Shown here one piece after another: positions 1-64,000 of a stretch of 64,000 bases of DNA; position 1 is the first letter of the stretch; each line of letters starts with the position of its first letter. The DNA comes from Fidelibacterota bacterium. GTDB lineage: Bacteria > Fidelibacterota > Marinisomatia > Marinisomatales > TCS55. The position numbers were made by a program, and so were the translations under genes. Location of the stretch: NCBI GenBank assembly GCA_004124385.1, contig SCKN01000002.1, positions 186,001 through 250,000 of the forward strand, in the 5' to 3' direction. Under the pieces are notes generated by a model. The model was not told the origin of the DNA. It ran no database searches and saw only the letters and a list, made by a program, of their open reading frames with translations.

Positions 1-1726
1 TTGATAAAAGTTTTGCTTCCACCAATTCGGGAATAATTTTCACTCCGCCGGAATTAATCACATTATCAAAGCGCCCCAACCAGCGGAAAGAATTTTCATC
101 AATCAATTCAACCAAATCATTCGTTACAATTGGTACAGGATTAAGAGCAGATGCATGAATCGCCAAACAACCCCGATCATCCTTTTCAAAATGAATCCCG
201 TCCAACGCTCGAAATAAATCAGATATATTTGGACCATTCAACGGTTTGATTGCAACATGGGTCAGGGTTTCTGTCATTCCATAGGTTTCATAAACCTGTG
301 TCGATTCAATTTGAAGCTTTTCCACCAACTTTGGACTCACCTGTCCGCCGCCAATAATAAGCGTTTTTATTTTATTTAATTGATTTAAAGAGTTCTCCAA
401 CTGGAATGGCACCATAGCACTAAAATCAACGATTTCTTTGATTCCATTCAAAGGATTTGATGACGGCTCAACTACTTTCAAATCCAACCCTAATTCCAAT
501 GCACGAACCACCATCATTTTTCCCGCAATATATTTCATTGGTATACAAAGTAAAGCAGTATCACCTTCTTTTAAGTTAAAAGTTTTTCCTGTGAGTTGGG
601 CAGAATTTCTCATACATTTTTTTTTGACGGATATTGATTTAGGCTTGCCCGTAGAACCGGAAGTCTGGACTATCATTTCATCATCAGAAGAATACCATTC
701 TGAAATGAATTGATTTACATCTTTCCAAATTGGCATTTTATCTATGGATAATTTTCCTGATTTCACTTTTAGTGGCGAAGTAATATTATTTGTGAATAAT
801 TGCCCCGTTCCCAACCCTTGAAATCCATTTGGGCTCATTTTTGCTGTCCATCGAGAAATAGCGTTTAGTCCAATGTTAGATTCCAAAGCTGATGTGACCC
901 ACCAAGCAATGTTTCGCTCTTCCGCCAATTCAATCCATTTCTCCGATTCTGAAAATCCACCTAATAAACTGGGCTTCAATACCAAATATTTTGGCTTCAC
1001 TTTATCCAGCATTTTCATTCTATCTTCAGCGTTGACCAAGGGAATCAATTCTTCATCCAACGCAATGGGGATTGGGGATGATTCACATAATTCTGCCAAT
1101 AAATCCCACTGTCCTGGTTGAATGGGTTGCTCAATTGAATGAAGATCAAATTTAGCCAATCTGTTTAATTTTTCTCTAACATCATTTTCTGTAAAAGCAC
1201 CATTTACATCCACCCGAAGTTCTAATTCATCTTGCGAAAATCGTGAACGAATGGATCGAAGAATATCTAATTCAGAGTCAAAATCCAAGGCACCGATTTT
1301 TAGTTTAATACACGTCCATCCTTCATCCAACTTTTGTTCTACTTGACCCATCATAAAATCGGGATTACCCATCCATATTAACCCATTAATCTTAATAGAC
1401 TCAAAAGAACCAAAATAATTCTGGCCACCACCATTTTCTAAATCTAATAGTGCCATTTCTAATCCAAATCGGATGGATGGGAAATATGCTAATTGAGATA
1501 AATCATTTAAAAATGAATTCGGGTTATCACATATTTTATCAAGTTTAGATTCTATTTGATCAAAGTGATCCAGACTTAATTTCAGCAATGGAGCACATTC
1601 ACCTATGCCATTATTTCCATTTTTAGTCAGTGTAATAAACCAAACATCTCTGGATTTTATTACACCGCGAGATGTGCCTGCCGGTTGTTTCAAATTAAGG
1701 GTCCGCTTGGTCCAACTTGCTTTCAT
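1..1726 (-). CDS. menC-menE: MenC-MenE fusion: o-succinylbenzoate synthase + o-succinylbenzoate-CoA ligase (C-terminus beyond window)
   Basis: One uninterrupted frame of 575 codons runs from the ATG at 1726 off the left edge. Residues 1 to about 325 are an enolase-superfamily OSB synthase: KLK at 141-143 (KxK catalytic lysines), RVDVN near 171-175 and IEQP near 198-201 (metal ligands), LDEE near 223-226, and LVLKPSL near 248-254 (second lysine). Its usual C-terminal signature GLGTG is present. About 30 residues later, with no stop or new start needed, an AMP-forming ligase begins, with the P-loop SGSTGKPKS (near residues 353-361) and later YGMTE and RFDNVINSGG. MenC makes OSB from SHCHC; MenE activates it to OSB-CoA. 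The frame was followed codon by codon across the join. The two are normally separate, often overlapping genes. A lost stop or an assembly error could also give this picture, but no frameshift is needed. The last 70-90 residues of MenE lie outside. Confidence 0.85.
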   Translation of the reverse strand, partial: MKASWTKRTLNLKQPAGTSRGVIKSRDVWFITLTKNGNNGIGECAPLLKLSLDHFDQIESKLDKICDNPNSFLNDLSQLAYFPSIRFGLEMALLDLENGGGQNYFGSFESIKINGLIWMGNPDFMMGQVEQKLDEGWTCIKLKIGALDFDSELDILRSIRSRFSQDELELRVDVNGAFTENDVREKLNRLAKFDLHSIEQPIQPGQWDLLAELCESSPIPIALDEELIPLVNAEDRMKMLDKVKPKYLVLKPSLLGGFSESEKWIELAEERNIAWWVTSALESNIGLNAISRWTAKMSPNGFQGLGTGQLFTNNITSPLKVKSGKLSIDKMPIWKDVNQFISEWYSSDDEMIVQTSGSTGKPKSISVKKKCMRNSAQLTGKTFNLKEGDTALLCIPMKYIAGKMMVVRALELGLDLKVVEPSSNPLNGIKEIVDFSAMVPFQLENSLNQLNKIKTLIIGGGQVSPKLVEKLQIESTQVYETYGMTETLTHVAIKPLNGPNISDLFRALDGIHFEKDDRGCLAIHASALNPVPIVTNDLVELIDENSFRWLGRFDNVINSGGVKIIPELVEAKLLS

Positions 1727-1733
1727 AATAAAT

Positions 1734-1822
1734 AGTGTTCACGTGTTACTGTGCTCACGCATTCAATATTCATTGATTTATTAACTGAAACACTCAAATA
1801 CATCAACACTCAAACACTTTTA
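1734..1822. repeat. Family C intergenic repeat (AGTGTT/AACACT array)
   Basis: The gap between menA and menC-menE is filled with direct and inverted versions of a short word. AGTGTTCACGTGTTACTGTG lies on the left. On the right two tandem versions of AACACTCAAA-like sequence run up to and over the menA stop codon (1820-1822). Left and right parts are in opposite orientation and could pair in RNA. The same word family recurs at 7369-7428 and 8220-8304. Confidence 0.6.
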
Positions 1823-2710
1823 GAAATTTATCCCAATAACAAATAGAATTGAAAATATAAAAGTGGTTATGGCTTGTTTTTTTAAAAATGGGTCAAAATT
1901 CTCAAAATCATTTCTCTTTTGAATGGATTGAACAAAACCAACAAAGATTGGGATAGTGATAGCAAATATATAATGAAAATAATTGGGACTCGGAAATACA
2001 AAAGTAATTGCCAGTAAAATTCCACCAAAGATTAGTGCCCGATGGTAGTCTTTTGCTTTTTCAATCCCGATTTTAACGACCAATGTGTTCTTTCCGGATT
2101 TTTTATCCGCTTCACAGTCCCGCATATTGTTGATATTGAGAACAGCCGTTGTAAATAGACCAATCGATGATGCGGGAAACAGTAAATCCCAATTCAAAGT
2201 ATGAGTGTGCAAAAAATAAGAGCCTAAAACTCCCAAAAAACCAAAAAACAAAAAAACAAAAATATCTCCCAATCCAGCATACCCATACGGGTTTTTTCCC
2301 ATAGTATATTTAACGGCAGCGCCCATAGCTGAAAGACCCAGAATAGCAAATAATCCCGCTTTTTTCAAATCCAACCCAATAGTGCCTTCATAAATGAGCC
2401 ACACACCAAACACAGAGCAGAACAACGCAATCACCCACATAATTTTCACCATTTCAGATTTGGTAATAAGTCCGGACTGCATAGTTCGATCGGGTCCAAT
2501 CCTTTCTTCATTATCCGTCCCTTTTACAAAGTCCCCATAATCGTTTGCCAAATTGGATAGTATCTGCAGAAAAAGAGTTGTAATCAACGCTAACCCAAAA
2601 ACGGTCAAATTAAATCCACCATCAGCATAGGCTAATCCACTTCCCATAATGATACAGGAAAAGGCTAATGGTAATGTTCGTAAACGAAATGCTTTAATCC
2701 AATTATTCAT
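1820..2710 (-). CDS. menA: 1,4-dihydroxy-2-naphthoate polyprenyltransferase MenA
   Basis: This integral-membrane UbiA-family enzyme transfers a polyprenyl chain to DHNA to give demethylmenaquinone. The first Asp-rich motif NLANDYGDFVKGTD and the second, NNMRDCEADKKSGKNTL, are both intact, with about eight or nine hydrophobic segments. The length of 296 residues is normal. I start at the ATG at 2710 (MNNWIKAF). An in-frame TTG at 2725 would add five residues, but those codons come from the adjoining A-family repeat. It lies between the fused menC-menE and the GxxExxY cassette, in the same direction as the rest of the cluster. Confidence 0.93.
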   Translation of the reverse strand: MNNWIKAFRLRTLPLAFSCIIMGSGLAYADGGFNLTVFGLALITTLFLQILSNLANDYGDFVKGTDNEERIGPDRTMQSGLITKSEMVKIMWVIALFCSVFGVWLIYEGTIGLDLKKAGLFAILGLSAMGAAVKYTMGKNPYGYAGLGDIFVFLFFGFLGVLGSYFLHTHTLNWDLLFPASSIGLFTTAVLNINNMRDCEADKKSGKNTLVVKIGIEKAKDYHRALIFGGILLAITFVFPSPNYFHYIFAITIPIFVGFVQSIQKRNDFENFDPFLKKQAITTFIFSILFVIGINF

Positions 2711-2714
2711 TATA

Positions 2715-2735
2715 TTTAGCCACAAAAGTCACAAA
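2715..2735 (+). repeat. A-family repeat, left arm of the GxxExxY cassette
   Basis: Contains TAGCCACAAAAGTCACAAA on the plus strand, opposite in orientation to the other men-cluster copies. It creates the spurious upstream TTG start of menA and abuts the stop of the GxxExxY gene. Confidence 0.6.
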
Positions 2736-3113
2736 TTAGTTAAGAATGTATTTTTTGTTTTGAAATTTAGATGAACCAAAATTGATGAGTAAATCATGCT
2801 CAATATTTGATGCTCTTAAATACCCCAATATTTGTGCAATGTGCTCATCTGCGATTGTTTTGCATGCTTTAATTTTTATGATTAAAATATCTTCAATAAA
2901 TAAATCAGCTATGTATTCACCAATAACGGTCCCATCTTGATCTTTAACCTGTAACGGATACTGGTGTTCAACCTTTAATCCCATTTTTGTTAGTCGACTA
3001 ACAAGAGCATTTTCATAGACTTTTTCCAAATGTCCGTGATATAGGTATTTATGAATATCAAATGATGTTTGCCTAATCATATCACAAAGATCATTTACAT
3101 TTTTATAATCCAT
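2736..3113 (-). CDS. GxxExxY family protein (PD-(D/E)XK-like fold), probably catalytically altered
   Basis: The 125-residue product carries the family signature GHLEKVY (GxxExxY) near residues 27-33. It then has the beta-strand pair EYIADLFIED and LIIKIKA expected for the PDDEXK_3-type core. In family members the second strand normally reads like VELKA, giving the D...ExK nuclease triad. Here the glutamate position is lysine (KIK), so the classical catalytic set looks incomplete. The function of the family is not established; a link to nucleic acid metabolism is inferred from the fold. The gene has no known role in menaquinone synthesis and is bounded by inverted A repeats. Confidence 0.85.
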   Translation of the reverse strand: MDYKNVNDLCDMIRQTSFDIHKYLYHGHLEKVYENALVSRLTKMGLKVEHQYPLQVKDQDGTVIGEYIADLFIEDILIIKIKACKTIADEHIAQILGYLRASNIEHDLLINFGSSKFQNKKYILN

Positions 3114-3136
3114 TCTTTACCTTTTTTAGTTATTTA

Positions 3137-3169
3137 TTTTTGTGTCTTTTGTGCCTTTTATGGCTATTT
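3137..3169 (-). repeat. A-family repeat, right arm of the GxxExxY cassette
   Basis: Plus strand reads TTTTGTGCCTTTTATGGC followed by TATTT, preceded by a second TTGTGTC word. It is the extended form of the repeat and overlaps the menB stop codon at 3168-3170. Confidence 0.6.
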
Positions 3170-3992
3170 AAGGAAATTTTGGATACTTCGAAAAATCCGG
3201 TTTACGTTTTTCCACAAAGGCATTCCGCCCTTCTTTCGCTTCGTCGGATAAATAATAAAGTAGCGTCGAATTCCCAGCCAATTCTTGAATACCCGCTTGG
3301 CCATCCAATTCAGCATTAAAGGATGATTTCAACAATCGAATGGCTAACGGAGATTTCTCTTGAATTTTCTTTGCCCAAGCAATAAAAGTATCTTCCAACT
3401 CTTCCAACGGAACCACCGTATTTACCAATCCCATGTCCAAGGCTTGCTCGGCATTATATTGGTCGCAGAGAAACCAAATTTCACGGGCTTTTTTCTGGCC
3501 CACGCTTCGTGCCAGATAAGATGCACCAAATCCACCATCAAAAGACCCAACTTTCGGACCGGTTTGGCCAAACATGGCATTGTCGGCTGCAATAGTTAAA
3601 TCGCATACTACATGAAGCACATGACCGCCACCGATGGACCACCCCGCCACTGCTGCAATCACCACTTTTGGGATAGATCGAATTTGCTTTTGCAGATCTA
3701 ACACATTTAGGCGCGGAACTTCATCCTTGCCCACATACCCGCCATGACCCCGAACGCTCTGATCTCCACCACTACAAAACGCTTTGCCCCCTTCACCGGT
3801 AAAAATGATCACATCAATATTGACATCCTCCCGGCAAATGTTCATGGCATCAATCATTTCTTTCACCGTCCGCGGGGTGAATGCATTATGCTTTTCCGGC
3901 CGATTGATGCTGATTTTGGCAATCCCTTCAAAGAAATCAAATTTGATTTCATTATATTCTCTAATGGTTTCCCAATTCTGTTTCCAATTCAT
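3168..3992 (-). CDS. menB: 1,4-dihydroxy-2-naphthoyl-CoA synthase MenB
   Basis: This crotonase-fold enzyme cyclises OSB-CoA to DHNA-CoA. At 274 residues it matches the family. Diagnostic segments are [17 protein letters not shown] (oxyanion-hole and flexible loop region), [17 protein letters not shown], and [12 protein letters not shown]. In the last segment a glycine occupies the position used for bicarbonate binding by the bicarbonate-dependent type of MenB. The C-terminal tail [16 protein letters not shown] is typical. The gene lies upstream of the GxxExxY cassette and downstream of menD. Confidence 0.95.
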
Positions 3993-4020
3993 AATATTCT
4001 CCTGTTTTTTGACATATGAA

Positions 4021-4103
4021 GCACAAAACGCACAAAAGCACTTTATGGTTTATGGCTATTCCTTTAATTTGATTTTGTATCTTCTGTGCCTTTTGTGGCT
4101 ATT
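4021..4103. repeat. A-family repeat pair at the menB-menD junction
   Basis: The left half reads GCACAAAACGCACAAAAG. The right half (4084-4103) reads CTGTGCCTTTTGTGGCTATT in the opposite orientation, giving a cassette-like inverted pair with no gene inside. The right half is translated as the last residues of MenD (IATKGTED). A second degenerate word (TTTATGGCTATT) lies between them. Confidence 0.55.
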
Positions 4104-5740
4104 TCTTTAAATGTTTCTGTGTTTATTTTCATGTCTGTAAATATTTCCAGGATGCACGATGACCATTCGCTTATTTCTTCTAATGATGTCGCTGAACGGT
4201 AATCCATATTGAATTCTTGCGCTGTAAGTTCTGCCGTGTGTTTATGGGGCGTAGTAAAAAGATGTGTGAGTCCATCTTGCTTCGACGGACCGGGGATCAT
4301 ATTAAAAATTCCACCACCGGAATCATTCAAAATAACGATTTGTAAGTTGGTTGGAAATTCATGATTCAGCCACAATCCATTTCGATCATAGAAAAATGAA
4401 AGATCACCAATAATCAATGTGTGTTTCCGATTCGGTTCTGCCAAGGCGTGTCCAACTGCGGTGCTAACTACGCCATCGATCCCAGATGTTCCACGATTAC
4501 ACCAAATATCAATAGTTGGATCATTTACGCCAATAAAATTGGCAATCCGAATGGGCATGCTATTCCCCAAATGAAGTACACTTTTTTCTGGTAATAGTTG
4601 AATCACTTTTCGAACCGCAGAAAAATAATTAAAACTTAATTCTTCTAATTCAGAGTTGAACTTTTGAATTACACTTTTCTGTTTATTTAAAAATAGAGTC
4701 AAATAATCGCTCTTCTCGTTTAATATTTTTGTGCCTTTTGTGGCTATTATTTTTACCCATTCTGTAAAAAATGTTATTGGTGTAGTCGCCAATGTTTTGG
4801 TTAATGATTGAAACGGATCCCCAACCATTCCTTCGCCAATGTGCCAATGAGTTTTTGGTTTATGTTTCCGTAAATAGAGTTTCAAGTTTTTGGAAATAAT
4901 AGATCGTCCAAATGTGATGAGAAAATCTGGTGCTAACAAATCATCCTTGGTATTAAAAATTAAACCAGAAGATTTAATTACATTTTCCACACCATGAAGA
5001 TTGGATATCACATCACCAACAACATTCACATCGAATTGATTGAGTATATCAACCAATTCTTTATTGGGCGCCATCTGCCCCCCCAAAATCATCACTTTTT
5101 CAGAATCATTCAACAATGATTCGAACTCATCCAAAACCGTTTTCCCAATTTTAGATATTTTTTCTTTCGTGAATCTTGTGCCTTTTGTGGCTATCTGAAC
5201 TTCTTCTAATGATTCTGGATAAAATGGCTCTTCAATAGGAATATTCAAATGCACCGGTCCCATCGCAGCTTCCAACGCTAATCCCAGTGCACTTCCCCCA
5301 ACATCCACATTTTCTTCATCATAAATAAAACTCCCTTTCACATGGGGTTCATATAATTTTTCTTGATGAATCGATTGGCCATCCCATTGATCTATCCATT
5401 CCGGTGGACGATCCGCTGTTAACACAATGAGTGGAACATGTTGGTAAAATGCTTCTGTTATAGCCGGAGCAAAATTCTGTGCAGCCGTTCCGGATGTGCA
5501 AACCAAAACAACAGGGTTACCCGATTGCTGGGCAAGTCCAAGCGCCATAAATCCAGCCGATCGTTCATCTGTCACAGAAATCGTTTCAATATTCGGATGT
5601 TTTCCAAATCCAATGAGCAAAGGTGCGCAACGAGATCCGGGACAAACCACTGCTTTTTCCACACCAAATTCAGCGCAAAGCCCAACTAAATCATAAATAT
5701 GTTGGGTGTTTTGTAAAACCAAAGAAATATCCGTCTTCAA
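4064..5740 (-). CDS. menD: SEPHCHC synthase MenD, with three repeat-encoded IATKGT insertions
   Basis: This thiamine-diphosphate enzyme condenses isochorismate with 2-oxoglutarate. Seen are CPGSRCAPLL and CTSGTAAQNFAPAITEAF in the N-terminal domain, and GTSGIDGVVSTAVGHALAEP then IIGDLSFFYDRNGLW in the cofactor domain. I choose the TTG at 5740: it overlaps the menF stop as TTGA and has GGAG five bases upstream. The longer frame back to 5830 would translate repeat DNA inside menF. The 558-residue product contains the hexapeptide IATKGT three times (near 182, 332 and 546), each encoded by an A-family repeat. The last copy forms the C-terminus. Whether these insertions are tolerated loops is not known, but the catalytic motifs are intact. 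Confidence 0.92.
   Translation of the reverse strand: MKTDISLVLQNTQHIYDLVGLCAEFGVEKAVVCPGSRCAPLLIGFGKHPNIETISVTDERSAGFMALGLAQQSGNPVVLVCTSGTAAQNFAPAITEAFYQHVPLIVLTADRPPEWIDQWDGQSIHQEKLYEPHVKGSFIYDEENVDVGGSALGLALEAAMGPVHLNIPIEEPFYPESLEEVQIATKGTRFTKEKISKIGKTVLDEFESLLNDSEKVMILGGQMAPNKELVDILNQFDVNVVGDVISNLHGVENVIKSSGLIFNTKDDLLAPDFLITFGRSIISKNLKLYLRKHKPKTHWHIGEGMVGDPFQSLTKTLATTPITFFTEWVKIIATKGTKILNEKSDYLTLFLNKQKSVIQKFNSELEELSFNYFSAVRKVIQLLPEKSVLHLGNSMPIRIANFIGVNDPTIDIWCNRGTSGIDGVVSTAVGHALAEPNRKHTLIIGDLSFFYDRNGLWLNHEFPTNLQIVILNDSGGGIFNMIPGPSKQDGLTHLFTTPHKHTAELTAQEFNMDYRSATSLEEISEWSSCILEIFTDMKINTETFKEIATKGTEDTKSN
4726..4748 (-). repeat. A-family repeat inside menD (second in-frame copy)
   Basis: Plus strand GTGCCTTTTGTGGCTATT preceded by five T. 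On the coding strand it reads ATA GCC ACA AAA GGC ACA, giving IATKGT within a linker-like stretch before the C-terminal domain. Confidence 0.7.
5176..5194 (-). repeat. A-family repeat inside menD (first in-frame copy)
   Basis: Plus strand TTGTGCCTTTTGTGGCTAT, translated on the coding strand as IATKGT near residue 182, at the end of the N-terminal domain. Same frame as the other two copies. Confidence 0.7.
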
Positions 5741-6918
5741 TTTTTCTCCGTGTCTCTGTGTCTCTGTGATAAAGTCCCCCCATTCATCACATCCAACAAC
5801 GTCTGGCATTTCAATGCTGTTTCTTCCCATTCTTTTTCAGGAACCGAATCATGTGTAATCCCAGCGCCCGCATAAAGCACAGCTCGTGTTCTTAAAATTT
5901 GCATACATCGAAGATTTACATAAAGCCGTGAAACGCCATCCAAATTCACTGGACCTAAATAGCCACTATAAAATTCACGATTCAAATATTCGTTGGCAGC
6001 AATGAACCGCAAAGCAGAAAGTTTTGGCATTCCACAAACAGCTGAAGTCGGGTGAAGTAAATTGAGCATCACTGTCCCCAATTCCGGGAAATGCACATTT
6101 TCCAAATCCACAGCATATTCCGTTTTCAAATGAATCATATTCCCAGCACGAACGGATCGTGGACCCGTTTCTTCAAATTCCCGTAATCGAATAGTCTTGA
6201 ATTGTTCAATTATGTATCTACTCACCATGGCCTGTTCTTCAATCTCTTTCTGATTCCATGCCGCTTCTGACAAATCTTTGTCCAATGGAAATGATTGAGT
6301 CCCCGCTACAGAGACTGTTCGAAAATGATCGGTTGACGACTCAGTTAATAGTTCAGGTGTCGCCCCCATCCAGGTCCCACGATTGGGTATGGAAACCAAA
6401 CTTACAAATGCATCAGGATAGGCATATTCCATTCGATTGAATTGATCAATAACATCAAAATTTTCCGGCAAAGGTTCATCATAAGTCCGGGCAGAAACCA
6501 CCTTATCAAATTCACCTTCTTCAATGGCTGAAATACCATCTTCCACCATCTGGATGAAGTGAGATTTTTCACCGGATATTTCCGTGTCTGGACGGTTATT
6601 CAAATGATATGATATTTTTTCATCTTTCTTCTCCGAATCACCGAGTCGCCGTGGTTCACCCTTTTCCACATCCCAATTTCCGTTTTCATCAGTGGTAGCA
6701 AAAATATCAACTTTTAAAAATAACGTTTCATTCCCTTCCGGATTCATAAATGGACTTACGATAAAACCAGATTCTGTATTTTGAAGATCGATGCGTCCTT
6801 TCGCCGGAAATTCAGAATAATCTGCAAGAAAATAGGCTTTTTCATCTCGCGGACACCGCCAAACCGCCACCGACCCATTCATAGCCATGGCACCGGACCA
6901 AAGTGATTGTAAGTTCAT
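5737..6918 (-). CDS. menF: Isochorismate synthase MenF
   Basis: Chorismate-binding enzyme of 393 residues that converts chorismate to isochorismate, the first committed step. Family segments are GTWMGATPELL, SVAGTQSFP, LLHPTSAVCGMPK, YLNREFYSGYLGPV and AGAGITHDSVPEKEWEET. Two stretches look repeat-derived: EPRRLGDSEKKDEK near residues 87-100, and the C-terminal SQRHRDTEKN. The N-terminal domain is short, as in other non-enteric isochorismate synthases. The stop codon overlaps the menD start (TTGA). A B-family repeat directly precedes the ATG. Confidence 0.93.
   Translation of the reverse strand: MNLQSLWSGAMAMNGSVAVWRCPRDEKAYFLADYSEFPAKGRIDLQNTESGFIVSPFMNPEGNETLFLKVDIFATTDENGNWDVEKGEPRRLGDSEKKDEKISYHLNNRPDTEISGEKSHFIQMVEDGISAIEEGEFDKVVSARTYDEPLPENFDVIDQFNRMEYAYPDAFVSLVSIPNRGTWMGATPELLTESSTDHFRTVSVAGTQSFPLDKDLSEAAWNQKEIEEQAMVSRYIIEQFKTIRLREFEETGPRSVRAGNMIHLKTEYAVDLENVHFPELGTVMLNLLHPTSAVCGMPKLSALRFIAANEYLNREFYSGYLGPVNLDGVSRLYVNLRCMQILRTRAVLYAGAGITHDSVPEKEWEETALKCQTLLDVMNGGTLSQRHRDTEKN
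5738..5770 (-). repeat. B-family repeat at the menF-menD junction
   Basis: Plus strand carries TCTCCGTGTCTCTGTGTCTC and continues TGTG. It encodes the last residues of MenF (SQRHRDTEKN). It also supplies the GGAG ribosome-binding site and TTG start of menD, so a repeat has been built into the coupling signal. Confidence 0.65.
6628..6660 (-). repeat. Degenerate B-family repeat inside menF
   Basis: Plus strand ends GCCGTGGTTCACC, matching the CCGTGGTTCAC end of the B copy at 6921-6946, with CTCCG and CCGAG words before it. Translated in frame as EPRRLGDSEKK. More diverged than the other copies, so the assignment is weaker. Confidence 0.4.
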
Positions 6919-6920
6919 TT

Positions 6921-6946
6921 TATTTCTCTGTGTCTCCGTGGTTCAC
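6921..6946 (-). repeat. B-family repeat at the menI-menF junction
   Basis: Plus strand CTGTGTCTCCGTGGTTCAC. It fills the whole gap between the two genes: one end overlaps the thioesterase stop codon (6943-6945), the other lies three bases from the menF start. Confidence 0.65.
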
Positions 6947-7359
6947 TTTTTATCAATCACAGCCAGTGTCAATCGACTCACTGCAACCAAATCATCATTG
7001 TCATTTTTAATTTCAATATTCCATACTTGAATCTTTTTCCCCAGTTTGATGGGTTTTGCTATCCCGTGAACCCAACCACTTCGAGCACTTCTTAAATGAT
7101 TACAATTAATTTCAATTCCCACGACCGTTTTACCTTCATGATCTACTTTCATCCCGCCCGCAATACTACCCAATGTTTCCGCCAATGCAGCTGATGCACC
7201 ACCATGAAGCAATCCAAAAGGTTGAATTGTCCTTTCGTCCACAGGCATTTTTCCGCAAATATAATCATCCCCAAAATCAGTAATTTTAATACCAAGGGAA
7301 TCCATCATTGTATTTTTTCCAAAGATGTTAATTTGTTCTATCTCTTTTTGTTTATCCAT
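6943..7359 (-). CDS. menI: Hotdog-fold thioesterase, probable DHNA-CoA thioesterase MenI
   Basis: 138-residue single hotdog domain of the PaaI/YdiI type. The active-site helix motif LLHGGASAALAETLGS holds the family's catalytic glutamate (AET). The glycine-rich turn and the C-terminal strand ending LTLAVID are normal. Its place between ubiE/menG and menF makes hydrolysis of DHNA-CoA to DHNA, the step after MenB, the likely role. The fold alone would also allow another acyl-CoA substrate. Confidence 0.8.
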   Translation of the reverse strand: MDKQKEIEQINIFGKNTMMDSLGIKITDFGDDYICGKMPVDERTIQPFGLLHGGASAALAETLGSIAGGMKVDHEGKTVVGIEINCNHLRSARSGWVHGIAKPIKLGKKIQVWNIEIKNDNDDLVAVSRLTLAVIDKK

Positions 7360-7368
7360 ATTCTTTTA

Positions 7369-7469
7369 TGTGTTTGAGTGTTTCTGTATTAAAGCGTTCA
7401 AATTCATGAACACTGAAAGTTTGAATTCATTTTAGTTTCTTGTTCATTTTGTGATTTTTGTGGCTATTC
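7369..7469. repeat. Family C plus A-family repeat between ubiE and menI
   Basis: 7369-7428 holds GTGTTTGAGTGTTTCTG, then GAACACTGAAAG in the opposite sense. 7443-7469 holds the A-family word TTTTGTGGCTATTCC, ending at the ubiE stop codon. The 110-bp gap is essentially all repeat. Confidence 0.55.
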
Positions 7470-8219
7470 CTATTTCTGCCCAATATATAAAGTGCAAACC
7501 CCAAAAGTTAGTGGAATAGCTTTGCAGTTTTTTAATCCCATGGATTCCATCAGTGCGAGAAATTCTTGACGCGTGGGAAAATTCATAATTGAATCAGCAA
7601 GATATTCATACGCGGCCGGGTTTTTTGTAAACCATTTTGCTAATTTGGGCAAGACGCCATTGAGATAAAAGCTATACACATTACGCCAAAACCCTAGTTC
7701 TGGCGTGGTGAGTTCTAATACCATAAGCTGTCCATCCGGAACAATAATTCGCTTCATTTCTGACAACGCTTTTTCCTTATCTGGAATATTACGAATTCCA
7801 AAAGCAATGGCCGTCACGTCAAAAGAATTGTCATCAAATTCAATCTGCGTAGCATCTCCCCATTTGAGCTCAACACGATTGTTCAGATATTGAGCGTCCA
7901 CTTTCTTCAACCCATTATTGACCATCTCTTGGACAAAATCAACTCCAGTAACATTCACTTCAGGATAAGTGTTGGCACAATCCAACGCCAAATCGCCTGT
8001 GCCTGTGGCCACATCTAAAAACCGATTAGTGTTAAAAAATTTCATTTCGAATACGGTGCGTTTCCGCCAGGCTACATCTTGACGTCCAGATAGAAATCGA
8101 TTTAAAAAATCATATTTATCAGTAACGGATGCGAAAATATCTTTCACAATCCCTATCCGTTGATCATCGCTCATTTCCTGAACAGATGGATATTCTTTTT
8201 GTTTTAATTCATTTTTCAT
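7470..8219 (-). CDS. ubiE: Demethylmenaquinone methyltransferase
   Basis: SAM-dependent C-methyltransferase (MenG/UbiE) performing the last step of menaquinone synthesis. The 249-residue chain has motif I FLDVATGTGDLALDCA, the acidic loop TGVDFVQEM, the post-I segment KWGDATQIEFDDNSFDVTAIAFGIRNI, and the UbiE-specific VPDGQLMVLELTTPE. UbiE can also act on ubiquinone precursors, but the surrounding men genes indicate menaquinone only. The gene is followed at both ends by repeats. Confidence 0.94.
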   Translation of the reverse strand: MKNELKQKEYPSVQEMSDDQRIGIVKDIFASVTDKYDFLNRFLSGRQDVAWRKRTVFEMKFFNTNRFLDVATGTGDLALDCANTYPEVNVTGVDFVQEMVNNGLKKVDAQYLNNRVELKWGDATQIEFDDNSFDVTAIAFGIRNIPDKEKALSEMKRIIVPDGQLMVLELTTPELGFWRNVYSFYLNGVLPKLAKWFTKNPAAYEYLADSIMNFPTRQEFLALMESMGLKNCKAIPLTFGVCTLYIGQK

Positions 8220-8304
8220 AAGTGTTTAAGTGTTCGGGTTTTCAAGTGTTCACGAGTGATAGTTAACTTTAACGCTCGAACACTTTCGCAGCTTAACACT
8301 TAAG
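8220..8304. repeat. Family C palindromic repeat between tetR and ubiE
   Basis: The left half is AAGTGTTTAAGTGTTCGGG then TCAAGTGTTCACGAGTG. The right half has CGAACACTTTCGC and TTAACACTTAAG, so the unit forms a long imperfect inverted repeat. It overlaps the stop codon of the TetR gene and ends at the ubiE start. It could act as an RNA hairpin between the two genes; that is inference. Confidence 0.6.
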
Positions 8305-8914
8305 AGAATCCTTTTGTAAAAAAATTTGTTATTCCCTTCACCCATTCTTTTCTATCAAAATATTGGTGATTTCCATTTTCAATAGCTTCATGATATTCCT
8401 TTAAAAAACGATTCAATACAGCATCAAGAAAAAAGACAGATTGAGCCTTATTTATACTGGAGTCCAATTCATTGCGGTCCATTGCATCTTGTATAATATT
8501 GCCTAAATATTCTTCGGACATTGTATGAAGTTCTTTAACAATTATTTTTCGATTGGGAGAGTCTCCAGAGTATACTAATCTAAAATAGATGCGTGCCAAC
8601 CGCGGACGCTCCGTAATAAAAATAACACCTGAATCTACAATCTTGGAAAGACGTTCATTAAATGGAAGTTGGGCTGTTTCATCCCGAACTTTTCGTAGAT
8701 ATGATTTTACTTCGCCCAAGGCTAATGTGTAAATATAGTCGTAAAGCACACTCTTTGTTTTAAAATAATTAAAGAGCGATCCCTTGGAAATTCCGGCAAG
8801 ATTCACCACCGTATTCATAGAAGCAGTTTCATAATCCTTTTCTGCAAATTCAGAAATGGATGCATTCATGATTCGTGCTTGTTTCTCTTCAGATAATTTT
8901 TCGAAAGGTTTCAT
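8300..8914 (-). CDS. TetR-family transcriptional regulator at the head of the men cluster
   Basis: 204 residues. The N-terminal helix-turn-helix covers about residues 10-60, with the family pattern MNASISEFAEKDYETASMNT then AGISKGSLFNYFKTKSVLYD. The C-terminal ligand domain is specific and unrecognised. It is the first gene of the minus-strand men cluster and is divergent from aroC, with the operator at 8942-8957 between them. Autoregulation and control of the men or aro genes is the simplest reading. The ligand is unknown; a quinone, an aromatic precursor or a fatty acyl-CoA would all be plausible. Confidence 0.88.
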   Translation of the reverse strand: MKPFEKLSEEKQARIMNASISEFAEKDYETASMNTVVNLAGISKGSLFNYFKTKSVLYDYIYTLALGEVKSYLRKVRDETAQLPFNERLSKIVDSGVIFITERPRLARIYFRLVYSGDSPNRKIIVKELHTMSEEYLGNIIQDAMDRNELDSSINKAQSVFFLDAVLNRFLKEYHEAIENGNHQYFDRKEWVKGITNFFTKGFS

Positions 8915-8941
8915 GTTATTTAATCAATGAATAATAGTAAA

Positions 8942-8957
8942 TTGACCAGGTGGTCAA
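8942..8957. promoter_or_regulatory. Palindromic operator, probable TetR binding site
   Basis: TTGACCAGGTGGTCAA has perfect 7-bp arms (TTGACCA/TGGTCAA) around a GG centre. It lies 28 bp upstream of the TetR start and 60 bp upstream of aroC. Such TTGACC...GGTCAA dyads are common operators for TetR repressors that sit next to them. Binding is inferred. Confidence 0.7.
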
Positions 8958-9016
8958 ATTAAGAATACTTTCAGTTTGTTCGTAACATATTATTAACGAA
9001 TGTTTAGGTTCAAATT

Positions 9017-10177
9017 ATGCTAAAAAACATTACATTTCTCACAGCGGGGGAATCTCATGGACGAGGTCTATTAGGAATTTTGGATGGGTTGCCAGCGGGG
9101 TTAGAAATCTCCGAAAACTACATCGGTAGTCATTTAGCGCGCCGGCAAATGGGCCATGGTCGTGGGGGTCGAATGAAAATTGAAAAAGATTTCGGTGAGA
9201 TTTGGTGTGGTGTTCGACATGGCAAAACACTTGGTGCGCCGGTAGGCATTCTTGTTAAGAACAAAGATTGGGAAAACTGGACAAAAAAAATGTCCGTTTC
9301 ACCCGTAAATACTGAAATCCGAACTGTAACACTTCCTCGCCCTGGACACGCGGATTTGGCCGGGATCCAAAAATATGGATTTGATGATATACGCAATGTA
9401 CTTGAACGATCCAGTGCCAGAGAAACGACAATGCGCGTTGCACTGGGATCTGTATGCAGAAAATTATTGGAAGATGTTGGAATTGAAGTAGGCAGTCACG
9501 TCGTACAAATACATGATGCGAAAGATGAAACTCTTGCTCCAGAAGATCTCACACCAAACCAATTGAGTAAAATTGCGGACTCATCACCTGTACGATGTTT
9601 GAATAATAATGCTGAACAAGCCATGATAAAGACCATTGATGATGCCAAGAATTCTGGTGATTCGGTCGGTGGTATTTTTGAAGTGATTGCAACGGGACTC
9701 CCATACGGTCTTGGGTCCTATACACAGTGGAATCAAAAACTTCATGCACGCATTTCTGCATTAATGATGAGTGTAAATGCTTTTAAAGGAATCGAAATTG
9801 GTGGTGGATTTGGCGGCGCAGAAAAATTTGGAAGTGAAGTCCATGATGAAATTGGTCATGATGGGGAAAAATTTATTCGTTACTCCAACAATGCAGGAGG
9901 CATTGAAGGAGGCATGAGCAATGCACAACCAATCGTATTACGAATGGCCATGAAACCGATCCCGACATTAATCAAGCCATTGCGATCAGTTGATATCCAT
10001 ACCAAAGAAGAAAAAGACGCACACAAAGAGCGGACGGATTCCTGTGCTGTGCCCGCAGCATCAATAATTGCGGAAAGTATGTTATGTTTTGTTTTAGCTG
10101 ATGCACTATTAGAAAAATTCGGTGGGGATTCTATGGAACAGCTCAAAGCTCATATCTCGGCCACAGCCAAATATTGA
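9017..10177 (+). CDS. aroC: Chorismate synthase
   Basis: Converts EPSP to chorismate using reduced FMN. The 386-residue length and signatures TAGESHGRGLLGILDG, GHGRGGRMKIEKD, RPGHADLAG, ERSSARETTMRVA and the C-terminal RTDSCAVPAAS are those of the family. First gene of a four-gene operon; its stop TGA overlaps the next start as TGATG. The product is the substrate of MenF, encoded on the other side of the divergent region. Confidence 0.96.
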   Translation: MLKNITFLTAGESHGRGLLGILDGLPAGLEISENYIGSHLARRQMGHGRGGRMKIEKDFGEIWCGVRHGKTLGAPVGILVKNKDWENWTKKMSVSPVNTEIRTVTLPRPGHADLAGIQKYGFDDIRNVLERSSARETTMRVALGSVCRKLLEDVGIEVGSHVVQIHDAKDETLAPEDLTPNQLSKIADSSPVRCLNNNAEQAMIKTIDDAKNSGDSVGGIFEVIATGLPYGLGSYTQWNQKLHARISALMMSVNAFKGIEIGGGFGGAEKFGSEVHDEIGHDGEKFIRYSNNAGGIEGGMSNAQPIVLRMAMKPIPTLIKPLRSVDIHTKEEKDAHKERTDSCAVPAASIIAESMLCFVLADALLEKFGGDSMEQLKAHISATAKY

Positions 10178-10674
10178 TGATAATTTACTTCGTTGGAATG
10201 ATGGGTTCAGGGAAATCCACAGTTAGTAAAATTTTTGCTGAAAAAACAAATTATCCATTTATAGATTTGGATATTTTAATTCAGGAAAAAGCAAAAAAAT
10301 CTATTCAAGAAATATTTGAAGGAGACGGGGAAAAATTATTTCGCAAATTGGAATCAGAAACTCTTGAAGCATTGAGTGGAGAAGATGCTGTTATCGCTTG
10401 CGGAGGCGGTATTGTATTAAAAGAATCCAACCTTAAACAACTTAAATCCGGTACAGTTGTATATTTAAAAGCGTCTATTCCAAAATTAATTCATCGACTT
10501 GAAAAAGTAAATAATCGTCCACTAATAAAGGGTAAAAATATTGAAGATGAACTATTATCTATTTTAGATGAACGTGGGAGACTATATACAGAAGCGGCAA
10601 ATATTATCATTGATGTAAATGATAAAACACCTGAACAAATTACTAATAATTTAATTGAACAATTAAATCTATGA
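10177..10674 (+). CDS. aroK: Shikimate kinase
   Basis: Phosphorylates shikimate at O3. Shows the Walker A GMMGSGKST, the shikimate-binding DLD and FRKLE, the GGG loop CGGGIVL, and the lid arginines NNRPLI. I place the start at ATG 10177, one base into the aroC stop; a TTG three bases earlier would add one methionine. The 165-residue size is standard. Its stop overlaps the aroB ATG (ATGA). Confidence 0.94.
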   Translation: MIIYFVGMMGSGKSTVSKIFAEKTNYPFIDLDILIQEKAKKSIQEIFEGDGEKLFRKLESETLEALSGEDAVIACGGGIVLKESNLKQLKSGTVVYLKASIPKLIHRLEKVNNRPLIKGKNIEDELLSILDERGRLYTEAANIIIDVNDKTPEQITNNLIEQLNL

Positions 10675-11741
10675 ATATAATCAACTTAAATCTGGGCGAT
10701 CGATCCTATCCAATCCATATTGCATCCGGGTTACTTGATCAAATTTCTTCTATTTTAAGTGAAAAAAATCGTGGTCAAAAATGGATAATTATTTCTCAAT
10801 ATCGACTAATGGAATTGTTCGGATTTGATCTAATGGGCCGTCTAAAATCTTCAGGATTTACCACAGATTTCATTACAGTCCCCATTGGAGAAGCTGCTAA
10901 AAGCATCAACGAATTCAGTCGAATTATCAGTCAAATGATCGAAATGAATTGTGACCGATCGACATCTATTCTAGCCCTTGGTGGTGGTGTCGTTGGTGAT
11001 GTAGCAGGATTTGCTGCATCCACTTTTATGCGAGGGGTAGATTATTATCAAATTCCAACAACATTACTTGCAATGGTCGATTCAGCCATCGGTGGTAAAA
11101 CAGGTATTAATATCGCTGAAGGCAAAAATTTGGTTGGCGCAATCTACCAGCCGAAAGCTGTATTTGTTGATCCAACACTTTTAAAATCACTACCAAAAGA
11201 AGAAGTGATATCAGGTTTGGGTGAAATAATTAAATATGGCGCCATTAAGGATAAGGAATTTTTCAATGAAATTTCTAATAGCTTGGAAAATATTGAATCG
11301 TTTCCATTTGAAAAAATCATCTACCGCGCATGTGAAATCAAAGCGGATATTGTCACTCTAGACGAACGAGAAGGAAGCATTCGACGTATACTAAATTTTG
11401 GACACACCATCGGGCATGCACTAGAAGCACATTTTGGGTATGGGAAATTACGCCACGGAGAAGCCGTATCTTACGGGATGATTTGTGCTGGTTGGATTTC
11501 TAATCAGCTTGGTCATTTATCAGACAATGACTATCAAAGATTGAAAAAAACGATAGAAAAACTTCCACTTCCAATGTTGAATAATTTTGATCAAAACAAA
11601 ATACTACCTTTTGTTAAAAATGATAAAAAGACTGTTTCAGGTAAATTAAATTTTGTTATTTTGGACACATTGGGTTCTGCAATAACTACAAAAGATGTTT
11701 CGGATGAACTAATCTTAAATTCATTAAAGGTTATACAATGA
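10671..11741 (+). CDS. aroB: 3-dehydroquinate synthase
   Basis: NAD- and metal-dependent cyclisation of DAHP to 3-dehydroquinate. The 356-residue chain has [20 protein letters not shown] (nucleotide loop), [29 protein letters not shown], and the metal-binding histidines in [12 protein letters not shown] and [10 protein letters not shown]. Coupled to aroK and aroQ by 4-bp overlaps. Confidence 0.96.
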
Positions 11742-12166
11742 ACATTTTAATAATTAATGGACCCAACCTAAATCTGTTGGGGAAACGTGAACCGGAAATA
11801 TATGGTAGAGAAACACTTGCAGATATAGAATCCTGGCTGGCATCTTCGCCCGAGAGTAGTGATCATTCCATTAAATGGTTCCAGTCCAATCACGAAGGGG
11901 CAATAATTGATCAAATCCATGATTCCATTAATTCAATTGATGGAATCATAATAAACCCGGGGGCATTAACACATTATTCTTATGCTATTCGTGATGCAAT
12001 TGCATCTGTAAATATACCAACAGTGGAAGTTCATTTGAGCGACATTGATAAAAGGGAAGACTTTAGGAAAATATCTGTTTTAAAAGATGTGTGTGTAAAA
12101 CAGATATCAGGATTGGGTAAAAACAGTTATCTTGAAGGGTTGAAAATTCTAGTTGATCAAGAATGA
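11738..12166 (+). CDS. aroQ: 3-dehydroquinate dehydratase, type II
   Basis: Small dodecamer-type dehydratase of 142 residues. The N-terminal [17 protein letters not shown] carries the catalytic Arg/Tyr loop. [15 protein letters not shown] and [15 protein letters not shown] supply the remaining active-site residues. Last gene of the aroC-K-B-Q operon, after a 4-bp ATGA overlap with aroB. The operon lacks aroE, aroA and a DAHP synthase, which must lie elsewhere. Confidence 0.94.
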
Positions 12167-12174
12167 TATTCTTG
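12158..12174 (+). terminator. Short hairpin at the end of aroQ
   Basis: CAAGAAT-GAT-ATTCTTG is a perfect 7-bp stem with a 3-base loop spanning the aroQ stop codon. There is no following T run, so it is a weak terminator candidate. Confidence 0.3.
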
Positions 12175-12259
12175 AATTGACCTAACACTGATTTTTTGCC
12201 CTGCGAGTCGAATCGCCCTTACGGCTGCTTCAGCACCAAAAGAGTTTCCGGGGGAAAAA

Positions 12260-12287
12260 CGGCCGTCCTGCAACAAAATGACGGCCG
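12260..12287. other. GC-rich hairpin in the aroQ-cyclase gap
   Basis: CGGCCGTC and GACGGCCG form a perfect 8-bp stem around a 12-base loop. It lies in the 183-bp gap between the convergent aro operon and the cyclase gene, inside the carA-like fragment. No T run on either side. Apart from this, the fragment and the short hairpin, I see nothing in the gap. Confidence 0.35.
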
Positions 12288-12349
12288 ATCTAGGAATTCC
12301 CATAAATAAATTTATTATTTAATTAAGGTTTTAATGAAAGCCAATTTCA

Positions 12350-14659
12350 TCATTTTTTTGTTAAAGCCCAGGAACCGTCCCAATCATCACCCGGAGGGTT
12401 TTCTTTATAATGTTCACAACGAGGGATATAAACGCGGCTTGGATTGGTCTTTCTGCCGGTAAACATATCTTCCAATTCATCAGATGCTTTAAATGCTTCA
12501 ATTGCTTTATTCCATTCTTGATTTCGATAAAACACCAACGCTTGATGATAGGCATTAAGAAGTTTATCATATCCCAGGGGCATTTTCCCTTTTTCAGCAA
12601 TTAACTCAAACACCTGTGCCGGTTCGGTTTTTCCCATAACTATAACATAATCCAAATCTCGCCAAATAAATTTATCCTTACACGCCTTATATGTTTCATC
12701 AGCCACCTGAATATAAATACCATACTGCTTTGCCGATGCTTCAAGTCGTGCTGCCAAATTTACCGTATCGCCCATCATAGTATAATTCATACGCATGGTT
12801 GAACCCATATTTCCAGTAACCATAGGACCGGTATTAATTCCAATTCTGTTTTGCATATGATGGACAATATCAGGCCAACGATCTCCTTGGGCTTGCCATT
12901 TTAGCCGCAATTCATCTAAACTTTCTTGCATTTTTATAGCTGTAATACATGCCCAATATTCATGGTTGTCCACAGGAGCAGGGGCACCATAAAAAGCCAC
13001 TATTGCATCACCAATATATTTGTCCAATGTGCCCTTGTTATCCAGAAGAATATCAGTCATTTCCGTTAAGTAATCATTCAGTAATTCCACTAAATCCGAT
13101 GCGGACAATTTTTCAGAAAATGCGGAGAAACTTTGAATATCTGTGAAAAATGCAGTATGATATCCTTCTTCACCGCCCAAAGATGGTTCTTCTTTAGCAT
13201 CAATCATTTGATCAATCAGTTCCGGGGAAATGTATGCACCAAATGTATTTTTCAAAAATCGTTTATCTTTTTCAACAACTAAAAAGTTGTAGAGAAATAT
13301 CCCCAAATACGTACTCCCCATGGCAAGAGATGGACGGACAATCTCCCACATTATCAGGCCAGTGAAAAATTCATTATAGGTGAAGATTATCCAAGCAACA
13401 ATTGCAATCAATGGAATAGGTAACGTGTATAACGGTTTTGACGGAACACTTACCAGGGTACCTAAAAACAGACAAATCATTAAGATTAACCACAGATTCG
13501 TATTCGCATCTGTGATCGAAACAAATTCATTTTGCAGAATACTATGAATCACATTGGCATGTATCTCCACTCCCGCAAACGTTTCTTGCACAGGTGTATT
13601 ACGTAAATCCATAAGTCCCGGTAATGAAGCGCCCACTAAAGCTACTTTCCCTTTCCAGTAGGATGGGTCCAACATTTCCGGGTCCATACAATACATATAC
13701 GGCAAATAATAAAACGTTTTGAAATAACCGTAGTAATTCACATACATACGGCCTTTTTCATCAATGGGAATTTCCCTGACGATTGCGCCTGTCGTATCCC
13801 GCATGGTAAGAACCAACTGATCAAAATCATAATCCAACCCGTTATTGGGAACTCCGAGCACATCCATGGCTGCAGCCATGGTTAAAGATGGATAAATATG
13901 GTTGGGCCCTTCAAACCAAATAGCGGTAGGACACCTTCTAATAATTCCGTCCTCATCTTGAGGGAAATTAGCACTCCCCGTTCGGACCGAAGCTTGTAAT
14001 AAATCAACATAGGTATTTCCCAATCGGTCTGCTCTTGGAAGTCGCTTGGCCTGTTCAATGGGTAATTGAATTATATGATCAGGGCGATTATAGCCCTCAG
14101 GTTCTGAATCCATTTTATATAAGAATATTAGGGTATCCTCCGCTTCAAAGACCAATGAATGATATGCTTTCTGACTCTCATATGTTGAGTACACCATTCG
14201 TGTTGGATCATTGCTTAAGAGAAATTGATTGGTGACATCCGCTAAATATTCATCGTTTGGTGAATTATCACTATTCAGTGCATTAACCAAATCAAAATTA
14301 AACGTATTCTCTTGATCAAAAATAATATCAAAAAGGAGAGCTGCCGGCTCACCGGAACTGACAACATCAATTAACTGGCCATGATATGCTTGCGGCCAAT
14401 TATAATAACGACCGAGACCTCCTTCTTCTGTTGGTGCAGTTGACTGCTGTTCAATGTCAATAATGACAACAGTATCAATGGATGCTTCTTCCACACCAGC
14501 CACGCTAGTTCGCATACGGGCATCATAGGATTGAAATTCATAACCATCTAATAAATCTGTGAGGAAGAATCCTTCAGCATTGGTCCCAAAGCTAATGACT
14601 AGACCTGTTACAAGACCGATTAAGGCGCCAATGCCCAACCGCTTTAATAGTTCATTCAT
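12350..14659 (-). CDS. CHASE2-domain class III adenylate/guanylate cyclase
   Basis: 769 residues. An N-terminal membrane anchor (about 10-30) is followed by a large extracytoplasmic CHASE2 sensor (about 35-390, including FAGVEIHANVIHSIL near its end). Three or so membrane helices (about 390-460) come next, then a catalytic domain. Catalytic metal residues are seen in AFFTDIQSFSAFSEKL and DKYIGDAIVAFYGAP, and the transition-state region in MNYTMMGDTVNLAARLEAS. The lysine in TLDKYIGD favours ATP as substrate. The C-terminus has a TPR-like tail. CHASE2 cyclases are often next to FecR-domain genes, as here. Likely role: signalling an envelope state to cAMP. Confidence 0.9.
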   Translation of the reverse strand: MNELLKRLGIGALIGLVTGLVISFGTNAEGFFLTDLLDGYEFQSYDARMRTSVAGVEEASIDTVVIIDIEQQSTAPTEEGGLGRYYNWPQAYHGQLIDVVSSGEPAALLFDIIFDQENTFNFDLVNALNSDNSPNDEYLADVTNQFLLSNDPTRMVYSTYESQKAYHSLVFEAEDTLIFLYKMDSEPEGYNRPDHIIQLPIEQAKRLPRADRLGNTYVDLLQASVRTGSANFPQDEDGIIRRCPTAIWFEGPNHIYPSLTMAAAMDVLGVPNNGLDYDFDQLVLTMRDTTGAIVREIPIDEKGRMYVNYYGYFKTFYYLPYMYCMDPEMLDPSYWKGKVALVGASLPGLMDLRNTPVQETFAGVEIHANVIHSILQNEFVSITDANTNLWLILMICLFLGTLVSVPSKPLYTLPIPLIAIVAWIIFTYNEFFTGLIMWEIVRPSLAMGSTYLGIFLYNFLVVEKDKRFLKNTFGAYISPELIDQMIDAKEEPSLGGEEGYHTAFFTDIQSFSAFSEKLSASDLVELLNDYLTEMTDILLDNKGTLDKYIGDAIVAFYGAPAPVDNHEYWACITAIKMQESLDELRLKWQAQGDRWPDIVHHMQNRIGINTGPMVTGNMGSTMRMNYTMMGDTVNLAARLEASAKQYGIYIQVADETYKACKDKFIWRDLDYVIVMGKTEPAQVFELIAEKGKMPLGYDKLLNAYHQALVFYRNQEWNKAIEAFKASDELEDMFTGRKTNPSRVYIPRCEHYKENPPGDDWDGSWALTKK

Positions 14660-14718
14660 AAATAGTTTTATAGATTATTTAGGGAATAAGAATTTTTAAG
14701 AATCTTATTTCTGCTGAT

Positions 14719-15504
14719 TTATTCTTCAGCAGCGTCTAATTCCTTGTTCCACTGTACAAATTCCAGATCGCCATCTTTGGATTGGTCAAACTCGAACATA
14801 TGAAATTTCCCATCTTTACGTACATTAATTTGCATACCCTCGGCCAGAGTAACCCATTCTTCAAGAGTTACTTCATAAGGACCGGATACTTGAGTAGGTG
14901 CTTTTATTTCTGTAACGGGGCCGAGTGTGAATTTTGGTTTTCCGGTTGGTGCTCCGGGGGCAAAGGATTTCCGTTTATCTTTGCGTTCGTCAATGATATT
15001 TTTAGCGGCATTCACGTCCACCTTGCCATCATATACCAATATCTCACTCTCATCCTCACCTGCTTTAGCTCGGTATTTTGTTCCTCGAATGGCCGCTACA
15101 GCAGTGGGCGTTCGTAATTGTATATTTTTCTTTTCTCCAAATGCTGCTTTTGCAGATACAAATACATTCCCTTTTTTCAGATTTACTTTAAAATTCTTTG
15201 TCATGGGCTTTACGTTTGCTTCATTCAATTCCAGTTCTGTTTTTTCACCCAATCTAATTTTTCCACCACCCTTAAGAGCAATTTCTGCACGAGATTTTGC
15301 AGCAGTTCTAATAATGTCTCCTTCAAATACCGGTCTGTTTGGTTTTGCTTTTTCCCACGTATCACTTCCAAAAGATTGGACTTCCACTTTGCCTAATGGT
15401 AGGGAGATTTTACCAAACTGTTTTCCAGCAGAATTAACATTTGATACAAAGACTATCATTACACATAATGCTAATAACGCTATAGATGAAGTGAGTTTTT
15501 TCAT
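14719..15504 (-). CDS. Secreted FecR-domain protein
   Basis: 261 residues with a signal peptide (MKKLTSSIALLALCVMIVFV, then cleavage near NSAGK). The FecR beta-domain covers about 50-170, shown by VFEGDIIRTAAKSRAEIALK, GGKIRLGEKTELEL and TPTAVAAIRGTKYRA. The C-terminal part is unassigned and acidic. The ATG overlaps the stop of the giant adhesin gene (TAATG), so the two are translationally coupled. FecR periplasmic domains usually sense or relay; here the partner is probably the CHASE2 cyclase downstream. Confidence 0.88.
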   Translation of the reverse strand: MKKLTSSIALLALCVMIVFVSNVNSAGKQFGKISLPLGKVEVQSFGSDTWEKAKPNRPVFEGDIIRTAAKSRAEIALKGGGKIRLGEKTELELNEANVKPMTKNFKVNLKKGNVFVSAKAAFGEKKNIQLRTPTAVAAIRGTKYRAKAGEDESEILVYDGKVDVNAAKNIIDERKDKRKSFAPGAPTGKPKFTLGPVTEIKAPTQVSGPYEVTLEEWVTLAEGMQINVRKDGKFHMFEFDQSKDGDLEFVQWNKELDAAEE

Positions 15505-18500
15505 TATTTAACCATTATCATCTTATTGGTTTTGTTCAAAATAACTTTGCCGGACATGTCCATAATCCTGGTTGCGTAAAAATAAACACCACTGGCAACT
15601 CGTTTACCATCACTGTTCAATCCTTTCCAGATGAAATTGTGATATCCAGCCGGGTACATTTCCCCACTTGTCATTCGAATTACTTCCTTACCTAATAGAT
15701 TGTATACAATCAAATCAACAGTGGCCATATCTTCAAGAGTAATCAGAATAGATGTCTGGGGATTGAATGGGTTCGGATAATTCTGACTAATGCTGAATTT
15801 GTCCGGATAGAGGTCTACACCTGCGTTATTTTCATTCACAAATGATTTCGTTCCGGCAATAAAGCGGATGTCGTGAATTGATTTTGAATTGCTCACAGCA
15901 TAGCGATATACCGGATTCCAGCGAAGGTCTTGTGCCACACCTAATGTAACATCAATTACAAATACATCGAAATCAGCAGGGATGTCTGAAATATCATCAA
16001 AATTAAGATATACGTTGTAGCGATCATCTTCAGCAGCAACTTCCATATCCCAAAATTCGCCGTCTTCTTTGACTGTGCGGATGTCTGTTGTATAAATATC
16101 CCCATGCTGGGCCCAATCGCGGTTATCAATGCGCAGGGAAATACCACCAGGCAGCATCGGCGGTTCAAAGGCATCCATATCATCATACTCGTCGCTGGCA
16201 GTGGTCAAGACACCAACGGTATTTAATTTGTCAACACCCAGCCCATTGCGGGCATTGATATCCACGAGCCATTCGTTTTCCAGTAGAACAATTTCCGTAT
16301 CGGTTATTTTCAGACCGCTGCTGCTCTTACTTGGCTTGATATAGAGTTGGTTAGCCGTGGCTGATTTATAAATATAACCTTTCCAAGGATCAAGTTTATT
16401 TGCTGATACCCAGCCATTGCTACCATCATATGTATAGAAATTAGGATCACTGGCGAGAGATGTACTGTCATTTATGAGTACATTTTCCAAAGGAATACTG
16501 AAATCAAAGGGGTTCCCCAGCATGACCCATTCGCCAGAGGTGAAATTTATCATGAAATCATTATCCGTCGATACTGTTTGGGTTTGTCCAGTGGTGATAT
16601 TCAATCCGGCATCCTTGACGATCAGGAAGTAGCCTACACCAGGATCAATATATTGGATCGAAGCAAATTCATTCCAGCCGCCGCCCGAGTAAGTGAAGAA
16701 TCGCCATTTTGTATCATCATAGGCCAGTAAATCGTCTACCAAAATATTTGTGGGTGTTGCACTGGCGGCCTGGCCAGGGAAGGATAATAGCTGGTAACTG
16801 GATTGACCTGAACCATTGGGAATACCGGTTGGCCAGCGGTCCGTACTCAATAGTCCATCCCCGGGGATTGTCACTGAAATTGAGTAATGACCTTGATCAG
16901 GTATATACGTCTCATTACCGGCAATATCGCGGGAATAAATATAATATTCCACCCCAGCTGATGTTACAAAGCTGCTAGTAATATTGTAGGTATTGGTTGA
17001 TTTCATATCTATCGGAGTCTGCCACTGAACTTCACCGCCCTTGCGATAATACAGTTCGGCTATATCAATTCCAGAAGCATCATCACTAAATGTTGCTGTG
17101 ATTGTTACCGATGAATTATCCGTGGCTTCTAAAACAGGGTTATGGGCAATACCAGGTTCAATATAATCCACATAGAAAGTTTGCGGGTTGCTGGTAACTC
17201 TTTCATTCCCGGAACTGTCAAAGGCAGATATAGTCCACGTATGAGTTCCAGCCGCAAATCCGTCAGGAAAATCAAAACCCGTAGAATCAGGATGCTGCTG
17301 GTATATACTGCCCTCATTTACATCCAGCTCGTAATATTGCAGTCCTGCAGTTGCATCAGATGACGCTTCCCATTCAAAGCGCAGGAATAAGGTATTGTAC
17401 CAGGCTTGTAATGGTGCAGTTACATCAAATACAGTTGGCGGTGTATCATCCCATTTAGCAACAATGGACTGTGCTGTGCCGCCGTCATCATTCCCAGAAT
17501 TGTCTTCCAGCCAGATATCAAATGTTGATGCATCATTGGCCGGCAAAGCCAAGCTGGTTAAGGTTGTAATATTCTGGCCTGTTATATATGTATCGTCGCT
17601 GCCGTTTATGCTGTAATGAGCACCGGCCACACCTGAATGTTCTGCGGGGTTTGACCAATTCAATGTAAAATCATTTACACTTGTCCACACATACGGGCTG
17701 ATAGCCAGATCGGAAACAGCTGCCGGTGCAATAACATCTTCAACGCGATAAATAACCGTATCATTTGCTGTGTTGTTATTAAATACAGATTCAACGACAA
17801 TATTAAAATCTATTTGAGATAACCATGGTGCTTCATTGTCGGCAGCAACAATGATGGAAGCAAGTCCGTTTGTTGTGCTATTATCTTCTTCACTTGTTGA
17901 GTAATCCGCTGTCGCAGAGGGGTTCCAATTCACCACGCTACCATCGGAAACATAATTTTCAAATTGATCCATAACCTGGATTTCCAGTGTATCAATTTGA
18001 CCTTGGACTACATACATAGTATCAGGAATGTCTGCAATGATGGTTGTAGGTGCGCCAGGAAGAACCATGATGACTTCTGTCGTATCATTTAAACTGGCAG
18101 TATTATCAACCCACACTCTCACCCTATAGAAAGCACCTGCAATAACATCTGTCGTTAACACATTGGTTGCTATCCCACTTACATTAGTAGAAGTTGTGTC
18201 TTGTAATAAAGTGTTTTCCAGATATCCTTCAGCACCCTCAACAATTGACCAGAAAACAGGAACTTCCTCTAACGCATTGTCAAAAGTATCAATAATAGTA
18301 ACCTCAAGAGGCACTGTATTTTGATCTGCTTCCGGATTTCGTTCATAAGTATCTGTAATAGTGAGATCAAATGGATCATCAGGAACAATCGTAATTGTAT
18401 TGCTTATCACCATGGATGCTGAACCGGATGTGACTTCAATAGTTACAGTGGTACCTAGCACAGCTGATGGATTAGTATTAATTATATTGGTGGTAATCCC

Positions 18501-21500
18501 GTCAGTAGTAGATGATGCACTTAAATTCAGGGAAATTCCAGCTGACGCAGGTTGTATTGCCCAGTCTATGTTAGTACCGTCAGATACCAAATTGTTATTT
18601 TGATCATAAACTGTTACACTAATGTTTAATGATTCATACTGTGTCATCACCGTATCATTTGCCAAATCGAATACAAACGAATCACTGGCTCCTGGAATAA
18701 CATGAATCACAGCTGTGGTATCATCCAGGTCATACACAGAATGATCACGGTTCGAATCATCATTTTCTGAAGGTGGATTATTAAGAATTCTCAAGGGAAC
18801 TGATACTATTTGTATTTCACTAAATGTGGGTGTTTTTCCACTTAACCCGTTTTTTCTACTTGTGGAAAATGCAGGTTGCTGAAATGGTGTATTCAAATTT
18901 CTATTTTGACCATTCGTACCCATAACTGCAGATAAGAGAGCGCCATCCGTTACCCAGCCATGAACAGTATAATCACTTCCGGATACTACAGATGTTGTTA
19001 AATCAACAAAAGCAATTCCATTTACGTTAGTCATTGACGAAGTAACACTCAAACTTTCGCCTGTTCCATTTCCAGTCACCACTTCCCAATTCACTTCAAC
19101 ACCCACTAAAGGATTGTCAAATGTATCAATTAACGCCGCTTCTATATATATAGTCGCCACATCAGCCGATAAATCAATTTGTGTTTCAGTCAATTCAGTT
19201 GGCATAGCCAGATTAAAAATATCATCGGGCATGATGGTAATAACAGCACTTTGGTGAGTACCTGTTCCCGATGTTGCAGAAATACTAACTTGATCACCCA
19301 CCGCTAGACTGTTCCCTGTCGGGTCCGTATTTAAAGTAACATTTGCTAAACCACCTTGGGTGGATGTAGTAGAATTGTCCAATGTGAACCCATCCCCACT
19401 CCCTACAACAGGAACAATATCCCAAGCAACTATTTCATTATCGGCAACAAAATTATTGAATTGATCAAATATATTGGCTTCAAATACTAAAGAGCCCAAC
19501 TGTGTTATAGTCATATCTGTTTGCTCATTTATCCAAACAGAATCAGGATTGCCAGGAACAATTTTAAAATATCCGCCTTGTGCTGTCGCACCACTTTCAT
19601 CTACTGAAATGGAGTTTAGATCATGTGTAACGGTGGTGGTATAAAATGTATTACTTACCTTACCGCTTAAATTTGCACCATAGGTTGTTTCGCTGGCAAA
19701 TGTACCGTGTTGATTGCCGGCGCTGCCCCATTGAATTGTGGGGTTTGTCATATAGTGACCAATTGTATTGAAAATCTGTACTTCTACATCAAGACCAGAT
19801 CCAACAACTGAACCAGTGTCAGGATTGATAGATATTGTATCGCCAAATGCTGGATATAGAACAACTGCAATATCAGAAATATATCCTGTTTGATCATGGT
19901 AAAAACTTCCTGCATCTGCATATGTATAATCAGGATCAATCCAATTTTCAGTTGTGTCTAAATCAATTGCAGCAGCCGTACTCAATAAGGTAAAGTCACC
20001 ATTTGAATAATTAACGAATTGATCTGTACTACTTGTAAACGATCCCGTTTCATTAAGTGTACCACTTCCGGAAGTGCTGCCCTCAAGTATTGAGTAATTT
20101 AATTCCACTGTTCCGCTGTTTACTTCCAAAGATGTACTGTTATCATTCCCGGCAATTGTAACATGTTCAATGGTAGCATCACCATTAATCGTTAACGGTA
20201 TAAACGCTGCGCCGACATCCTGAATGACCATATAATAATAACTGTCATTATGACTTATTCCATCTGTACCGGAATTAATAATGACTCCGCCATAACTGGA
20301 ATCAGGGTCTGTGCTTTGGAAAATAACGGGATCCCCCGCTTCGCCACTGGCCGCCATAACACCATCAATTATCAGGGTTACGCCGGGCTCAAAATATAAA
20401 TCCGAACCAGATTCTATAAATAATGTATCGTCTTCTGCCAGAGTAAAATCTTGGGTTATAACAACTGATTCATCACTTGTCACATTCACGTTTCCAGTGG
20501 ACGTGCCAGCGAGGAATTCACGAATCAATGGGAATGCGCCCATATCAACGATAGTGCTGTCAATATCATATGTAGATGCAGGATTACCCGAATCAATACA
20601 GGGGCTTGTAATCTGCAGACCAAAATCACCATTGCCTGCATCAATAAAATCCGGATCATCATTAATATTCCCTGTTCCGGTATAATCCCCCTCTATATCA
20701 GAATATGTAATTGTGGGTGCACCGTATGTGGCAGCTGTATTGTTCCAAAGAATGGAATTCACTGCTGAAACTGTACCGGATGAATTATTATATATTCCAG
20801 TTGCATTGTCATAGATCGTCAAATTAATCATATAGGCATTCGCTGAATTATTAATTGTAATGCCACCATAATTGGAATTTGTGATCAACAGGTTATTCAT
20901 GGTTACCGTAGCATCATTGTTGATCTGCAAGACATCACTGGTACCATTCACATTGGACAGGTGCAGATCATATAGAGTCGGTGAACCGCCATTTATTTCA
21001 AAAAAGCCATCAATATTTATATCACTCGCAATTCCGTTGCCTACAATGAGAAGGTCTTTTTCCCAGTTATTGAGCGATTCACTATAAGATCCGGGTGAAA
21101 TATGAATCTCATCATCATAAATTCCATGATTCATTGCAAACTGGATTGAGCCAAAGGGATCAATTTCAGAACCCATTCCAGATCTAGCTGAATCTGAACC
21201 GGTGGTAGATACAAACCAATATTGTCTCGTATAAGTTCCTGGGGCATCAAGTGTGTTTTCGAAAGCACCCATATCCGGAATACTTTCGGATCGAACATTG
21301 CCCTCTATATCATAAAGTATCCCCGTAGCAGAGCTGGCCTGACCAATAACGGGTGACCAGTCCTGTAATTGGAAATCACCATTAAATCCATCCACAAATC
21401 CGGGGCGGCCGTTATAATTACCCGTGCCTGAATTTCCACCCATGACATCTGAATAAGTGACAGAAATTCCACTATCCACATTGCTATTCCCCCAGAGAAT

Positions 21501-24500
21501 GGAATTGGTTATAGTTATACCACCGCTGAAGCTAACGCCATCATCGCCCTTGTTGCCCACAGCTGTGGCAAAGTCCACAATGACAGAACCACCGCTTACA
21601 GCCATGATGGCCGATTCTGCAGCATTATTACCTACAAAAACACAGTTTAAGAATTCTGAATTCGAGTTTGTTGCATATACTGCACCGCCACTGGTTGAAG
21701 CGTAATTATCTTTAAAAATAACACCTTCAAAGATGGGATCAGCACCATCAATATATACAGCACCGCCGTTTTCGGCTGCACCTTTTTTAATAGTGATACC
21801 AGAAATAATGGTGGAGTCTGTCTCGCCATTTTCCAGAATGAAGGCCTGGCCCATATTCTCACAATCAATGATCGTTGTTGCAGCGCCATCCGTGGAGCGG
21901 ATGATGCGGTCCACGCCGTTAAAGTTCAGATCCCTGTTGCCAGCACCGGCATAGGTACCGCTGGCCAATTCAATGGTATCCCGGATCACGGATTTATTGA
22001 ATGCTTCAGCAAGAGACAGCAAAGGATTAGCGGTTGAAAGACCGTCGTTTCCATCATCGCCATCTGTTGCAAGATAAAAGACCTGACGGCGTTGTTCCCA
22101 GCGGGCGTGTTCTATGGGGCCCAAGTCGATATGTGAATCAGCCGGTTGGACGCGAGTGTTGCCCAGATAATCAGTAGTTAACTCTTCAGATAATATTACA
22201 TCTTCATCTAATGCATTGGAGTAGAATTCATCTAAACCAAGTCCAATAGCCGGTGAATATTCATCTAAGGCATAATCGCTAGTATCAGCCGTTAGAATAC
22301 TGGTCGGATCGAAAACATAATTATCTCCCGTATTAAATGCCGGGCTGTTAACCGATTGCAGGATACAGTGATCAGCATAAACATCACTTGAACTTATGTC
22401 AGCATTATCAGTTCCGCCGTTATTGGTATTGTTGATGAAAATACTATTAACTATTTCTGTGTTTTCATTTCCCATAATATTTATTCCGCCGGCGCCCCAG
22501 GATTGCTGGCCAACATTATCCAAAAATAATGAGTTTACTACTATCAGATTTGTTGAATGGTCTTGATTAATGGCGCCACCTACATTATTGGCAGTATTAT
22601 TAATAAATATACAGTTCAACACATACAATTCTGATCCATCCTGTTCAAATGCAATGGCTCCGCCTCTTTCATTTGCAAAATTACCTTTAAATAATGTATT
22701 CATAACTGTAACCGGGTCAACTGTGCCGGATATGTAGATTGCGCCACCACCATTGAATGAATTATCTGAATTATTTTCAAAAACACAGTTTTTGATCTCC
22801 ACACTTGAATACCATATACGTATTGCGCCGGAACCGCTGTTGGAAATGGTAAGTCCTTCAATCCTGGAATCTGATTCCCCGCTTTGAAGGTCAAGGAAAT
22901 CATTGCCATCCACATCAATAATGGTGGTATCAGCACCGTATTTACCCATCAGGGTCAGGTCTTTTACCCCATTTTGCATTACATCATTTTGGTATTGAAA
23001 ATCCAAATTACGGTTTTTTGAATGATCATAGGTCCCCGGCATAAGCATGACGGTGTCGCCATCTGCAGATTCTTCAATGGCATCGCGGATGTATTTCATG
23101 GGGTCCTCCGGGCTGCCTTCGCCGTTGGAAGCGCCATTATTCACATCAACAATCCACACAGGCCCTTGGTAGAATGGAGATGTTTTTTCTTGAAAAGATG
23201 CTGCACTTTCATAGTCGGCTGTATCAATTGCTGTTACATAGAACCAATAGTCTGTTCCATTATTTAAATTATCGATGGTTGTACGAGTATTGAACCGTCC
23301 TTCCACTGTATCAATAGCCGTAAAGGCAATGGAATCCTCACCCATGTAAGCGATATAACTGGTCACATCCTCTTCTTCATGATAATCCCATTCTAACTGT
23401 ACAGAACGATGGAGGGGTGTTGCAGTCAGATCTTCCACTATTGACGGATAGGGAGTTACAGCCAACTCATGTTCATAGGCACCCAGGTCGGGATTGGAAC
23501 CGGTTGGATTAGGACGAACATTTCCAGCAATATCACCAGCCGGAGCATAAATAGGATCACCTTCTGTATCTTCACTTTCCGTTTCACCGGCACCGATAGC
23601 TGGTGAACGCTCATGGAGAACGTATGTTGTATCCGCAAAGTCGGGATCAACATCTAAAACACCATCTTCAAAATCATTAACATCTTCACCTTGAATGATG
23701 GAATATGAAACATAATGGCTTACGTTTGCCCAATCATCTAGATGTAGTTGATTATCCATGGGAGTGTTTCCAAAAATAATGCTGTTTTGTACATTTAATT
23801 TTGTATCATTTCCACTACCATCACTGGACACAAAAATCCCCGAGCCACCTTCTGTTTGATTGCTATTGTTTACATTCTCTACAATTGTTGAATTAATGAT
23901 TGTTGCTGTACCGCCTCTGACAGCAATACCAGCACCACGTGAATTATAAAATGATCCTGAAGTTGCTGTATTTCTAGCAATTATTGAATTAACAACGATT
24001 AAATTATTATCACTAGACCAACTCATATAAATTCCCGCACCTGAAGCATCGTTACCAGCCGTAAGAGAATTATCTACTATTTTAGTTCTGATTATATTTA
24101 AATCACTTCCTTCACTCGCCCAGATTGCTGCACCTTCTCCTGAATAACTTGGTTTTAAAACATGATTATTTTCTATAGTACAATCTTCAAATCGAACATT
24201 TGCACTAACCAAATAGATTACAGGATCTTCTGCTGGATTTGCCTCCGTACCATTCTCATTAAAAATACATTCTTTAAATACTGCACCTGATGGGTTGTAT
24301 TCATATTGCTGGGTATTAATATTCCACGTTTGTTGTCCCTCAACTTTGATTGCGTTACCCATACCATCATTTTCACCGCCACCAGTAACGGTAAATCCAA
24401 TAATCTGTAATGTGGTATCTGTACCGTCCACAATTTCAAAAAGTCGCTTACTTCCTTCACCATCTAATATAGTTGTTGCAGCTCCATCTCGAGATTTAAG

Positions 24501-27500
24501 TACAAGATTTTTTGGTTGACCGTCAAGTGTGCCACTCGTGTATTTAAAATAGAGTTCTTGATCATCTCTTCGGTCATATGTGCCGGGCAGGACTAATACT
24601 GTGTCGCCAGCAGCGGCTAAATCAATAGCATCCTGGATTTCACGCACAGGTTCTTCCGGGCTGCCTTCTCCGCCCGAACCAGCTGATTCGTCTACATACC
24701 AGACAGGTCCCTGGAAAAAAGGCGATGTTTTTGTATGAAAGGATGGTAGACTTTCATAATCAGACGTATTGACCGCTGTGACATACAACCAGTAATCTTC
24801 ATTATTAGTTAAGCTGTCTAGGGTTGTATTCCCTGTAAACCGGCCGGCTACAGTATCCACAGCAGTGAATGTAATAGAGTCCTCGCTTATATAGGCAATA
24901 TAGCTGTCTACATTATTTTCTTCATGGAGATCCCATTCTAAAAGCACAGATTTATGCAGCGGTGTCGCAGTGAGATTTTCAACTGGTGCTGGGTAAAGTG
25001 TTACAGCCAGTTCGTGCTCGTAAGCACCCAAGTCAGGATTGGACCCCGACGGATTTGGACGGGCATTTCCTGCTAAATCATTTCTAGGGGCATAAATGGT
25101 TTCACCTTCAGCATCAACGCTTTCTGTTTCACCAGCGCCGATGGCCGGACTGCGTTCATGTAACACATAGGTTAGATCAGTAAAATCGGGAACTATATTC
25201 AATAAAATCTCATCACCGCCTAAATCATCACCACCGCCGAATAGGGAATAGGAAGCATACATATCCACACCATCATTATTAGAATTATCTGCATATATCT
25301 GATTATTATGGTCGGTCATGGGAGAAGAAGAGGCATTTGTAACTATGGTATTTCCATAAACAATACTGTTAAATATGGTCAATTGTGGTGAGTCGCCATC
25401 CTGGTTCCAGTCTCCTCCTTCAATAGCACTGCCGCCATTAGTCCAACTATCATTGGTACTTATTTGGTTATCGGCAATGGTACAATTGATAAGTTGTATT
25501 TTTCCACCCTGGAATTTTATACCGCCTCCTCCTGTCTGATAGCCGCCAAATGTACTGTTGTTATCAACTAAATTACCAGCAACGATTGTGTTTACCAGTT
25601 TTACATTGTGTTCATTACTGCCGCCAATTCCTATAGCACCACCATATATATTACCATTCGAAGACGTTGTGACTATATTATTAACCAGGTTTGAACGATA
25701 AAAATGAACTGTGCTGCCGCCTTCTGACCCTTCGTTACCAACTCTAACGGCGGCGCCTAAGCCGTCACCACTGTTACTGTAATCAGCAGTATTATTAGAC
25801 AGTTCACAGTCAATGAAAACAGCGTTTCCATAATACACTTCTACGGCTGAATCTTCGCCGTCAACATCTTTGATTAAACAATTCTTGAATGTGGCGCCTG
25901 AATATGTAATAATCTCCTGATTGCCCTGCGAATGGGATTGACCGTGGACCTTGATCACTGATCCTTCACCATCATTTTCACCGCCGTCACTGGCTGTAAT
26001 AGTAAAGCCAATGATCTGCAGTGTTGTATCGGTGCCGTCTACAATTTCAAACACACGCTTAGTTTTTCCATCAAGAATGGTGGTTGCGGCACCGTCCCTG
26101 GATTTAAGCACCAGATTTTTGGGCTGTCCATCGTAAGTACCGCTAGTGTATTTAAAATAGAGTTCTTGATCATCACTTCGGTCATATGTGCCGGGCAGGA
26201 CTAATATAGTATCCTTGAGTCCATCATTTCTGGATGAAGGATCTACTGCATCAATGGCGTCTAGAATTTCTCTGTAAGGAGCGGCCGGCGATCCATCTGC
26301 AGAACTTCCTGCCAAGCCATTTACTTCATCCACATACCAGATCGGGCCAGACCATTTGGGTTCACCTGAAACTTCATTCGATTTTGAAGATTCATAGCCA
26401 TCCAGATCCACTGCACTTACAGCAAAATAATAGGTGGTATAGTTATCTAATCCTGTGGCGGTGTAGGAGGGTGTACCGGAAACACTGTCCAGCAATGTAG
26501 CCGCTGTAGATGTGCCGTAATAAATACGATATTTAGAAAGGTCATCTTCTGTATTGGCTGTCCAAGACAACGTTATTGTTGAGTCCCCTTCTGCAGACAC
26601 AACAAGATTCTGTGGCTTGGAGGGAAAGGGTGTGGTTGACAGGCTATTTTCAAAAGCACCTAAATCCGGATCAGAGCCGTCAGGATTTGGACGAGAATTA
26701 CTATTATAATCAAAGGCAGGTGCATCAATACCTTCAAACTCATCAATACCGGCACCAATGGCAATACTGGAGGTAGCTAAAGAATAGTCGCCATTGCCCA
26801 CAAAACCTGGATCAGTATCCACAAGATCGTCTTCTTCCAAACCTGTTTCGGAGAAAAATTCAATGAGCGAATAATCTATCAATGCATCATTATCACCATA
26901 TGCATTATTGTAGGTTGACAAGTTCATGCGATAATTCTCTGATTCCATGTATCCTTCAATCTCATTATCATAAATAATGGAATTGAAAATGACTGTACTG
27001 TGATTTTCACTATCGTTACGATTGATCCCGGCTCCACCAACATTGTTAAAATATTCAGAAATGTTATTAATAGTATTATCTGCAATGGTACAGTTTACTA
27101 TGCGGAGTTCCGGATCATGAGAGGGATTGCCGCCTTGTCCAAAAGCATGAATATCCGTCCGATAACAAATCGCTCCGCCCTGGGCATTGCTCCCGTCTTG
27201 GTTATCAGCTAATTCACCGTTCAATTCATTATTAGTTATAACGGTGTTTATAAAACTTACTGCCGGATACTGTGTATGTATTCCGCCCCCATAAATTTCA
27301 TCAGCTTTCACACTATTACCGCTGATAGAACAATTCACAAAGCGGATATATTCTCCCCTGGATAAATAGTTGCTTAAGAAGATTGCGCCGCCAAATCCGG
27401 CATCGCGGTTTCCAGGCCTTCCACTTTCTATATCCACGGTATTGGAATCAATACGGGTATTCTCAAAATAAGGAATTGCACCAAAACCTACTGCGATAGC

Positions 27501-30500
27501 ACCCCCATTCAAACTTATCTGACTACCATTATAGTTACTCCCGCGTTTTAGGGAGTTTCCTGCAATCACACAATTTTTGAACTGGGGACGAAATGCTGTT
27601 GTATCATAACCGCCTCCGCTATTCGTTTGAGTTCCAATTAAGCGAATTGGGCCGTAAATATCGTTATCATAAAAACTTGAGTTAGGTTTTATGTGAAGAT
27701 TGCGGAACTCACATCCATCAAAAATAGGTTCTGCATTTTCCACAATTATTGGTGCCGCATCATTATCATGGACAGACATTTCTGTATCTGTAAATCGGCA
27801 ATTTGTAAATGTTGGCGCCCAGTCTAGGTTGCTGGATATACCCGGCCCAACAATATTGATCAATGGTTCATCATCAGGTCCATTCTTGAACGTAAAACCG
27901 ATGAATTCTGTGGAAGACGCGTAGCCATCATAGTCATCATTGCCGGCATCCATATCTAATGCAGTATAATCTCCCTCTCCATCAATGAATGTGGAGTCTG
28001 GACCACTGACTGCTTCAAGGGTAATGTTTTTACCTCGTAAATCAATTACGGCATTTGTAGAGAACTCTCCTTGATAAACATTCTGATTCCACCCGTCTTG
28101 AAACTGATTATATTGATTCCATATTTCCACATGTGAGGTTTCAAACTGGAAGCCCACTCCTGAAGAATTTGAGGCATCAACTGAATAATCGTATATACTG
28201 ATAAAATGGCTGGTGCCAGTTTGAATTGTCCAATCATTACCAGGGTATAAATTTTGATCACTATGGGAGAAGTCTAAATCTGTAATAGTGTTCCCACTAA
28301 CAGTAAAAAAACCCCACTGATACCCATTATTATCTTGATAACTAAAATTATATGTTGTTCCTGCTCCACTGCCGGAATCATATGTATACGTCCCGGCTAA
28401 AACGAGTATCCTTTTCCCATCCGTTGTTGCTTCAGCAGCAATAGCATCCTGGATTGTATGGTAGGGATAGGTGGAGCTGCCGTCTTCAGATCCGGTTGCA
28501 GAACCATCCACATAAATCGTTGAGCCAGAAAATTGAGGAGCAGCAGATACTTCATCTGAATATGAACTTTCGTATGAATTGTCATCAATTGCAGTAATGC
28601 GGAAATAATAATTAATATTATTACTTAAGTCTGATACTGTTATTGATGTTGCATTACTAACTTCAAATTGTTTTACTGAAGGTTCGGAACTGGTGGCGTA
28701 ATAAATACCATATTTGGACACGTCTGATTCAGAACTGGCTGTCCAGGAAAGTTCTACCTGGCCATCGCCGGCCGTAGCAGTTAAACCGCTGGGAGCATCC
28801 GGGACAGGAGAATCAGACAACGCATTTTCTATAGCGCCAATATCAGGATTTCCGCCACCGCTGCCAGGACGATCATTACCTAAAAAATCTGTATCGGGAA
28901 TTAAGCTGGCCCCGGGAATAGATGTCATTGCAGTGGTTGCACCCGCACCCAGCAGCCCGCTGCGCAGGCTCAAAGCATAATTGTTATTATCCTCATCCGC
29001 AAATTTAGGATCTTCATTAAAATTTCCCGTACCGCTGGTTTCCACCTGGGAGGCGGAATAATTCATAGCAATATAGGGGAAATTCTCACTGGCAAACATT
29101 TGCTCACTGGCATCACTTGTAGAAGCAGTGTTGCCCCAGATAATTGAATTTAAGAAATACACGCTTGCACCATTGGAACCATCCAGCCAGAGCGCGCCAC
29201 CACGACCATCCGAAGCAGACGATGTGTTCTCAGCGTTATTGTTTAGGATATCTGTGTGCACAAAATAAACCTGGGCACCATTTGTAACTGCGCCGCCACC
29301 GCCGTAAATACTATAGCCCGATGTACCGCTGCTGGATAGTTCATTATTATAAATAAATGTATTAATAAAATTGGTGGTGGAACTTCCACTTGCATAAAAA
29401 CCGCCGCCTAGCATATTGCCCTGGCCTGATCCAATTCCAGAATTACCCCTGATAAGACAATTTGTGATATTAACTGTATTATTGTTATTGTTATCGATAC
29501 ATAAACCAGCTCCATTAACCCCATCATTAAAATATGTTATTGGCGCTGTATTACCCTTAATGGTTGTTGTGCTAATATCCACATCAGTATCGTATATATA
29601 AATACCAGCACCGGACGCAGCCTTATTGCCTGGCCCAATAACACAGTCCTCAATATCCACAGCACCTGCAGATTGTATTTTTATGGCGCCACCGTTGCCA
29701 TCTGGTGAAATGGCATTTACAATTGTCACGCCCTTGATTTTCATTGAAGAATAATTATAATTGTAAAGATGAAAGCCATAATGACGGTTATTGAAGCTGG
29801 CATCCACATCAATAGTGACAGAATCAGATCCGCCAATGCCCATTATCACCAAATCTTTCTGCGGGTTTATATTATTATTCCCATAGCCGGTAAAAGTACC
29901 TGGTTTTAATTTAATGGTGTCATTTTCTGCAGCTTCATATATCGCATATTGAATTGTGGCAAAGGGAGCGGTTGAGCTGCCGTCCCCCGTAGAGTTATTT
30001 CCTGATGATGAAACATACCAAACAGGTCCGAAATAATCAGGCGTTGCTGAAACAATAGAGGAAACAGATCCTAATGAATTATCATCCCCTCTAAATTTTA
30101 AGGCATAATAATAGGTTGTGCCGTTGGACAATCCTGTGATTGTCAGGGATGTCTCGGTTCCACTGGTTGTACTATCCACTAGCGTTGCTCCTGCTCCACC
30201 TGAATATGTACTTTGGTAAATAAGCGTCCGCGCCACACCGCTTCCATCGGGGGCGTCCCAAGTAAGTGTTACCTGCTGTGAGCCGGTTGCAGCAGAAAGG
30301 TTTGCGGGCGTTTCAACACTCGGGGTGGCAGAAACAGGTGAGGACATTGCGCTTAAACTATTATCCGCTATCTTCGTTTTTATACCATAATAATAGGTTG
30401 TACTATTGGTCAGGCCTGAATCTGAATAAGAAGTAACAGTCGATGCTACCGCATCGATTGAATCCAACTCATCAGTACTGCCGCCCCTATAAATCAGGTA

Positions 30501-30755
30501 ATGGGCAATACTGTCAGACGTGGATGCCGTCCAGCTCAAATCAGCTTGCTGATAGAACCCCGTAACTGCTAGATTTGTTGGCGGCTGGACGCCTGCTTCT
30601 TGTATGACCAATCTAATAGATGCAACTTTTAAATCTGGCGCTTGGTTCATATCTTGATCATACCCGCCGGACATTCCAGGAAAGGGATAATGACCGGCAC
30701 CACTATCTGTCCAACCCCTGCGGCCTCTATTGGTACCTCCGCTTCTCATATACAT
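15504..30755 (-). CDS. Giant modular surface adhesin, main part (FN3, parallel beta-helix, Ig-like, T9SS-type C-terminal domain)
   Basis: At least 5,083 codons; the frame is open back to about 30920, where a frameshift separates it from its signal-peptide exon-like 5' part (30827-31672). Modules in order, numbered from 30755: FN3 at 56-240 (two copies), beta-helix from 242, FN3 near 645, beta-helix from 745, FN3 near 1375, helix from 1470, FN3 near 1920, helix from 2015, FN3 near 2435, helix from 2530, further helices from about 2890 and 3180, Ig-like modules about 3630-4330, FN3-like modules to about 4700, then an unassigned C-terminal region. Each helix opens with a WYVD/GSPxxP segment and a PGTY strand. 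The last 90 residues (NPFNPQTSI, YNLLGKEV, GVYFYATR) are a type IX-like sorting or FlgD-type domain. Probably exported and surface-anchored. The ligand is unknown. Confidence 0.88.
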   Translation of the reverse strand: MYMRSGGTNRGRRGWTDSGAGHYPFPGMSGGYDQDMNQAPDLKVASIRLVIQEAGVQPPTNLAVTGFYQQADLSWTASTSDSIAHYLIYRGGSTDELDSIDAVASTVTSYSDSGLTNSTTYYYGIKTKIADNSLSAMSSPVSATPSVETPANLSAATGSQQVTLTWDAPDGSGVARTLIYQSTYSGGAGATLVDSTTSGTETSLTITGLSNGTTYYYALKFRGDDNSLGSVSSIVSATPDYFGPVWYVSSSGNNSTGDGSSTAPFATIQYAIYEAAENDTIKLKPGTFTGYGNNNINPQKDLVIMGIGGSDSVTIDVDASFNNRHYGFHLYNYNYSSMKIKGVTIVNAISPDGNGGAIKIQSAGAVDIEDCVIGPGNKAASGAGIYIYDTDVDISTTTIKGNTAPITYFNDGVNGAGLCIDNNNNNTVNITNCLIRGNSGIGSGQGNMLGGGFYASGSSTTNFINTFIYNNELSSSGTSGYSIYGGGGAVTNGAQVYFVHTDILNNNAENTSSASDGRGGALWLDGSNGASVYFLNSIIWGNTASTSDASEQMFASENFPYIAMNYSASQVETSGTGNFNEDPKFADEDNNNYALSLRSGLLGAGATTAMTSIPGASLIPDTDFLGNDRPGSGGGNPDIGAIENALSDSPVPDAPSGLTATAGDGQVELSWTASSESDVSKYGIYYATSSEPSVKQFEVSNATSITVSDLSNNINYYFRITAIDDNSYESSYSDEVSAAPQFSGSTIYVDGSATGSEDGSSTYPYHTIQDAIAAEATTDGKRILVLAGTYTYDSGSGAGTTYNFSYQDNNGYQWGFFTVSGNTITDLDFSHSDQNLYPGNDWTIQTGTSHFISIYDYSVDASNSSGVGFQFETSHVEIWNQYNQFQDGWNQNVYQGEFSTNAVIDLRGKNITLEAVSGPDSTFIDGEGDYTALDMDAGNDDYDGYASSTEFIGFTFKNGPDDEPLINIVGPGISSNLDWAPTFTNCRFTDTEMSVHDNDAAPIIVENAEPIFDGCEFRNLHIKPNSSFYDNDIYGPIRLIGTQTNSGGGYDTTAFRPQFKNCVIAGNSLKRGSNYNGSQISLNGGAIAVGFGAIPYFENTRIDSNTVDIESGRPGNRDAGFGGAIFLSNYLSRGEYIRFVNCSISGNSVKADEIYGGGIHTQYPAVSFINTVITNNELNGELADNQDGSNAQGGAICYRTDIHAFGQGGNPSHDPELRIVNCTIADNTINNISEYFNNVGGAGINRNDSENHSTVIFNSIIYDNEIEGYMESENYRMNLSTYNNAYGDNDALIDYSLIEFFSETGLEEDDLVDTDPGFVGNGDYSLATSSIAIGAGIDEFEGIDAPAFDYNSNSRPNPDGSDPDLGAFENSLSTTPFPSKPQNLVVSAEGDSTITLSWTANTEDDLSKYRIYYGTSTAATLLDSVSGTPSYTATGLDNYTTYYFAVSAVDLDGYESSKSNEVSGEPKWSGPIWYVDEVNGLAGSSADGSPAAPYREILDAIDAVDPSSRNDGLKDTILVLPGTYDRSDDQELYFKYTSGTYDGQPKNLVLKSRDGAATTILDGKTKRVFEIVDGTDTTLQIIGFTITASDGGENDGEGSVIKVHGQSHSQGNQEIITYSGATFKNCLIKDVDGEDSAVEVYYGNAVFIDCELSNNTADYSNSGDGLGAAVRVGNEGSEGGSTVHFYRSNLVNNIVTTSSNGNIYGGAIGIGGSNEHNVKLVNTIVAGNLVDNNSTFGGYQTGGGGIKFQGGKIQLINCTIADNQISTNDSWTNGGSAIEGGDWNQDGDSPQLTIFNSIVYGNTIVTNASSSPMTDHNNQIYADNSNNDGVDMYASYSLFGGGDDLGGDEILLNIVPDFTDLTYVLHERSPAIGAGETESVDAEGETIYAPRNDLAGNARPNPSGSNPDLGAYEHELAVTLYPAPVENLTATPLHKSVLLEWDLHEENNVDSYIAYISEDSITFTAVDTVAGRFTGNTTLDSLTNNEDYWLYVTAVNTSDYESLPSFHTKTSPFFQGPVWYVDESAGSGGEGSPEEPVREIQDAIDLAAAGDTVLVLPGTYDRRDDQELYFKYTSGTLDGQPKNLVLKSRDGAATTILDGEGSKRLFEIVDGTDTTLQIIGFTVTGGGENDGMGNAIKVEGQQTWNINTQQYEYNPSGAVFKECIFNENGTEANPAEDPVIYLVSANVRFEDCTIENNHVLKPSYSGEGAAIWASEGSDLNIIRTKIVDNSLTAGNDASGAGIYMSWSSDNNLIVVNSIIARNTATSGSFYNSRGAGIAVRGGTATIINSTIVENVNNSNQTEGGSGIFVSSDGSGNDTKLNVQNSIIFGNTPMDNQLHLDDWANVSHYVSYSIIQGEDVNDFEDGVLDVDPDFADTTYVLHERSPAIGAGETESEDTEGDPIYAPAGDIAGNVRPNPTGSNPDLGAYEHELAVTPYPSIVEDLTATPLHRSVQLEWDYHEEEDVTSYIAYMGEDSIAFTAIDTVEGRFNTRTTIDNLNNGTDYWFYVTAIDTADYESAASFQEKTSPFYQGPVWIVDVNNGASNGEGSPEDPMKYIRDAIEESADGDTVMLMPGTYDHSKNRNLDFQYQNDVMQNGVKDLTLMGKYGADTTIIDVDGNDFLDLQSGESDSRIEGLTISNSGSGAIRIWYSSVEIKNCVFENNSDNSFNGGGAIYISGTVDPVTVMNTLFKGNFANERGGAIAFEQDGSELYVLNCIFINNTANNVGGAINQDHSTNLIVVNSLFLDNVGQQSWGAGGINIMGNENTEIVNSIFINNTNNGGTDNADISSSDVYADHCILQSVNSPAFNTGDNYVFDPTSILTADTSDYALDEYSPAIGLGLDEFYSNALDEDVILSEELTTDYLGNTRVQPADSHIDLGPIEHARWEQRRQVFYLATDGDDGNDGLSTANPLLSLAEAFNKSVIRDTIELASGTYAGAGNRDLNFNGVDRIIRSTDGAATTIIDCENMGQAFILENGETDSTIISGITIKKGAAENGGAVYIDGADPIFEGVIFKDNYASTSGGAVYATNSNSEFLNCVFVGNNAAESAIMAVSGGSVIVDFATAVGNKGDDGVSFSGGITITNSILWGNSNVDSGISVTYSDVMGGNSGTGNYNGRPGFVDGFNGDFQLQDWSPVIGQASSATGILYDIEGNVRSESIPDMGAFENTLDAPGTYTRQYWFVSTTGSDSARSGMGSEIDPFGSIQFAMNHGIYDDEIHISPGSYSESLNNWEKDLLIVGNGIASDINIDGFFEINGGSPTLYDLHLSNVNGTSDVLQINNDATVTMNNLLITNSNYGGITINNSANAYMINLTIYDNATGIYNNSSGTVSAVNSILWNNTAATYGAPTITYSDIEGDYTGTGNINDDPDFIDAGNGDFGLQITSPCIDSGNPASTYDIDSTIVDMGAFPLIREFLAGTSTGNVNVTSDESVVITQDFTLAEDDTLFIESGSDLYFEPGVTLIIDGVMAASGEAGDPVIFQSTDPDSSYGGVIINSGTDGISHNDSYYYMVIQDVGAAFIPLTINGDATIEHVTIAGNDNSTSLEVNSGTVELNYSILEGSTSGSGTLNETGSFTSSTDQFVNYSNGDFTLLSTAAAIDLDTTENWIDPDYTYADAGSFYHDQTGYISDIAVVLYPAFGDTISINPDTGSVVGSGLDVEVQIFNTIGHYMTNPTIQWGSAGNQHGTFASETTYGANLSGKVSNTFYTTTVTHDLNSISVDESGATAQGGYFKIVPGNPDSVWINEQTDMTITQLGSLVFEANIFDQFNNFVADNEIVAWDIVPVVGSGDGFTLDNSTTSTQGGLANVTLNTDPTGNSLAVGDQVSISATSGTGTHQSAVITIMPDDIFNLAMPTELTETQIDLSADVATIYIEAALIDTFDNPLVGVEVNWEVVTGNGTGESLSVTSSMTNVNGIAFVDLTTSVVSGSDYTVHGWVTDGALLSAVMGTNGQNRNLNTPFQQPAFSTSRKNGLSGKTPTFSEIQIVSVPLRILNNPPSENDDSNRDHSVYDLDDTTAVIHVIPGASDSFVFDLANDTVMTQYESLNISVTVYDQNNNLVSDGTNIDWAIQPASAGISLNLSASSTTDGITTNIINTNPSAVLGTTVTIEVTSGSASMVISNTITIVPDDPFDLTITDTYERNPEADQNTVPLEVTIIDTFDNALEEVPVFWSIVEGAEGYLENTLLQDTTSTNVSGIATNVLTTDVIAGAFYRVRVWVDNTASLNDTTEVIMVLPGAPTTIIADIPDTMYVVQGQIDTLEIQVMDQFENYVSDGSVVNWNPSATADYSTSEEDNSTTNGLASIIVAADNEAPWLSQIDFNIVVESVFNNNTANDTVIYRVEDVIAPAAVSDLAISPYVWTSVNDFTLNWSNPAEHSGVAGAHYSINGSDDTYITGQNITTLTSLALPANDASTFDIWLEDNSGNDDGGTAQSIVAKWDDTPPTVFDVTAPLQAWYNTLFLRFEWEASSDATAGLQYYELDVNEGSIYQQHPDSTGFDFPDGFAAGTHTWTISAFDSSGNERVTSNPQTFYVDYIEPGIAHNPVLEATDNSSVTITATFSDDASGIDIAELYYRKGGEVQWQTPIDMKSTNTYNITSSFVTSAGVEYYIYSRDIAGNETYIPDQGHYSISVTIPGDGLLSTDRWPTGIPNGSGQSSYQLLSFPGQAASATPTNILVDDLLAYDDTKWRFFTYSGGGWNEFASIQYIDPGVGYFLIVKDAGLNITTGQTQTVSTDNDFMINFTSGEWVMLGNPFDFSIPLENVLINDSTSLASDPNFYTYDGSNGWVSANKLDPWKGYIYKSATANQLYIKPSKSSSGLKITDTEIVLLENEWLVDINARNGLGVDKLNTVGVLTTASDEYDDMDAFEPPMLPGGISLRIDNRDWAQHGDIYTTDIRTVKEDGEFWDMEVAAEDDRYNVYLNFDDISDIPADFDVFVIDVTLGVAQDLRWNPVYRYAVSNSKSIHDIRFIAGTKSFVNENNAGVDLYPDKFSISQNYPNPFNPQTSILITLEDMATVDLIVYNLLGKEVIRMTSGEMYPAGYHNFIWKGLNSDGKRVASGVYFYATRIMDMSGKVILNKTNKMIMVK
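24397..26210 (-). repeat. Duplicated beta-helix module inside the giant adhesin
   Basis: The segments at about 24397-24640 and 25980-26205 encode nearly the same peptide (LPGTYDR...DQELYFKYTSGT and SRDGAATTILDG). They differ at many silent sites in one half but are almost identical over about 60 bp around GTGTATTTAAAATAGAGTTC and TATGTGCCGGGCAGGACTAA. The preceding FN3 modules of this and the next unit are also close relatives. Confidence 0.7.
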
Positions 30756-30826
30756 ACCGCCTCCTGTAACGTATAAAGCATTATCATGGCTGTACTCGAT
30801 AATGAGATTGCTGACACCATCCCATG

Positions 30827-31672
30827 TTACTGGCGTAGTAAAATCAAACTGGACCCAGTTATTCGGGAGAAAATCACCCGCAAAATAATTTGTCGGACCA
30901 TGAACGACAGTTGTGTTGAATCAAAACTGGAAATGCTTGTATTGCTTGTCCAGCCATAGGCAATACGAACACTATCCAGATTCATCCCTGGCGTTTGATT
31001 TACCTTAAGTTTTATACCTGTAATACTGGATCCTGATAACATTCCGGCATCTGCCAGATCAGACGCCCAGTAAAGTGACTGGTGTTTTACATCATGATAG
31101 AACGAATTGAGGGGATAACCCTGTTCACTGCCGCCGACACCATATTCTGTAGCATTGGTTAAAAGCTCGATTGAACCATCATCGTCATCACCGCCGCCTG
31201 TTCCTGAATTATTAATCGTAAACATATCACTGTAATAGCATGATGAACCACTCACACAGATCTCGAGCTGGTATTCTGTTCGGGCAGTTATATCATCGGG
31301 AACAGTCCATGAATAGTATTGATAATTGTTATCTATCCATGCTCCTGTAGCAATTGTTGTCTCATAACTGCCATTGTAATACAGCTTAATATCAACAGTG
31401 TATCCTGCTGTTGCATCGGATGACCATGAGATTGTATAGTTATTGCCAGCCTCCCATACTATAAAGGAGTATGGATAAGTAAATGAAATATGCGATGGAG
31501 CTGTAGAGCCGCTACCACCAGAACAATCCATACAATACATATTCATCGAATCCCACCATCCGCCGGCTGTGTAACAATCAGTTTGATTGTAGATAGGTGG
31601 ATCACATGGCGTTTGGGCAAACGCCCCAGATGTTAAAAAAATGGTTAATAATACTAGTATCTTTTTATTCAT
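30827..31672 (-). CDS. 5' part of the giant adhesin, with signal peptide, cut off by a frameshift
   Basis: Starts MNKKILVLLTIFLTSGAFAQ, a clean signal peptide, followed by a Cys-rich stretch, a PKD/Ig-like segment (SYPYSFIVWEAG-like region) and an acidic linker GGGDDDD. After FDSTQ the frame turns to nonsense (from LSFMVRQ) and stops. The +1-related frame continues as TVVHGPTNYFAGDFLPNNWV and runs smoothly into the giant frame. One missing base between 30905 and 30922, most simply one A in ACACAAC, would restore a single secreted protein of about 5,390 residues. The product as written is truncated at 281 residues. Confidence 0.8.
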   Translation of the reverse strand: MNKKILVLLTIFLTSGAFAQTPCDPPIYNQTDCYTAGGWWDSMNMYCMDCSGGSGSTAPSHISFTYPYSFIVWEAGNNYTISWSSDATAGYTVDIKLYYNGSYETTIATGAWIDNNYQYYSWTVPDDITARTEYQLEICVSGSSCYYSDMFTINNSGTGGGDDDDGSIELLTNATEYGVGGSEQGYPLNSFYHDVKHQSLYWASDLADAGMLSGSSITGIKLKVNQTPGMNLDSVRIAYGWTSNTSISSFDSTQLSFMVRQIILRVIFSRITGSSLILLRQ

Positions 31673-31694
31673 TTAAAATCTCAAATTGAATTTT

Positions 31695-32402
31695 TTACTC
31701 AGGCATATTCGGTGGTTCCGGTAAAACTGCTGGAGCATCATCTCCAGCCATGGCCACAGCAGCTCCTCCACCGGCCACGAGTAATAGACCACCCCATAAC
31801 CACCACTTGGTCCCGCCTTTTTTAGCGGGTGCAACTGCAGCAACCGCACCTTCTTGTATCTTTTGTTTAGCTAATATATGATCCGGTGCGGTCAAACCCA
31901 CAATTTCCCAGGCCAGGATTTCAATTTCGGTGATGAGACCGTCAATTTCTCCCTTGTATGACTTGCTCACCGATTTAACGGTGGCCCCCGATTCCACTGA
32001 AAACATTTTGGCATCGATGGTGTATGTATTCCCCAATTTACCAAAGGCGCCAGAAATCATGTTTTGCACACCTAATAGGGCACCCACTTCAGCGGCACAT
32101 TCTGCTGATGTACAGCCGGATTGCTGAAAACCCTGTTCATTCAGTATTTCTGACATCTGACCACGTTCCACTAATATAACAGCATTGGTATTGGCTAACT
32201 CTGATGAAAGTCGATCCGTAAGGGTTGCTGCTTCCAATTTTGAAATACCACGGCCTTCAAAATCCAATACAGCAACCGTGATTTTGCCAGAAGCTAGATC
32301 AGCTACAGTTTCTTCATTGAGGGTAGGATTACTTTGGGCCAGCAATAATACTGGTAAAAATAACCCTGTGAGGATTTTAAAAAATTTTACTTTGGTCTGC
32401 AT
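31695..32402 (-). CDS. CsgG-like secreted protein with C-terminal membrane segment
   Basis: I start at the ATG at 32402 (MQTKVKFF), which has GGAGAG seven bases upstream; a frame upstream to 32435 lacks this. The signal peptide ends at LLLAQS. The domain at about 40-165 fits the CsgG/FlgO-type alpha-beta fold: ITVAVLDFEGRGIS, TDRLSSELANT, VILVERGQMSEILNEQGFQQ and LLGVQNMISGAFGK. A Gly/Ala-rich hydrophobic helix (WWLWGGLLLVAGGGAAVAMA) and a proline tail follow. CsgG relatives form or assist outer-membrane secretion assemblies. Placed directly upstream of the giant adhesin, a role in its export or anchoring is plausible but inferred. Confidence 0.75.
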   Translation of the reverse strand: MQTKVKFFKILTGLFLPVLLLAQSNPTLNEETVADLASGKITVAVLDFEGRGISKLEAATLTDRLSSELANTNAVILVERGQMSEILNEQGFQQSGCTSAECAAEVGALLGVQNMISGAFGKLGNTYTIDAKMFSVESGATVKSVSKSYKGEIDGLITEIEILAWEIVGLTAPDHILAKQKIQEGAVAAVAPAKKGGTKWWLWGGLLLVAGGGAAVAMAGDDAPAVLPEPPNMPE

Positions 32403-32462
32403 AAGATTGCTCTCCAATTTATCAGAGTGTAACATAATTTTTCAGTGCGCTGGAACACACCT

Positions 32463-33204
32463 TTATTCCTCTTCAGCCATTAGTTCATCGATGAGGGCAG
32501 ATAATTCGCCCTCAAGATCCTCATCTTCGTGGAATCCCTGTCTGGCTTCCCGAATTATCTGAAATTTATCGATGACAAAGAGACGAGGCAATGTTTTTGC
32601 GCCATAGCGTTCTTTTGCCACTCCCCGGTTATCGTACAAAATTGGTATGGTAATACCCTTTTCGGCTAAAAAGGGTCCCGCTTTGGGCGAATTCTCATTT
32701 TCCCCTGTGCGGGTGGCTTCGGTGATATCCACCAGAAAAAATTTGACCTTTTCATTTTTATAGGCTTGAAAAACATTTTCAAGATGGGGTAATTCTTTCA
32801 TACAGGGCACGCACCAGGTAGCAAAAAAACTCAATACCACGGGGTAGCGATCCGGCTGGGACATGAATTTGCGCAAATTTTTGTCCCGCTCTACCGTCCA
32901 GTTTTTCAAAAATTCAAATTTCCCAGGGGCATACATAAGTGCCCAAGACGGTGCTAAGTCACCGGCTTTTAAGCCTGGATCCTTGGTTGTATCATCCGGT
33001 ACAGCAGCAATTTCCCCCACTTCTTGGGCAATGCCAAGTGATTGGTTGTATCATCCGGACAGCAGCAATTTCCCCCACTTCTTGGGCAATGCCAAGTGAT
33101 TTGGTTGTATCGTCCGGTACAACAGCCACCTCGCCCACACCCTGCGTAAAACCAAGGCTGGTAGAAATCAATAAAATACTTATCCATTTAATCATATTGT
33201 TCAC
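32463..33204 (-). pseudogene. Secreted TlpA-like thioredoxin, frame broken in a 60-bp tandem repeat
   Basis: The signal peptide MNNMIKWISILLISTSLGFT starts at 33204. The thioredoxin domain (FFATWCVPCMKELPHL, with a CVPC redox pair, and KTLPRLFVIDK with the cis-proline) lies in another frame, ending at 32463. Between them is an array of SLGIAQEVGEIAAVPDDTTK units. Units one and two on the plus strand are 59 bp instead of 60, so two single-base losses put the domains out of frame. As written, either a 70-residue exported peptide or a leaderless 185-residue domain would be made. Family role: membrane or periplasmic thiol-disulfide exchange. Confidence 0.75.
32983..33160. repeat. Three-copy 60-bp tandem repeat in the TlpA-like gene
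   Basis: Copies start at 32983, 33042 and 33101, each with TTGGTTGTATC(A/G)TCCGG. The first two are nearly identical apart from one missing base each; the third is diverged. Encodes a Pro/Asp-containing linker between signal peptide and thioredoxin domain. Confidence 0.85.
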
Positions 33205-33232
33205 ACGAGTCCTTTCTAATAATTTAAATCTA

Positions 33233-34072
33233 TCAATCTAAAACAAAAAGCACCCGGCAGTCACGCAGAATACCGTGAGCGCTGTTTGCAGATTCTATTT
33301 TCATTATATCGGCGTTGGCGATGACAACATCGGCCTTATTTGCACCGCTGGCTGATACACCTTTAATGACCAATGGATTCCCTTTTACTCTATCATCCGC
33401 TGATGCTCTTTCGAGCCCTTTGGCGTAGCCAGCAACGCCGTTTTGTATAGAATACTCCCGGGTATAATTACCGGGGCCATACACGACTCCGCCGTTTTGA
33501 TCCAAAATTCTTGGAGACATGGCCGGACGTAAACCTAAACCCCGAACATCAATTATTAAACCGGTAATGGCTGATGTGGTAGGTCCGCCTGTCGGGGTTG
33601 ATACGGCAGGTGTTCCAGTCGAGGGTGCTCCCACTGCTGGCGGTGCAAGAAAACCGTTAGGCGGCATCATTACATCCGAAATTCCGCTCATGGGAACTTC
33701 ATAGGTCACTTCGATAGATGTGTCGCTCAAATATGTGACTTCACCCACTTGACGTGCACCACGAATTGCTCCTTGAACACGTGACTTTATTACATCATCA
33801 AACATAGCGTTGCTCATGGTGGTCTCGCTGGTGACAACAACGCCATTCACAATTTCAATAAGTTGGCGTAAGGCATCCTGTTTTGCAATCCGCAACGCTG
33901 CCCGGCGAGCTTGTCCCGCATTAATAACATTTTCAGGAATAAATCCTATCCCTGTCGCTTGAATAGTCCGATCCGAATAATTAATGGAGCCGCGCTCAAA
34001 CTGTTCGCCTACAAAAGACGATTGCGCCATTAAAACATTCAAACAGAATAATATGCTGAATAACTTTTTCAT
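33233..34072 (-). CDS. LPP20-like secreted protein
   Basis: 279 residues with a signal peptide (MKKLFSILFCLNVLMAQS). The N-terminal half has the LPP20-type pattern RRAALRIAKQDALRQLIEIV followed by a strand-rich region ending in SIEVTYEVPMSG. A Pro/Thr/Gly linker (about 140-165) leads to a C-terminal domain (GLIIDVRGLGLRPAMSPRIL) resembling the same fold found in FlgT-like proteins. Not a lipoprotein here (no lipobox cysteine). Sits 14 bp after the FlgT-like gene. Export apparatus role inferred. Confidence 0.65.
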   Translation of the reverse strand: MKKLFSILFCLNVLMAQSSFVGEQFERGSINYSDRTIQATGIGFIPENVINAGQARRAALRIAKQDALRQLIEIVNGVVVTSETTMSNAMFDDVIKSRVQGAIRGARQVGEVTYLSDTSIEVTYEVPMSGISDVMMPPNGFLAPPAVGAPSTGTPAVSTPTGGPTTSAITGLIIDVRGLGLRPAMSPRILDQNGGVVYGPGNYTREYSIQNGVAGYAKGLERASADDRVKGNPLVIKGVSASGANKADVVIANADIMKIESANSAHGILRDCRVLFVLD

Positions 34073-34086
34073 AACGTACCTCGTTG

Positions 34087-35187
34087 TTATTGAATTATTT
34101 CTACTGTTAAACGATTGCCGGATAGTCCTGTAACTTTAAAATCCAATCCATCCGGGGATGTTCTACTTAATCCCATGGCCAAGGCTTGTAGTTTCCCCTC
34201 AAATTCTACTTCAAACTCAGCTACACCGTCATTCAAGCTTTTGGCATAGGCATTTCGAATACCGGAAACTGTCTGTGCTTTCAAGAAAGATTCGAAGGTT
34301 ATGTAAGACATAAAATCCGCATTTTTTAAGACAATATATACTTTTATGAAATTGGACTGCTGTGTGCTCCATTTTTCAATGAGCTGACGAATAATATCTG
34401 TGCCAAGGTTACCCGCCGCTTCATTGGTGGCATTCACACCAGCAGTGGAGGGTGAAATATGGGGTTTCTTCCCGTGGGCATTAGGAACAACTGCCAGAAT
34501 TTCACCGGTATCAGCGCGAACAATCTTACCATTTATATCCGCCTGGCCAGACGTCATACCGTAAAATTCTCCGCCAGATGAGATTTTAGCTGTGCCAATG
34601 ACAATCACTTCCGCTCCCAGCATACTGGCTATCTTCGCAGCCGCAGACACGTTCCCGGCCAAGGCTTGTTCATAATCCTGCTGACCTTTTAAGGCTTGAA
34701 CCAATTGACGATCAACAACATCAAACCCTTTATCATAAAACATGCTTAATAGCTTTGTTTCCGCAAAATCAGTGGGAGTATTATCAATAAGGTTTTCCTC
34801 TCTGATCATAAAAATAATACGTGGGCGGTTCATGGCATTCAATAATGTTTGGAGTGCCGCCTCATCCTGCATAACCTGATCCAGCATTTGGGTCACTTCT
34901 GCATCAATGGTTATTTCCCAAAGCCCATCCGGACCCTGACTTTCAGAAACGATTTTAAATGTCTTTATAAATCCCTGTGCTTTGGAATAAATATTATCAC
35001 TTAAAGATGTGGCCGTTACAATGGTTTCTGATGAAATAAATGCCCCCAAACCTACTTCCACGGCATCGCGCTTGGCTTGTTCAATTGCCGCATCTTTTGT
35101 TAGTCCATAACCAGTCCCTTGGGCTGTTTGCCCTTGAGCTAAAGCGAAAGATAAAATCAAACAAATTGTTGTTATAATTGTTCTCAT
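34087..35187 (-). CDS. FlgT/CsgG-like secreted protein, first gene of the adhesin operon
   Basis: I start at the ATG at 35187 (MRTIITTICLILSFALAQ), a good signal peptide with AAGG upstream; an earlier in-frame ATG at 35205 would spoil it. The first domain has GYGLTKDAAIEQAKRDAVEVGLGAF (FlgT/LPP20 N-terminal pattern). The middle domain has FDVVDRQLVQAL and LGAEVIVIGTAKISSG (CsgG/TolB-like). The end is a second small domain. FlgT-like proteins of this type assemble around outer-membrane structures. No flagellar genes are nearby, so the adhesin is the likelier client. Confidence 0.65.
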   Translation of the reverse strand: MRTIITTICLILSFALAQGQTAQGTGYGLTKDAAIEQAKRDAVEVGLGAFISSETIVTATSLSDNIYSKAQGFIKTFKIVSESQGPDGLWEITIDAEVTQMLDQVMQDEAALQTLLNAMNRPRIIFMIREENLIDNTPTDFAETKLLSMFYDKGFDVVDRQLVQALKGQQDYEQALAGNVSAAAKIASMLGAEVIVIGTAKISSGGEFYGMTSGQADINGKIVRADTGEILAVVPNAHGKKPHISPSTAGVNATNEAAGNLGTDIIRQLIEKWSTQQSNFIKVYIVLKNADFMSYITFESFLKAQTVSGIRNAYAKSLNDGVAEFEVEFEGKLQALAMGLSRTSPDGLDFKVTGLSGNRLTVEIIQ

Positions 35188-35299
35188 ATGTAAAATAACC
35201 TTCATTCTTCGTTAATCCCCTACATTGAATATCAAGTTAAATTATCTAATTGTACCTCTATATGCAATGACAAACATAATTATGTGTGATCTATATCAT

Positions 35300-35327
35300 A
35301 AGCCCCTATTCATGGGCTTTTATTTTT
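35300..35327 (+). terminator. Terminator-like hairpin in the divergent intergenic region
   Basis: AAGCCC-CTATTCAT-GGGCTT followed by TTATTTTT on the plus strand. No plus-strand gene lies upstream within the 192-bp gap, so it would end a short transcript starting near 35220, or act in the leader of the TPR-SLH gene. Nothing else stands out in the gap. Confidence 0.45.
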
Positions 35328-35379
35328 CATCAATTTTACCCTAAATTCCGGCAAGATTACTAACCAAAAGGGTTCAACC

Positions 35380-36495
35380 ATGAAACATTATCTATATTTA
35401 ACACTCACCATCCTTTTGTTGGCCGGTTGCAGTCAAAAGCCGCAAAGCGATGTAGATACACCTGAATATCATTATAAAGCGGGAATGCGGGCAGTGGAAA
35501 CCGGTGAATACAGTGCGGCACTCACATCTTTTCAGCGTTCCGTAGATCTCGATAAGAAATTTGCACTCGGTTACTGTGGACTGGGGCTCGCACACGCACA
35601 CCTTGGCAACGTTAAAGAAGCAAAGAAGAATGTGGATAAAGGTGTAAGTAATGGAAAGAAAGATCCGGATGTTTTAGCTTTGGGAGCACGGGTCTGGATC
35701 ACATTGCGGGAGCATGAAAAAAAATGGTTTAAACGTGCCTCCAAACTTCTGGATAAAGCACTGAAAAGAGAGAAAAACCACGAAGCATCGCTTTATTACT
35801 ACGGTGTTGCCTATTTATACAATTATGATTTTGATGAAGCTGAGTCGTATTTCCGAAAAGTCGTAGGTAAAAAAGGTGCATACGCCGGTAAAGCAGATGC
35901 CAAGTGGGATTTGTCTCAAAAGATTGTCCGGGCCATGCCGGGAACTCCCGTAGGGAAGAAAGTGGCGCTGCACGAAAAGATCACTCGTGCCGACCTTGCT
36001 GTATTATTTGCTGAAGAATTAAAGATCAGCGAACTATTTGCCAGAATGCCGCAGCAGAATACCGGTTTTCAAACTCCGGGGCAAGCCAGCACAGGTGGTA
36101 GTGCAGTAAATCCAGTGGACAGCAAAGGCCATTGGGCAGAAACCTGGATCAACGAAATGACTAAATACAGCGTCTTGGATGTGAGTCCAGACAGAAAATT
36201 CTATCCAGATGAAGTTATTTCCAGAGCAGAATACGCCATGGCCGTCCAGCGTTTGTTGGTTGTAGCAACAAAGGATCCCGGATTGGAAATCCGCTATTTC
36301 GGAGAAAGTCCTTCCCGTTTCAGCGATGTACCCAGCAGTCATTATGCCTACAACGCCATGGCTCTTTGTGCTGAAAGGGGCATCATGCACGCTGATATAA
36401 TTACCGGCAATTTTAATCCTTCAGGTCCGGTGACAGGTGCTGACGCACTGCTGATTATTCGCGGGATTCAGAGCTCTCTGCGCATGACGTTTTAA
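35380..36495 (+). CDS. TPR and SLH-domain lipoprotein
   Basis: 371 residues. Lipobox LLLAGC gives a lipidated Cys at about 17. TPR repeats cover about 30-180 (AGMRAVETGEYSAALTSFQR, GYCGLGLAHAHLGNVKEA, YYYGVAYLYNYDFDEAESYF). Two S-layer-homology-like modules follow: KGHWAETWINEMTKYSVLD and FSDVPSSHYAYNAMALCAER, plus a partial earlier one (ITRADLAVLFAEEL). SLH domains bind peptidoglycan-linked polymers, so this may tether outer membrane to cell wall. Single-gene transcript ended by the hairpin at 36516. Confidence 0.8.
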   Translation: MKHYLYLTLTILLLAGCSQKPQSDVDTPEYHYKAGMRAVETGEYSAALTSFQRSVDLDKKFALGYCGLGLAHAHLGNVKEAKKNVDKGVSNGKKDPDVLALGARVWITLREHEKKWFKRASKLLDKALKREKNHEASLYYYGVAYLYNYDFDEAESYFRKVVGKKGAYAGKADAKWDLSQKIVRAMPGTPVGKKVALHEKITRADLAVLFAEELKISELFARMPQQNTGFQTPGQASTGGSAVNPVDSKGHWAETWINEMTKYSVLDVSPDRKFYPDEVISRAEYAMAVQRLLVVATKDPGLEIRYFGESPSRFSDVPSSHYAYNAMALCAERGIMHADIITGNFNPSGPVTGADALLIIRGIQSSLRMTF

Positions 36496-36515
36496 TTCAA
36501 CCTTTTGTTTAAATT

Positions 36516-36542
36516 AAAGGCACATCATGATGTGCCTTTTTT
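36516..36542 (+). terminator. Strong Rho-independent terminator
   Basis: AAAGGCACATCA/TGATGTGCCTTT is a perfect 12-bp palindrome ending in a T run, 20 bp after the TPR-SLH stop. It ends only a few bases before the ATG of the next gene. Confidence 0.88.
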
Positions 36543-36545
36543 ATT

Positions 36546-37379
36546 ATGCTCAATCTTGTCGATAAACTGATACTTCTTTATGAACTACTGCTTACGGTGC
36601 ATGTTCTATTATTTAAAACCAATATCCCCGATTGGGGCGGGCACATACAGTTAAATATTTTTATTATTGGCTGGATATTCTTTTCAGCTTGGGCAGCAAA
36701 TCGTTTCAATCGCCAACCGTTTAAATTCATCCACACATTTTACCCCCTGTTTCTGCTCATCTGGCATTATCCCCAAGCCTGTGAACTACGGTATTCTGTA
36801 ATCACCTCCAGTTTAGATCATATCTTAATACCATTGGATTTAGCTATTTTCAGGGTAGCGCTTTATGATATCATTCCTCGGAATTTGAATCTGCTGAGTT
36901 TGGAAATATTCCACTTTTTTTATTTTTGCTACTACCTTTCCCTCGGTGTACCAGCATGGATAGTGTATAAAAAAAGACATCCTCAAATCAGTACATATCT
37001 TTTTGTAATTATGATGACCAATATAATTCATCAGTGGTTTGTAATCTTTTTCCCGGCGGATGGGCCTGTGCCCTTACGCCCTGATATTATGCCTGATGGA
37101 GTTTTAATGATCCCCATTATGAACTTGATCTACCAATTGGATGCTGGTGGCGGTGCCTTTCCCAGCCTACATGTGGCCGGAGCTGTTATTACCGGTATGT
37201 ATGCTTATAAATTTTTACCCCAATGGAAATGGTTATGGGTCTTCACTTTTTGCGCCATTACTGCAGCCACATTTGTATGTTCATATCATTATCCAATAGA
37301 TAGTCTTATTGGAGTAATTACAGGATGGTTTTGTTATATTTACATACCTCGAATCCATGACTATATCAACTCTAAATAA
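36546..37379 (+). CDS. PAP2-superfamily membrane enzyme, inositol-phosphotransferase-like
   Basis: 277 residues with about six membrane helices. Phosphatase motifs are in the order GPVPLRP, AFPSLHVAGA (PSLHVA) and SYHYPIDSLIGV (HYxxD). The PSLHVA form and topology resemble AUR1/inositol-phosphorylceramide-synthase-type PAP2 proteins rather than soluble phosphatases. Likely acts on lipid phosphates or transfers a head group; the substrate is unknown. The start lies just after a strong terminator, leaving almost no leader, so a leaderless transcript or partial read-through is likely. Confidence 0.75.
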   Translation: MLNLVDKLILLYELLLTVHVLLFKTNIPDWGGHIQLNIFIIGWIFFSAWAANRFNRQPFKFIHTFYPLFLLIWHYPQACELRYSVITSSLDHILIPLDLAIFRVALYDIIPRNLNLLSLEIFHFFYFCYYLSLGVPAWIVYKKRHPQISTYLFVIMMTNIIHQWFVIFFPADGPVPLRPDIMPDGVLMIPIMNLIYQLDAGGGAFPSLHVAGAVITGMYAYKFLPQWKWLWVFTFCAITAATFVCSYHYPIDSLIGVITGWFCYIYIPRIHDYINSK

Positions 37380-38340
37380 ATTCAAATTCACATTACTGAT
37401 TATTTCAGTAATATTTTTTACAAGTTGCGTGGAAACTATCATCTATGTCCAAGTTCAACCTGACGGGCGCTATACCATGAATTTCATCACCAAAGGCGAT
37501 TCCACCGATGTCTTCAACCATGATTTTCCCCATCCTGCCGGACCAGTTTGGATAACAAATGTTGAAAAAATCCCTGGAGAAGATGATGATATCTGGGTCA
37601 TGAAAACCAGCGGTATGGCTAATGGTGTCTTGCTTTTTACAGCAAGGGAAGATTCACTAACTGCTCTCCAGCATCCCCTTCAGGTAGAACGCAAAGAAGG
37701 CTACTTCACCACGCGATACACCCTGCGCAATGTATTTAAAGGACGCCAGGTATACCGCAAATACCCGGCTTTTGGACGCAGCCTGCAGGAAAGTGATAAA
37801 GATTCCACACGCTGGTTGGACGAAGCACTTTACTATATGTGTACAGCCGCTATCAGTGATCTGCAAAACGATCCTGAAACATCAATCAATTCCGATCTTT
37901 CAGAACGATTGCTGAACCATATCCACAATACACTGGCCCGGGTTAGTCAAAAGGACCTCTTCGAAGAATTAGTAAACAAACAAAACTTCATTGATCAAAT
38001 GCTTAAACCATTTAATAATGATTTACCTCAAGGTTATGGCACATTATTAAATAAATCCACAGACAAATATGAAGAAGAACTCCGACTTACCAGCAATCTG
38101 CAGGATGATCAATTTCAATATCGTGTATTGATGCCCGGCGCTGTTACTTCAACCAATGCCGATACGATTAAAAATGATACATTGATGTGGTCATTTGGAC
38201 TTCAACAATACATAAATGATGACTATGTTATTGAAGCAGCTTCCATTGTGTATTCTCCTCAACGAATCCAGATTGCAATTCTAATATTTGCGGTATTAGT
38301 ATTAGCCATCTTATATTTAGCTTACAAACGGAGAAATTGA
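37357..38340 (+). CDS. Putative lipoprotein with C-terminal membrane anchor
   Basis: 327 residues. The signal sequence ends in the lipobox FFTSC (Cys about 24). A strand-rich N-terminal domain (VETIIYVQVQPDGRYTMNF, weakly reminiscent of LppM-type domains) is followed by a helical middle and a C-terminal hydrophobic helix with a KRRN tail. Having both lipid anchor and TM helix is unusual. Overlaps the upstream PAP2 gene by 23 bp. Not recognised further. Confidence 0.6.
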   Translation: MTISTLNKFKFTLLIISVIFFTSCVETIIYVQVQPDGRYTMNFITKGDSTDVFNHDFPHPAGPVWITNVEKIPGEDDDIWVMKTSGMANGVLLFTAREDSLTALQHPLQVERKEGYFTTRYTLRNVFKGRQVYRKYPAFGRSLQESDKDSTRWLDEALYYMCTAAISDLQNDPETSINSDLSERLLNHIHNTLARVSQKDLFEELVNKQNFIDQMLKPFNNDLPQGYGTLLNKSTDKYEEELRLTSNLQDDQFQYRVLMPGAVTSTNADTIKNDTLMWSFGLQQYINDDYVIEAASIVYSPQRIQIAILIFAVLVLAILYLAYKRRN

Positions 38341-38341
38341 A

Positions 38342-38761
38342 ATGAAAAAACTTATCCTTTTACTTTTATCATGATTGGCTTTTGCAAAACCAAAATTTAA
38401 CGATGCTGATTTAAAATCCATGACTCCCCGCTATTTTCAGCGCAACCATACCGCTCCAAAATTATTGGGTGTGAATATCTATAAAACACGAGAAGGTCGT
38501 GTATATCAAGTGGACATCATGACAGACAGAAATCGCACCAATGAAGATATGGGTTTTGCCTATTCAGCTCTTACCAATTTGGGCCAGTATACCAGGCAAA
38601 AATTCACCCAATTTATCGTTGTGATGCACAGCGATGTCCGCGGCGAGCCGCCGCAAGTGTGTATCGGTAAGGCTAAATGCAGTATTGATACTTTCATTCA
38701 TGAGCGGGTGAGTTATGAGAAATGGTATTATAAGGATTGTATCTATTTCAAGGAGATGTGA
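38342..38761 (+). pseudogene. Small secreted protein with in-frame TGA in its signal peptide
   Basis: GGAG eight bases upstream points to the ATG at 38342. The frame reads MKKLILLLLS, then TGA at 38372-38374, then LAFAKPKFNDADLKS and 120 further codons. A single change of TGA to TGG would give a normal signal peptide. Without it, only reinitiation at TTG 38375 could make a cytoplasmic 128-residue form. The mature part (RNHTAPKLLGVNIYKTREGR, four cysteines) is not recognised. Confidence 0.65.
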
Positions 38762-38818
38762 ACTTGCCTTTTAACGACGTAAATTCCAGTTATATTTAAT
38801 TGTATCCGAGGAAGAATT

Positions 38819-39037
38819 ATGACAAATATATTTACAAAACACCCTAATTCTGTTGGTGAATCCTACTTGGTCCATGGCACTAAAGCCGTCAGTTATAGTG
38901 TGCAAATGCTATTTGCAAGCATTTGCTGTATATTCCATGCTGTATTTCCTTTTGTGTTTAAATCAATCGCCAGCAATATTGCCCGGAAGGTGGTTGAGGA
39001 CGTTGAAAATCGCATTGAAAACGGTAATTCAGAATAA
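38819..39037 (+). CDS. Small membrane protein, DUF6356-like
   Basis: 72 residues: FTKHPNSVGESYLVHGTKAV at the N-terminus, a hydrophobic centre (MLFASICCIFHAVFPFVF) and a charged tail. The HPxSVGExYxxH pattern and size fit the DUF6356 family of small membrane proteins with unknown function. Confidence 0.65.
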   Translation: MTNIFTKHPNSVGESYLVHGTKAVSYSVQMLFASICCIFHAVFPFVFKSIASNIARKVVEDVENRIENGNSE

Positions 39038-39043
39038 CATTCC

Positions 39044-42064
<3,021 letters not shown>

Positions 42065-42068
<4 letters not shown>

Positions 42069-43255
42069 AGTTTATTTCATTCATTCTCTTTATTCAGTTT
42101 TTATTTGCCGGCGAACTTAAACTTTCGTCAATTAAAATCGCCGATGGTTTTTCCAAGCCGGTTTACATCTGCCAACCGCCGGGAGATAATGAGCGATTGT
42201 TTGTCCTAGAGCAAAAGGGTGTCGTCAAAATGATTAAAAATGGGGAAAAGGTCCGAAAACCATTCGCAGACATCCGCGATCGAGTGCATAATCCAGTTAT
42301 ACCGGGCGATGAAAGAGGCCTTCTTGGATTAGCCTTTCATCCTGATTATCAATCAAATGGTTTTGTCTTTATGAATTATATTGATGAAGATGATCATACC
42401 ATTATTTCACGATTTATAGTCAGTGAAAACCTAGATAAATTAGATACTGATTCTGAAAAAATATTAATGAAAATTAAACAGCCCTTTTCCAATCACAACG
42501 GCGGGCACATGGTTTTTGGTCCTGATGGCTATCTCTATATTTCTGTTGGTGATGGTGGAAAATGGGGCGATCCATATAATAATGCCCAAAATCTGGAAAC
42601 CGTGTTTGGTTCCATCTTGCGTATTGATGTGGATAATGGTGAACCATATGCAATCCCAGAGGACAATCCTTTTCTTAAACACGAAAATGCAAAAAAGGAA
42701 ATCTGGCAATATGGTTTACGCAATGTGTGGCGATTTTCATTTGATCGGGAAACTGGAGACATTTATCTGGGAGATGTTGGCCAGGACATGTGGGAAGAAA
42801 TCGATTTTGTATCAGCTGAAGATGCCGGCGGTCAAAATTTTGGTTGGAGAGTCATGGAAGGAAATCACTGCTATAACCCTAAAGAAAACTGCGATTCAAC
42901 CGGACTGATGCCCATTTTAGAATATCCCAATGATGCAAATTACATGAAGGTTTTAACGGGGATGGATGAACCGAACGTAGATGGTTGTTCAGTGACCGGA
43001 GGTTATGTATATCGCGGTTCTGCCATCGACAAATTACAAGGAACATATTTCTTTGCCGATTACTGTTCTGGTAACATTTGGACGTTTAAAGAAAAAAATG
43101 GCAAGGCCACTGAATTTCAAAACCGTACTGAAGAAATCAATTTGGGCGGGGGTGGGTTCACTAACTATATATCTTCTTTCGGAGAAGACAATAACGGAGA
43201 ACTCTATATTGTGGACTATAACGGAATAATCTTTAAACTCACAGTAGCTGAATAA
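42065..43255 (+). CDS. Secreted PQQ-dependent sugar dehydrogenase-like (GSDH/Hhip) beta-propeller
   Basis: 396 residues with signal peptide (ending FLFAGE). The six-blade fold of soluble glucose/sorbosone dehydrogenases is shown by PGDERGLLGLAFHPDYQSNG, HNGGHMVFGPDGYLYISVGDGG, YGLRNVWRFSFDRETGDIYLGDVGQ and GGYVYRG. The active-site histidine in SNHNGGH is present. A Cys-containing insert (NHCYNPKENCDSTG) is typical of Hhip-like members. The substrate is not predictable. Confidence 0.85.
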
Positions 43256-43267
43256 AAGGAAATTATT

Positions 43268-43588
43268 ATGATGAAGATAGAAGATATTATTGATGATATT
43301 GTTTTACTCGTCCTTTCAGATCACGAACCATTGAAAGAATTGGGTATAGAACAAAATAAACTTTTTGCAAAAGTAATAGGGTATGACGAAAACGGTGTTT
43401 GGATTGAAAATCCGGATTTTCGAATTCCTGACCCATCAAAAAAAAGCAAAAAAGCATATAGGTCTGTAACGGCGTCTATTCTGATTCCATGGGGGTATCT
43501 TTCCTCTATTGTTCATTTCCCTAACGTTGAGGGGTTTGACTTTCCAAACCCATTTGATTCCAAAATAGGATTTGATTTAGACAATTGA
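43268..43588 (+). CDS. Hypothetical protein
   Basis: 106 residues, acidic, no signal peptide. The N-terminal helix (MMKIEDIIDDIVLLVLSDHE) precedes a small beta segment (LFAKVIGYDENGVWIENPDF). Stop overlaps the ABC ATPase start (TTGA). Not recognised; coupling suggests co-expression with the exporter. Confidence 0.55.
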   Translation: MMKIEDIIDDIVLLVLSDHEPLKELGIEQNKLFAKVIGYDENGVWIENPDFRIPDPSKKSKKAYRSVTASILIPWGYLSSIVHFPNVEGFDFPNPFDSKIGFDLDN

Positions 43589-44508
43589 ACGTTCCTGCAG
43601 TTCATATATCCGGTCTTCATAAATCGTATGAAGATACAAAGGCTCTATGTGGGGTCGACCTCACAATTAAAGATGGCCAATTTTACGGTTTACTGGGACC
43701 CAATGGTGCTGGTAAAACTACCACAATCCATATTTTAACAGGGTTGGTATTAAAAAACGAGGGTATTACTGAAATCTATGGGAAAGACATTGTAAAAGAT
43801 TTTCGATTTACACGATCACAGATTGGTATAGCCCATCAAGAATTACCTATAGATTGGTTTTTTCCCCTTGAAAAATTACTTTATTTCCATGCCGGTTATT
43901 ATGGAATAACCCAAAAAAAGGCTAAACCAAGAGTTGAAGAATTATTAGAACGACTTGGGCTGAAAGATAAACGCACATCACGATTACGTCAATTATCCGG
44001 TGGTATGAAACGCCGTTATCAGTTGGCAAAAGCATTGGTGCATGATCCCAAAATCCTCATCTTGGACGAACCCACGGCTGGCATTGATGTGGAACTCCGT
44101 CATGAACTTTGGGATTATTTGCGAGAACTCCATCAAAACGGTAAAACAATTTTGCTTACTACCCATTATATTGAAGAAGCTGAATTACTATGTGAAAAAG
44201 TAGGTATTATTGATAAGGGGAAAATTATTAAAGAAGGTTCACCTGCGGATCTAACTCGTGAATTGGGAAAAGCAGGAATTAATGTTCACATCACCGGTTG
44301 GAACGATGAACTGAAAAATGCCTTTTCAGATTATTCATACACTCTAGAAGATAATCGGCTTCATTTCACCGTTCGGGACCCCGAAGAAGTCATGGCCAGT
44401 ATTATACAGATATTATCCAATCATGGTTGTCAAATCCATAGTGTGTCTACTGAAAAATCATCATTAGAAGATGTTTTTTTAAATCTTACAGGTAAAGGAA
44501 TTAACTGA
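43585..44508 (+). CDS. ABC-2 type exporter, ATP-binding protein
   Basis: 307 residues from TTG 43585. Walker A GPNGAGKTTT, Q-loop GIAHQELPID, signature LSGGMKRRYQLAKAL, Walker B ILILDEPTAGIDVE, and H-loop LTTHYIEEAE are all intact. The C-terminal extension is like those of drug- or lipid-exporting ABC-2 systems. Functions with the permease directly downstream (1-bp overlap). Confidence 0.92.
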   Translation: MNVPAVHISGLHKSYEDTKALCGVDLTIKDGQFYGLLGPNGAGKTTTIHILTGLVLKNEGITEIYGKDIVKDFRFTRSQIGIAHQELPIDWFFPLEKLLYFHAGYYGITQKKAKPRVEELLERLGLKDKRTSRLRQLSGGMKRRYQLAKALVHDPKILILDEPTAGIDVELRHELWDYLRELHQNGKTILLTTHYIEEAELLCEKVGIIDKGKIIKEGSPADLTRELGKAGINVHITGWNDELKNAFSDYSYTLEDNRLHFTVRDPEEVMASIIQILSNHGCQIHSVSTEKSSLEDVFLNLTGKGIN

Positions 44509-45278
44509 TGACCGGTACAAATTGGGTCGGGTTATATACACTTACAAAAAGAGAAGTGGGACGATTTTTTTCAGTCTATCGCCAAACCGTTTTGCCGGGG
44601 CTCATTTCATCGGGGCTATATATTTTAATCTTTGGTTTTACTCTTGAGCAACGTATCGGGGAAATTGATGGCGTACCCTATACTCTCTTTATCTTGCCTG
44701 GGTTGATTATGATGAATACACTTACTAACGCCAGTTCCAATGCTTCTTCATCCATGCTGCAGATGAAACTTCTGCAACAACTGCCCGATATCCTAACCGC
44801 ACCTTTGTCAAGTCTGGAGCTTTCTTTGGCCTATATTATTGGCGGCACAGTCAGGGGAATGGTAAATGGAATTTTGGTTTTACTTTTGGGAGTGTTACTA
44901 ATAGATATGCCCGTCCATCATCCTTTGGCAACACTTGGATTTATTTTTCTGGTTTCGTGGGCTTTTTCCAGCATGGGTTTATTATTAGGGCAATTGGCTG
45001 ATTCTTGGGATCAACTAGCCATGATGCAAAACTTCTTTTTAACTCCTTTAAGTTTTCTTGGTGGTATTTTTTATTCAATAAAAATGCTGCCCGATTGGGC
45101 TCAACAATTATCCTTGGTGAATCCTATATATTATATGATTAATGGTCTTCGTTATACAGTCCTTGGTGTCTATGATTCATCACCCCTAAACAGTTTCTTA
45201 ATGGCGTTATTTATGACAATTTTATTTACAACTGCTGCGATTTTATTAATGAAAAGCGGTAAAAAAATTAAACAGTGA
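44508..45278 (+). CDS. ABC-2 type exporter, permease
   Basis: 256 residues with six membrane helices. The ABC-2 signature region TPLSFLGGIFYSIKMLPDWAQQLSLVNPIYYMINGLR is clear by its LGGIFYSI and NPIYYMINGLR parts. Partner of the upstream ATPase. The substrate may be a polysaccharide, lipid or drug; nothing here decides it. Overlaps the next gene by GTGA. Confidence 0.9.
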   Translation: MTGTNWVGLYTLTKREVGRFFSVYRQTVLPGLISSGLYILIFGFTLEQRIGEIDGVPYTLFILPGLIMMNTLTNASSNASSSMLQMKLLQQLPDILTAPLSSLELSLAYIIGGTVRGMVNGILVLLLGVLLIDMPVHHPLATLGFIFLVSWAFSSMGLLLGQLADSWDQLAMMQNFFLTPLSFLGGIFYSIKMLPDWAQQLSLVNPIYYMINGLRYTVLGVYDSSPLNSFLMALFMTILFTTAAILLMKSGKKIKQ

Positions 45279-45958
45279 GGTTTCTATTATTGGTTCTTGC
45301 TGTCGCTCTATTGTCGGGCGAAGAAGGAACTGATTCAACCGTTTGGTCCCAATATGCCCGGGGAGGATTATCCCACGATCAGGGAAAAAGCGGTGGGCAT
45401 GGCTACTATCGTATCAATCGAAAAACAGTAACCTCTTTCCGGGATCTACGTCTTTTTGGATATGGGTTGGGGGACGATTCTTATATTTACCTGCGTTATA
45501 AAAGTAGTACTAAATATTCAGAAAATGTGAAATTATATAATTTCACAACTGCATCGTATCAGAAAAATACACGGGCTGATTTGGCTATGCGTTACCACTT
45601 CAACCAAGGGTTTGGAAATTTTATTAACGAATACAATAATGGACATGTGACTGGAGAATTGGGCCACGCCTATGATATGTCTGACTTTCTAAATGATACT
45701 CGTAAAACATCATATCTAAAGGGCGGCATATTTTGGGATCATGAATTAGGGAAAATCAGCACTAAGCTAGAAACAGAATGGTTCAAGCAAATAAGCGATG
45801 TGGTGACAACCGATTTATCACGCGTACAGTTTTTTGCTGAAATATCGTATTAATTAAATAATTTACTTTCATTAATTATGGGATTTGAGCAAGATTACTA
45901 CACTGCAAACAAACAGAGTCCGCAATCATATTATTTTTCATTGGGTTGGCAGAAGTAA
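45275..45958 (+). pseudogene. Outer-membrane beta-barrel protein with an in-frame TAA near its end
   Basis: GTG start overlapping the permease stop. The signal peptide (LLLVLAVALLSGEE) precedes alternating strand patterns of a DUF481-like barrel. The frame stops after FFAEISY at 45851-45853. It then continues open for 34 codons (MGFEQDYYTANKQSPQSYYF, ending SLGWQK), which look like the missing last strands. CAA to TAA would explain it. The 192-residue product lacks its C-terminal strand and would probably not insert. The gap to 46025 shows nothing else. Confidence 0.65.
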
Positions 45959-46024
45959 TTCTGTGATATTGGACACAAACACACAATAAATACCATCATA
46001 AATTGACGGTTAAATTAAAGTACC

Positions 46025-47470
46025 ATGATTAAACATATAGTTATTCTTAGCCTATTTTTTCTTCCATTTCTTGCTTCCCAGACCATCGCGCCTGACGTTA
46101 CAAATGTAAAAAAGCGACTGCTTGTCTTAACTGCGGATGAGTCTAAACCTAATGATGCATTGGATAGAAAAATATCAAAAATTGTTGCAGAAATCGCTAC
46201 AGATCTCGGGCGATATGAAGTCATTGATCGTAATCAACTTGAATCTATTTTAAATGAACTTGCCTTACATCAATCGGGGATAATTGCTGTAAAAGACATC
46301 CTTGAACTCGGAAACATTGCATCTGCAAATGAAGCCATGAAAGTCCAAATTACCCATTATAGCCAAAAGGGCGTTCCCCTTGAAGACGATGATGAGGAGG
46401 AGGAGGATAAGGGATTTTGGAAAATGGTGATATATGAGTCTGTCAAAGGTGCAATCCGTTTAGCAACAACACCTAAAAATGAAGAACCCTATGCAAATAA
46501 TATGGAAACCATTATCCAAGCTGATATTATTTTATTAAATGTTATAACAGGACAAACGATAGACACTTATCCCATCCGCGCTGCACATACAGGGGGGAGC
46601 CGAGGAAAATCCCTTGGCATTGCTTTAAACCAGATTAGATCCAAAATTTTTCGGGCGCTTAAAAATATCTATATTATCAAGACTGAAGTGCTCGATGTGA
46701 ATGGCAGTAAAGTCACATTAATTTTAGGAAGTGACCTTGGAGTAAAAAAAGGAACTGTGTATGAAATTTCACGATTAGATAAAAAGAAAGTCTTAAGCGG
46801 AAGAGAAATTACAATCCCCGGGAAAACAGTAGGGCTCGTAAGAATCAATCGAGTTAGTAATGATGCCAGCATAGGAACCATTATCCGTAAATGGGGACGT
46901 GTTAAGGGTGGCTATCAAGCTGAAGAATTGGTTTCTCCGCCCAGCGCCAGTGGAGGAATAACGCTCCAATATAATCTAGAAAGACAAGCAATCGATCATG
47001 GAGGATTGCTAATTCAACTTAATCCGTTGAGTAAATGGGGAGGGTTTTTTCATCTAGGTGGTGGTTCGATATTTGATAGTCGTAACGATAAGGATTTCAT
47101 GTTCACATTCGGAGGTGGAATAAATTATAGATTTTTATATACACCTCAATTTAACCTCGGAGGTATTGTTGATATTCCATTTTCATTTGTCAGCAGAAAT
47201 GATGATTTTAATAACAGTGTAACAAATGTGCTCATAACTCCCCAAATTGGTTTACAAACAGAAATTATGATTAACCGAAAACTGGATTTAGTCATTCGAG
47301 CTGGTTATAGCTTTTCAAACACTCTTGGTAAATGGACATATTCAAAAGGTGAAGGCGATGATTCGAAACAATTTAATGCTGAATGGGATGGATTAGCTCC
47401 CACGCTAGATGCATCGGGAATATATTTCAATTTTAGTATTCGTTATTTAGAAATTGATATTGATTTTTAA
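46025..47470 (+). CDS. CsgG-like/FlgT-like protein fused to a C-terminal beta-barrel
   Basis: 481 residues with signal peptide (LSLFFLPFLASQ). Domain 1 (about 28-115) has KRLLVLTADES and GRYEVIDRNQLESILNELALHQSG, a CsgG/FlgO pattern. An acidic loop (EDDDEEEEDK) follows. Domain 2 (about 215-300) has VTLILGSDLGVKKGTVYEIS, as in FlgT C-terminal domains. Residues 310-481 are amphipathic strands ending in IDIDF, fitting a small outer-membrane barrel. Probably a trans-envelope assembly factor. Related in domain content to the adhesin-operon proteins. Confidence 0.6.
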   Translation: MIKHIVILSLFFLPFLASQTIAPDVTNVKKRLLVLTADESKPNDALDRKISKIVAEIATDLGRYEVIDRNQLESILNELALHQSGIIAVKDILELGNIASANEAMKVQITHYSQKGVPLEDDDEEEEDKGFWKMVIYESVKGAIRLATTPKNEEPYANNMETIIQADIILLNVITGQTIDTYPIRAAHTGGSRGKSLGIALNQIRSKIFRALKNIYIIKTEVLDVNGSKVTLILGSDLGVKKGTVYEISRLDKKKVLSGREITIPGKTVGLVRINRVSNDASIGTIIRKWGRVKGGYQAEELVSPPSASGGITLQYNLERQAIDHGGLLIQLNPLSKWGGFFHLGGGSIFDSRNDKDFMFTFGGGINYRFLYTPQFNLGGIVDIPFSFVSRNDDFNNSVTNVLITPQIGLQTEIMINRKLDLVIRAGYSFSNTLGKWTYSKGEGDDSKQFNAEWDGLAPTLDASGIYFNFSIRYLEIDIDF

Positions 47471-48684
47471 TCTTTAAGAATATCCTTAATTAATTCCAGT
47501 TTTCCATCAATCTTATCATAGGGTGTTAATCCCAATATTTCCGCAATCAGCGGATAAATATGAATATTTTCAACTGTCGGTCTTGAATAACCATCTTTGA
47601 ACGCCGGTCCATCTGCGACAAATAGTGCATGCATACTGCGCAATTCATTATCATAGCCGTGAGTGCCACCCTGGAGGAATTTTAAACTTAATTTATCAGC
47701 GCCATAATATTTTTTATCCAATATATACCACCCTTCATCTGCCACTAATAATACATCTTTAATTCGGTAATGATTTTTAAAATGATAGCGGTCCGGGATT
47801 TCATCTTTTTTATACACATTTAAATGAGGAATCATTTTCAGTTTTTTTACTATGCGATTCAACTTACTTTTCGTTTTACTGTAAAGAAATGCGTAGGGGC
47901 CTGAACTTTCTTGGATAATATCCTTTAGGTTTACATAGTCAGTTAAATCAATGGCTCGTTCAGGGCTGATGGCGGCCATACCATGATCGGCCACTACAAT
48001 TATATTTAAGTTTTGAGATATTTCTAAAGATTCCATGGCATTCATGATATTACCCATAATGGTATCCATCGATTCTACCATAGCTTCTGTTTCTGCAGAT
48101 CTTGGACCATACCGATGCCCTGCATCATCTGGCTCATGAAAGTACAACGAAATCAAATGTGGACGTTTTTCTTCCGGAAGACTAAACCATTTTGTCACAG
48201 AATCAACTCTAGCATCGAATGGAAATTGGTGATCATATTTTTTCCAGATGCTGGATTGAACACCACCTATACGTGCTTCGGTACCCACCCAAAAATAAGA
48301 AGCTGTTTTCATTCCCTGTTTTTCAGCCGTCACCCAAATAGGTTCCCCGCCATAAAATCGTGCATCCTCTACTTTTGAACGATCAGATAGAGTATAAAAT
48401 TCATCCAGCTTCTCATCGTAAAAATGATTTCCAATTAAACCATGATTTTCAATATACATACCTGTGGCAATGGTGTAATGATTTGGAAATGTTTTGGACA
48501 CAAAAACAGGTTTTAAACCATCTGCTTTTACACCTTGTATTGCTAATCGATCAAAATTTGGAGTGTCATACCAATCCAGATAGTCTGCCCTAAAACCGTC
48601 AAATGAAATTAATAGCACATACGAGCCATTTGGTGTATTGCTAAAAAGGAATGTTAATAAAAATAAATGAAAATACTTTTTCAT
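47467..48684 (-). CDS. Secreted type I phosphodiesterase / nucleotide pyrophosphatase (ENPP-like)
   Basis: 405 residues with signal peptide (LFLLTFLFSNTP). Alkaline-phosphatase fold with metal and nucleophile segments SFDGFRADYLD, PVFVSKTFPNHYTIATG (Thr nucleophile in KTFPNHY), YFHEPDDAGHRYGP, VVADHGMAAI and GGTHGYDN. These match ectonucleotide pyrophosphatase/phosphodiesterases. Likely scavenges phosphate from extracellular nucleotides or lipids. Converges with the CsgG-like gene, 4 bp overlapping. Confidence 0.88.
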   Translation of the reverse strand: MKKYFHLFLLTFLFSNTPNGSYVLLISFDGFRADYLDWYDTPNFDRLAIQGVKADGLKPVFVSKTFPNHYTIATGMYIENHGLIGNHFYDEKLDEFYTLSDRSKVEDARFYGGEPIWVTAEKQGMKTASYFWVGTEARIGGVQSSIWKKYDHQFPFDARVDSVTKWFSLPEEKRPHLISLYFHEPDDAGHRYGPRSAETEAMVESMDTIMGNIMNAMESLEISQNLNIIVVADHGMAAISPERAIDLTDYVNLKDIIQESSGPYAFLYSKTKSKLNRIVKKLKMIPHLNVYKKDEIPDRYHFKNHYRIKDVLLVADEGWYILDKKYYGADKLSLKFLQGGTHGYDNELRSMHALFVADGPAFKDGYSRPTVENIHIYPLIAEILGLTPYDKIDGKLELIKDILKD

Positions 48685-48686
48685 TA

Positions 48687-49649
48687 TTATTTGGTTGGAA
48701 CAAAACCTAAAAATGAACCCGGGAATTTATCTGTCGCAATTAAAAATCCATTATGATCCAAACGAACAAGCCCTTCCCAATTTCTTGATCCGTTTTCATC
48801 CAATTCAATTTCAATCGGTTTTCTGTCAGTTAACTGTATTATTCCATTTGTTAATTCAAATTGTATCAATCGTTCAACCGCTTCAGATTTTTTATGAGAA
48901 GTTCCTTTCCCGAATTTTTTCGATATAAAATCAGTTGCAGGATTCAATCTTTCCTTATCACCTGGCCATAAATAATTAATCGCCCAAAAAGTGTTATTGC
49001 TGTCGAGTCTGGTTACGTCAGTAATACGATATTCTATATGTGGATATTCGATCCTTGACACTGTTCGCTCTATTGACACAACTGGTTGCCAAGCTGAATC
49101 TCGAACATTTTTTCCATTGGCTTCATAAAAAAGGATAACATTTCCTCCGTCCATCAAAGCACTTTCATACGTCATGTTCTTTATTTGAGTAGGCATGGGA
49201 ATTTCTAATGGCTCTTGATCGGTTATTTTGGCTTCATTTGTTTTTGGATTTATTGTCCCCCATGCAATATATCCATGCATATTTCCATCATGATTTGCCT
49301 CAAGGGTAATAACAAATTGATTTCCATTAAACGCAATGGATTCCAACCCTTCAAATCCTGGGATTATTTCTGAATAGTCAGGTGTTATAAAAGGCGTTTG
49401 TCTTGGTTCTATTGGTATAGGGTTTTTTGATTGAATAGATGAGTATAGTTCATCCTTTGGAATCATAAATAAATATCCACCCAAATTCTCTGGTAAGAGA
49501 ACAAGGTTATCCCCATACCAATCTAATCCGGAAATTTCCTGTTTTGGGTTTGTTATCAATCCAGATAATGGAATATCCTTATGTTTTATCTCTTGTGAAT
49601 TCAGAATGGATAGAATGACGAGAAATAGAAACGATAGTTTTTCTTTCAT
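48687..49649 (-). CDS. Secreted beta-propeller, esterase-like-of-phytase type
   Basis: 320 residues with signal peptide (LFLVILSILNSQ). Repeated strand blocks (ISGLDWYGDNLVLLPENLG, GLESIAFNGNQFVITLEA, NWEGLVRLDHNGFLIATDKF) resemble the phytase-like esterase family seen in many Gram-negative secreted proteins. Catalysis is unproven. Closely spaced with the ENPP gene, so possibly part of a phosphate-acquisition set. Confidence 0.6.
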   Translation of the reverse strand: MKEKLSFLFLVILSILNSQEIKHKDIPLSGLITNPKQEISGLDWYGDNLVLLPENLGGYLFMIPKDELYSSIQSKNPIPIEPRQTPFITPDYSEIIPGFEGLESIAFNGNQFVITLEANHDGNMHGYIAWGTINPKTNEAKITDQEPLEIPMPTQIKNMTYESALMDGGNVILFYEANGKNVRDSAWQPVVSIERTVSRIEYPHIEYRITDVTRLDSNNTFWAINYLWPGDKERLNPATDFISKKFGKGTSHKKSEAVERLIQFELTNGIIQLTDRKPIEIELDENGSRNWEGLVRLDHNGFLIATDKFPGSFLGFVPTK

Positions 49650-49676
49650 TTAAAACCCTTTTGTTTTTTATATAAC

Positions 49677-52637
49677 TTAAAATGGATTGACAAGCGTCAA
49701 GCGTAGATAATTTTTAGGAAATTCTTTATCTTTCCAAAGATTAAAATCCTGGGCTGTTCCGTACGCTATCAGAAAACCCAACACATTTACTCGCAATTCA
49801 TAACCGCCGGTGAATAACCAATCGTCTTTTTCTCCATCTGAAAACCAGGCGTTTCCAAAATCCAAAAACACAACAACTGATGCCTTTTGAGACCCAACTC
49901 GCGATTCAAGCGTTCCAAAAACCAGTCGATCTCCCAACCGCCAATCATCCCAGCCTCGCAAGTGAACTACTTCATCCACGCCTAAAACATTGTTGCCGCC
50001 TATATAGATTGGTGTATCATTCGTAATCGCCGGCATATCCTGTGGTGGCGGAGTATCTCCCAGCATAGTTACTGATTTTATACGTCCGAACAAAACTAAT
50101 GGACTTTTCTTATGGGGCAATAAATTAATGAATGCTTCTGTTGTAATCCGTGTATAATCAAATTGGCCGAAAATTCCGGAGTTTGAATGTTGTAATAGAA
50201 CATGTAATCCGTGCCCTTGTTTCGGAATCATAGAGTTTTGTAAATGAGGCCTACGATTTAAAAATGTATACGATAAACTGATTAATCCTTCCTCCCCGGA
50301 TACAGGCATGGGTAAATAACGGGTTGAATCAAGGTAGATCATTTCATCTGTTTCTTCATCTACATCACGTACAATATTAGCGATTCTATCAGTGAATTTT
50401 AATCCAGCGCCAAACGAATGATTGGCAGACATATTATTGCCCCCATTGTAAGGCAAAGTCATATCGAATGATACAGACGTATTTTCTTCCAGTAAACCCC
50501 ATTTTGTGCGGTCGTATGGCTTTGCTTTAATATCCAAGTCAGACATAAATGTTACTGACCATATAGGACCGCTCATTGCATTGGCATATTGCAGCATTAA
50601 TCGATTTATCCCCTTATCTCTAATGACAAGTCCAGTGAAAATATGGCGAGTCATGGCATCTGTCCATTGCGTAAAGCCAAAAATAGTTTCACCAAGAGGC
50701 AATACCAGTGATGTCATATGTTTAATTCCAAGAAGAGGTGTATAATCATGTGTAGCTAGTATATTTACATCTTTCTTCGGATGTATATCTGTAAGCAATA
50801 CTTCCGGACCGATGCGGCGCCAAGCGGTGAAATGATCTCTTAAAACAAGCTCTTTTGTCGTAATCTCACGATGGGGATCCACATTCACGATCCGAATTGT
50901 ATCTACATCGGGTAGCGTTGTCGCCATAATTGTGCTATCAACCGGGGACCATTGCGCAACCCAAACAGCATCACCCACATCCGACACCTGTTTTGATTCG
51001 CCAGTAGCGATATTCACTGTATGGATATTGGGCGTTGAACCAGCGTGAGAGGTATAGGAAACAAAATCGCCTCCCGGATGCCATACGGGATTGTAGTCTG
51101 CTGCTGGATTATCCGTTAATCTACGGACATCTCCACTAGCAAGATCTAGAATATGTAAATCCAGGTTGGCTTGCTGATCCGCCATGGCAAAGACGATTGA
51201 ATTCCCATCAGGAGCATAGTGGGGATTTAAAATCTGGGTGTCATAATCGTATTCGGTAATCTGCTGCTGTTCAGATCCGTCTGCATTCATTAAAAATAAA
51301 TTTGCTACACTGTTTTTATGGGTCACGTATACAATTTGATTTCCATCAGGAGACCAGTCGGGATATGTTGCCCGCGCAGATTTAGTAAGCCAAACGGTTT
51401 TTTCAGAGTCCAAATCATACACCTTAATGTCATTAACCATGGATTGATTTTTTCCAAAATGATATTTTGCATATGCCAGTTTGCGTCCGTCCGCTGACCA
51501 GTTCATGTATTTATGAAATTTCCCATAATCCACTTCATCTTTATCCCAGACAACTATGGGTTTGGGCTTTTTCTTCTTTTTAACTTCTTCTTTATCCTTG
51601 CCAAATAATTTCGCAAAAAACCCAGGTTTTTTCCCTCCATCCTTATCCTCATCCTTATCCTTCAATAAGGCTTCTTGCCTTTCTTCCCGTTTTTCACGCT
51701 CCTTGGTTGTATCTCTTTGCAAAACATATAAAGACATATCACGTTGGCCTTTATCATCTATTCCTGCGATGGCAATCTGGGTACTATCACTGAAAAATGA
51801 AAAACCAAGAATTTTCTTCATTGGCAGAGTCACCACTTTACCGATCTCTTCGATTGCTTCTTTCTGGGCTCTGTAGCCATAATAATACGTATTCATGTGC
51901 CGGCGCCAGTCTTCGTTGAATTCCTCTACCGTAATACCTGTGTGCTTTTTAAACGCATCATCAAACATGAATAAACCCATTCTATTGCGTTCGGATAAAG
52001 TATTGACTATTGTTGAATCACCGAACCTGTCGGACCAGTAAAGCAGTTTAGAAAAGCCATCATGGTGGGGATCCATTTCGTCCATCTTATTTTTTAATAC
52101 ATGAAATTTGTGACTGATATCCGCTCTAAAAGGTCGCCATCGTTCTGTTTCATATTCCGCTAGGCCCTCAACTACCCAACCGGGAGTTTGTGATATTAAA
52201 AAGGACCACGGTTGCGGAAACCATGTTTTAACTCTATGAAAAAAGACGATATGCTGAAGTTCGTGGGAGAGAACCTGATACAGCCATTTTTCATCTTCCA
52301 GCCAGATAGCAGCATCGTTCTGATCCACCCAAATAAAGGTCGTATATGTCCAGAGGGCAAAACCATTCATTATCTCATCTTCTGTTGTAAATATGATATC
52401 AATTGTGGGAATGTCCTTTAAATTCATTTGTTCGAGCAATATTGGTCGAACTTGTTCTGCCATGGAGGCGCCCTCTTTAGCTATATCTTCAATCCCTTGA
52501 TGATGATGGATTCGAAAATGCTCCGTTTCGATAGTTGTCCATTCCAATTCACCGTGTGTTCTGCCGGTCCATTGCCAGGTTTGCGCCCAACCAATGGAAA
52601 TAAAACTTACTAGTATAATTTTTTTTACAAACTGCAT
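49677..52637 (-). CDS. Outer-membrane protein: metallopeptidase-like domain + TolB-type propeller + beta-barrel
   Basis: 986 residues with signal peptide ending at about SIGWAQ. Residues 30-260 carry a gluzincin-like site SHELQHIVF (HExxH) with the downstream glutamate in WVVEGLAEYETE. Residues about 280-640 form TolB/WD40-like blades (YPDWSPDGNQIVYVTH, NPHYAPDGNSIVFA, NPVWHPGGDFVSYTSH), interrupted by a Lys/Glu-rich loop. Residues about 680-986 are strands of a surface-antigen/BamA-like barrel ending in VNPF. The combination suggests a peptidase anchored at the outer membrane. Its substrate is unknown. Confidence 0.8.
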   Translation of the reverse strand: MQFVKKIILVSFISIGWAQTWQWTGRTHGELEWTTIETEHFRIHHHQGIEDIAKEGASMAEQVRPILLEQMNLKDIPTIDIIFTTEDEIMNGFALWTYTTFIWVDQNDAAIWLEDEKWLYQVLSHELQHIVFFHRVKTWFPQPWSFLISQTPGWVVEGLAEYETERWRPFRADISHKFHVLKNKMDEMDPHHDGFSKLLYWSDRFGDSTIVNTLSERNRMGLFMFDDAFKKHTGITVEEFNEDWRRHMNTYYYGYRAQKEAIEEIGKVVTLPMKKILGFSFFSDSTQIAIAGIDDKGQRDMSLYVLQRDTTKEREKREERQEALLKDKDEDKDGGKKPGFFAKLFGKDKEEVKKKKKPKPIVVWDKDEVDYGKFHKYMNWSADGRKLAYAKYHFGKNQSMVNDIKVYDLDSEKTVWLTKSARATYPDWSPDGNQIVYVTHKNSVANLFLMNADGSEQQQITEYDYDTQILNPHYAPDGNSIVFAMADQQANLDLHILDLASGDVRRLTDNPAADYNPVWHPGGDFVSYTSHAGSTPNIHTVNIATGESKQVSDVGDAVWVAQWSPVDSTIMATTLPDVDTIRIVNVDPHREITTKELVLRDHFTAWRRIGPEVLLTDIHPKKDVNILATHDYTPLLGIKHMTSLVLPLGETIFGFTQWTDAMTRHIFTGLVIRDKGINRLMLQYANAMSGPIWSVTFMSDLDIKAKPYDRTKWGLLEENTSVSFDMTLPYNGGNNMSANHSFGAGLKFTDRIANIVRDVDEETDEMIYLDSTRYLPMPVSGEEGLISLSYTFLNRRPHLQNSMIPKQGHGLHVLLQHSNSGIFGQFDYTRITTEAFINLLPHKKSPLVLFGRIKSVTMLGDTPPPQDMPAITNDTPIYIGGNNVLGVDEVVHLRGWDDWRLGDRLVFGTLESRVGSQKASVVVFLDFGNAWFSDGEKDDWLFTGGYELRVNVLGFLIAYGTAQDFNLWKDKEFPKNYLRLTLVNPF

Positions 52638-52673
52638 TTAATGCTTTCCATGATTATACCCTTTTAATTTTTT

Positions 52674-53531
52674 TTACTTAAAATAAACTGTTTTTATGTA
52701 ACCACCAAAATTTTCGTCATCCGTGGCAACAATGATTCCATTTTCAACCAATTCAATACCTTCCACTTTTCGTGTTTTAAACCTAAAAACAGGGCTTGAA
52801 TTTACGATGCGTGTAAAAGATAGTTGGTTGTTTTCAAACTTAAATTTTCCTATTCTATATATTGCAGATGAAAATGGCCCATCATCTCCTAGGTCAGAAC
52901 TGGCTGATGCCCAACAATCACCGTTTTCAGCAATCTTGAGGTCAGATATATGACGTACATGTTCTGTGGGCCACTCCACAGAAATCTCTATGGAATCTAC
53001 AGGCTTGACTGTTCGAAAATTAAAATCCAGCCAGCCCCAGAACAATTTTCCGGAATATTTAGATTTTCCCCGATGTCCCCAAGCTGCAAGAAACTTATCG
53101 CCTACTTTCATCAAGCCAAAGCCTTCCAGATTTGTGGGCCACTTGATTCCGGGAATCTGGATAAAACCATTGTAAGCCAATCGCATTTTAGCCTGATCAA
53201 AAACCAGCCAATGACATTTGCCCTGACTTTCCATTGCTATCATGTCTGTGGCACTTCCCGGGATAAGAGTTAAGGCCTCTAAATCAAAAGGCAATGTTTT
53301 ATCAGGCCATTTCAGAATACGGTATTTTAATCCTTCTCCGGATTCTGTAATAATTCCGATGCGGCCTTCGTATTCTCGCTTATTATCATGCACTACGATT
53401 GTTTGGCCATCAATAGTAACAATCCCACTTATGGCGACGGAGCGCTCCTCGCCAACTAATTGCCAGTCATTATCTTGGGCGGATAAATTGCACAGCAGGA
53501 TTGGAAGGATTATAAATATAAGTTTGGACAC
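52674..53531 (-). CDS. Secreted beta-propeller protein of unknown function
   Basis: 285 residues with signal peptide (LPILLCNLSAQ). Strand blocks such as FDLEALTLIPGSATDMIAME, WPTNLEGFGLMKVGDKFLAA and VEGIELVENGIIVATDDENF resemble those of the gene at 48687, so the two may be distant paralogues flanking the protease-barrel gene. No catalytic residues recognised. Confidence 0.55.
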   Translation of the reverse strand: MSKLIFIILPILLCNLSAQDNDWQLVGEERSVAISGIVTIDGQTIVVHDNKREYEGRIGIITESGEGLKYRILKWPDKTLPFDLEALTLIPGSATDMIAMESQGKCHWLVFDQAKMRLAYNGFIQIPGIKWPTNLEGFGLMKVGDKFLAAWGHRGKSKYSGKLFWGWLDFNFRTVKPVDSIEISVEWPTEHVRHISDLKIAENGDCWASASSDLGDDGPFSSAIYRIGKFKFENNQLSFTRIVNSSPVFRFKTRKVEGIELVENGIIVATDDENFGGYIKTVYFK

Positions 53532-53668
53532 AGAATAGGCAAGTTTGTACTATAAAGTTAAGTACAAATGATTCAACCTTTAAAAATAATTATATATTGT
53601 GAAATACATCAACGACGAACTATTAAATGCGAATAGTGCATAATGAGCGCGGTTATTAAAAGATAGTT

Positions 53669-54034
53669 TTGAGGATGATTAGTATTATAAGTGAAATTTA
53701 TTATTTCTTTTTCTCCAACGAACATACCGGGAGTTTTGGGAAAGTGACACGTGTTAGTATTTATTTTTTCATGATCTCGTTTGGTGCATCATTTGGTTTT
53801 GCCGTCATGGGACGTATTTCATTATTGATCGGTCGTTTTGTAGATTTAATCGATTATTCCGGTGCGCAGTACCATCATGCCACGCTTTGGGTGTTGGTAA
53901 TCATGGTTGCGTTATTAAGATATTCTGCCTTTACTGATAAAGGAAAACCAGAAACGGAAATGGAAAATATCCAGGATTATCCCGCATTTAAAGAATTGAT
54001 CGCTGAAATGCGAAAAGTTCAGGGGTTGGATTGA
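53669..54034 (+). CDS. Small membrane protein
   Basis: 121 residues with two or three hydrophobic segments (VSIYFFMISFGASFGFAVMG, HHATLWVLVIMVALL) and a charged C-terminal tail. The only plus-strand gene in this part. Not recognised. Confidence 0.6.
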   Translation: MRMISIISEIYYFFFSNEHTGSFGKVTRVSIYFFMISFGASFGFAVMGRISLLIGRFVDLIDYSGAQYHHATLWVLVIMVALLRYSAFTDKGKPETEMENIQDYPAFKELIAEMRKVQGLD

Positions 54035-54275
54035 TGAGGATTTTACGCGCTTCAGATTTGGAAACTATACAATAGATTATGAAGTAGCATATTTAAGTTT
54101 ACCACCAAACAAATCTGCAAAAAGTAATAAAGTATTAACAACAACTGGCGATTGGGATGGTAGGTGGCCTATTGAAAATTTAGAAGAAATATCCAATATT
54201 GAAGGCGCCTATGGTATTTTTACATCTTTCAAATATAAAATAGATAAAACTTATATATTAGCTGTCAAAAAATAG
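54033..54275 (+). pseudogene. 5'-truncated gene remnant (80 codons)
   Basis: An open frame without any usable start reads DEDFTRFRFGNYTIDYEVAY, later TTTGDWDGRWPIENLEEI, and ends ILAVKK. The composition is protein-like. It is out of frame with the preceding membrane-protein gene, whose stop overlaps it. It may be the 3' end of a deleted gene. Product not recognised. This accounts for most of the 259-bp gap. Confidence 0.45.
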
Positions 54276-54293
54276 AAGGTTAAACGATAGTAC

Positions 54294-54917
54294 TTACATT
54301 GTTTGAATTCCCATTGCAATCAACAAAGATTTTGTTTCAGTATAACCTGTATACAGAATTGTTTTAAACCCCAGTTTCCGCGCCTGTTCAACATTTTCTT
54401 CCACATCATCAATCAATAATGATTCTTCCGGTTTGACTCCGGCCAGCTCCAATGCTTTTAAATAAATCGCTGTATCCGGTTTCCTGCACCCCAAGTCAAA
54501 AGAGTAAAATGCTCGAGTGACATTATTTTGAAAACTAAATCGACTTGGTACTTCATATTTTATGTGTCGGGGGTTTGTATTGGATAAGAGGTATACATTA
54601 TACGATTGTTTTAGTAGAGAAAGTAGTTTGACTGTTTCTGTTTCTGCTACAATCAATTTGTTCCAGCCCCGCCAGAAATCATCTTCTTTCAGGCAGTTTG
54701 GTTGAGGAAGAGCGTCTTTTACAGCACGGAAAAATTCATAATCGCTTAACTTGCCAATTTCATATTGTTCATGAACTTCATGGGGAAAATGGTCTTTGAT
54801 AACATCAATTGACAGATCAGTACAGTCACTCCAGAATTGTAATGACCGCACATGGTCGATCTCCAGCAATACGCCACCGATGTCAAAGAAAATTTGTTTA
54901 ATTGTGCTATTTTTCAT
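54294..54917 (-). CDS. HAD-family (subclass IA) hydrolase
   Basis: 207 residues. Motif I FFDIGGVLLE (nucleophile DIGG), motif II LLSNTN, the lysine in RKPDTAIY, and motif IV LLIDDVEENV. The cap is small and helical. Likely a phosphatase for a small phosphorylated metabolite. Similar to YihX-type enzymes in layout; substrate unknown. Confidence 0.85.
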   Translation of the reverse strand: MKNSTIKQIFFDIGGVLLEIDHVRSLQFWSDCTDLSIDVIKDHFPHEVHEQYEIGKLSDYEFFRAVKDALPQPNCLKEDDFWRGWNKLIVAETETVKLLSLLKQSYNVYLLSNTNPRHIKYEVPSRFSFQNNVTRAFYSFDLGCRKPDTAIYLKALELAGVKPEESLLIDDVEENVEQARKLGFKTILYTGYTETKSLLIAMGIQTM

Positions 54918-54951
54918 TTTTTATTTATTATCGCTTTATGGATAAAATTTA

Positions 54952-55062
54952 ATATCCCCCTCTACCCTTTGGGGTTCTCCCCCGCATCGGGGGAGACATT
55001 TAAAGTCTTCCCCTCACCCTATAATGTCTTCCCCATCATGGGGAAGATTGAGATGGGGATAT
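54952..55062. repeat. Composite palindromic element (REP/MITE-like)
   Basis: Two nested hairpins sit inside an outer inverted repeat. The outer arms are ATATCCCCCTCT (54952-54963) and AGATGGGGATAT (55051-55062), 11 of 12 pairing. Inside are TCTCCCCCG-CAT-CGGGGGAGA (54976-54996) and TCTTCCCCA-TCA-TGGGGAAGA (55027-55047). GC-rich in an AT-rich gap. Similar CCCC-TC/GGGGGAGA palindromes are common intergenic elements in Bacteroidota. The rest of the 221-bp gap shows nothing. Confidence 0.75.
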
Positions 55063-55138
55063 ATAGAACTTCCATACTCATCATAAGAATGTGTATTGGA
55101 TTCAAGTAAGGATATATTTGTTCCTTTTCTTTTATAAG

Positions 55139-55750
55139 CTACCATTCAAAAGGGCCTTCCACTAACCGCCACAAATACCAGGATGCCAGTGTCCGATAGG
55201 GCCGCCAGGGTGCGGCTGTTTTGATCATGAAATCAGGATCAGGTAAATCATCCAGTCCACAGAATAACTGCAACCCTTTTCGGATGCCCAAGTCTGTTAC
55301 AGGAAATACATCAGGTCGATTTAAAGTAAACATCAAAAACATCTCCGCCGTCCAAGTGCCCACTCCCTTAATGGTTGTTAGCTTTTCAATAATTTTTTCA
55401 TCCTTCAAAGAGTCTATATTTTGATTCACTGCTCCTGAATCAAAAGCGTTTGCTATATTATGTATATAAGCAGCTTTCTGATTTGATAACCCCGAAGACC
55501 GTAATGATTCGTGTGGTTTTGCCAGGACTTTTTTTGGTAAGGAGTAGTTGTCGCCGCTGAAAAGATCCTTAAACCGTTTATAGATAGTGGATGCCGCTTT
55601 ACCGCTCAATTGCTGATAAACTATGGCACGAACGAGGGCTTCAAAATAATTTGATTCTTTGCGAAATTCCGGCGTTTCAAATTCAGCTATCAGGCGGGTC
55701 ATTTTTATGTCCGCATTTTTTAAATGATCCAATCCTTTGTCAATATTCAT
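55139..55750 (-). CDS. DNA-3-methyladenine glycosylase II family (HhH-GPD)
   Basis: 203 residues. IVYQQLSGKAASTIYKRF, the helix-hairpin-helix LTTIKGVGTWTAEMFLMF and the catalytic aspartate in FPVTDLGIRKGLQ identify an AlkA-like alkylbase glycosylase without an N-terminal extension. Removes alkylated bases in base-excision repair. Start overlaps the methyltransferase stop by 4 bp. Confidence 0.88.
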   Translation of the reverse strand: MNIDKGLDHLKNADIKMTRLIAEFETPEFRKESNYFEALVRAIVYQQLSGKAASTIYKRFKDLFSGDNYSLPKKVLAKPHESLRSSGLSNQKAAYIHNIANAFDSGAVNQNIDSLKDEKIIEKLTTIKGVGTWTAEMFLMFTLNRPDVFPVTDLGIRKGLQLFCGLDDLPDPDFMIKTAAPWRPYRTLASWYLWRLVEGPFEW

Positions 55751-56487
55751 TTTTTACACTCATGTATCTGCAATTGACTTTCCGGACCCAAGGGTGTTTT
55801 TTCATAATCGCCGTATTTTTCCATAATCTTTAGACCAGCATCCATTAACAGCCGATCCATTGTATCAGGGAAAATCATGTGCATATCGAACTTAAATACT
55901 TCAGGATCAGCTTTACCTTCATAATTGAAATACCATTGAATGTGATTAATTTGAGTTTCATTATCATACTCATTTGTTTCGCTTACAATGCAGTGCACAC
56001 CATCTGAGGTATCAAATTCCATAACATAATATTTTTGTTTATCTCTATATAGAAAAAGAGGATCGGGAATAAAAGTATCAATTAGAAATGTGCCTTCTTC
56101 AGTCAAATGTTTGTGAATACATTTGAAACATGACTTTACATCTTCATTGGTTAACAAATGAAAAATGGAATTAAAGCCGATGAAAATAAATTGGAACGTC
56201 TGATCAAGATCGAAGCTCCGCATATCACCTTCTAACACAGTTGATTTTTCTCCAAATTGTGCTAATTTATTTTTTGTGGATTTAACAAAAGCAGGGCTGG
56301 ACTCAATGCCCGTATAGGTATGTCCCATTTCCAAGATAGGTAATGCTAATCGTCCTGTTCCAGCGCCCAGCTCGAGGATAGGGCTGCCAAATTTATTAGC
56401 AGAGTTAGTGATGAAATCTATATCATTTGTTTTCCACCAATGAGCTGAATCATAAAGTTCCGGATCGGAATAAATATCTTTAATCAA
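55747..56487 (-). CDS. Class I SAM-dependent methyltransferase
   Basis: 246 residues. SAM-binding motif ILELGAGTGRLALPILEMG, acidic loop TGIESSPAF, and GDMRSFDLDQTFQFIFIGFN. The second half contains a strand-rich insert (CIVSETNEYDNETQINHIQW) common in small-molecule methyltransferases of the YcgJ/UbiE-like type. The substrate is unknown. In a two-gene unit with the glycosylase. Confidence 0.82.
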   Translation of the reverse strand: MIKDIYSDPELYDSAHWWKTNDIDFITNSANKFGSPILELGAGTGRLALPILEMGHTYTGIESSPAFVKSTKNKLAQFGEKSTVLEGDMRSFDLDQTFQFIFIGFNSIFHLLTNEDVKSCFKCIHKHLTEEGTFLIDTFIPDPLFLYRDKQKYYVMEFDTSDGVHCIVSETNEYDNETQINHIQWYFNYEGKADPEVFKFDMHMIFPDTMDRLLMDAGLKIMEKYGDYEKTPLGPESQLQIHECKK

Positions 56488-56566
56488 AATTGATTTTGCT
56501 AATTATGTTTTGTGTGTGAAACGAAGGACAAACAAGAATGTCTACAGTACTGCTTGTGCGAGAATA

Positions 56567-57649
56567 TTAATTCAATATAACCAGTTCTTTGGTGGTTTTA
56601 TTCAACACCTCACAGCCGCCTTCATTAATAATAACATCGTCTTCAATGCGTACTCCGCCCCAGCCTGCTAAATATATTCCCGGTTCAATCGTAACAACAT
56701 TATTTGCTTCAAGCGTTTGTGTGCTCAATTGGCTCAAGCGCGGCTCGGTGTGAATTTCCAATCCAAGACCGTGGCCTGTGCCATGATTATAATATTCACC
56801 ATAACCATGTTCAGTAATATAATCTCGGGTGATGCTATCCATTTCTTTGCAAGACATTCCCGCCCTAGCAGCATTGCACCCTGCCTGTTGAGCTTCCTTT
56901 ACAATATTATAAATTTCACGATGCTTTTCTGTTGCTTCGCCTACGACAGGCGTCCGGGTCATATCCGCATGATAACCGGCAATTTTAGCCGCCGCGTCGA
57001 TAACAATAAAATCCCCTTTCTCGAATGGCCTATTTCCGGGGACAGCATGGGGCAATGCGCTGTTTGGACCGCCGGCAACAATGGGAGAATACGCCTCACC
57101 ATCACTTTCCTGGCGGTAGCGAGTGACTAATTGAATAGCCACTTCCTTTTCAGTGGTGCCAACTTTAAGCATAGGTATAATTTCTTCATAGATGGCATCT
57201 GTGATCTCGACAGCTGTTCGAATTGCGTCAAGCTCTGATTGATCTTTTACTGCTTGGAGGTTTTCCATAAGCATGGATGTGGATTCCCAATTAACATTTG
57301 AAAATGTGTCCTGCATAGCTTTGAATTGGCTAACACTGGTATGATCGCTTTCAAATCCTAACGTTAACCCATTTGGTATCAAATTATTTTTGTCGATTAT
57401 GGAAATATGCGTACCAAAATCAATAAACCGATCTAATCCTTTAACTTGTTCTTTAGACTGCACATCATATCGTCCATCAGAAATAAAGTATGATCCATCA
57501 GTCGTAATAAGACACGATGCTGCCGACCCCGTAAATCCAGAAAGATAACGGATGCTCGTCAAATTCGTTAACAGTATTCCATCAACGCCCATTCCTGATA
57601 GTTTATTTTTTAAATTATTCTGCCTTTTAATATAAATTTGTTCACTCAT
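56567..57649 (-). CDS. Xaa-Pro aminopeptidase/dipeptidase (M24B)
   Basis: 360 residues. N-terminal creatinase-like domain, then a pita-bread catalytic domain with metal ligands in VIDAAAKIAGYHADMTRT, HGTGHGLGLEIHTEP, VVTIEPGIYL and VRIEDDV. Cleaves N-terminal residues before proline or X-Pro dipeptides. Followed after 1 bp by the TPR gene upstream in the same unit. Confidence 0.92.
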   Translation of the reverse strand: MSEQIYIKRQNNLKNKLSGMGVDGILLTNLTSIRYLSGFTGSAASCLITTDGSYFISDGRYDVQSKEQVKGLDRFIDFGTHISIIDKNNLIPNGLTLGFESDHTSVSQFKAMQDTFSNVNWESTSMLMENLQAVKDQSELDAIRTAVEITDAIYEEIIPMLKVGTTEKEVAIQLVTRYRQESDGEAYSPIVAGGPNSALPHAVPGNRPFEKGDFIVIDAAAKIAGYHADMTRTPVVGEATEKHREIYNIVKEAQQAGCNAARAGMSCKEMDSITRDYITEHGYGEYYNHGTGHGLGLEIHTEPRLSQLSTQTLEANNVVTIEPGIYLAGWGGVRIEDDVIINEGGCEVLNKTTKELVILN

Positions 57650-57650
57650 T

Positions 57651-58286
57651 TTATTCTTCCAACATTTTTATAATTTCTTGTTTTTCACTTTTAATACGTT
57701 TTTTATCTGATCCCTTTTTTTCTAAAATATCCAATACAGTTAACGCTTGATGATGTAAGCCTTGGTTTCGTAAAACAGTGACCATGGTAAACGTCGCCAG
57801 CCTCGGGCTTATTTCAACACTGTCATTTTGTTTTTGGGGAAATGTTTTTTTACTCTTTTTCTGTTTTATTTTTGGTAGTGTTTTTTTCACCTCATGACTA
57901 TCTAACCATTCACGAGCTACATGGTTTCCAGGATCCCATTTTATCACCTGATGCCATGTTTTCATTACCGTAGTTTCCGTTCGTTGCAATTCAAGTTGTA
58001 TTTCTGCCAGACGTGTGGCAGCCTGTAAGTGTACTGTACCATTTTTTAACACAGACTTGAATAATTGTTCTGCTTGCTGCAAATCACCCGCAGATTGACT
58101 TGCCTGTCCTAAAACAAAAAGGCCATCTGAATTTTCCGGATGATACTCCAAGCCAATTGCACATACTTTTCGCGCTCGTTCCAGATCTCCATCCTTTAAA
58201 TAATGATCCGCCAGGACAGGAAATAAATACGTCTCAAAATTATTAGCAAAATTGAGCTCCATAGCGGTGCGACTTAACAAATCCAT
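57651..58286 (-). CDS. TPR-repeat protein
   Basis: 211 residues, no signal peptide. TPR-like helices at about 20-115 (DLERARKVCAIGLEYHPENS, GDLQQAEQLFKSVLKNGTVH). A basic linker (KQKKSKKTFPQKQ) follows, then a last repeat (LHHQALTVLDILEKKG). Adaptor function likely; the partner is unknown. Lies between the B12-binding subunit and the aminopeptidase with 1-2 bp gaps. Confidence 0.7.
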   Translation of the reverse strand: MDLLSRTAMELNFANNFETYLFPVLADHYLKDGDLERARKVCAIGLEYHPENSDGLFVLGQASQSAGDLQQAEQLFKSVLKNGTVHLQAATRLAEIQLELQRTETTVMKTWHQVIKWDPGNHVAREWLDSHEVKKTLPKIKQKKSKKTFPQKQNDSVEISPRLATFTMVTVLRNQGLHHQALTVLDILEKKGSDKKRIKSEKQEIIKMLEE

Positions 58287-58288
58287 AT

Positions 58289-58693
58289 TTATCGACGGTT
58301 GTTCTGAACCCAGTCTGTAAGATAATCAATGGTTGTCTGAACGGGTGTACCAGGACCAAATAATTTGCCGACACCAATACTGTTTAATGCGGCTATATCG
58401 TTTTCGGGGATAATACCACCGCCCGTGAGTAAAACATCATCTAGTCCTTTTTCATTCATTAATTCAATCACATGTGTAAAAATAGTCATGTGAGCATTAT
58501 TCAGGCTAGAAAGGGCAATAATGTCCACATCTTCCTGCAGGGCGGCTGAAACAATCATTTCAGGCGTTTGACGCAGACCCAAATAAATAACTTCCATCCC
58601 GGCATCGCGATAGGCCGATGCTAGTACTTTGATGCCGCGGTCATGGCCGTCCAGGCCTGGTTTTGCCATTAATATTCTGATTTTTCGTTCCAT
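58289..58693 (-). CDS. Methylmalonyl-CoA mutase small subunit, cobalamin-binding
   Basis: 134 residues, a complete B12-binding Rossmann domain. The cobalamin motif DGHDRG (DxHxxG) supplies the lower-ligand histidine, with LSSLNNAHM and [13 protein letters not shown] completing the pocket. It matches the C-terminal domain of methylmalonyl-CoA mutase as a separate chain, as in bacteria with split mutases. The catalytic large subunit is not in the window. Confidence 0.9.
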
Positions 58694-58778
58694 AGTCTTT
58701 ATCGCAGTATATTGAAAATTACAACTCTATTGCTGTTGATTTTAGTCAAATCCTAATTATGGATTTTTACAAATAGTA

Positions 58779-59222
58779 TTATTTTTTACTATCCAGCACT
58801 ATTGTGACCGGTCCATCATTTTGGATATTCACACTCATCATAGCTCCAAATTCTCCTGATTCTACCGGAATGTTTTGATTCGCCATCTTTATCTTAAAAT
58901 CTTCATAGAGAGCATTACCCTTTTCCGGGAGCGCTGCATGAACAAAACCGGGGCGTCTGCCTTTACGTGTATCCGCACATAATGTAAACTGGCTCACCAC
59001 TAACGCTGATCCGTTTACATCTTTAATGGATAAGTTCATTTTTCCATTTACATCATCAAAAATGCGCAAACCAGACACTTTATTTACCAAATAATCGACA
59101 TCGTTTTCTTCATCATCACTCATGACTCCCAACAGTATAACAAGTCCCTGATCGACTTCACCGGAAATAGTGCCATTGATTGTTACATTCCCGTATGTAA
59201 CACGTTGTAAGACTACAATCAA
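58779..59222 (-). CDS. dtd: D-aminoacyl-tRNA deacylase
   Basis: 147 residues. Frees tRNA from mischarged D-amino acids and glycine. Family signatures SQFTLCADTRKGRRPGF and the C-terminal MMSVNIQNDGPVTIVLDS are intact. ATG overlaps the dnaE stop by 4 bp. Confidence 0.94.
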   Translation of the reverse strand: MIVVLQRVTYGNVTINGTISGEVDQGLVILLGVMSDDEENDVDYLVNKVSGLRIFDDVNGKMNLSIKDVNGSALVVSQFTLCADTRKGRRPGFVHAALPEKGNALYEDFKIKMANQNIPVESGEFGAMMSVNIQNDGPVTIVLDSKK

Positions 59223-62200
59223 TTAGAAACCCAGATGTTATCTTTACCGTAGAGATCCCTTAGTTTTTTTATGAATTCCCGTCCGGCTGAAACACGAATA
59301 TTATGTGCAAAAATTCGCTGATCTTTTCCTCCAACCACCGGTATGTGAAATAGTAACCCGCAGCTGCCATGATTATTTTGAGCGAGTGTATATATTGCAT
59401 CAACATCATTTGGAGTCATTTCATCAGGTTCAAATTTGATATTTACATTTTTAGAAAAATAGTCACGGGCGTTATCTAATGAAACAATCTCATCGGCAAT
59501 AATCTTCAAATCACTAAAATCTGATGTATCTGTTGGTCGGCCACTTACAAAAATAATTTCATCATTATCCAAAAGGTCTTTATACTTATCAAATACTGAA
59601 CTGAACGTGAGTATTTCTGCCTGTCCCCCAAGACATTCAAGCTTAAAAAAGGCCATTTGGTTATTCTTACGGTCAAAATGCAGTCTGAATTCTTGGATAG
59701 AACCACCAATGCGTACTGTCTCCATTTTTAGTTCTTCAACATTTTCGGAAAAATCAAAATTGCTGAATTCTTCCAAATCTTCGGCATGTTTTAAGAGTGG
59801 ATGGCCGGAAATATACAAACCAAGGACTTCTTTTTCTTTTTGCAGGGAAACGCTGTCTGGCCAGTTATCAGCGCTAACTAAATTAGGGACCATTGCTGAT
59901 TGTCCATTAGAAGCCTGACCAAAAAGGTCTTCTTGGTTACGATGTTTATTTTCCTGAATTTGTTGACCGTATTTTATTGCTATATCAATTGTTGCAAATT
60001 GTTCAGCTCGGGTTCCCTCGAGGCCATCCATGGCGCCGGCCATAACCAGACTTTCTAACACCCTTTTATTGACAGCGCGCAAACTAACACGAGACGTAAA
60101 ATCTAATATGGATTCAAAGGGGCCGTCTGAATCACGTGCGTCTAAAATATGTTCTAAGGCTTTCGCACCAACATTTTTAATTGCATTTAGACCAAAAGAA
60201 ATCGTTTTTTTATCTACAGGGCGAAAGTAGATATCAGATACATTTACATTCGGTGAATCCACTGTGATTTTAAGCTTCCTGCATTCATTAATAAGAATCA
60301 CCACGCGGTCAATATTAGACATTTCACTGGTAAGGTTTGCAGACATGAACTCTGCTGGATAATGGGTCTTTAGCCAAGCTGTTTGGTAGGCCACATACGC
60401 ATAGGCGGTGGAGTGGCTTTTATTAAATCCATATTCCGCAAATTTCTCGATGAGAGAATAAATTTCTCCGGCTTTTTTACGGTCGATGCCATTTTCTACA
60501 GCACCATCAATAAACTTTGTACTCATTTCATCCATGAGCTTTTTAATCTTTTTACCCATGGCGCGGCGCATAATATCAGCTTCTGCAAGGGTAAATTTGG
60601 CAACTTCATGGGCGATCTGCATCACCTGTTCCTGGTAAACAATAATGCCATACGTTTCTTCAAGAATTTTTTCTAAAGTTGGATGGATATAAGTGATCTT
60701 TTTCTTGCCATGCTTACGTTTAATAAAATTATCTATATTTTCCATTGGACCCGGACGATACAATGCATTCATAGCAATCAGGTCTTCGATTTGGGTCGGT
60801 TTTAATTTTTTCAAAAATTCACGCATACCAGAAGATTCAAACTGGAAAACACCTATGGTTAATCCTTTCGCAAATAGTTTATATACTTTGGGGTCTTCCA
60901 TATTAATCTTGGCAATATCAATTTTTTCACCCCGCTTTTTTAACAGCTTCAATGCATGATCAATTACAGTCAAATTGCGAAGACCCAGAAAATCCATTTT
61001 TAACAAACCTAAATCTTCCAGTCCTTTCATATCATATTGACTGGTGATATCGCCTGTATTAGATTTGAATAATGGTGTAAAGTCTGTTAAATCTCCCGGA
61101 GTAATAACAACGCCCGCAGCATGGGTGGACGCGTGTCGATTCATGCCTTCTAAAGTTAATGCATGCTTAATCAATTCCTTATATTTACCATCAGCAGCTT
61201 CTCGCATTTCAGGATTTTGTTTCAATGCTTGATCTAATGTAATAGAAGGTCCCACGGGAATCATTTTGGCAATCTTATCCACTTCTCCAAATGAAAAACC
61301 AAGAACTCTACCCACATCACGCACTGCTTGGCGTGCTTTCATTTTTCCAAACGTAATGATTTGTGTTACAGAATTCTCACCATATTGTTGTTTAATATAA
61401 TCAATTACTTCTCCGCGACGTTCAATACAAAAATCTATATCTATATCGGGAAGGCTGACACGTTCCGGGTTTAGAAATCGTTCAAAAAGTAAGTTATGCT
61501 TCATAGGATCTATCGTCGTAATATTCAATGCATAAGACGTCAAACTTCCAGCAGCTGAACCTCTTCCAGGCCCTACAGGGATACCATTGTCTTTTGCATA
61601 TTTCACAAAATCCATTGTAATCAAAAAATATCCGGCAAAACCCATTTTCTGAATAACATCCAATTCATGATCCAATCGCCCTTGTAGATCCAGTGTAATA
61701 TCACCATAAATATCCCGAACTCCTTTTTCACATAAAAAACGCAGATATGCATCCGGGTTTTGATCCGGTGCATCTTCCGGGATGGGAAATGTAGGCAAAT
61801 AATATTTGCCCATGGGCAATTCAAGGTCTATACTATCAGCTATCTTGCGTGTATTTGCCAACGCATCAGGATAATCTTTAAAGAGCTTAAACATCTCATC
61901 CTGTGTCTTGAAATAGAACTCAGGTGTAGCATACCGCAAACGATTAGGATCATCTCTCTCTTTTCCCGTTCCCAGACAGATATGAATATCGTGTGCTTCC
62001 CAATGTTCTTGTTTGGCATAATGGGCATCATTCGTTGCAACAAGAGGTAAATCCAATTCCCGAGCCAATTTGGTTATTAATTCAACATTTCGCTTTTCAG
62101 CATCAATTCCATGGTTTTGAATTTCCAGATAAAATCGCCCAGGAAACATTTCAGCATATTCTAATGCAGTCGCTTTAGCACCTTCCCAATCATCATTTAA

Positions 62201-62650
62201 TAATTTTTCAGTCACCTCGCCTTTTAAACATCCGGATGTACAAATCAATCCTTCACTATATAGCTTCAGCAATTCTTTATCTATGCGGGGACGATAATAG
62301 AATCCTTCTAAATAACCAATCGTAACCAACTTCATGAGGTTTCGATAGCCGGTATAATTCTGTGCTAATAAAATAAGATGATTATTTCCCCAACCGCCTT
62401 CTGCTCGTGGTTTTTTATCAAAACGACTGCCATAGGCTACATAAATCTCGCAACCAATAATGGGTTTTACTCCCGCTTTTTTTGCCGATTTATAATAGGG
62501 AACAACACTGAACATATTTCCATGTTCAGTAAGTGCCACCGAATCCATCTTCATGTCATCGATGGTATTCACCAGCGTCTGGACGGTCTGTGCACCGTCT
62601 AAAAGACTGTAATCTGAATGGTTATGTAAATGGACGAATTCAGCGGACAT
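59219..62650 (-). CDS. dnaE: DNA polymerase III alpha subunit
   Basis: 1,143 residues. N-terminal PHP domain (FVHLHNHSDYSLLDGAQTV), polymerase catalytic aspartates in LPDIDIDFCIERRGEVI, GPGRGSAAGSL, finger segments RHASTHAAGVVI, EQVMQIA, FNKSHSTAYAYVAYQTAWL, a helix-hairpin-helix, and a C-terminal OB region (VRIGGSIQEFRLHFDRKN). No intein or deletion seen. Main replicative polymerase, DnaE1 type. Confidence 0.97.
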   Translation of the reverse strand: MSAEFVHLHNHSDYSLLDGAQTVQTLVNTIDDMKMDSVALTEHGNMFSVVPYYKSAKKAGVKPIIGCEIYVAYGSRFDKKPRAEGGWGNNHLILLAQNYTGYRNLMKLVTIGYLEGFYYRPRIDKELLKLYSEGLICTSGCLKGEVTEKLLNDDWEGAKATALEYAEMFPGRFYLEIQNHGIDAEKRNVELITKLARELDLPLVATNDAHYAKQEHWEAHDIHICLGTGKERDDPNRLRYATPEFYFKTQDEMFKLFKDYPDALANTRKIADSIDLELPMGKYYLPTFPIPEDAPDQNPDAYLRFLCEKGVRDIYGDITLDLQGRLDHELDVIQKMGFAGYFLITMDFVKYAKDNGIPVGPGRGSAAGSLTSYALNITTIDPMKHNLLFERFLNPERVSLPDIDIDFCIERRGEVIDYIKQQYGENSVTQIITFGKMKARQAVRDVGRVLGFSFGEVDKIAKMIPVGPSITLDQALKQNPEMREAADGKYKELIKHALTLEGMNRHASTHAAGVVITPGDLTDFTPLFKSNTGDITSQYDMKGLEDLGLLKMDFLGLRNLTVIDHALKLLKKRGEKIDIAKINMEDPKVYKLFAKGLTIGVFQFESSGMREFLKKLKPTQIEDLIAMNALYRPGPMENIDNFIKRKHGKKKITYIHPTLEKILEETYGIIVYQEQVMQIAHEVAKFTLAEADIMRRAMGKKIKKLMDEMSTKFIDGAVENGIDRKKAGEIYSLIEKFAEYGFNKSHSTAYAYVAYQTAWLKTHYPAEFMSANLTSEMSNIDRVVILINECRKLKITVDSPNVNVSDIYFRPVDKKTISFGLNAIKNVGAKALEHILDARDSDGPFESILDFTSRVSLRAVNKRVLESLVMAGAMDGLEGTRAEQFATIDIAIKYGQQIQENKHRNQEDLFGQASNGQSAMVPNLVSADNWPDSVSLQKEKEVLGLYISGHPLLKHAEDLEEFSNFDFSENVEELKMETVRIGGSIQEFRLHFDRKNNQMAFFKLECLGGQAEILTFSSVFDKYKDLLDNDEIIFVSGRPTDTSDFSDLKIIADEIVSLDNARDYFSKNVNIKFEPDEMTPNDVDAIYTLAQNNHGSCGLLFHIPVVGGKDQRIFAHNIRVSAGREFIKKLRDLYGKDNIWVSN

Positions 62651-63485
62651 AATTATCCATGAAAAATGCCATTAATCCTGCTATTGTACTGAATTTTAAT
62701 ACCTCGGAAAATCGTTTAGCCTGCTTAATTGCAGGTCTTTTCAGGAATGAAAATACAATCATTGCCAAAGGAATTTCTACACCTAAAACAAGGACAAGCA
62801 AATAAGGGAAACCATAATAATTGTAGAAAAATGGAATGAGTGCTCCGATTCCAATAATAAGAGCTCCAACGTTGACAATTTTAGCTGATTTATTTAATCC
62901 GACTTTTACCGGGAACGTGTTTAAGCCCGCTATGGAGTCGCCTTCAATATCAGCCATATCTTTTACTAATTCACGAACAAAAGTGAGCCCAAAGGCTAAA
63001 CATGCCGGAATAATCATCGTCTCTATTTTGCCAAACGCAGCACCGGCAAAAATAAATGATAGGCTTAACATCGCAGCAACAGCTGCATTACCAATTAAAG
63101 GTGTTCCTTTTAGTATTTTACTGTAAATAATCAACGTAGGTAGAGCCAGGCCTATGGCAATAAATGCTGCCCACGGATGCAGTATTAATGCAAAAAGACT
63201 TCCCGCAATAAATAGAATTGTCGAAAGAATATTTGCAGTTTTAATTTTAACAGCACCTGTTACTAAAGGTCGGCGAGGTCTATTAATCATATCTATTTTA
63301 TAATCAACTATGTCATTATAGGCATTTGCGGCTGCATTATAACACACAACAACTAGAATAGTTAACAACAGTGTTTTCGTATCACATATCCCATCCATGA
63401 TACTGGCGCAAACAATCATGGCGAAAGCAGATGTAACAAGGTTAAAAGGGCGTAAAAGTTCTAAATGGTGCCAAAGTGATTTCAT
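62640..63485 (-). CDS. UbiA-family prenyltransferase, GGGP/DGGGP-synthase-like
   Basis: 281 residues, eight or nine membrane helices. Asp-rich motifs NAYNDIVDYKIDMINRPRRP and ELVKDMADIEGD are intact. The INRPRRPLVTG and DIEGD patterns resemble digeranylgeranylglyceryl-phosphate synthases and related bacterial homologues rather than MenA. Substrate in this organism is unknown; an ether-lipid, quinone or chlorophyll-like acceptor would all fit the family. Overlaps the dnaE start by 11 bp. Confidence 0.78.
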   Translation of the reverse strand: MKSLWHHLELLRPFNLVTSAFAMIVCASIMDGICDTKTLLLTILVVVCYNAAANAYNDIVDYKIDMINRPRRPLVTGAVKIKTANILSTILFIAGSLFALILHPWAAFIAIGLALPTLIIYSKILKGTPLIGNAAVAAMLSLSFIFAGAAFGKIETMIIPACLAFGLTFVRELVKDMADIEGDSIAGLNTFPVKVGLNKSAKIVNVGALIIGIGALIPFFYNYYGFPYLLVLVLGVEIPLAMIVFSFLKRPAIKQAKRFSEVLKFSTIAGLMAFFMDNYVR

Positions 63486-64000
63486 ATTATTTTTACCTTT
63501 AGAATACGGTCATCCCCATTAAAATCTGCAATAAGTTCTTTATTAGTAAACTGATTAATATCAAAACATGCACTGACATTTTGAGGATGCTCTCCCAGTC
63601 CTACTTCCATAATTAACCAACCACCTGAATGAACCCATTTTTTAGCCATGTTAGATAAATGTCTGTAAAATGTTAACCCATCTTTATGATCCGTTAATGC
63701 CAGTTCTGGCTCATAATCACGGACCTCTGTCATAAGTATATCCATCTCATTTATTGGAATATACGGTGGATTCATGAGTAAACAATCGTATACGGGTTCA
63801 ACAGGTGTGAACTGCAAAAAATCTGTCTGTAAAAATTGGACATTTGTTATTTTATTTAATGCTGCATTTTCTTCAGCTATTGCTAAAGCACCACCGGATA
63901 TATCCAAGCCAAGTACTGATGCAGATGAAATTTCTGCTGCCACTGAAATTGCAATACACCCAGAGCCTGTTCCTATATCCACAACGTGTGGTTTGTCAAA
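63482..64000 (-). CDS. prmC: Peptide chain release factor glutamine methyltransferase, partial
   Basis: 173 codons; the N-terminus lies beyond the right edge (the frame is open to 64000, reading KPHVVDIGTGSGCIAIS). SAM motif DIGTGSGCIAISVA and the substrate-glutamine motif LLMNPPYIP are clear, followed by DYEPELALTDHKDGLTFYR, characteristic of PrmC/HemK. Methylates the GGQ motif of RF1/RF2. Overlaps the UbiA gene by 4 bp. Confidence 0.92.
   Translation of the reverse strand, partial: FDKPHVVDIGTGSGCIAISVAAEISSASVLGLDISGGALAIAEENAALNKITNVQFLQTDFLQFTPVEPVYDCLLMNPPYIPINEMDILMTEVRDYEPELALTDHKDGLTFYRHLSNMAKKWVHSGGWLIMEVGLGEHPQNVSACFDINQFTNKELIADFNGDDRILKVKII

Follow-up and report, generated by a model that had tools for sequence, protein, structure and literature searches.

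The window, a stretch of 64,000 nt, carries a menaquinone cluster in which all genes lie on the minus strand and which includes menD and a small gene for a GxxExxY protein, the latter bracketed by two inverted repeat arms with which it forms what we call a cassette (Table 1). Residue numbers of MenD are counted from window position 5737 and refer to a protein of 557 residues; translation likely starts at the TTG near 5740, with an in-frame ATG at 5830 as a possible alternative. Apart from the repeats described below, the window contains another family of inverted repeats, made up of units of the AACACTCAAACAC type, at 1777-1817 and 7370-7410, close to the two ends of the men cluster; a 5083-aa open reading frame with internal repeats at 15504-30755 (146-nt units that are 81% alike at 24460 and 26068); and, at 33001-33101, a 43-nt sequence present in two exact copies at a spacing of 58 nt and in a third copy that is degenerate.

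Table 1. Genes and repeat copies of the men cluster, in window positions
Feature	Position	Strand	Remarks
menA	1820-2725	-	
GxxExxY cassette, downstream arm TTAGCCACAAAAGTCACAAA	2716..2735	+	inverted, points at gene; just ahead of likely menA ATG
GxxExxY protein gene (TIGR04256 / PF13366 PDDEXK_3)	2736..3113	-	between menB and menA
GxxExxY cassette, upstream arm ATAGCCATAAAAGGCACAAAAGACACA	3141..3167	-	points at gene
menB	3168-3992	-	
S4 palindromic unit, second inverted arm	4018..4041	+	shortly past menD stop codon; RNA fold and motif scan
menD (SEPHCHC synthase)	4064..5740	-	TIGR00173 E=2.2e-105; best PDB relative 2x7j (MenD), E=3e-71
MenD site S4, first arm of palindromic unit	4085..4102	-	read as IATKGT (residue 546); C terminus 7 residues longer
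MenD site S3	4730..4747	-	single arm, read as IATKGT (residue 331); loop 4 to 5 residues longer
MenD site S1	5177..5194	-	single arm ATAGCCACAAAAGGCACA; IATKGT at residue 182; inter-domain linker, length unchanged
isochorismate synthase (menF)	5737-6918	-	
CACAGAG-subtype repeat, menF-menD junction	5744..5770	-	encodes isochorismate synthase C terminus ...TLSQRHRDTEKN
CACGGAG/CACAGAG repeat	6920..6947	-	upstream of isochorismate synthase gene; motif scan
hotdog thioesterase	6943-7359	-	
degenerate copy ATAGCCACAAAAATCACA	7450..7467	-	directly after menG/ubiE-type methyltransferase stop codon
menG/ubiE-type methyltransferase	7470-8219	-	

A scan of the window finds the 18-nt sequence ATAGCCACAAAAGGCACA in three exact copies within menD, all on the minus strand, which is the coding strand of the gene, and at up to 3 mismatches the window holds 7 matches where shuffles predict 0.05. 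An earlier note on this DNA had described three in-frame copies that each give the hexapeptide IATKGT, and this holds: the copies are exact 18-mers read in one frame, at residues 182, 331 (332 in the note) and 546. That they are insertions, as the note had put it, is borne out at S3 and at the C terminus, where the protein is longer than its repeat-free orthologues, but not at S1, where 44 residues separate the anchors compared with 45 in repeat-free MenD; these loop lengths rule out S1 as a clean insertion. In an AlphaFold2 model of MenD the repeat sites are coil of low confidence (pLDDT below 50 for residues 184-195 and 550-557, mean 56 for the block 331-340), which is consistent with flexible linkers and a flexible tail. 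The repeat-lacking orthologues that were checked (in the related genomes G002, G051 and G038) have no IATKGT at S1-S3, and the model and the comparison of sequences together support the proposal that the peptide is derived from a DNA repeat tolerated at surface-type sites. The S4 unit is a full palindrome that spans the stop codon, with a fold of -23 kcal/mol for 4012-4106 on the minus strand (z=-3.8) and a z of -4.5 for its counterpart in G006, whereas the single arms at S1 and S3 (z -2.1 and -1.1) fold no better or only slightly better than shuffles.

In this genome, all good copies of the repeat lie in the operon. Beyond the three copies in menD the exact core ATAGCCACAAAAGGCACA occurs nowhere in the whole 2.09 Mb genome, and all 8 genome copies of CCACAAAAGGCACAAAA at up to 2 mismatches lie at C4:188720-193463, corresponding to window 2720-7463 (4.74 kb, men operon), with two of the eight bracketing the GxxExxY gene as inverted, inward-pointing arms. 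The excess of the peptide in other proteins that the note had expected is thus absent from this genome, and the analogy that it had drawn to Rickettsia palindromic elements (RPEs), in the sense of peptide insertion across the genome, is not supported. In relatives, too, the copies are mostly intergenic. One further repeat of the operon, at ~5744-5770, is read as protein, supplying the C terminus of isochorismate synthase (...SQRHRDTEKN). A comparison with Rfam assigned the repeats to no family and gave one sub-threshold chance match.

The protein encoded between the arms belongs to TIGR04256 (107.4 bits, cut-off 35), a family listed as PDDEXK_3 in Pfam and as GxxExxY in NCBIfam. Its model has a pLDDT of 90.6; a sequence-based search of the PDB returned no relatives, while a fold search with the model gave weak matches to PD-(D/E)XK exonucleases and Cas4-like proteins, with a best E of 1.1e-3. 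No close relative was matched among 50,697 phage records and 8 plasmid records. The catalytic ELK reads KIK in the window copy (IIKIKA vs ELKA in relatives), and because the catalytic Glu is replaced by Lys, this nuclease is probably no longer active; to judge from its sequence it is probably a decaying relic, whose membership of the family nevertheless stands. With G000 denoting the genome of the window and the other G numbers denoting genomes of the same order, the men-locus genes in G000, G013 and G037 are orthologues of one another (62-81% identity, the next best being about 41-43%), which makes the men-locus cassette old, and the orthologues in G013 and G037 keep ELK. G022, G006 and G010 have arms in MenD and no GxxExxY gene in the men-locus stretch examined, so that in these genomes either gene loss must be assumed or the arms came from elsewhere.

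Across the MenD orthologues of related Neomarinimicrobiota, four common loop sites are occupied by repeats in some species and empty in others, and the arm subtypes differ. S1 (residue ~182) is repeat-like in seven genomes, with the subtypes GCCACAAAAGGCACA, GCCACAGAGACGCGAAG, ACCACGGAGATATGGAG and AACGCAAAGGCGCAAAG depending on the species; S2 (~residue 269) carries a repeat in G037, G022, G006 and G010 and none in G000; S3 (~331) is occupied in G000, G029, G022 and G037; and S4, at the C terminus, in G000, G037, G022, G006 and G029, while G051 and G038 have a palindrome there that is related. With the repeat present, the distance between anchors grows from 25 to 33-44 residues at S2, from 51-52 to 54-56 at S3 and from 14 to 19-22 at S4, and at S1 it is increased in G037 (62 residues), unlike in G000. 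At three of the four sites the unit is a lone arm some 20-30 nt long, and arms within a genome resemble one another, those of G000 and G037 being all ATKGT-type and those at S2 and S3 of G022 both PTKHT-type. A second kind of insert (GCACCCGCCTTCGTTCCACTACGGACGGGCAGGC-like) is fused to an ATKGT arm at S1 of G037 (L149) and at S2 of G010 (L150).

All 21 arms counted in the MenD of nine genomes are in sense orientation and in the phase NCC|ACN, although only about four independent placements stand behind this fixed frame, since the sites are shared by descent. The six readings of an arm are IATKGTK, a stop and SHKRHK in the sense direction and FCAFCGY, FVPFVA and LCLLWL in the antisense direction; the sense frames are the hydrophilic ones. 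Given these six readings, one of them with a stop, copies that survive within a gene are expected to be sense and hydrophilic. The fixed frame is real, but selection for the peptide itself is unneeded, as selection against bad readings explains it. The earlier observation is confirmed and its interpretation partly supported.

Outside genes, the family is better represented: in relatives it is mostly intergenic. Seven of 20 matches to the AAAAGGC subtype in relatives fall in men loci and 13 outside them, by which exclusivity of this subtype to the men locus is ruled out. In G037, a 116-bp unit with an AAAAGGC arm exists in two copies that are 95% identical, on different contigs and between unrelated flanks (L268 on C95, L270 on C143).

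The arrangement of arms around the GxxExxY gene recurs far beyond this order. We collected 80 loci of relatives from GTDB genomes, whose record titles include Spirochaetota, Geobacteraceae, Verrucomicrobia, Chloroflexi, Planctomycetes, Bacteroidetes, Acidobacteria, Proteobacteria, cyanobacteria and the archaeon Methanoperedens. In the 100 bp nearest the gene on either side, the repeat motif reaches densities of 8.3 (upstream) and 7.6 (downstream) per kb, compared with ~0.06-0.2 beyond 800 bp, an enrichment of ~80-fold, and within 200 bp it points inward in a ratio of 80:12 upstream and 58:12 downstream. The two arms of a locus also match each other, with a mean score of 20.2 for own pairs vs 10.4 for cross pairs (0 of 10,000 permutations), and they do so even where the units are not of the CAC kind (CGCGGAG at L070, CGCAAAG at L131, CACAGATT at L118). 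Matched arms at a score of at least 15 flank 53 of 75 GxxExxY loci, as against 1.4% of 145 control ORFs on the same contigs; about a fifth to a third of the loci have no clear arms under the scoring used. The arm tests treat loci as independent and some loci share an insertion slot, so these p-values are optimistic, though the effect size is very large nonetheless. In the 61 genomes of the order, the gene and CCACRRARRCACRRA tend to be present together (22/5/4/30, OR 33, p=4e-8; control pattern p=0.55), and gene and repeat counts correlate (rho 0.73).

Identity between paralogues of one genome is mostly 37-58%, which gives no sign of recent bursts. In a Bacteroidaceae group, copies of the ~40-nt arms recur elsewhere in the same genomes. 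At some loci (L081, L093, L094, L103) a whole arm-arm hairpin, and not a single arm, stands on either side of the gene, an arrangement that may reveal the relation of units with a gene to those without one. No published account of an arm-bracketed GxxExxY gene was found in a search of the open-access literature, and we provisionally regard the architecture as undescribed so far.

Comparison of related species shows the cassette to be present in some and absent in others. In one Prevotella slot, flanked by what we take, from our own reading of the flanking protein sequence, to be two methylmalonyl-CoA-mutase-type genes, a few species hold the cassette and most have a spacer of 4-20 nt, and spacers of this length are likewise found in Prevotella and Bacteroidaceae relatives where others hold a cassette. 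In one species (L199) the same Prevotella slot is occupied by a GxxExxY gene of another lineage, whose arms are of the CGCAGAG kind. Relatives in Methylotenera whose flanks are 96-98% identical, presumably trpE- and trpG-type genes by our reading, have no cassette, and a comparison of filled with empty sites finds the native ~54-nt spacer wholly replaced by it. Neither in this comparison, which is the sole site with close relatives, nor in the Prevotella slot was a target-site duplication found. It is from such presence and absence between species, at the level of sequence, that we infer transposition of the cassette.

A second family behaves similarly. Of 30 loci with PF05635 genes (L331-L360), 20 have matched inverted arms at a score of at least 15 (18.1 for own vs 8.8 for cross pairs; 0 of 10,000 permutations), built of 7-8 nt tandem units (AGGAGTTA, TTGAAGG, TAGTTAC and others) that are unrelated to the GxxExxY units. 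At L307 (1925-2311), in a Bacteroidaceae relative, a PF05635 gene bracketed by other, matched inverted arms occupies the slot that GxxExxY holds elsewhere.

Taken together, we propose that the IATKGT codons of menD are stray flanking arms of a GxxExxY cassette long resident in the men operon, which were absorbed at tolerant sites of MenD; we put the probability of this reading at roughly 0.7. Against it stand the MenD arms of G022, G006 and G010, the AAAAGGC copies outside men loci, the missing target-site duplication, the divergence of paralogues and the loci that have no clear arms. Such a cassette would consist of one small PD-(D/E)XK-type nuclease gene and inverted arms of two to four ~8-10 nt units each (CACAAAAGG here; CACAGAG, CGCAAAG and others elsewhere), would enter spacers between genes with its two arms matching, and would also leave solo arms and short arm-arm palindromes scattered. 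In this Neomarinimicrobiota lineage, solo arms would have landed in, or overwritten, two inter-domain linkers, one loop and the C terminus of MenD, presumably from the local cassette and not from another, and would have persisted there because arms on the sense strand are read as short hydrophilic peptides free of stops. The nuclease may drive the spread: it could, for instance, cut hairpins formed by the arms, or the target DNA, and repair could then copy an arm into the gap. Entry by break repair or template copying, as opposed to cut-and-paste, is suggested by the lack of a duplication, by the replaced spacers and by S1, which was replaced without a change in length. The MenD case would then be a lineage-specific and probably passive domestication of repeat arms.

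The same copies could have arisen by local duplication or gene conversion, in which one arm was copied round the operon by slippage, template switching or conversion and the GxxExxY gene had no part. The confinement of the copies to the operon fits this, as do the shared orientation and frame of all MenD copies, the likeness of copies within one genome and the missing catalytic Glu of the resident nuclease. Local duplication nevertheless leaves unexplained both why repeats bracket GxxExxY genes in many bacterial and archaeal phyla and why sister species carry different subtypes at the same MenD site, and we hold it to be unlikely. That the arms serve the men operon as functional hairpins of RNA or DNA, such as terminators or mRNA stabilisers, with the MenD peptides as a side effect, appears quite improbable: while folding is good for the S4 unit and its counterpart in G006, and repeats stand at many men gene junctions, the S1 and S3 arms barely fold better than shuffles, if at all, Rfam has no such family, and orthologues exist that are free of the repeat.

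A selfish repeat of the RPE kind, spreading as coding sequence into many proteins of the genome, would account for an in-frame, stop-free repeat peptide at coil sites of an enzyme. It would not account for a genome in which all good copies lie within 4.7 kb, for a family that is mostly intergenic in relatives, or for the single arms that three of the four sites in MenD hold where ~150-bp palindromes would be expected, and is in our view very improbable. Convergence of ordinary MenD sequence on similar codons by chance could be argued from S1, where no net length was gained; against three identical 18-mers, with 0.05 expected for matches of all kinds, and against repeat-free orthologues without IATKGT, it deserves virtually no credence.

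The reading of stray cassette arms gives a concrete origin, in the arms of nuclease cassettes, to short repeats and to repeat-derived peptides such as ATKGT, TTKAQRH and RHRDTE, which turn up in annotated bacterial proteins with no known explanation. For the orphan families GxxExxY and PF05635, their role becomes directly testable, and the MenD sites present an enzyme with an indispensable-looking role that takes repeat DNA into its linkers in a way specific to the lineage; we consider the cassette architecture more interesting than the individual finding in MenD. More tentatively, and with somewhat less than even confidence, GxxExxY and PF05635 may both represent a general class, as yet undescribed, of selfish cassettes with one gene each and with matched inverted arms of short tandem units, whose sequence differs freely from cassette to cassette. 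Such cassettes would replace spacers by way of a nuclease or of repair, without a transposase or target-site duplication, and whose stray arms would seed short repeats over many phyla and could be domesticated as protein linkers.

Several known systems share parts of this picture. Repetitive extragenic palindromes (REP/BIME) are short repeats, solo or in inverted pairs, that are mostly intergenic and tied to a small gene for the REP-associated tyrosine transposase RAYT, flanked by the same repeats. The GxxExxY gene likewise lies between inverted copies of a short repeat that is also found solo, but it is of the PD-(D/E)XK type and not a Y1 HUH transposase, and its arms consist of ~8-10 nt units in tandem, with a sequence that varies, whereas REP is a palindrome tagged by GTAG/CGTC. 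As in MITEs and small IS elements, a single gene lies between terminal inverted repeats, with gene-less palindromic derivatives and a preference for intergenic sites; unlike them, the cassette has no known transposase or detected target-site duplication, and the spacer is replaced, not split. RPEs are palindromes of about 150 bp, in ten families, in many unrelated genes (review PMC10969869). Like them, the arms in menD add repeat-derived peptides in frame to a housekeeping enzyme, free of stops and at apparently tolerated sites. The arms here are, however, of 18-30 nt, in one gene and one operon and with an associated nuclease gene, so that neither the many unrelated proteins nor the palindromic unit of ~100-150 bp that define RPEs is seen, S4 alone being palindromic. 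The men-locus gene is a member of TIGR04256/PF13366, for which we found no description of flanking arms in the open-access literature. The genes for 23S rRNA intervening-sequence proteins (PF05635) are likewise flanked by matched, inverted arms of short units, in a protein family and with unit sequences that are unrelated to those of the GxxExxY cassette.
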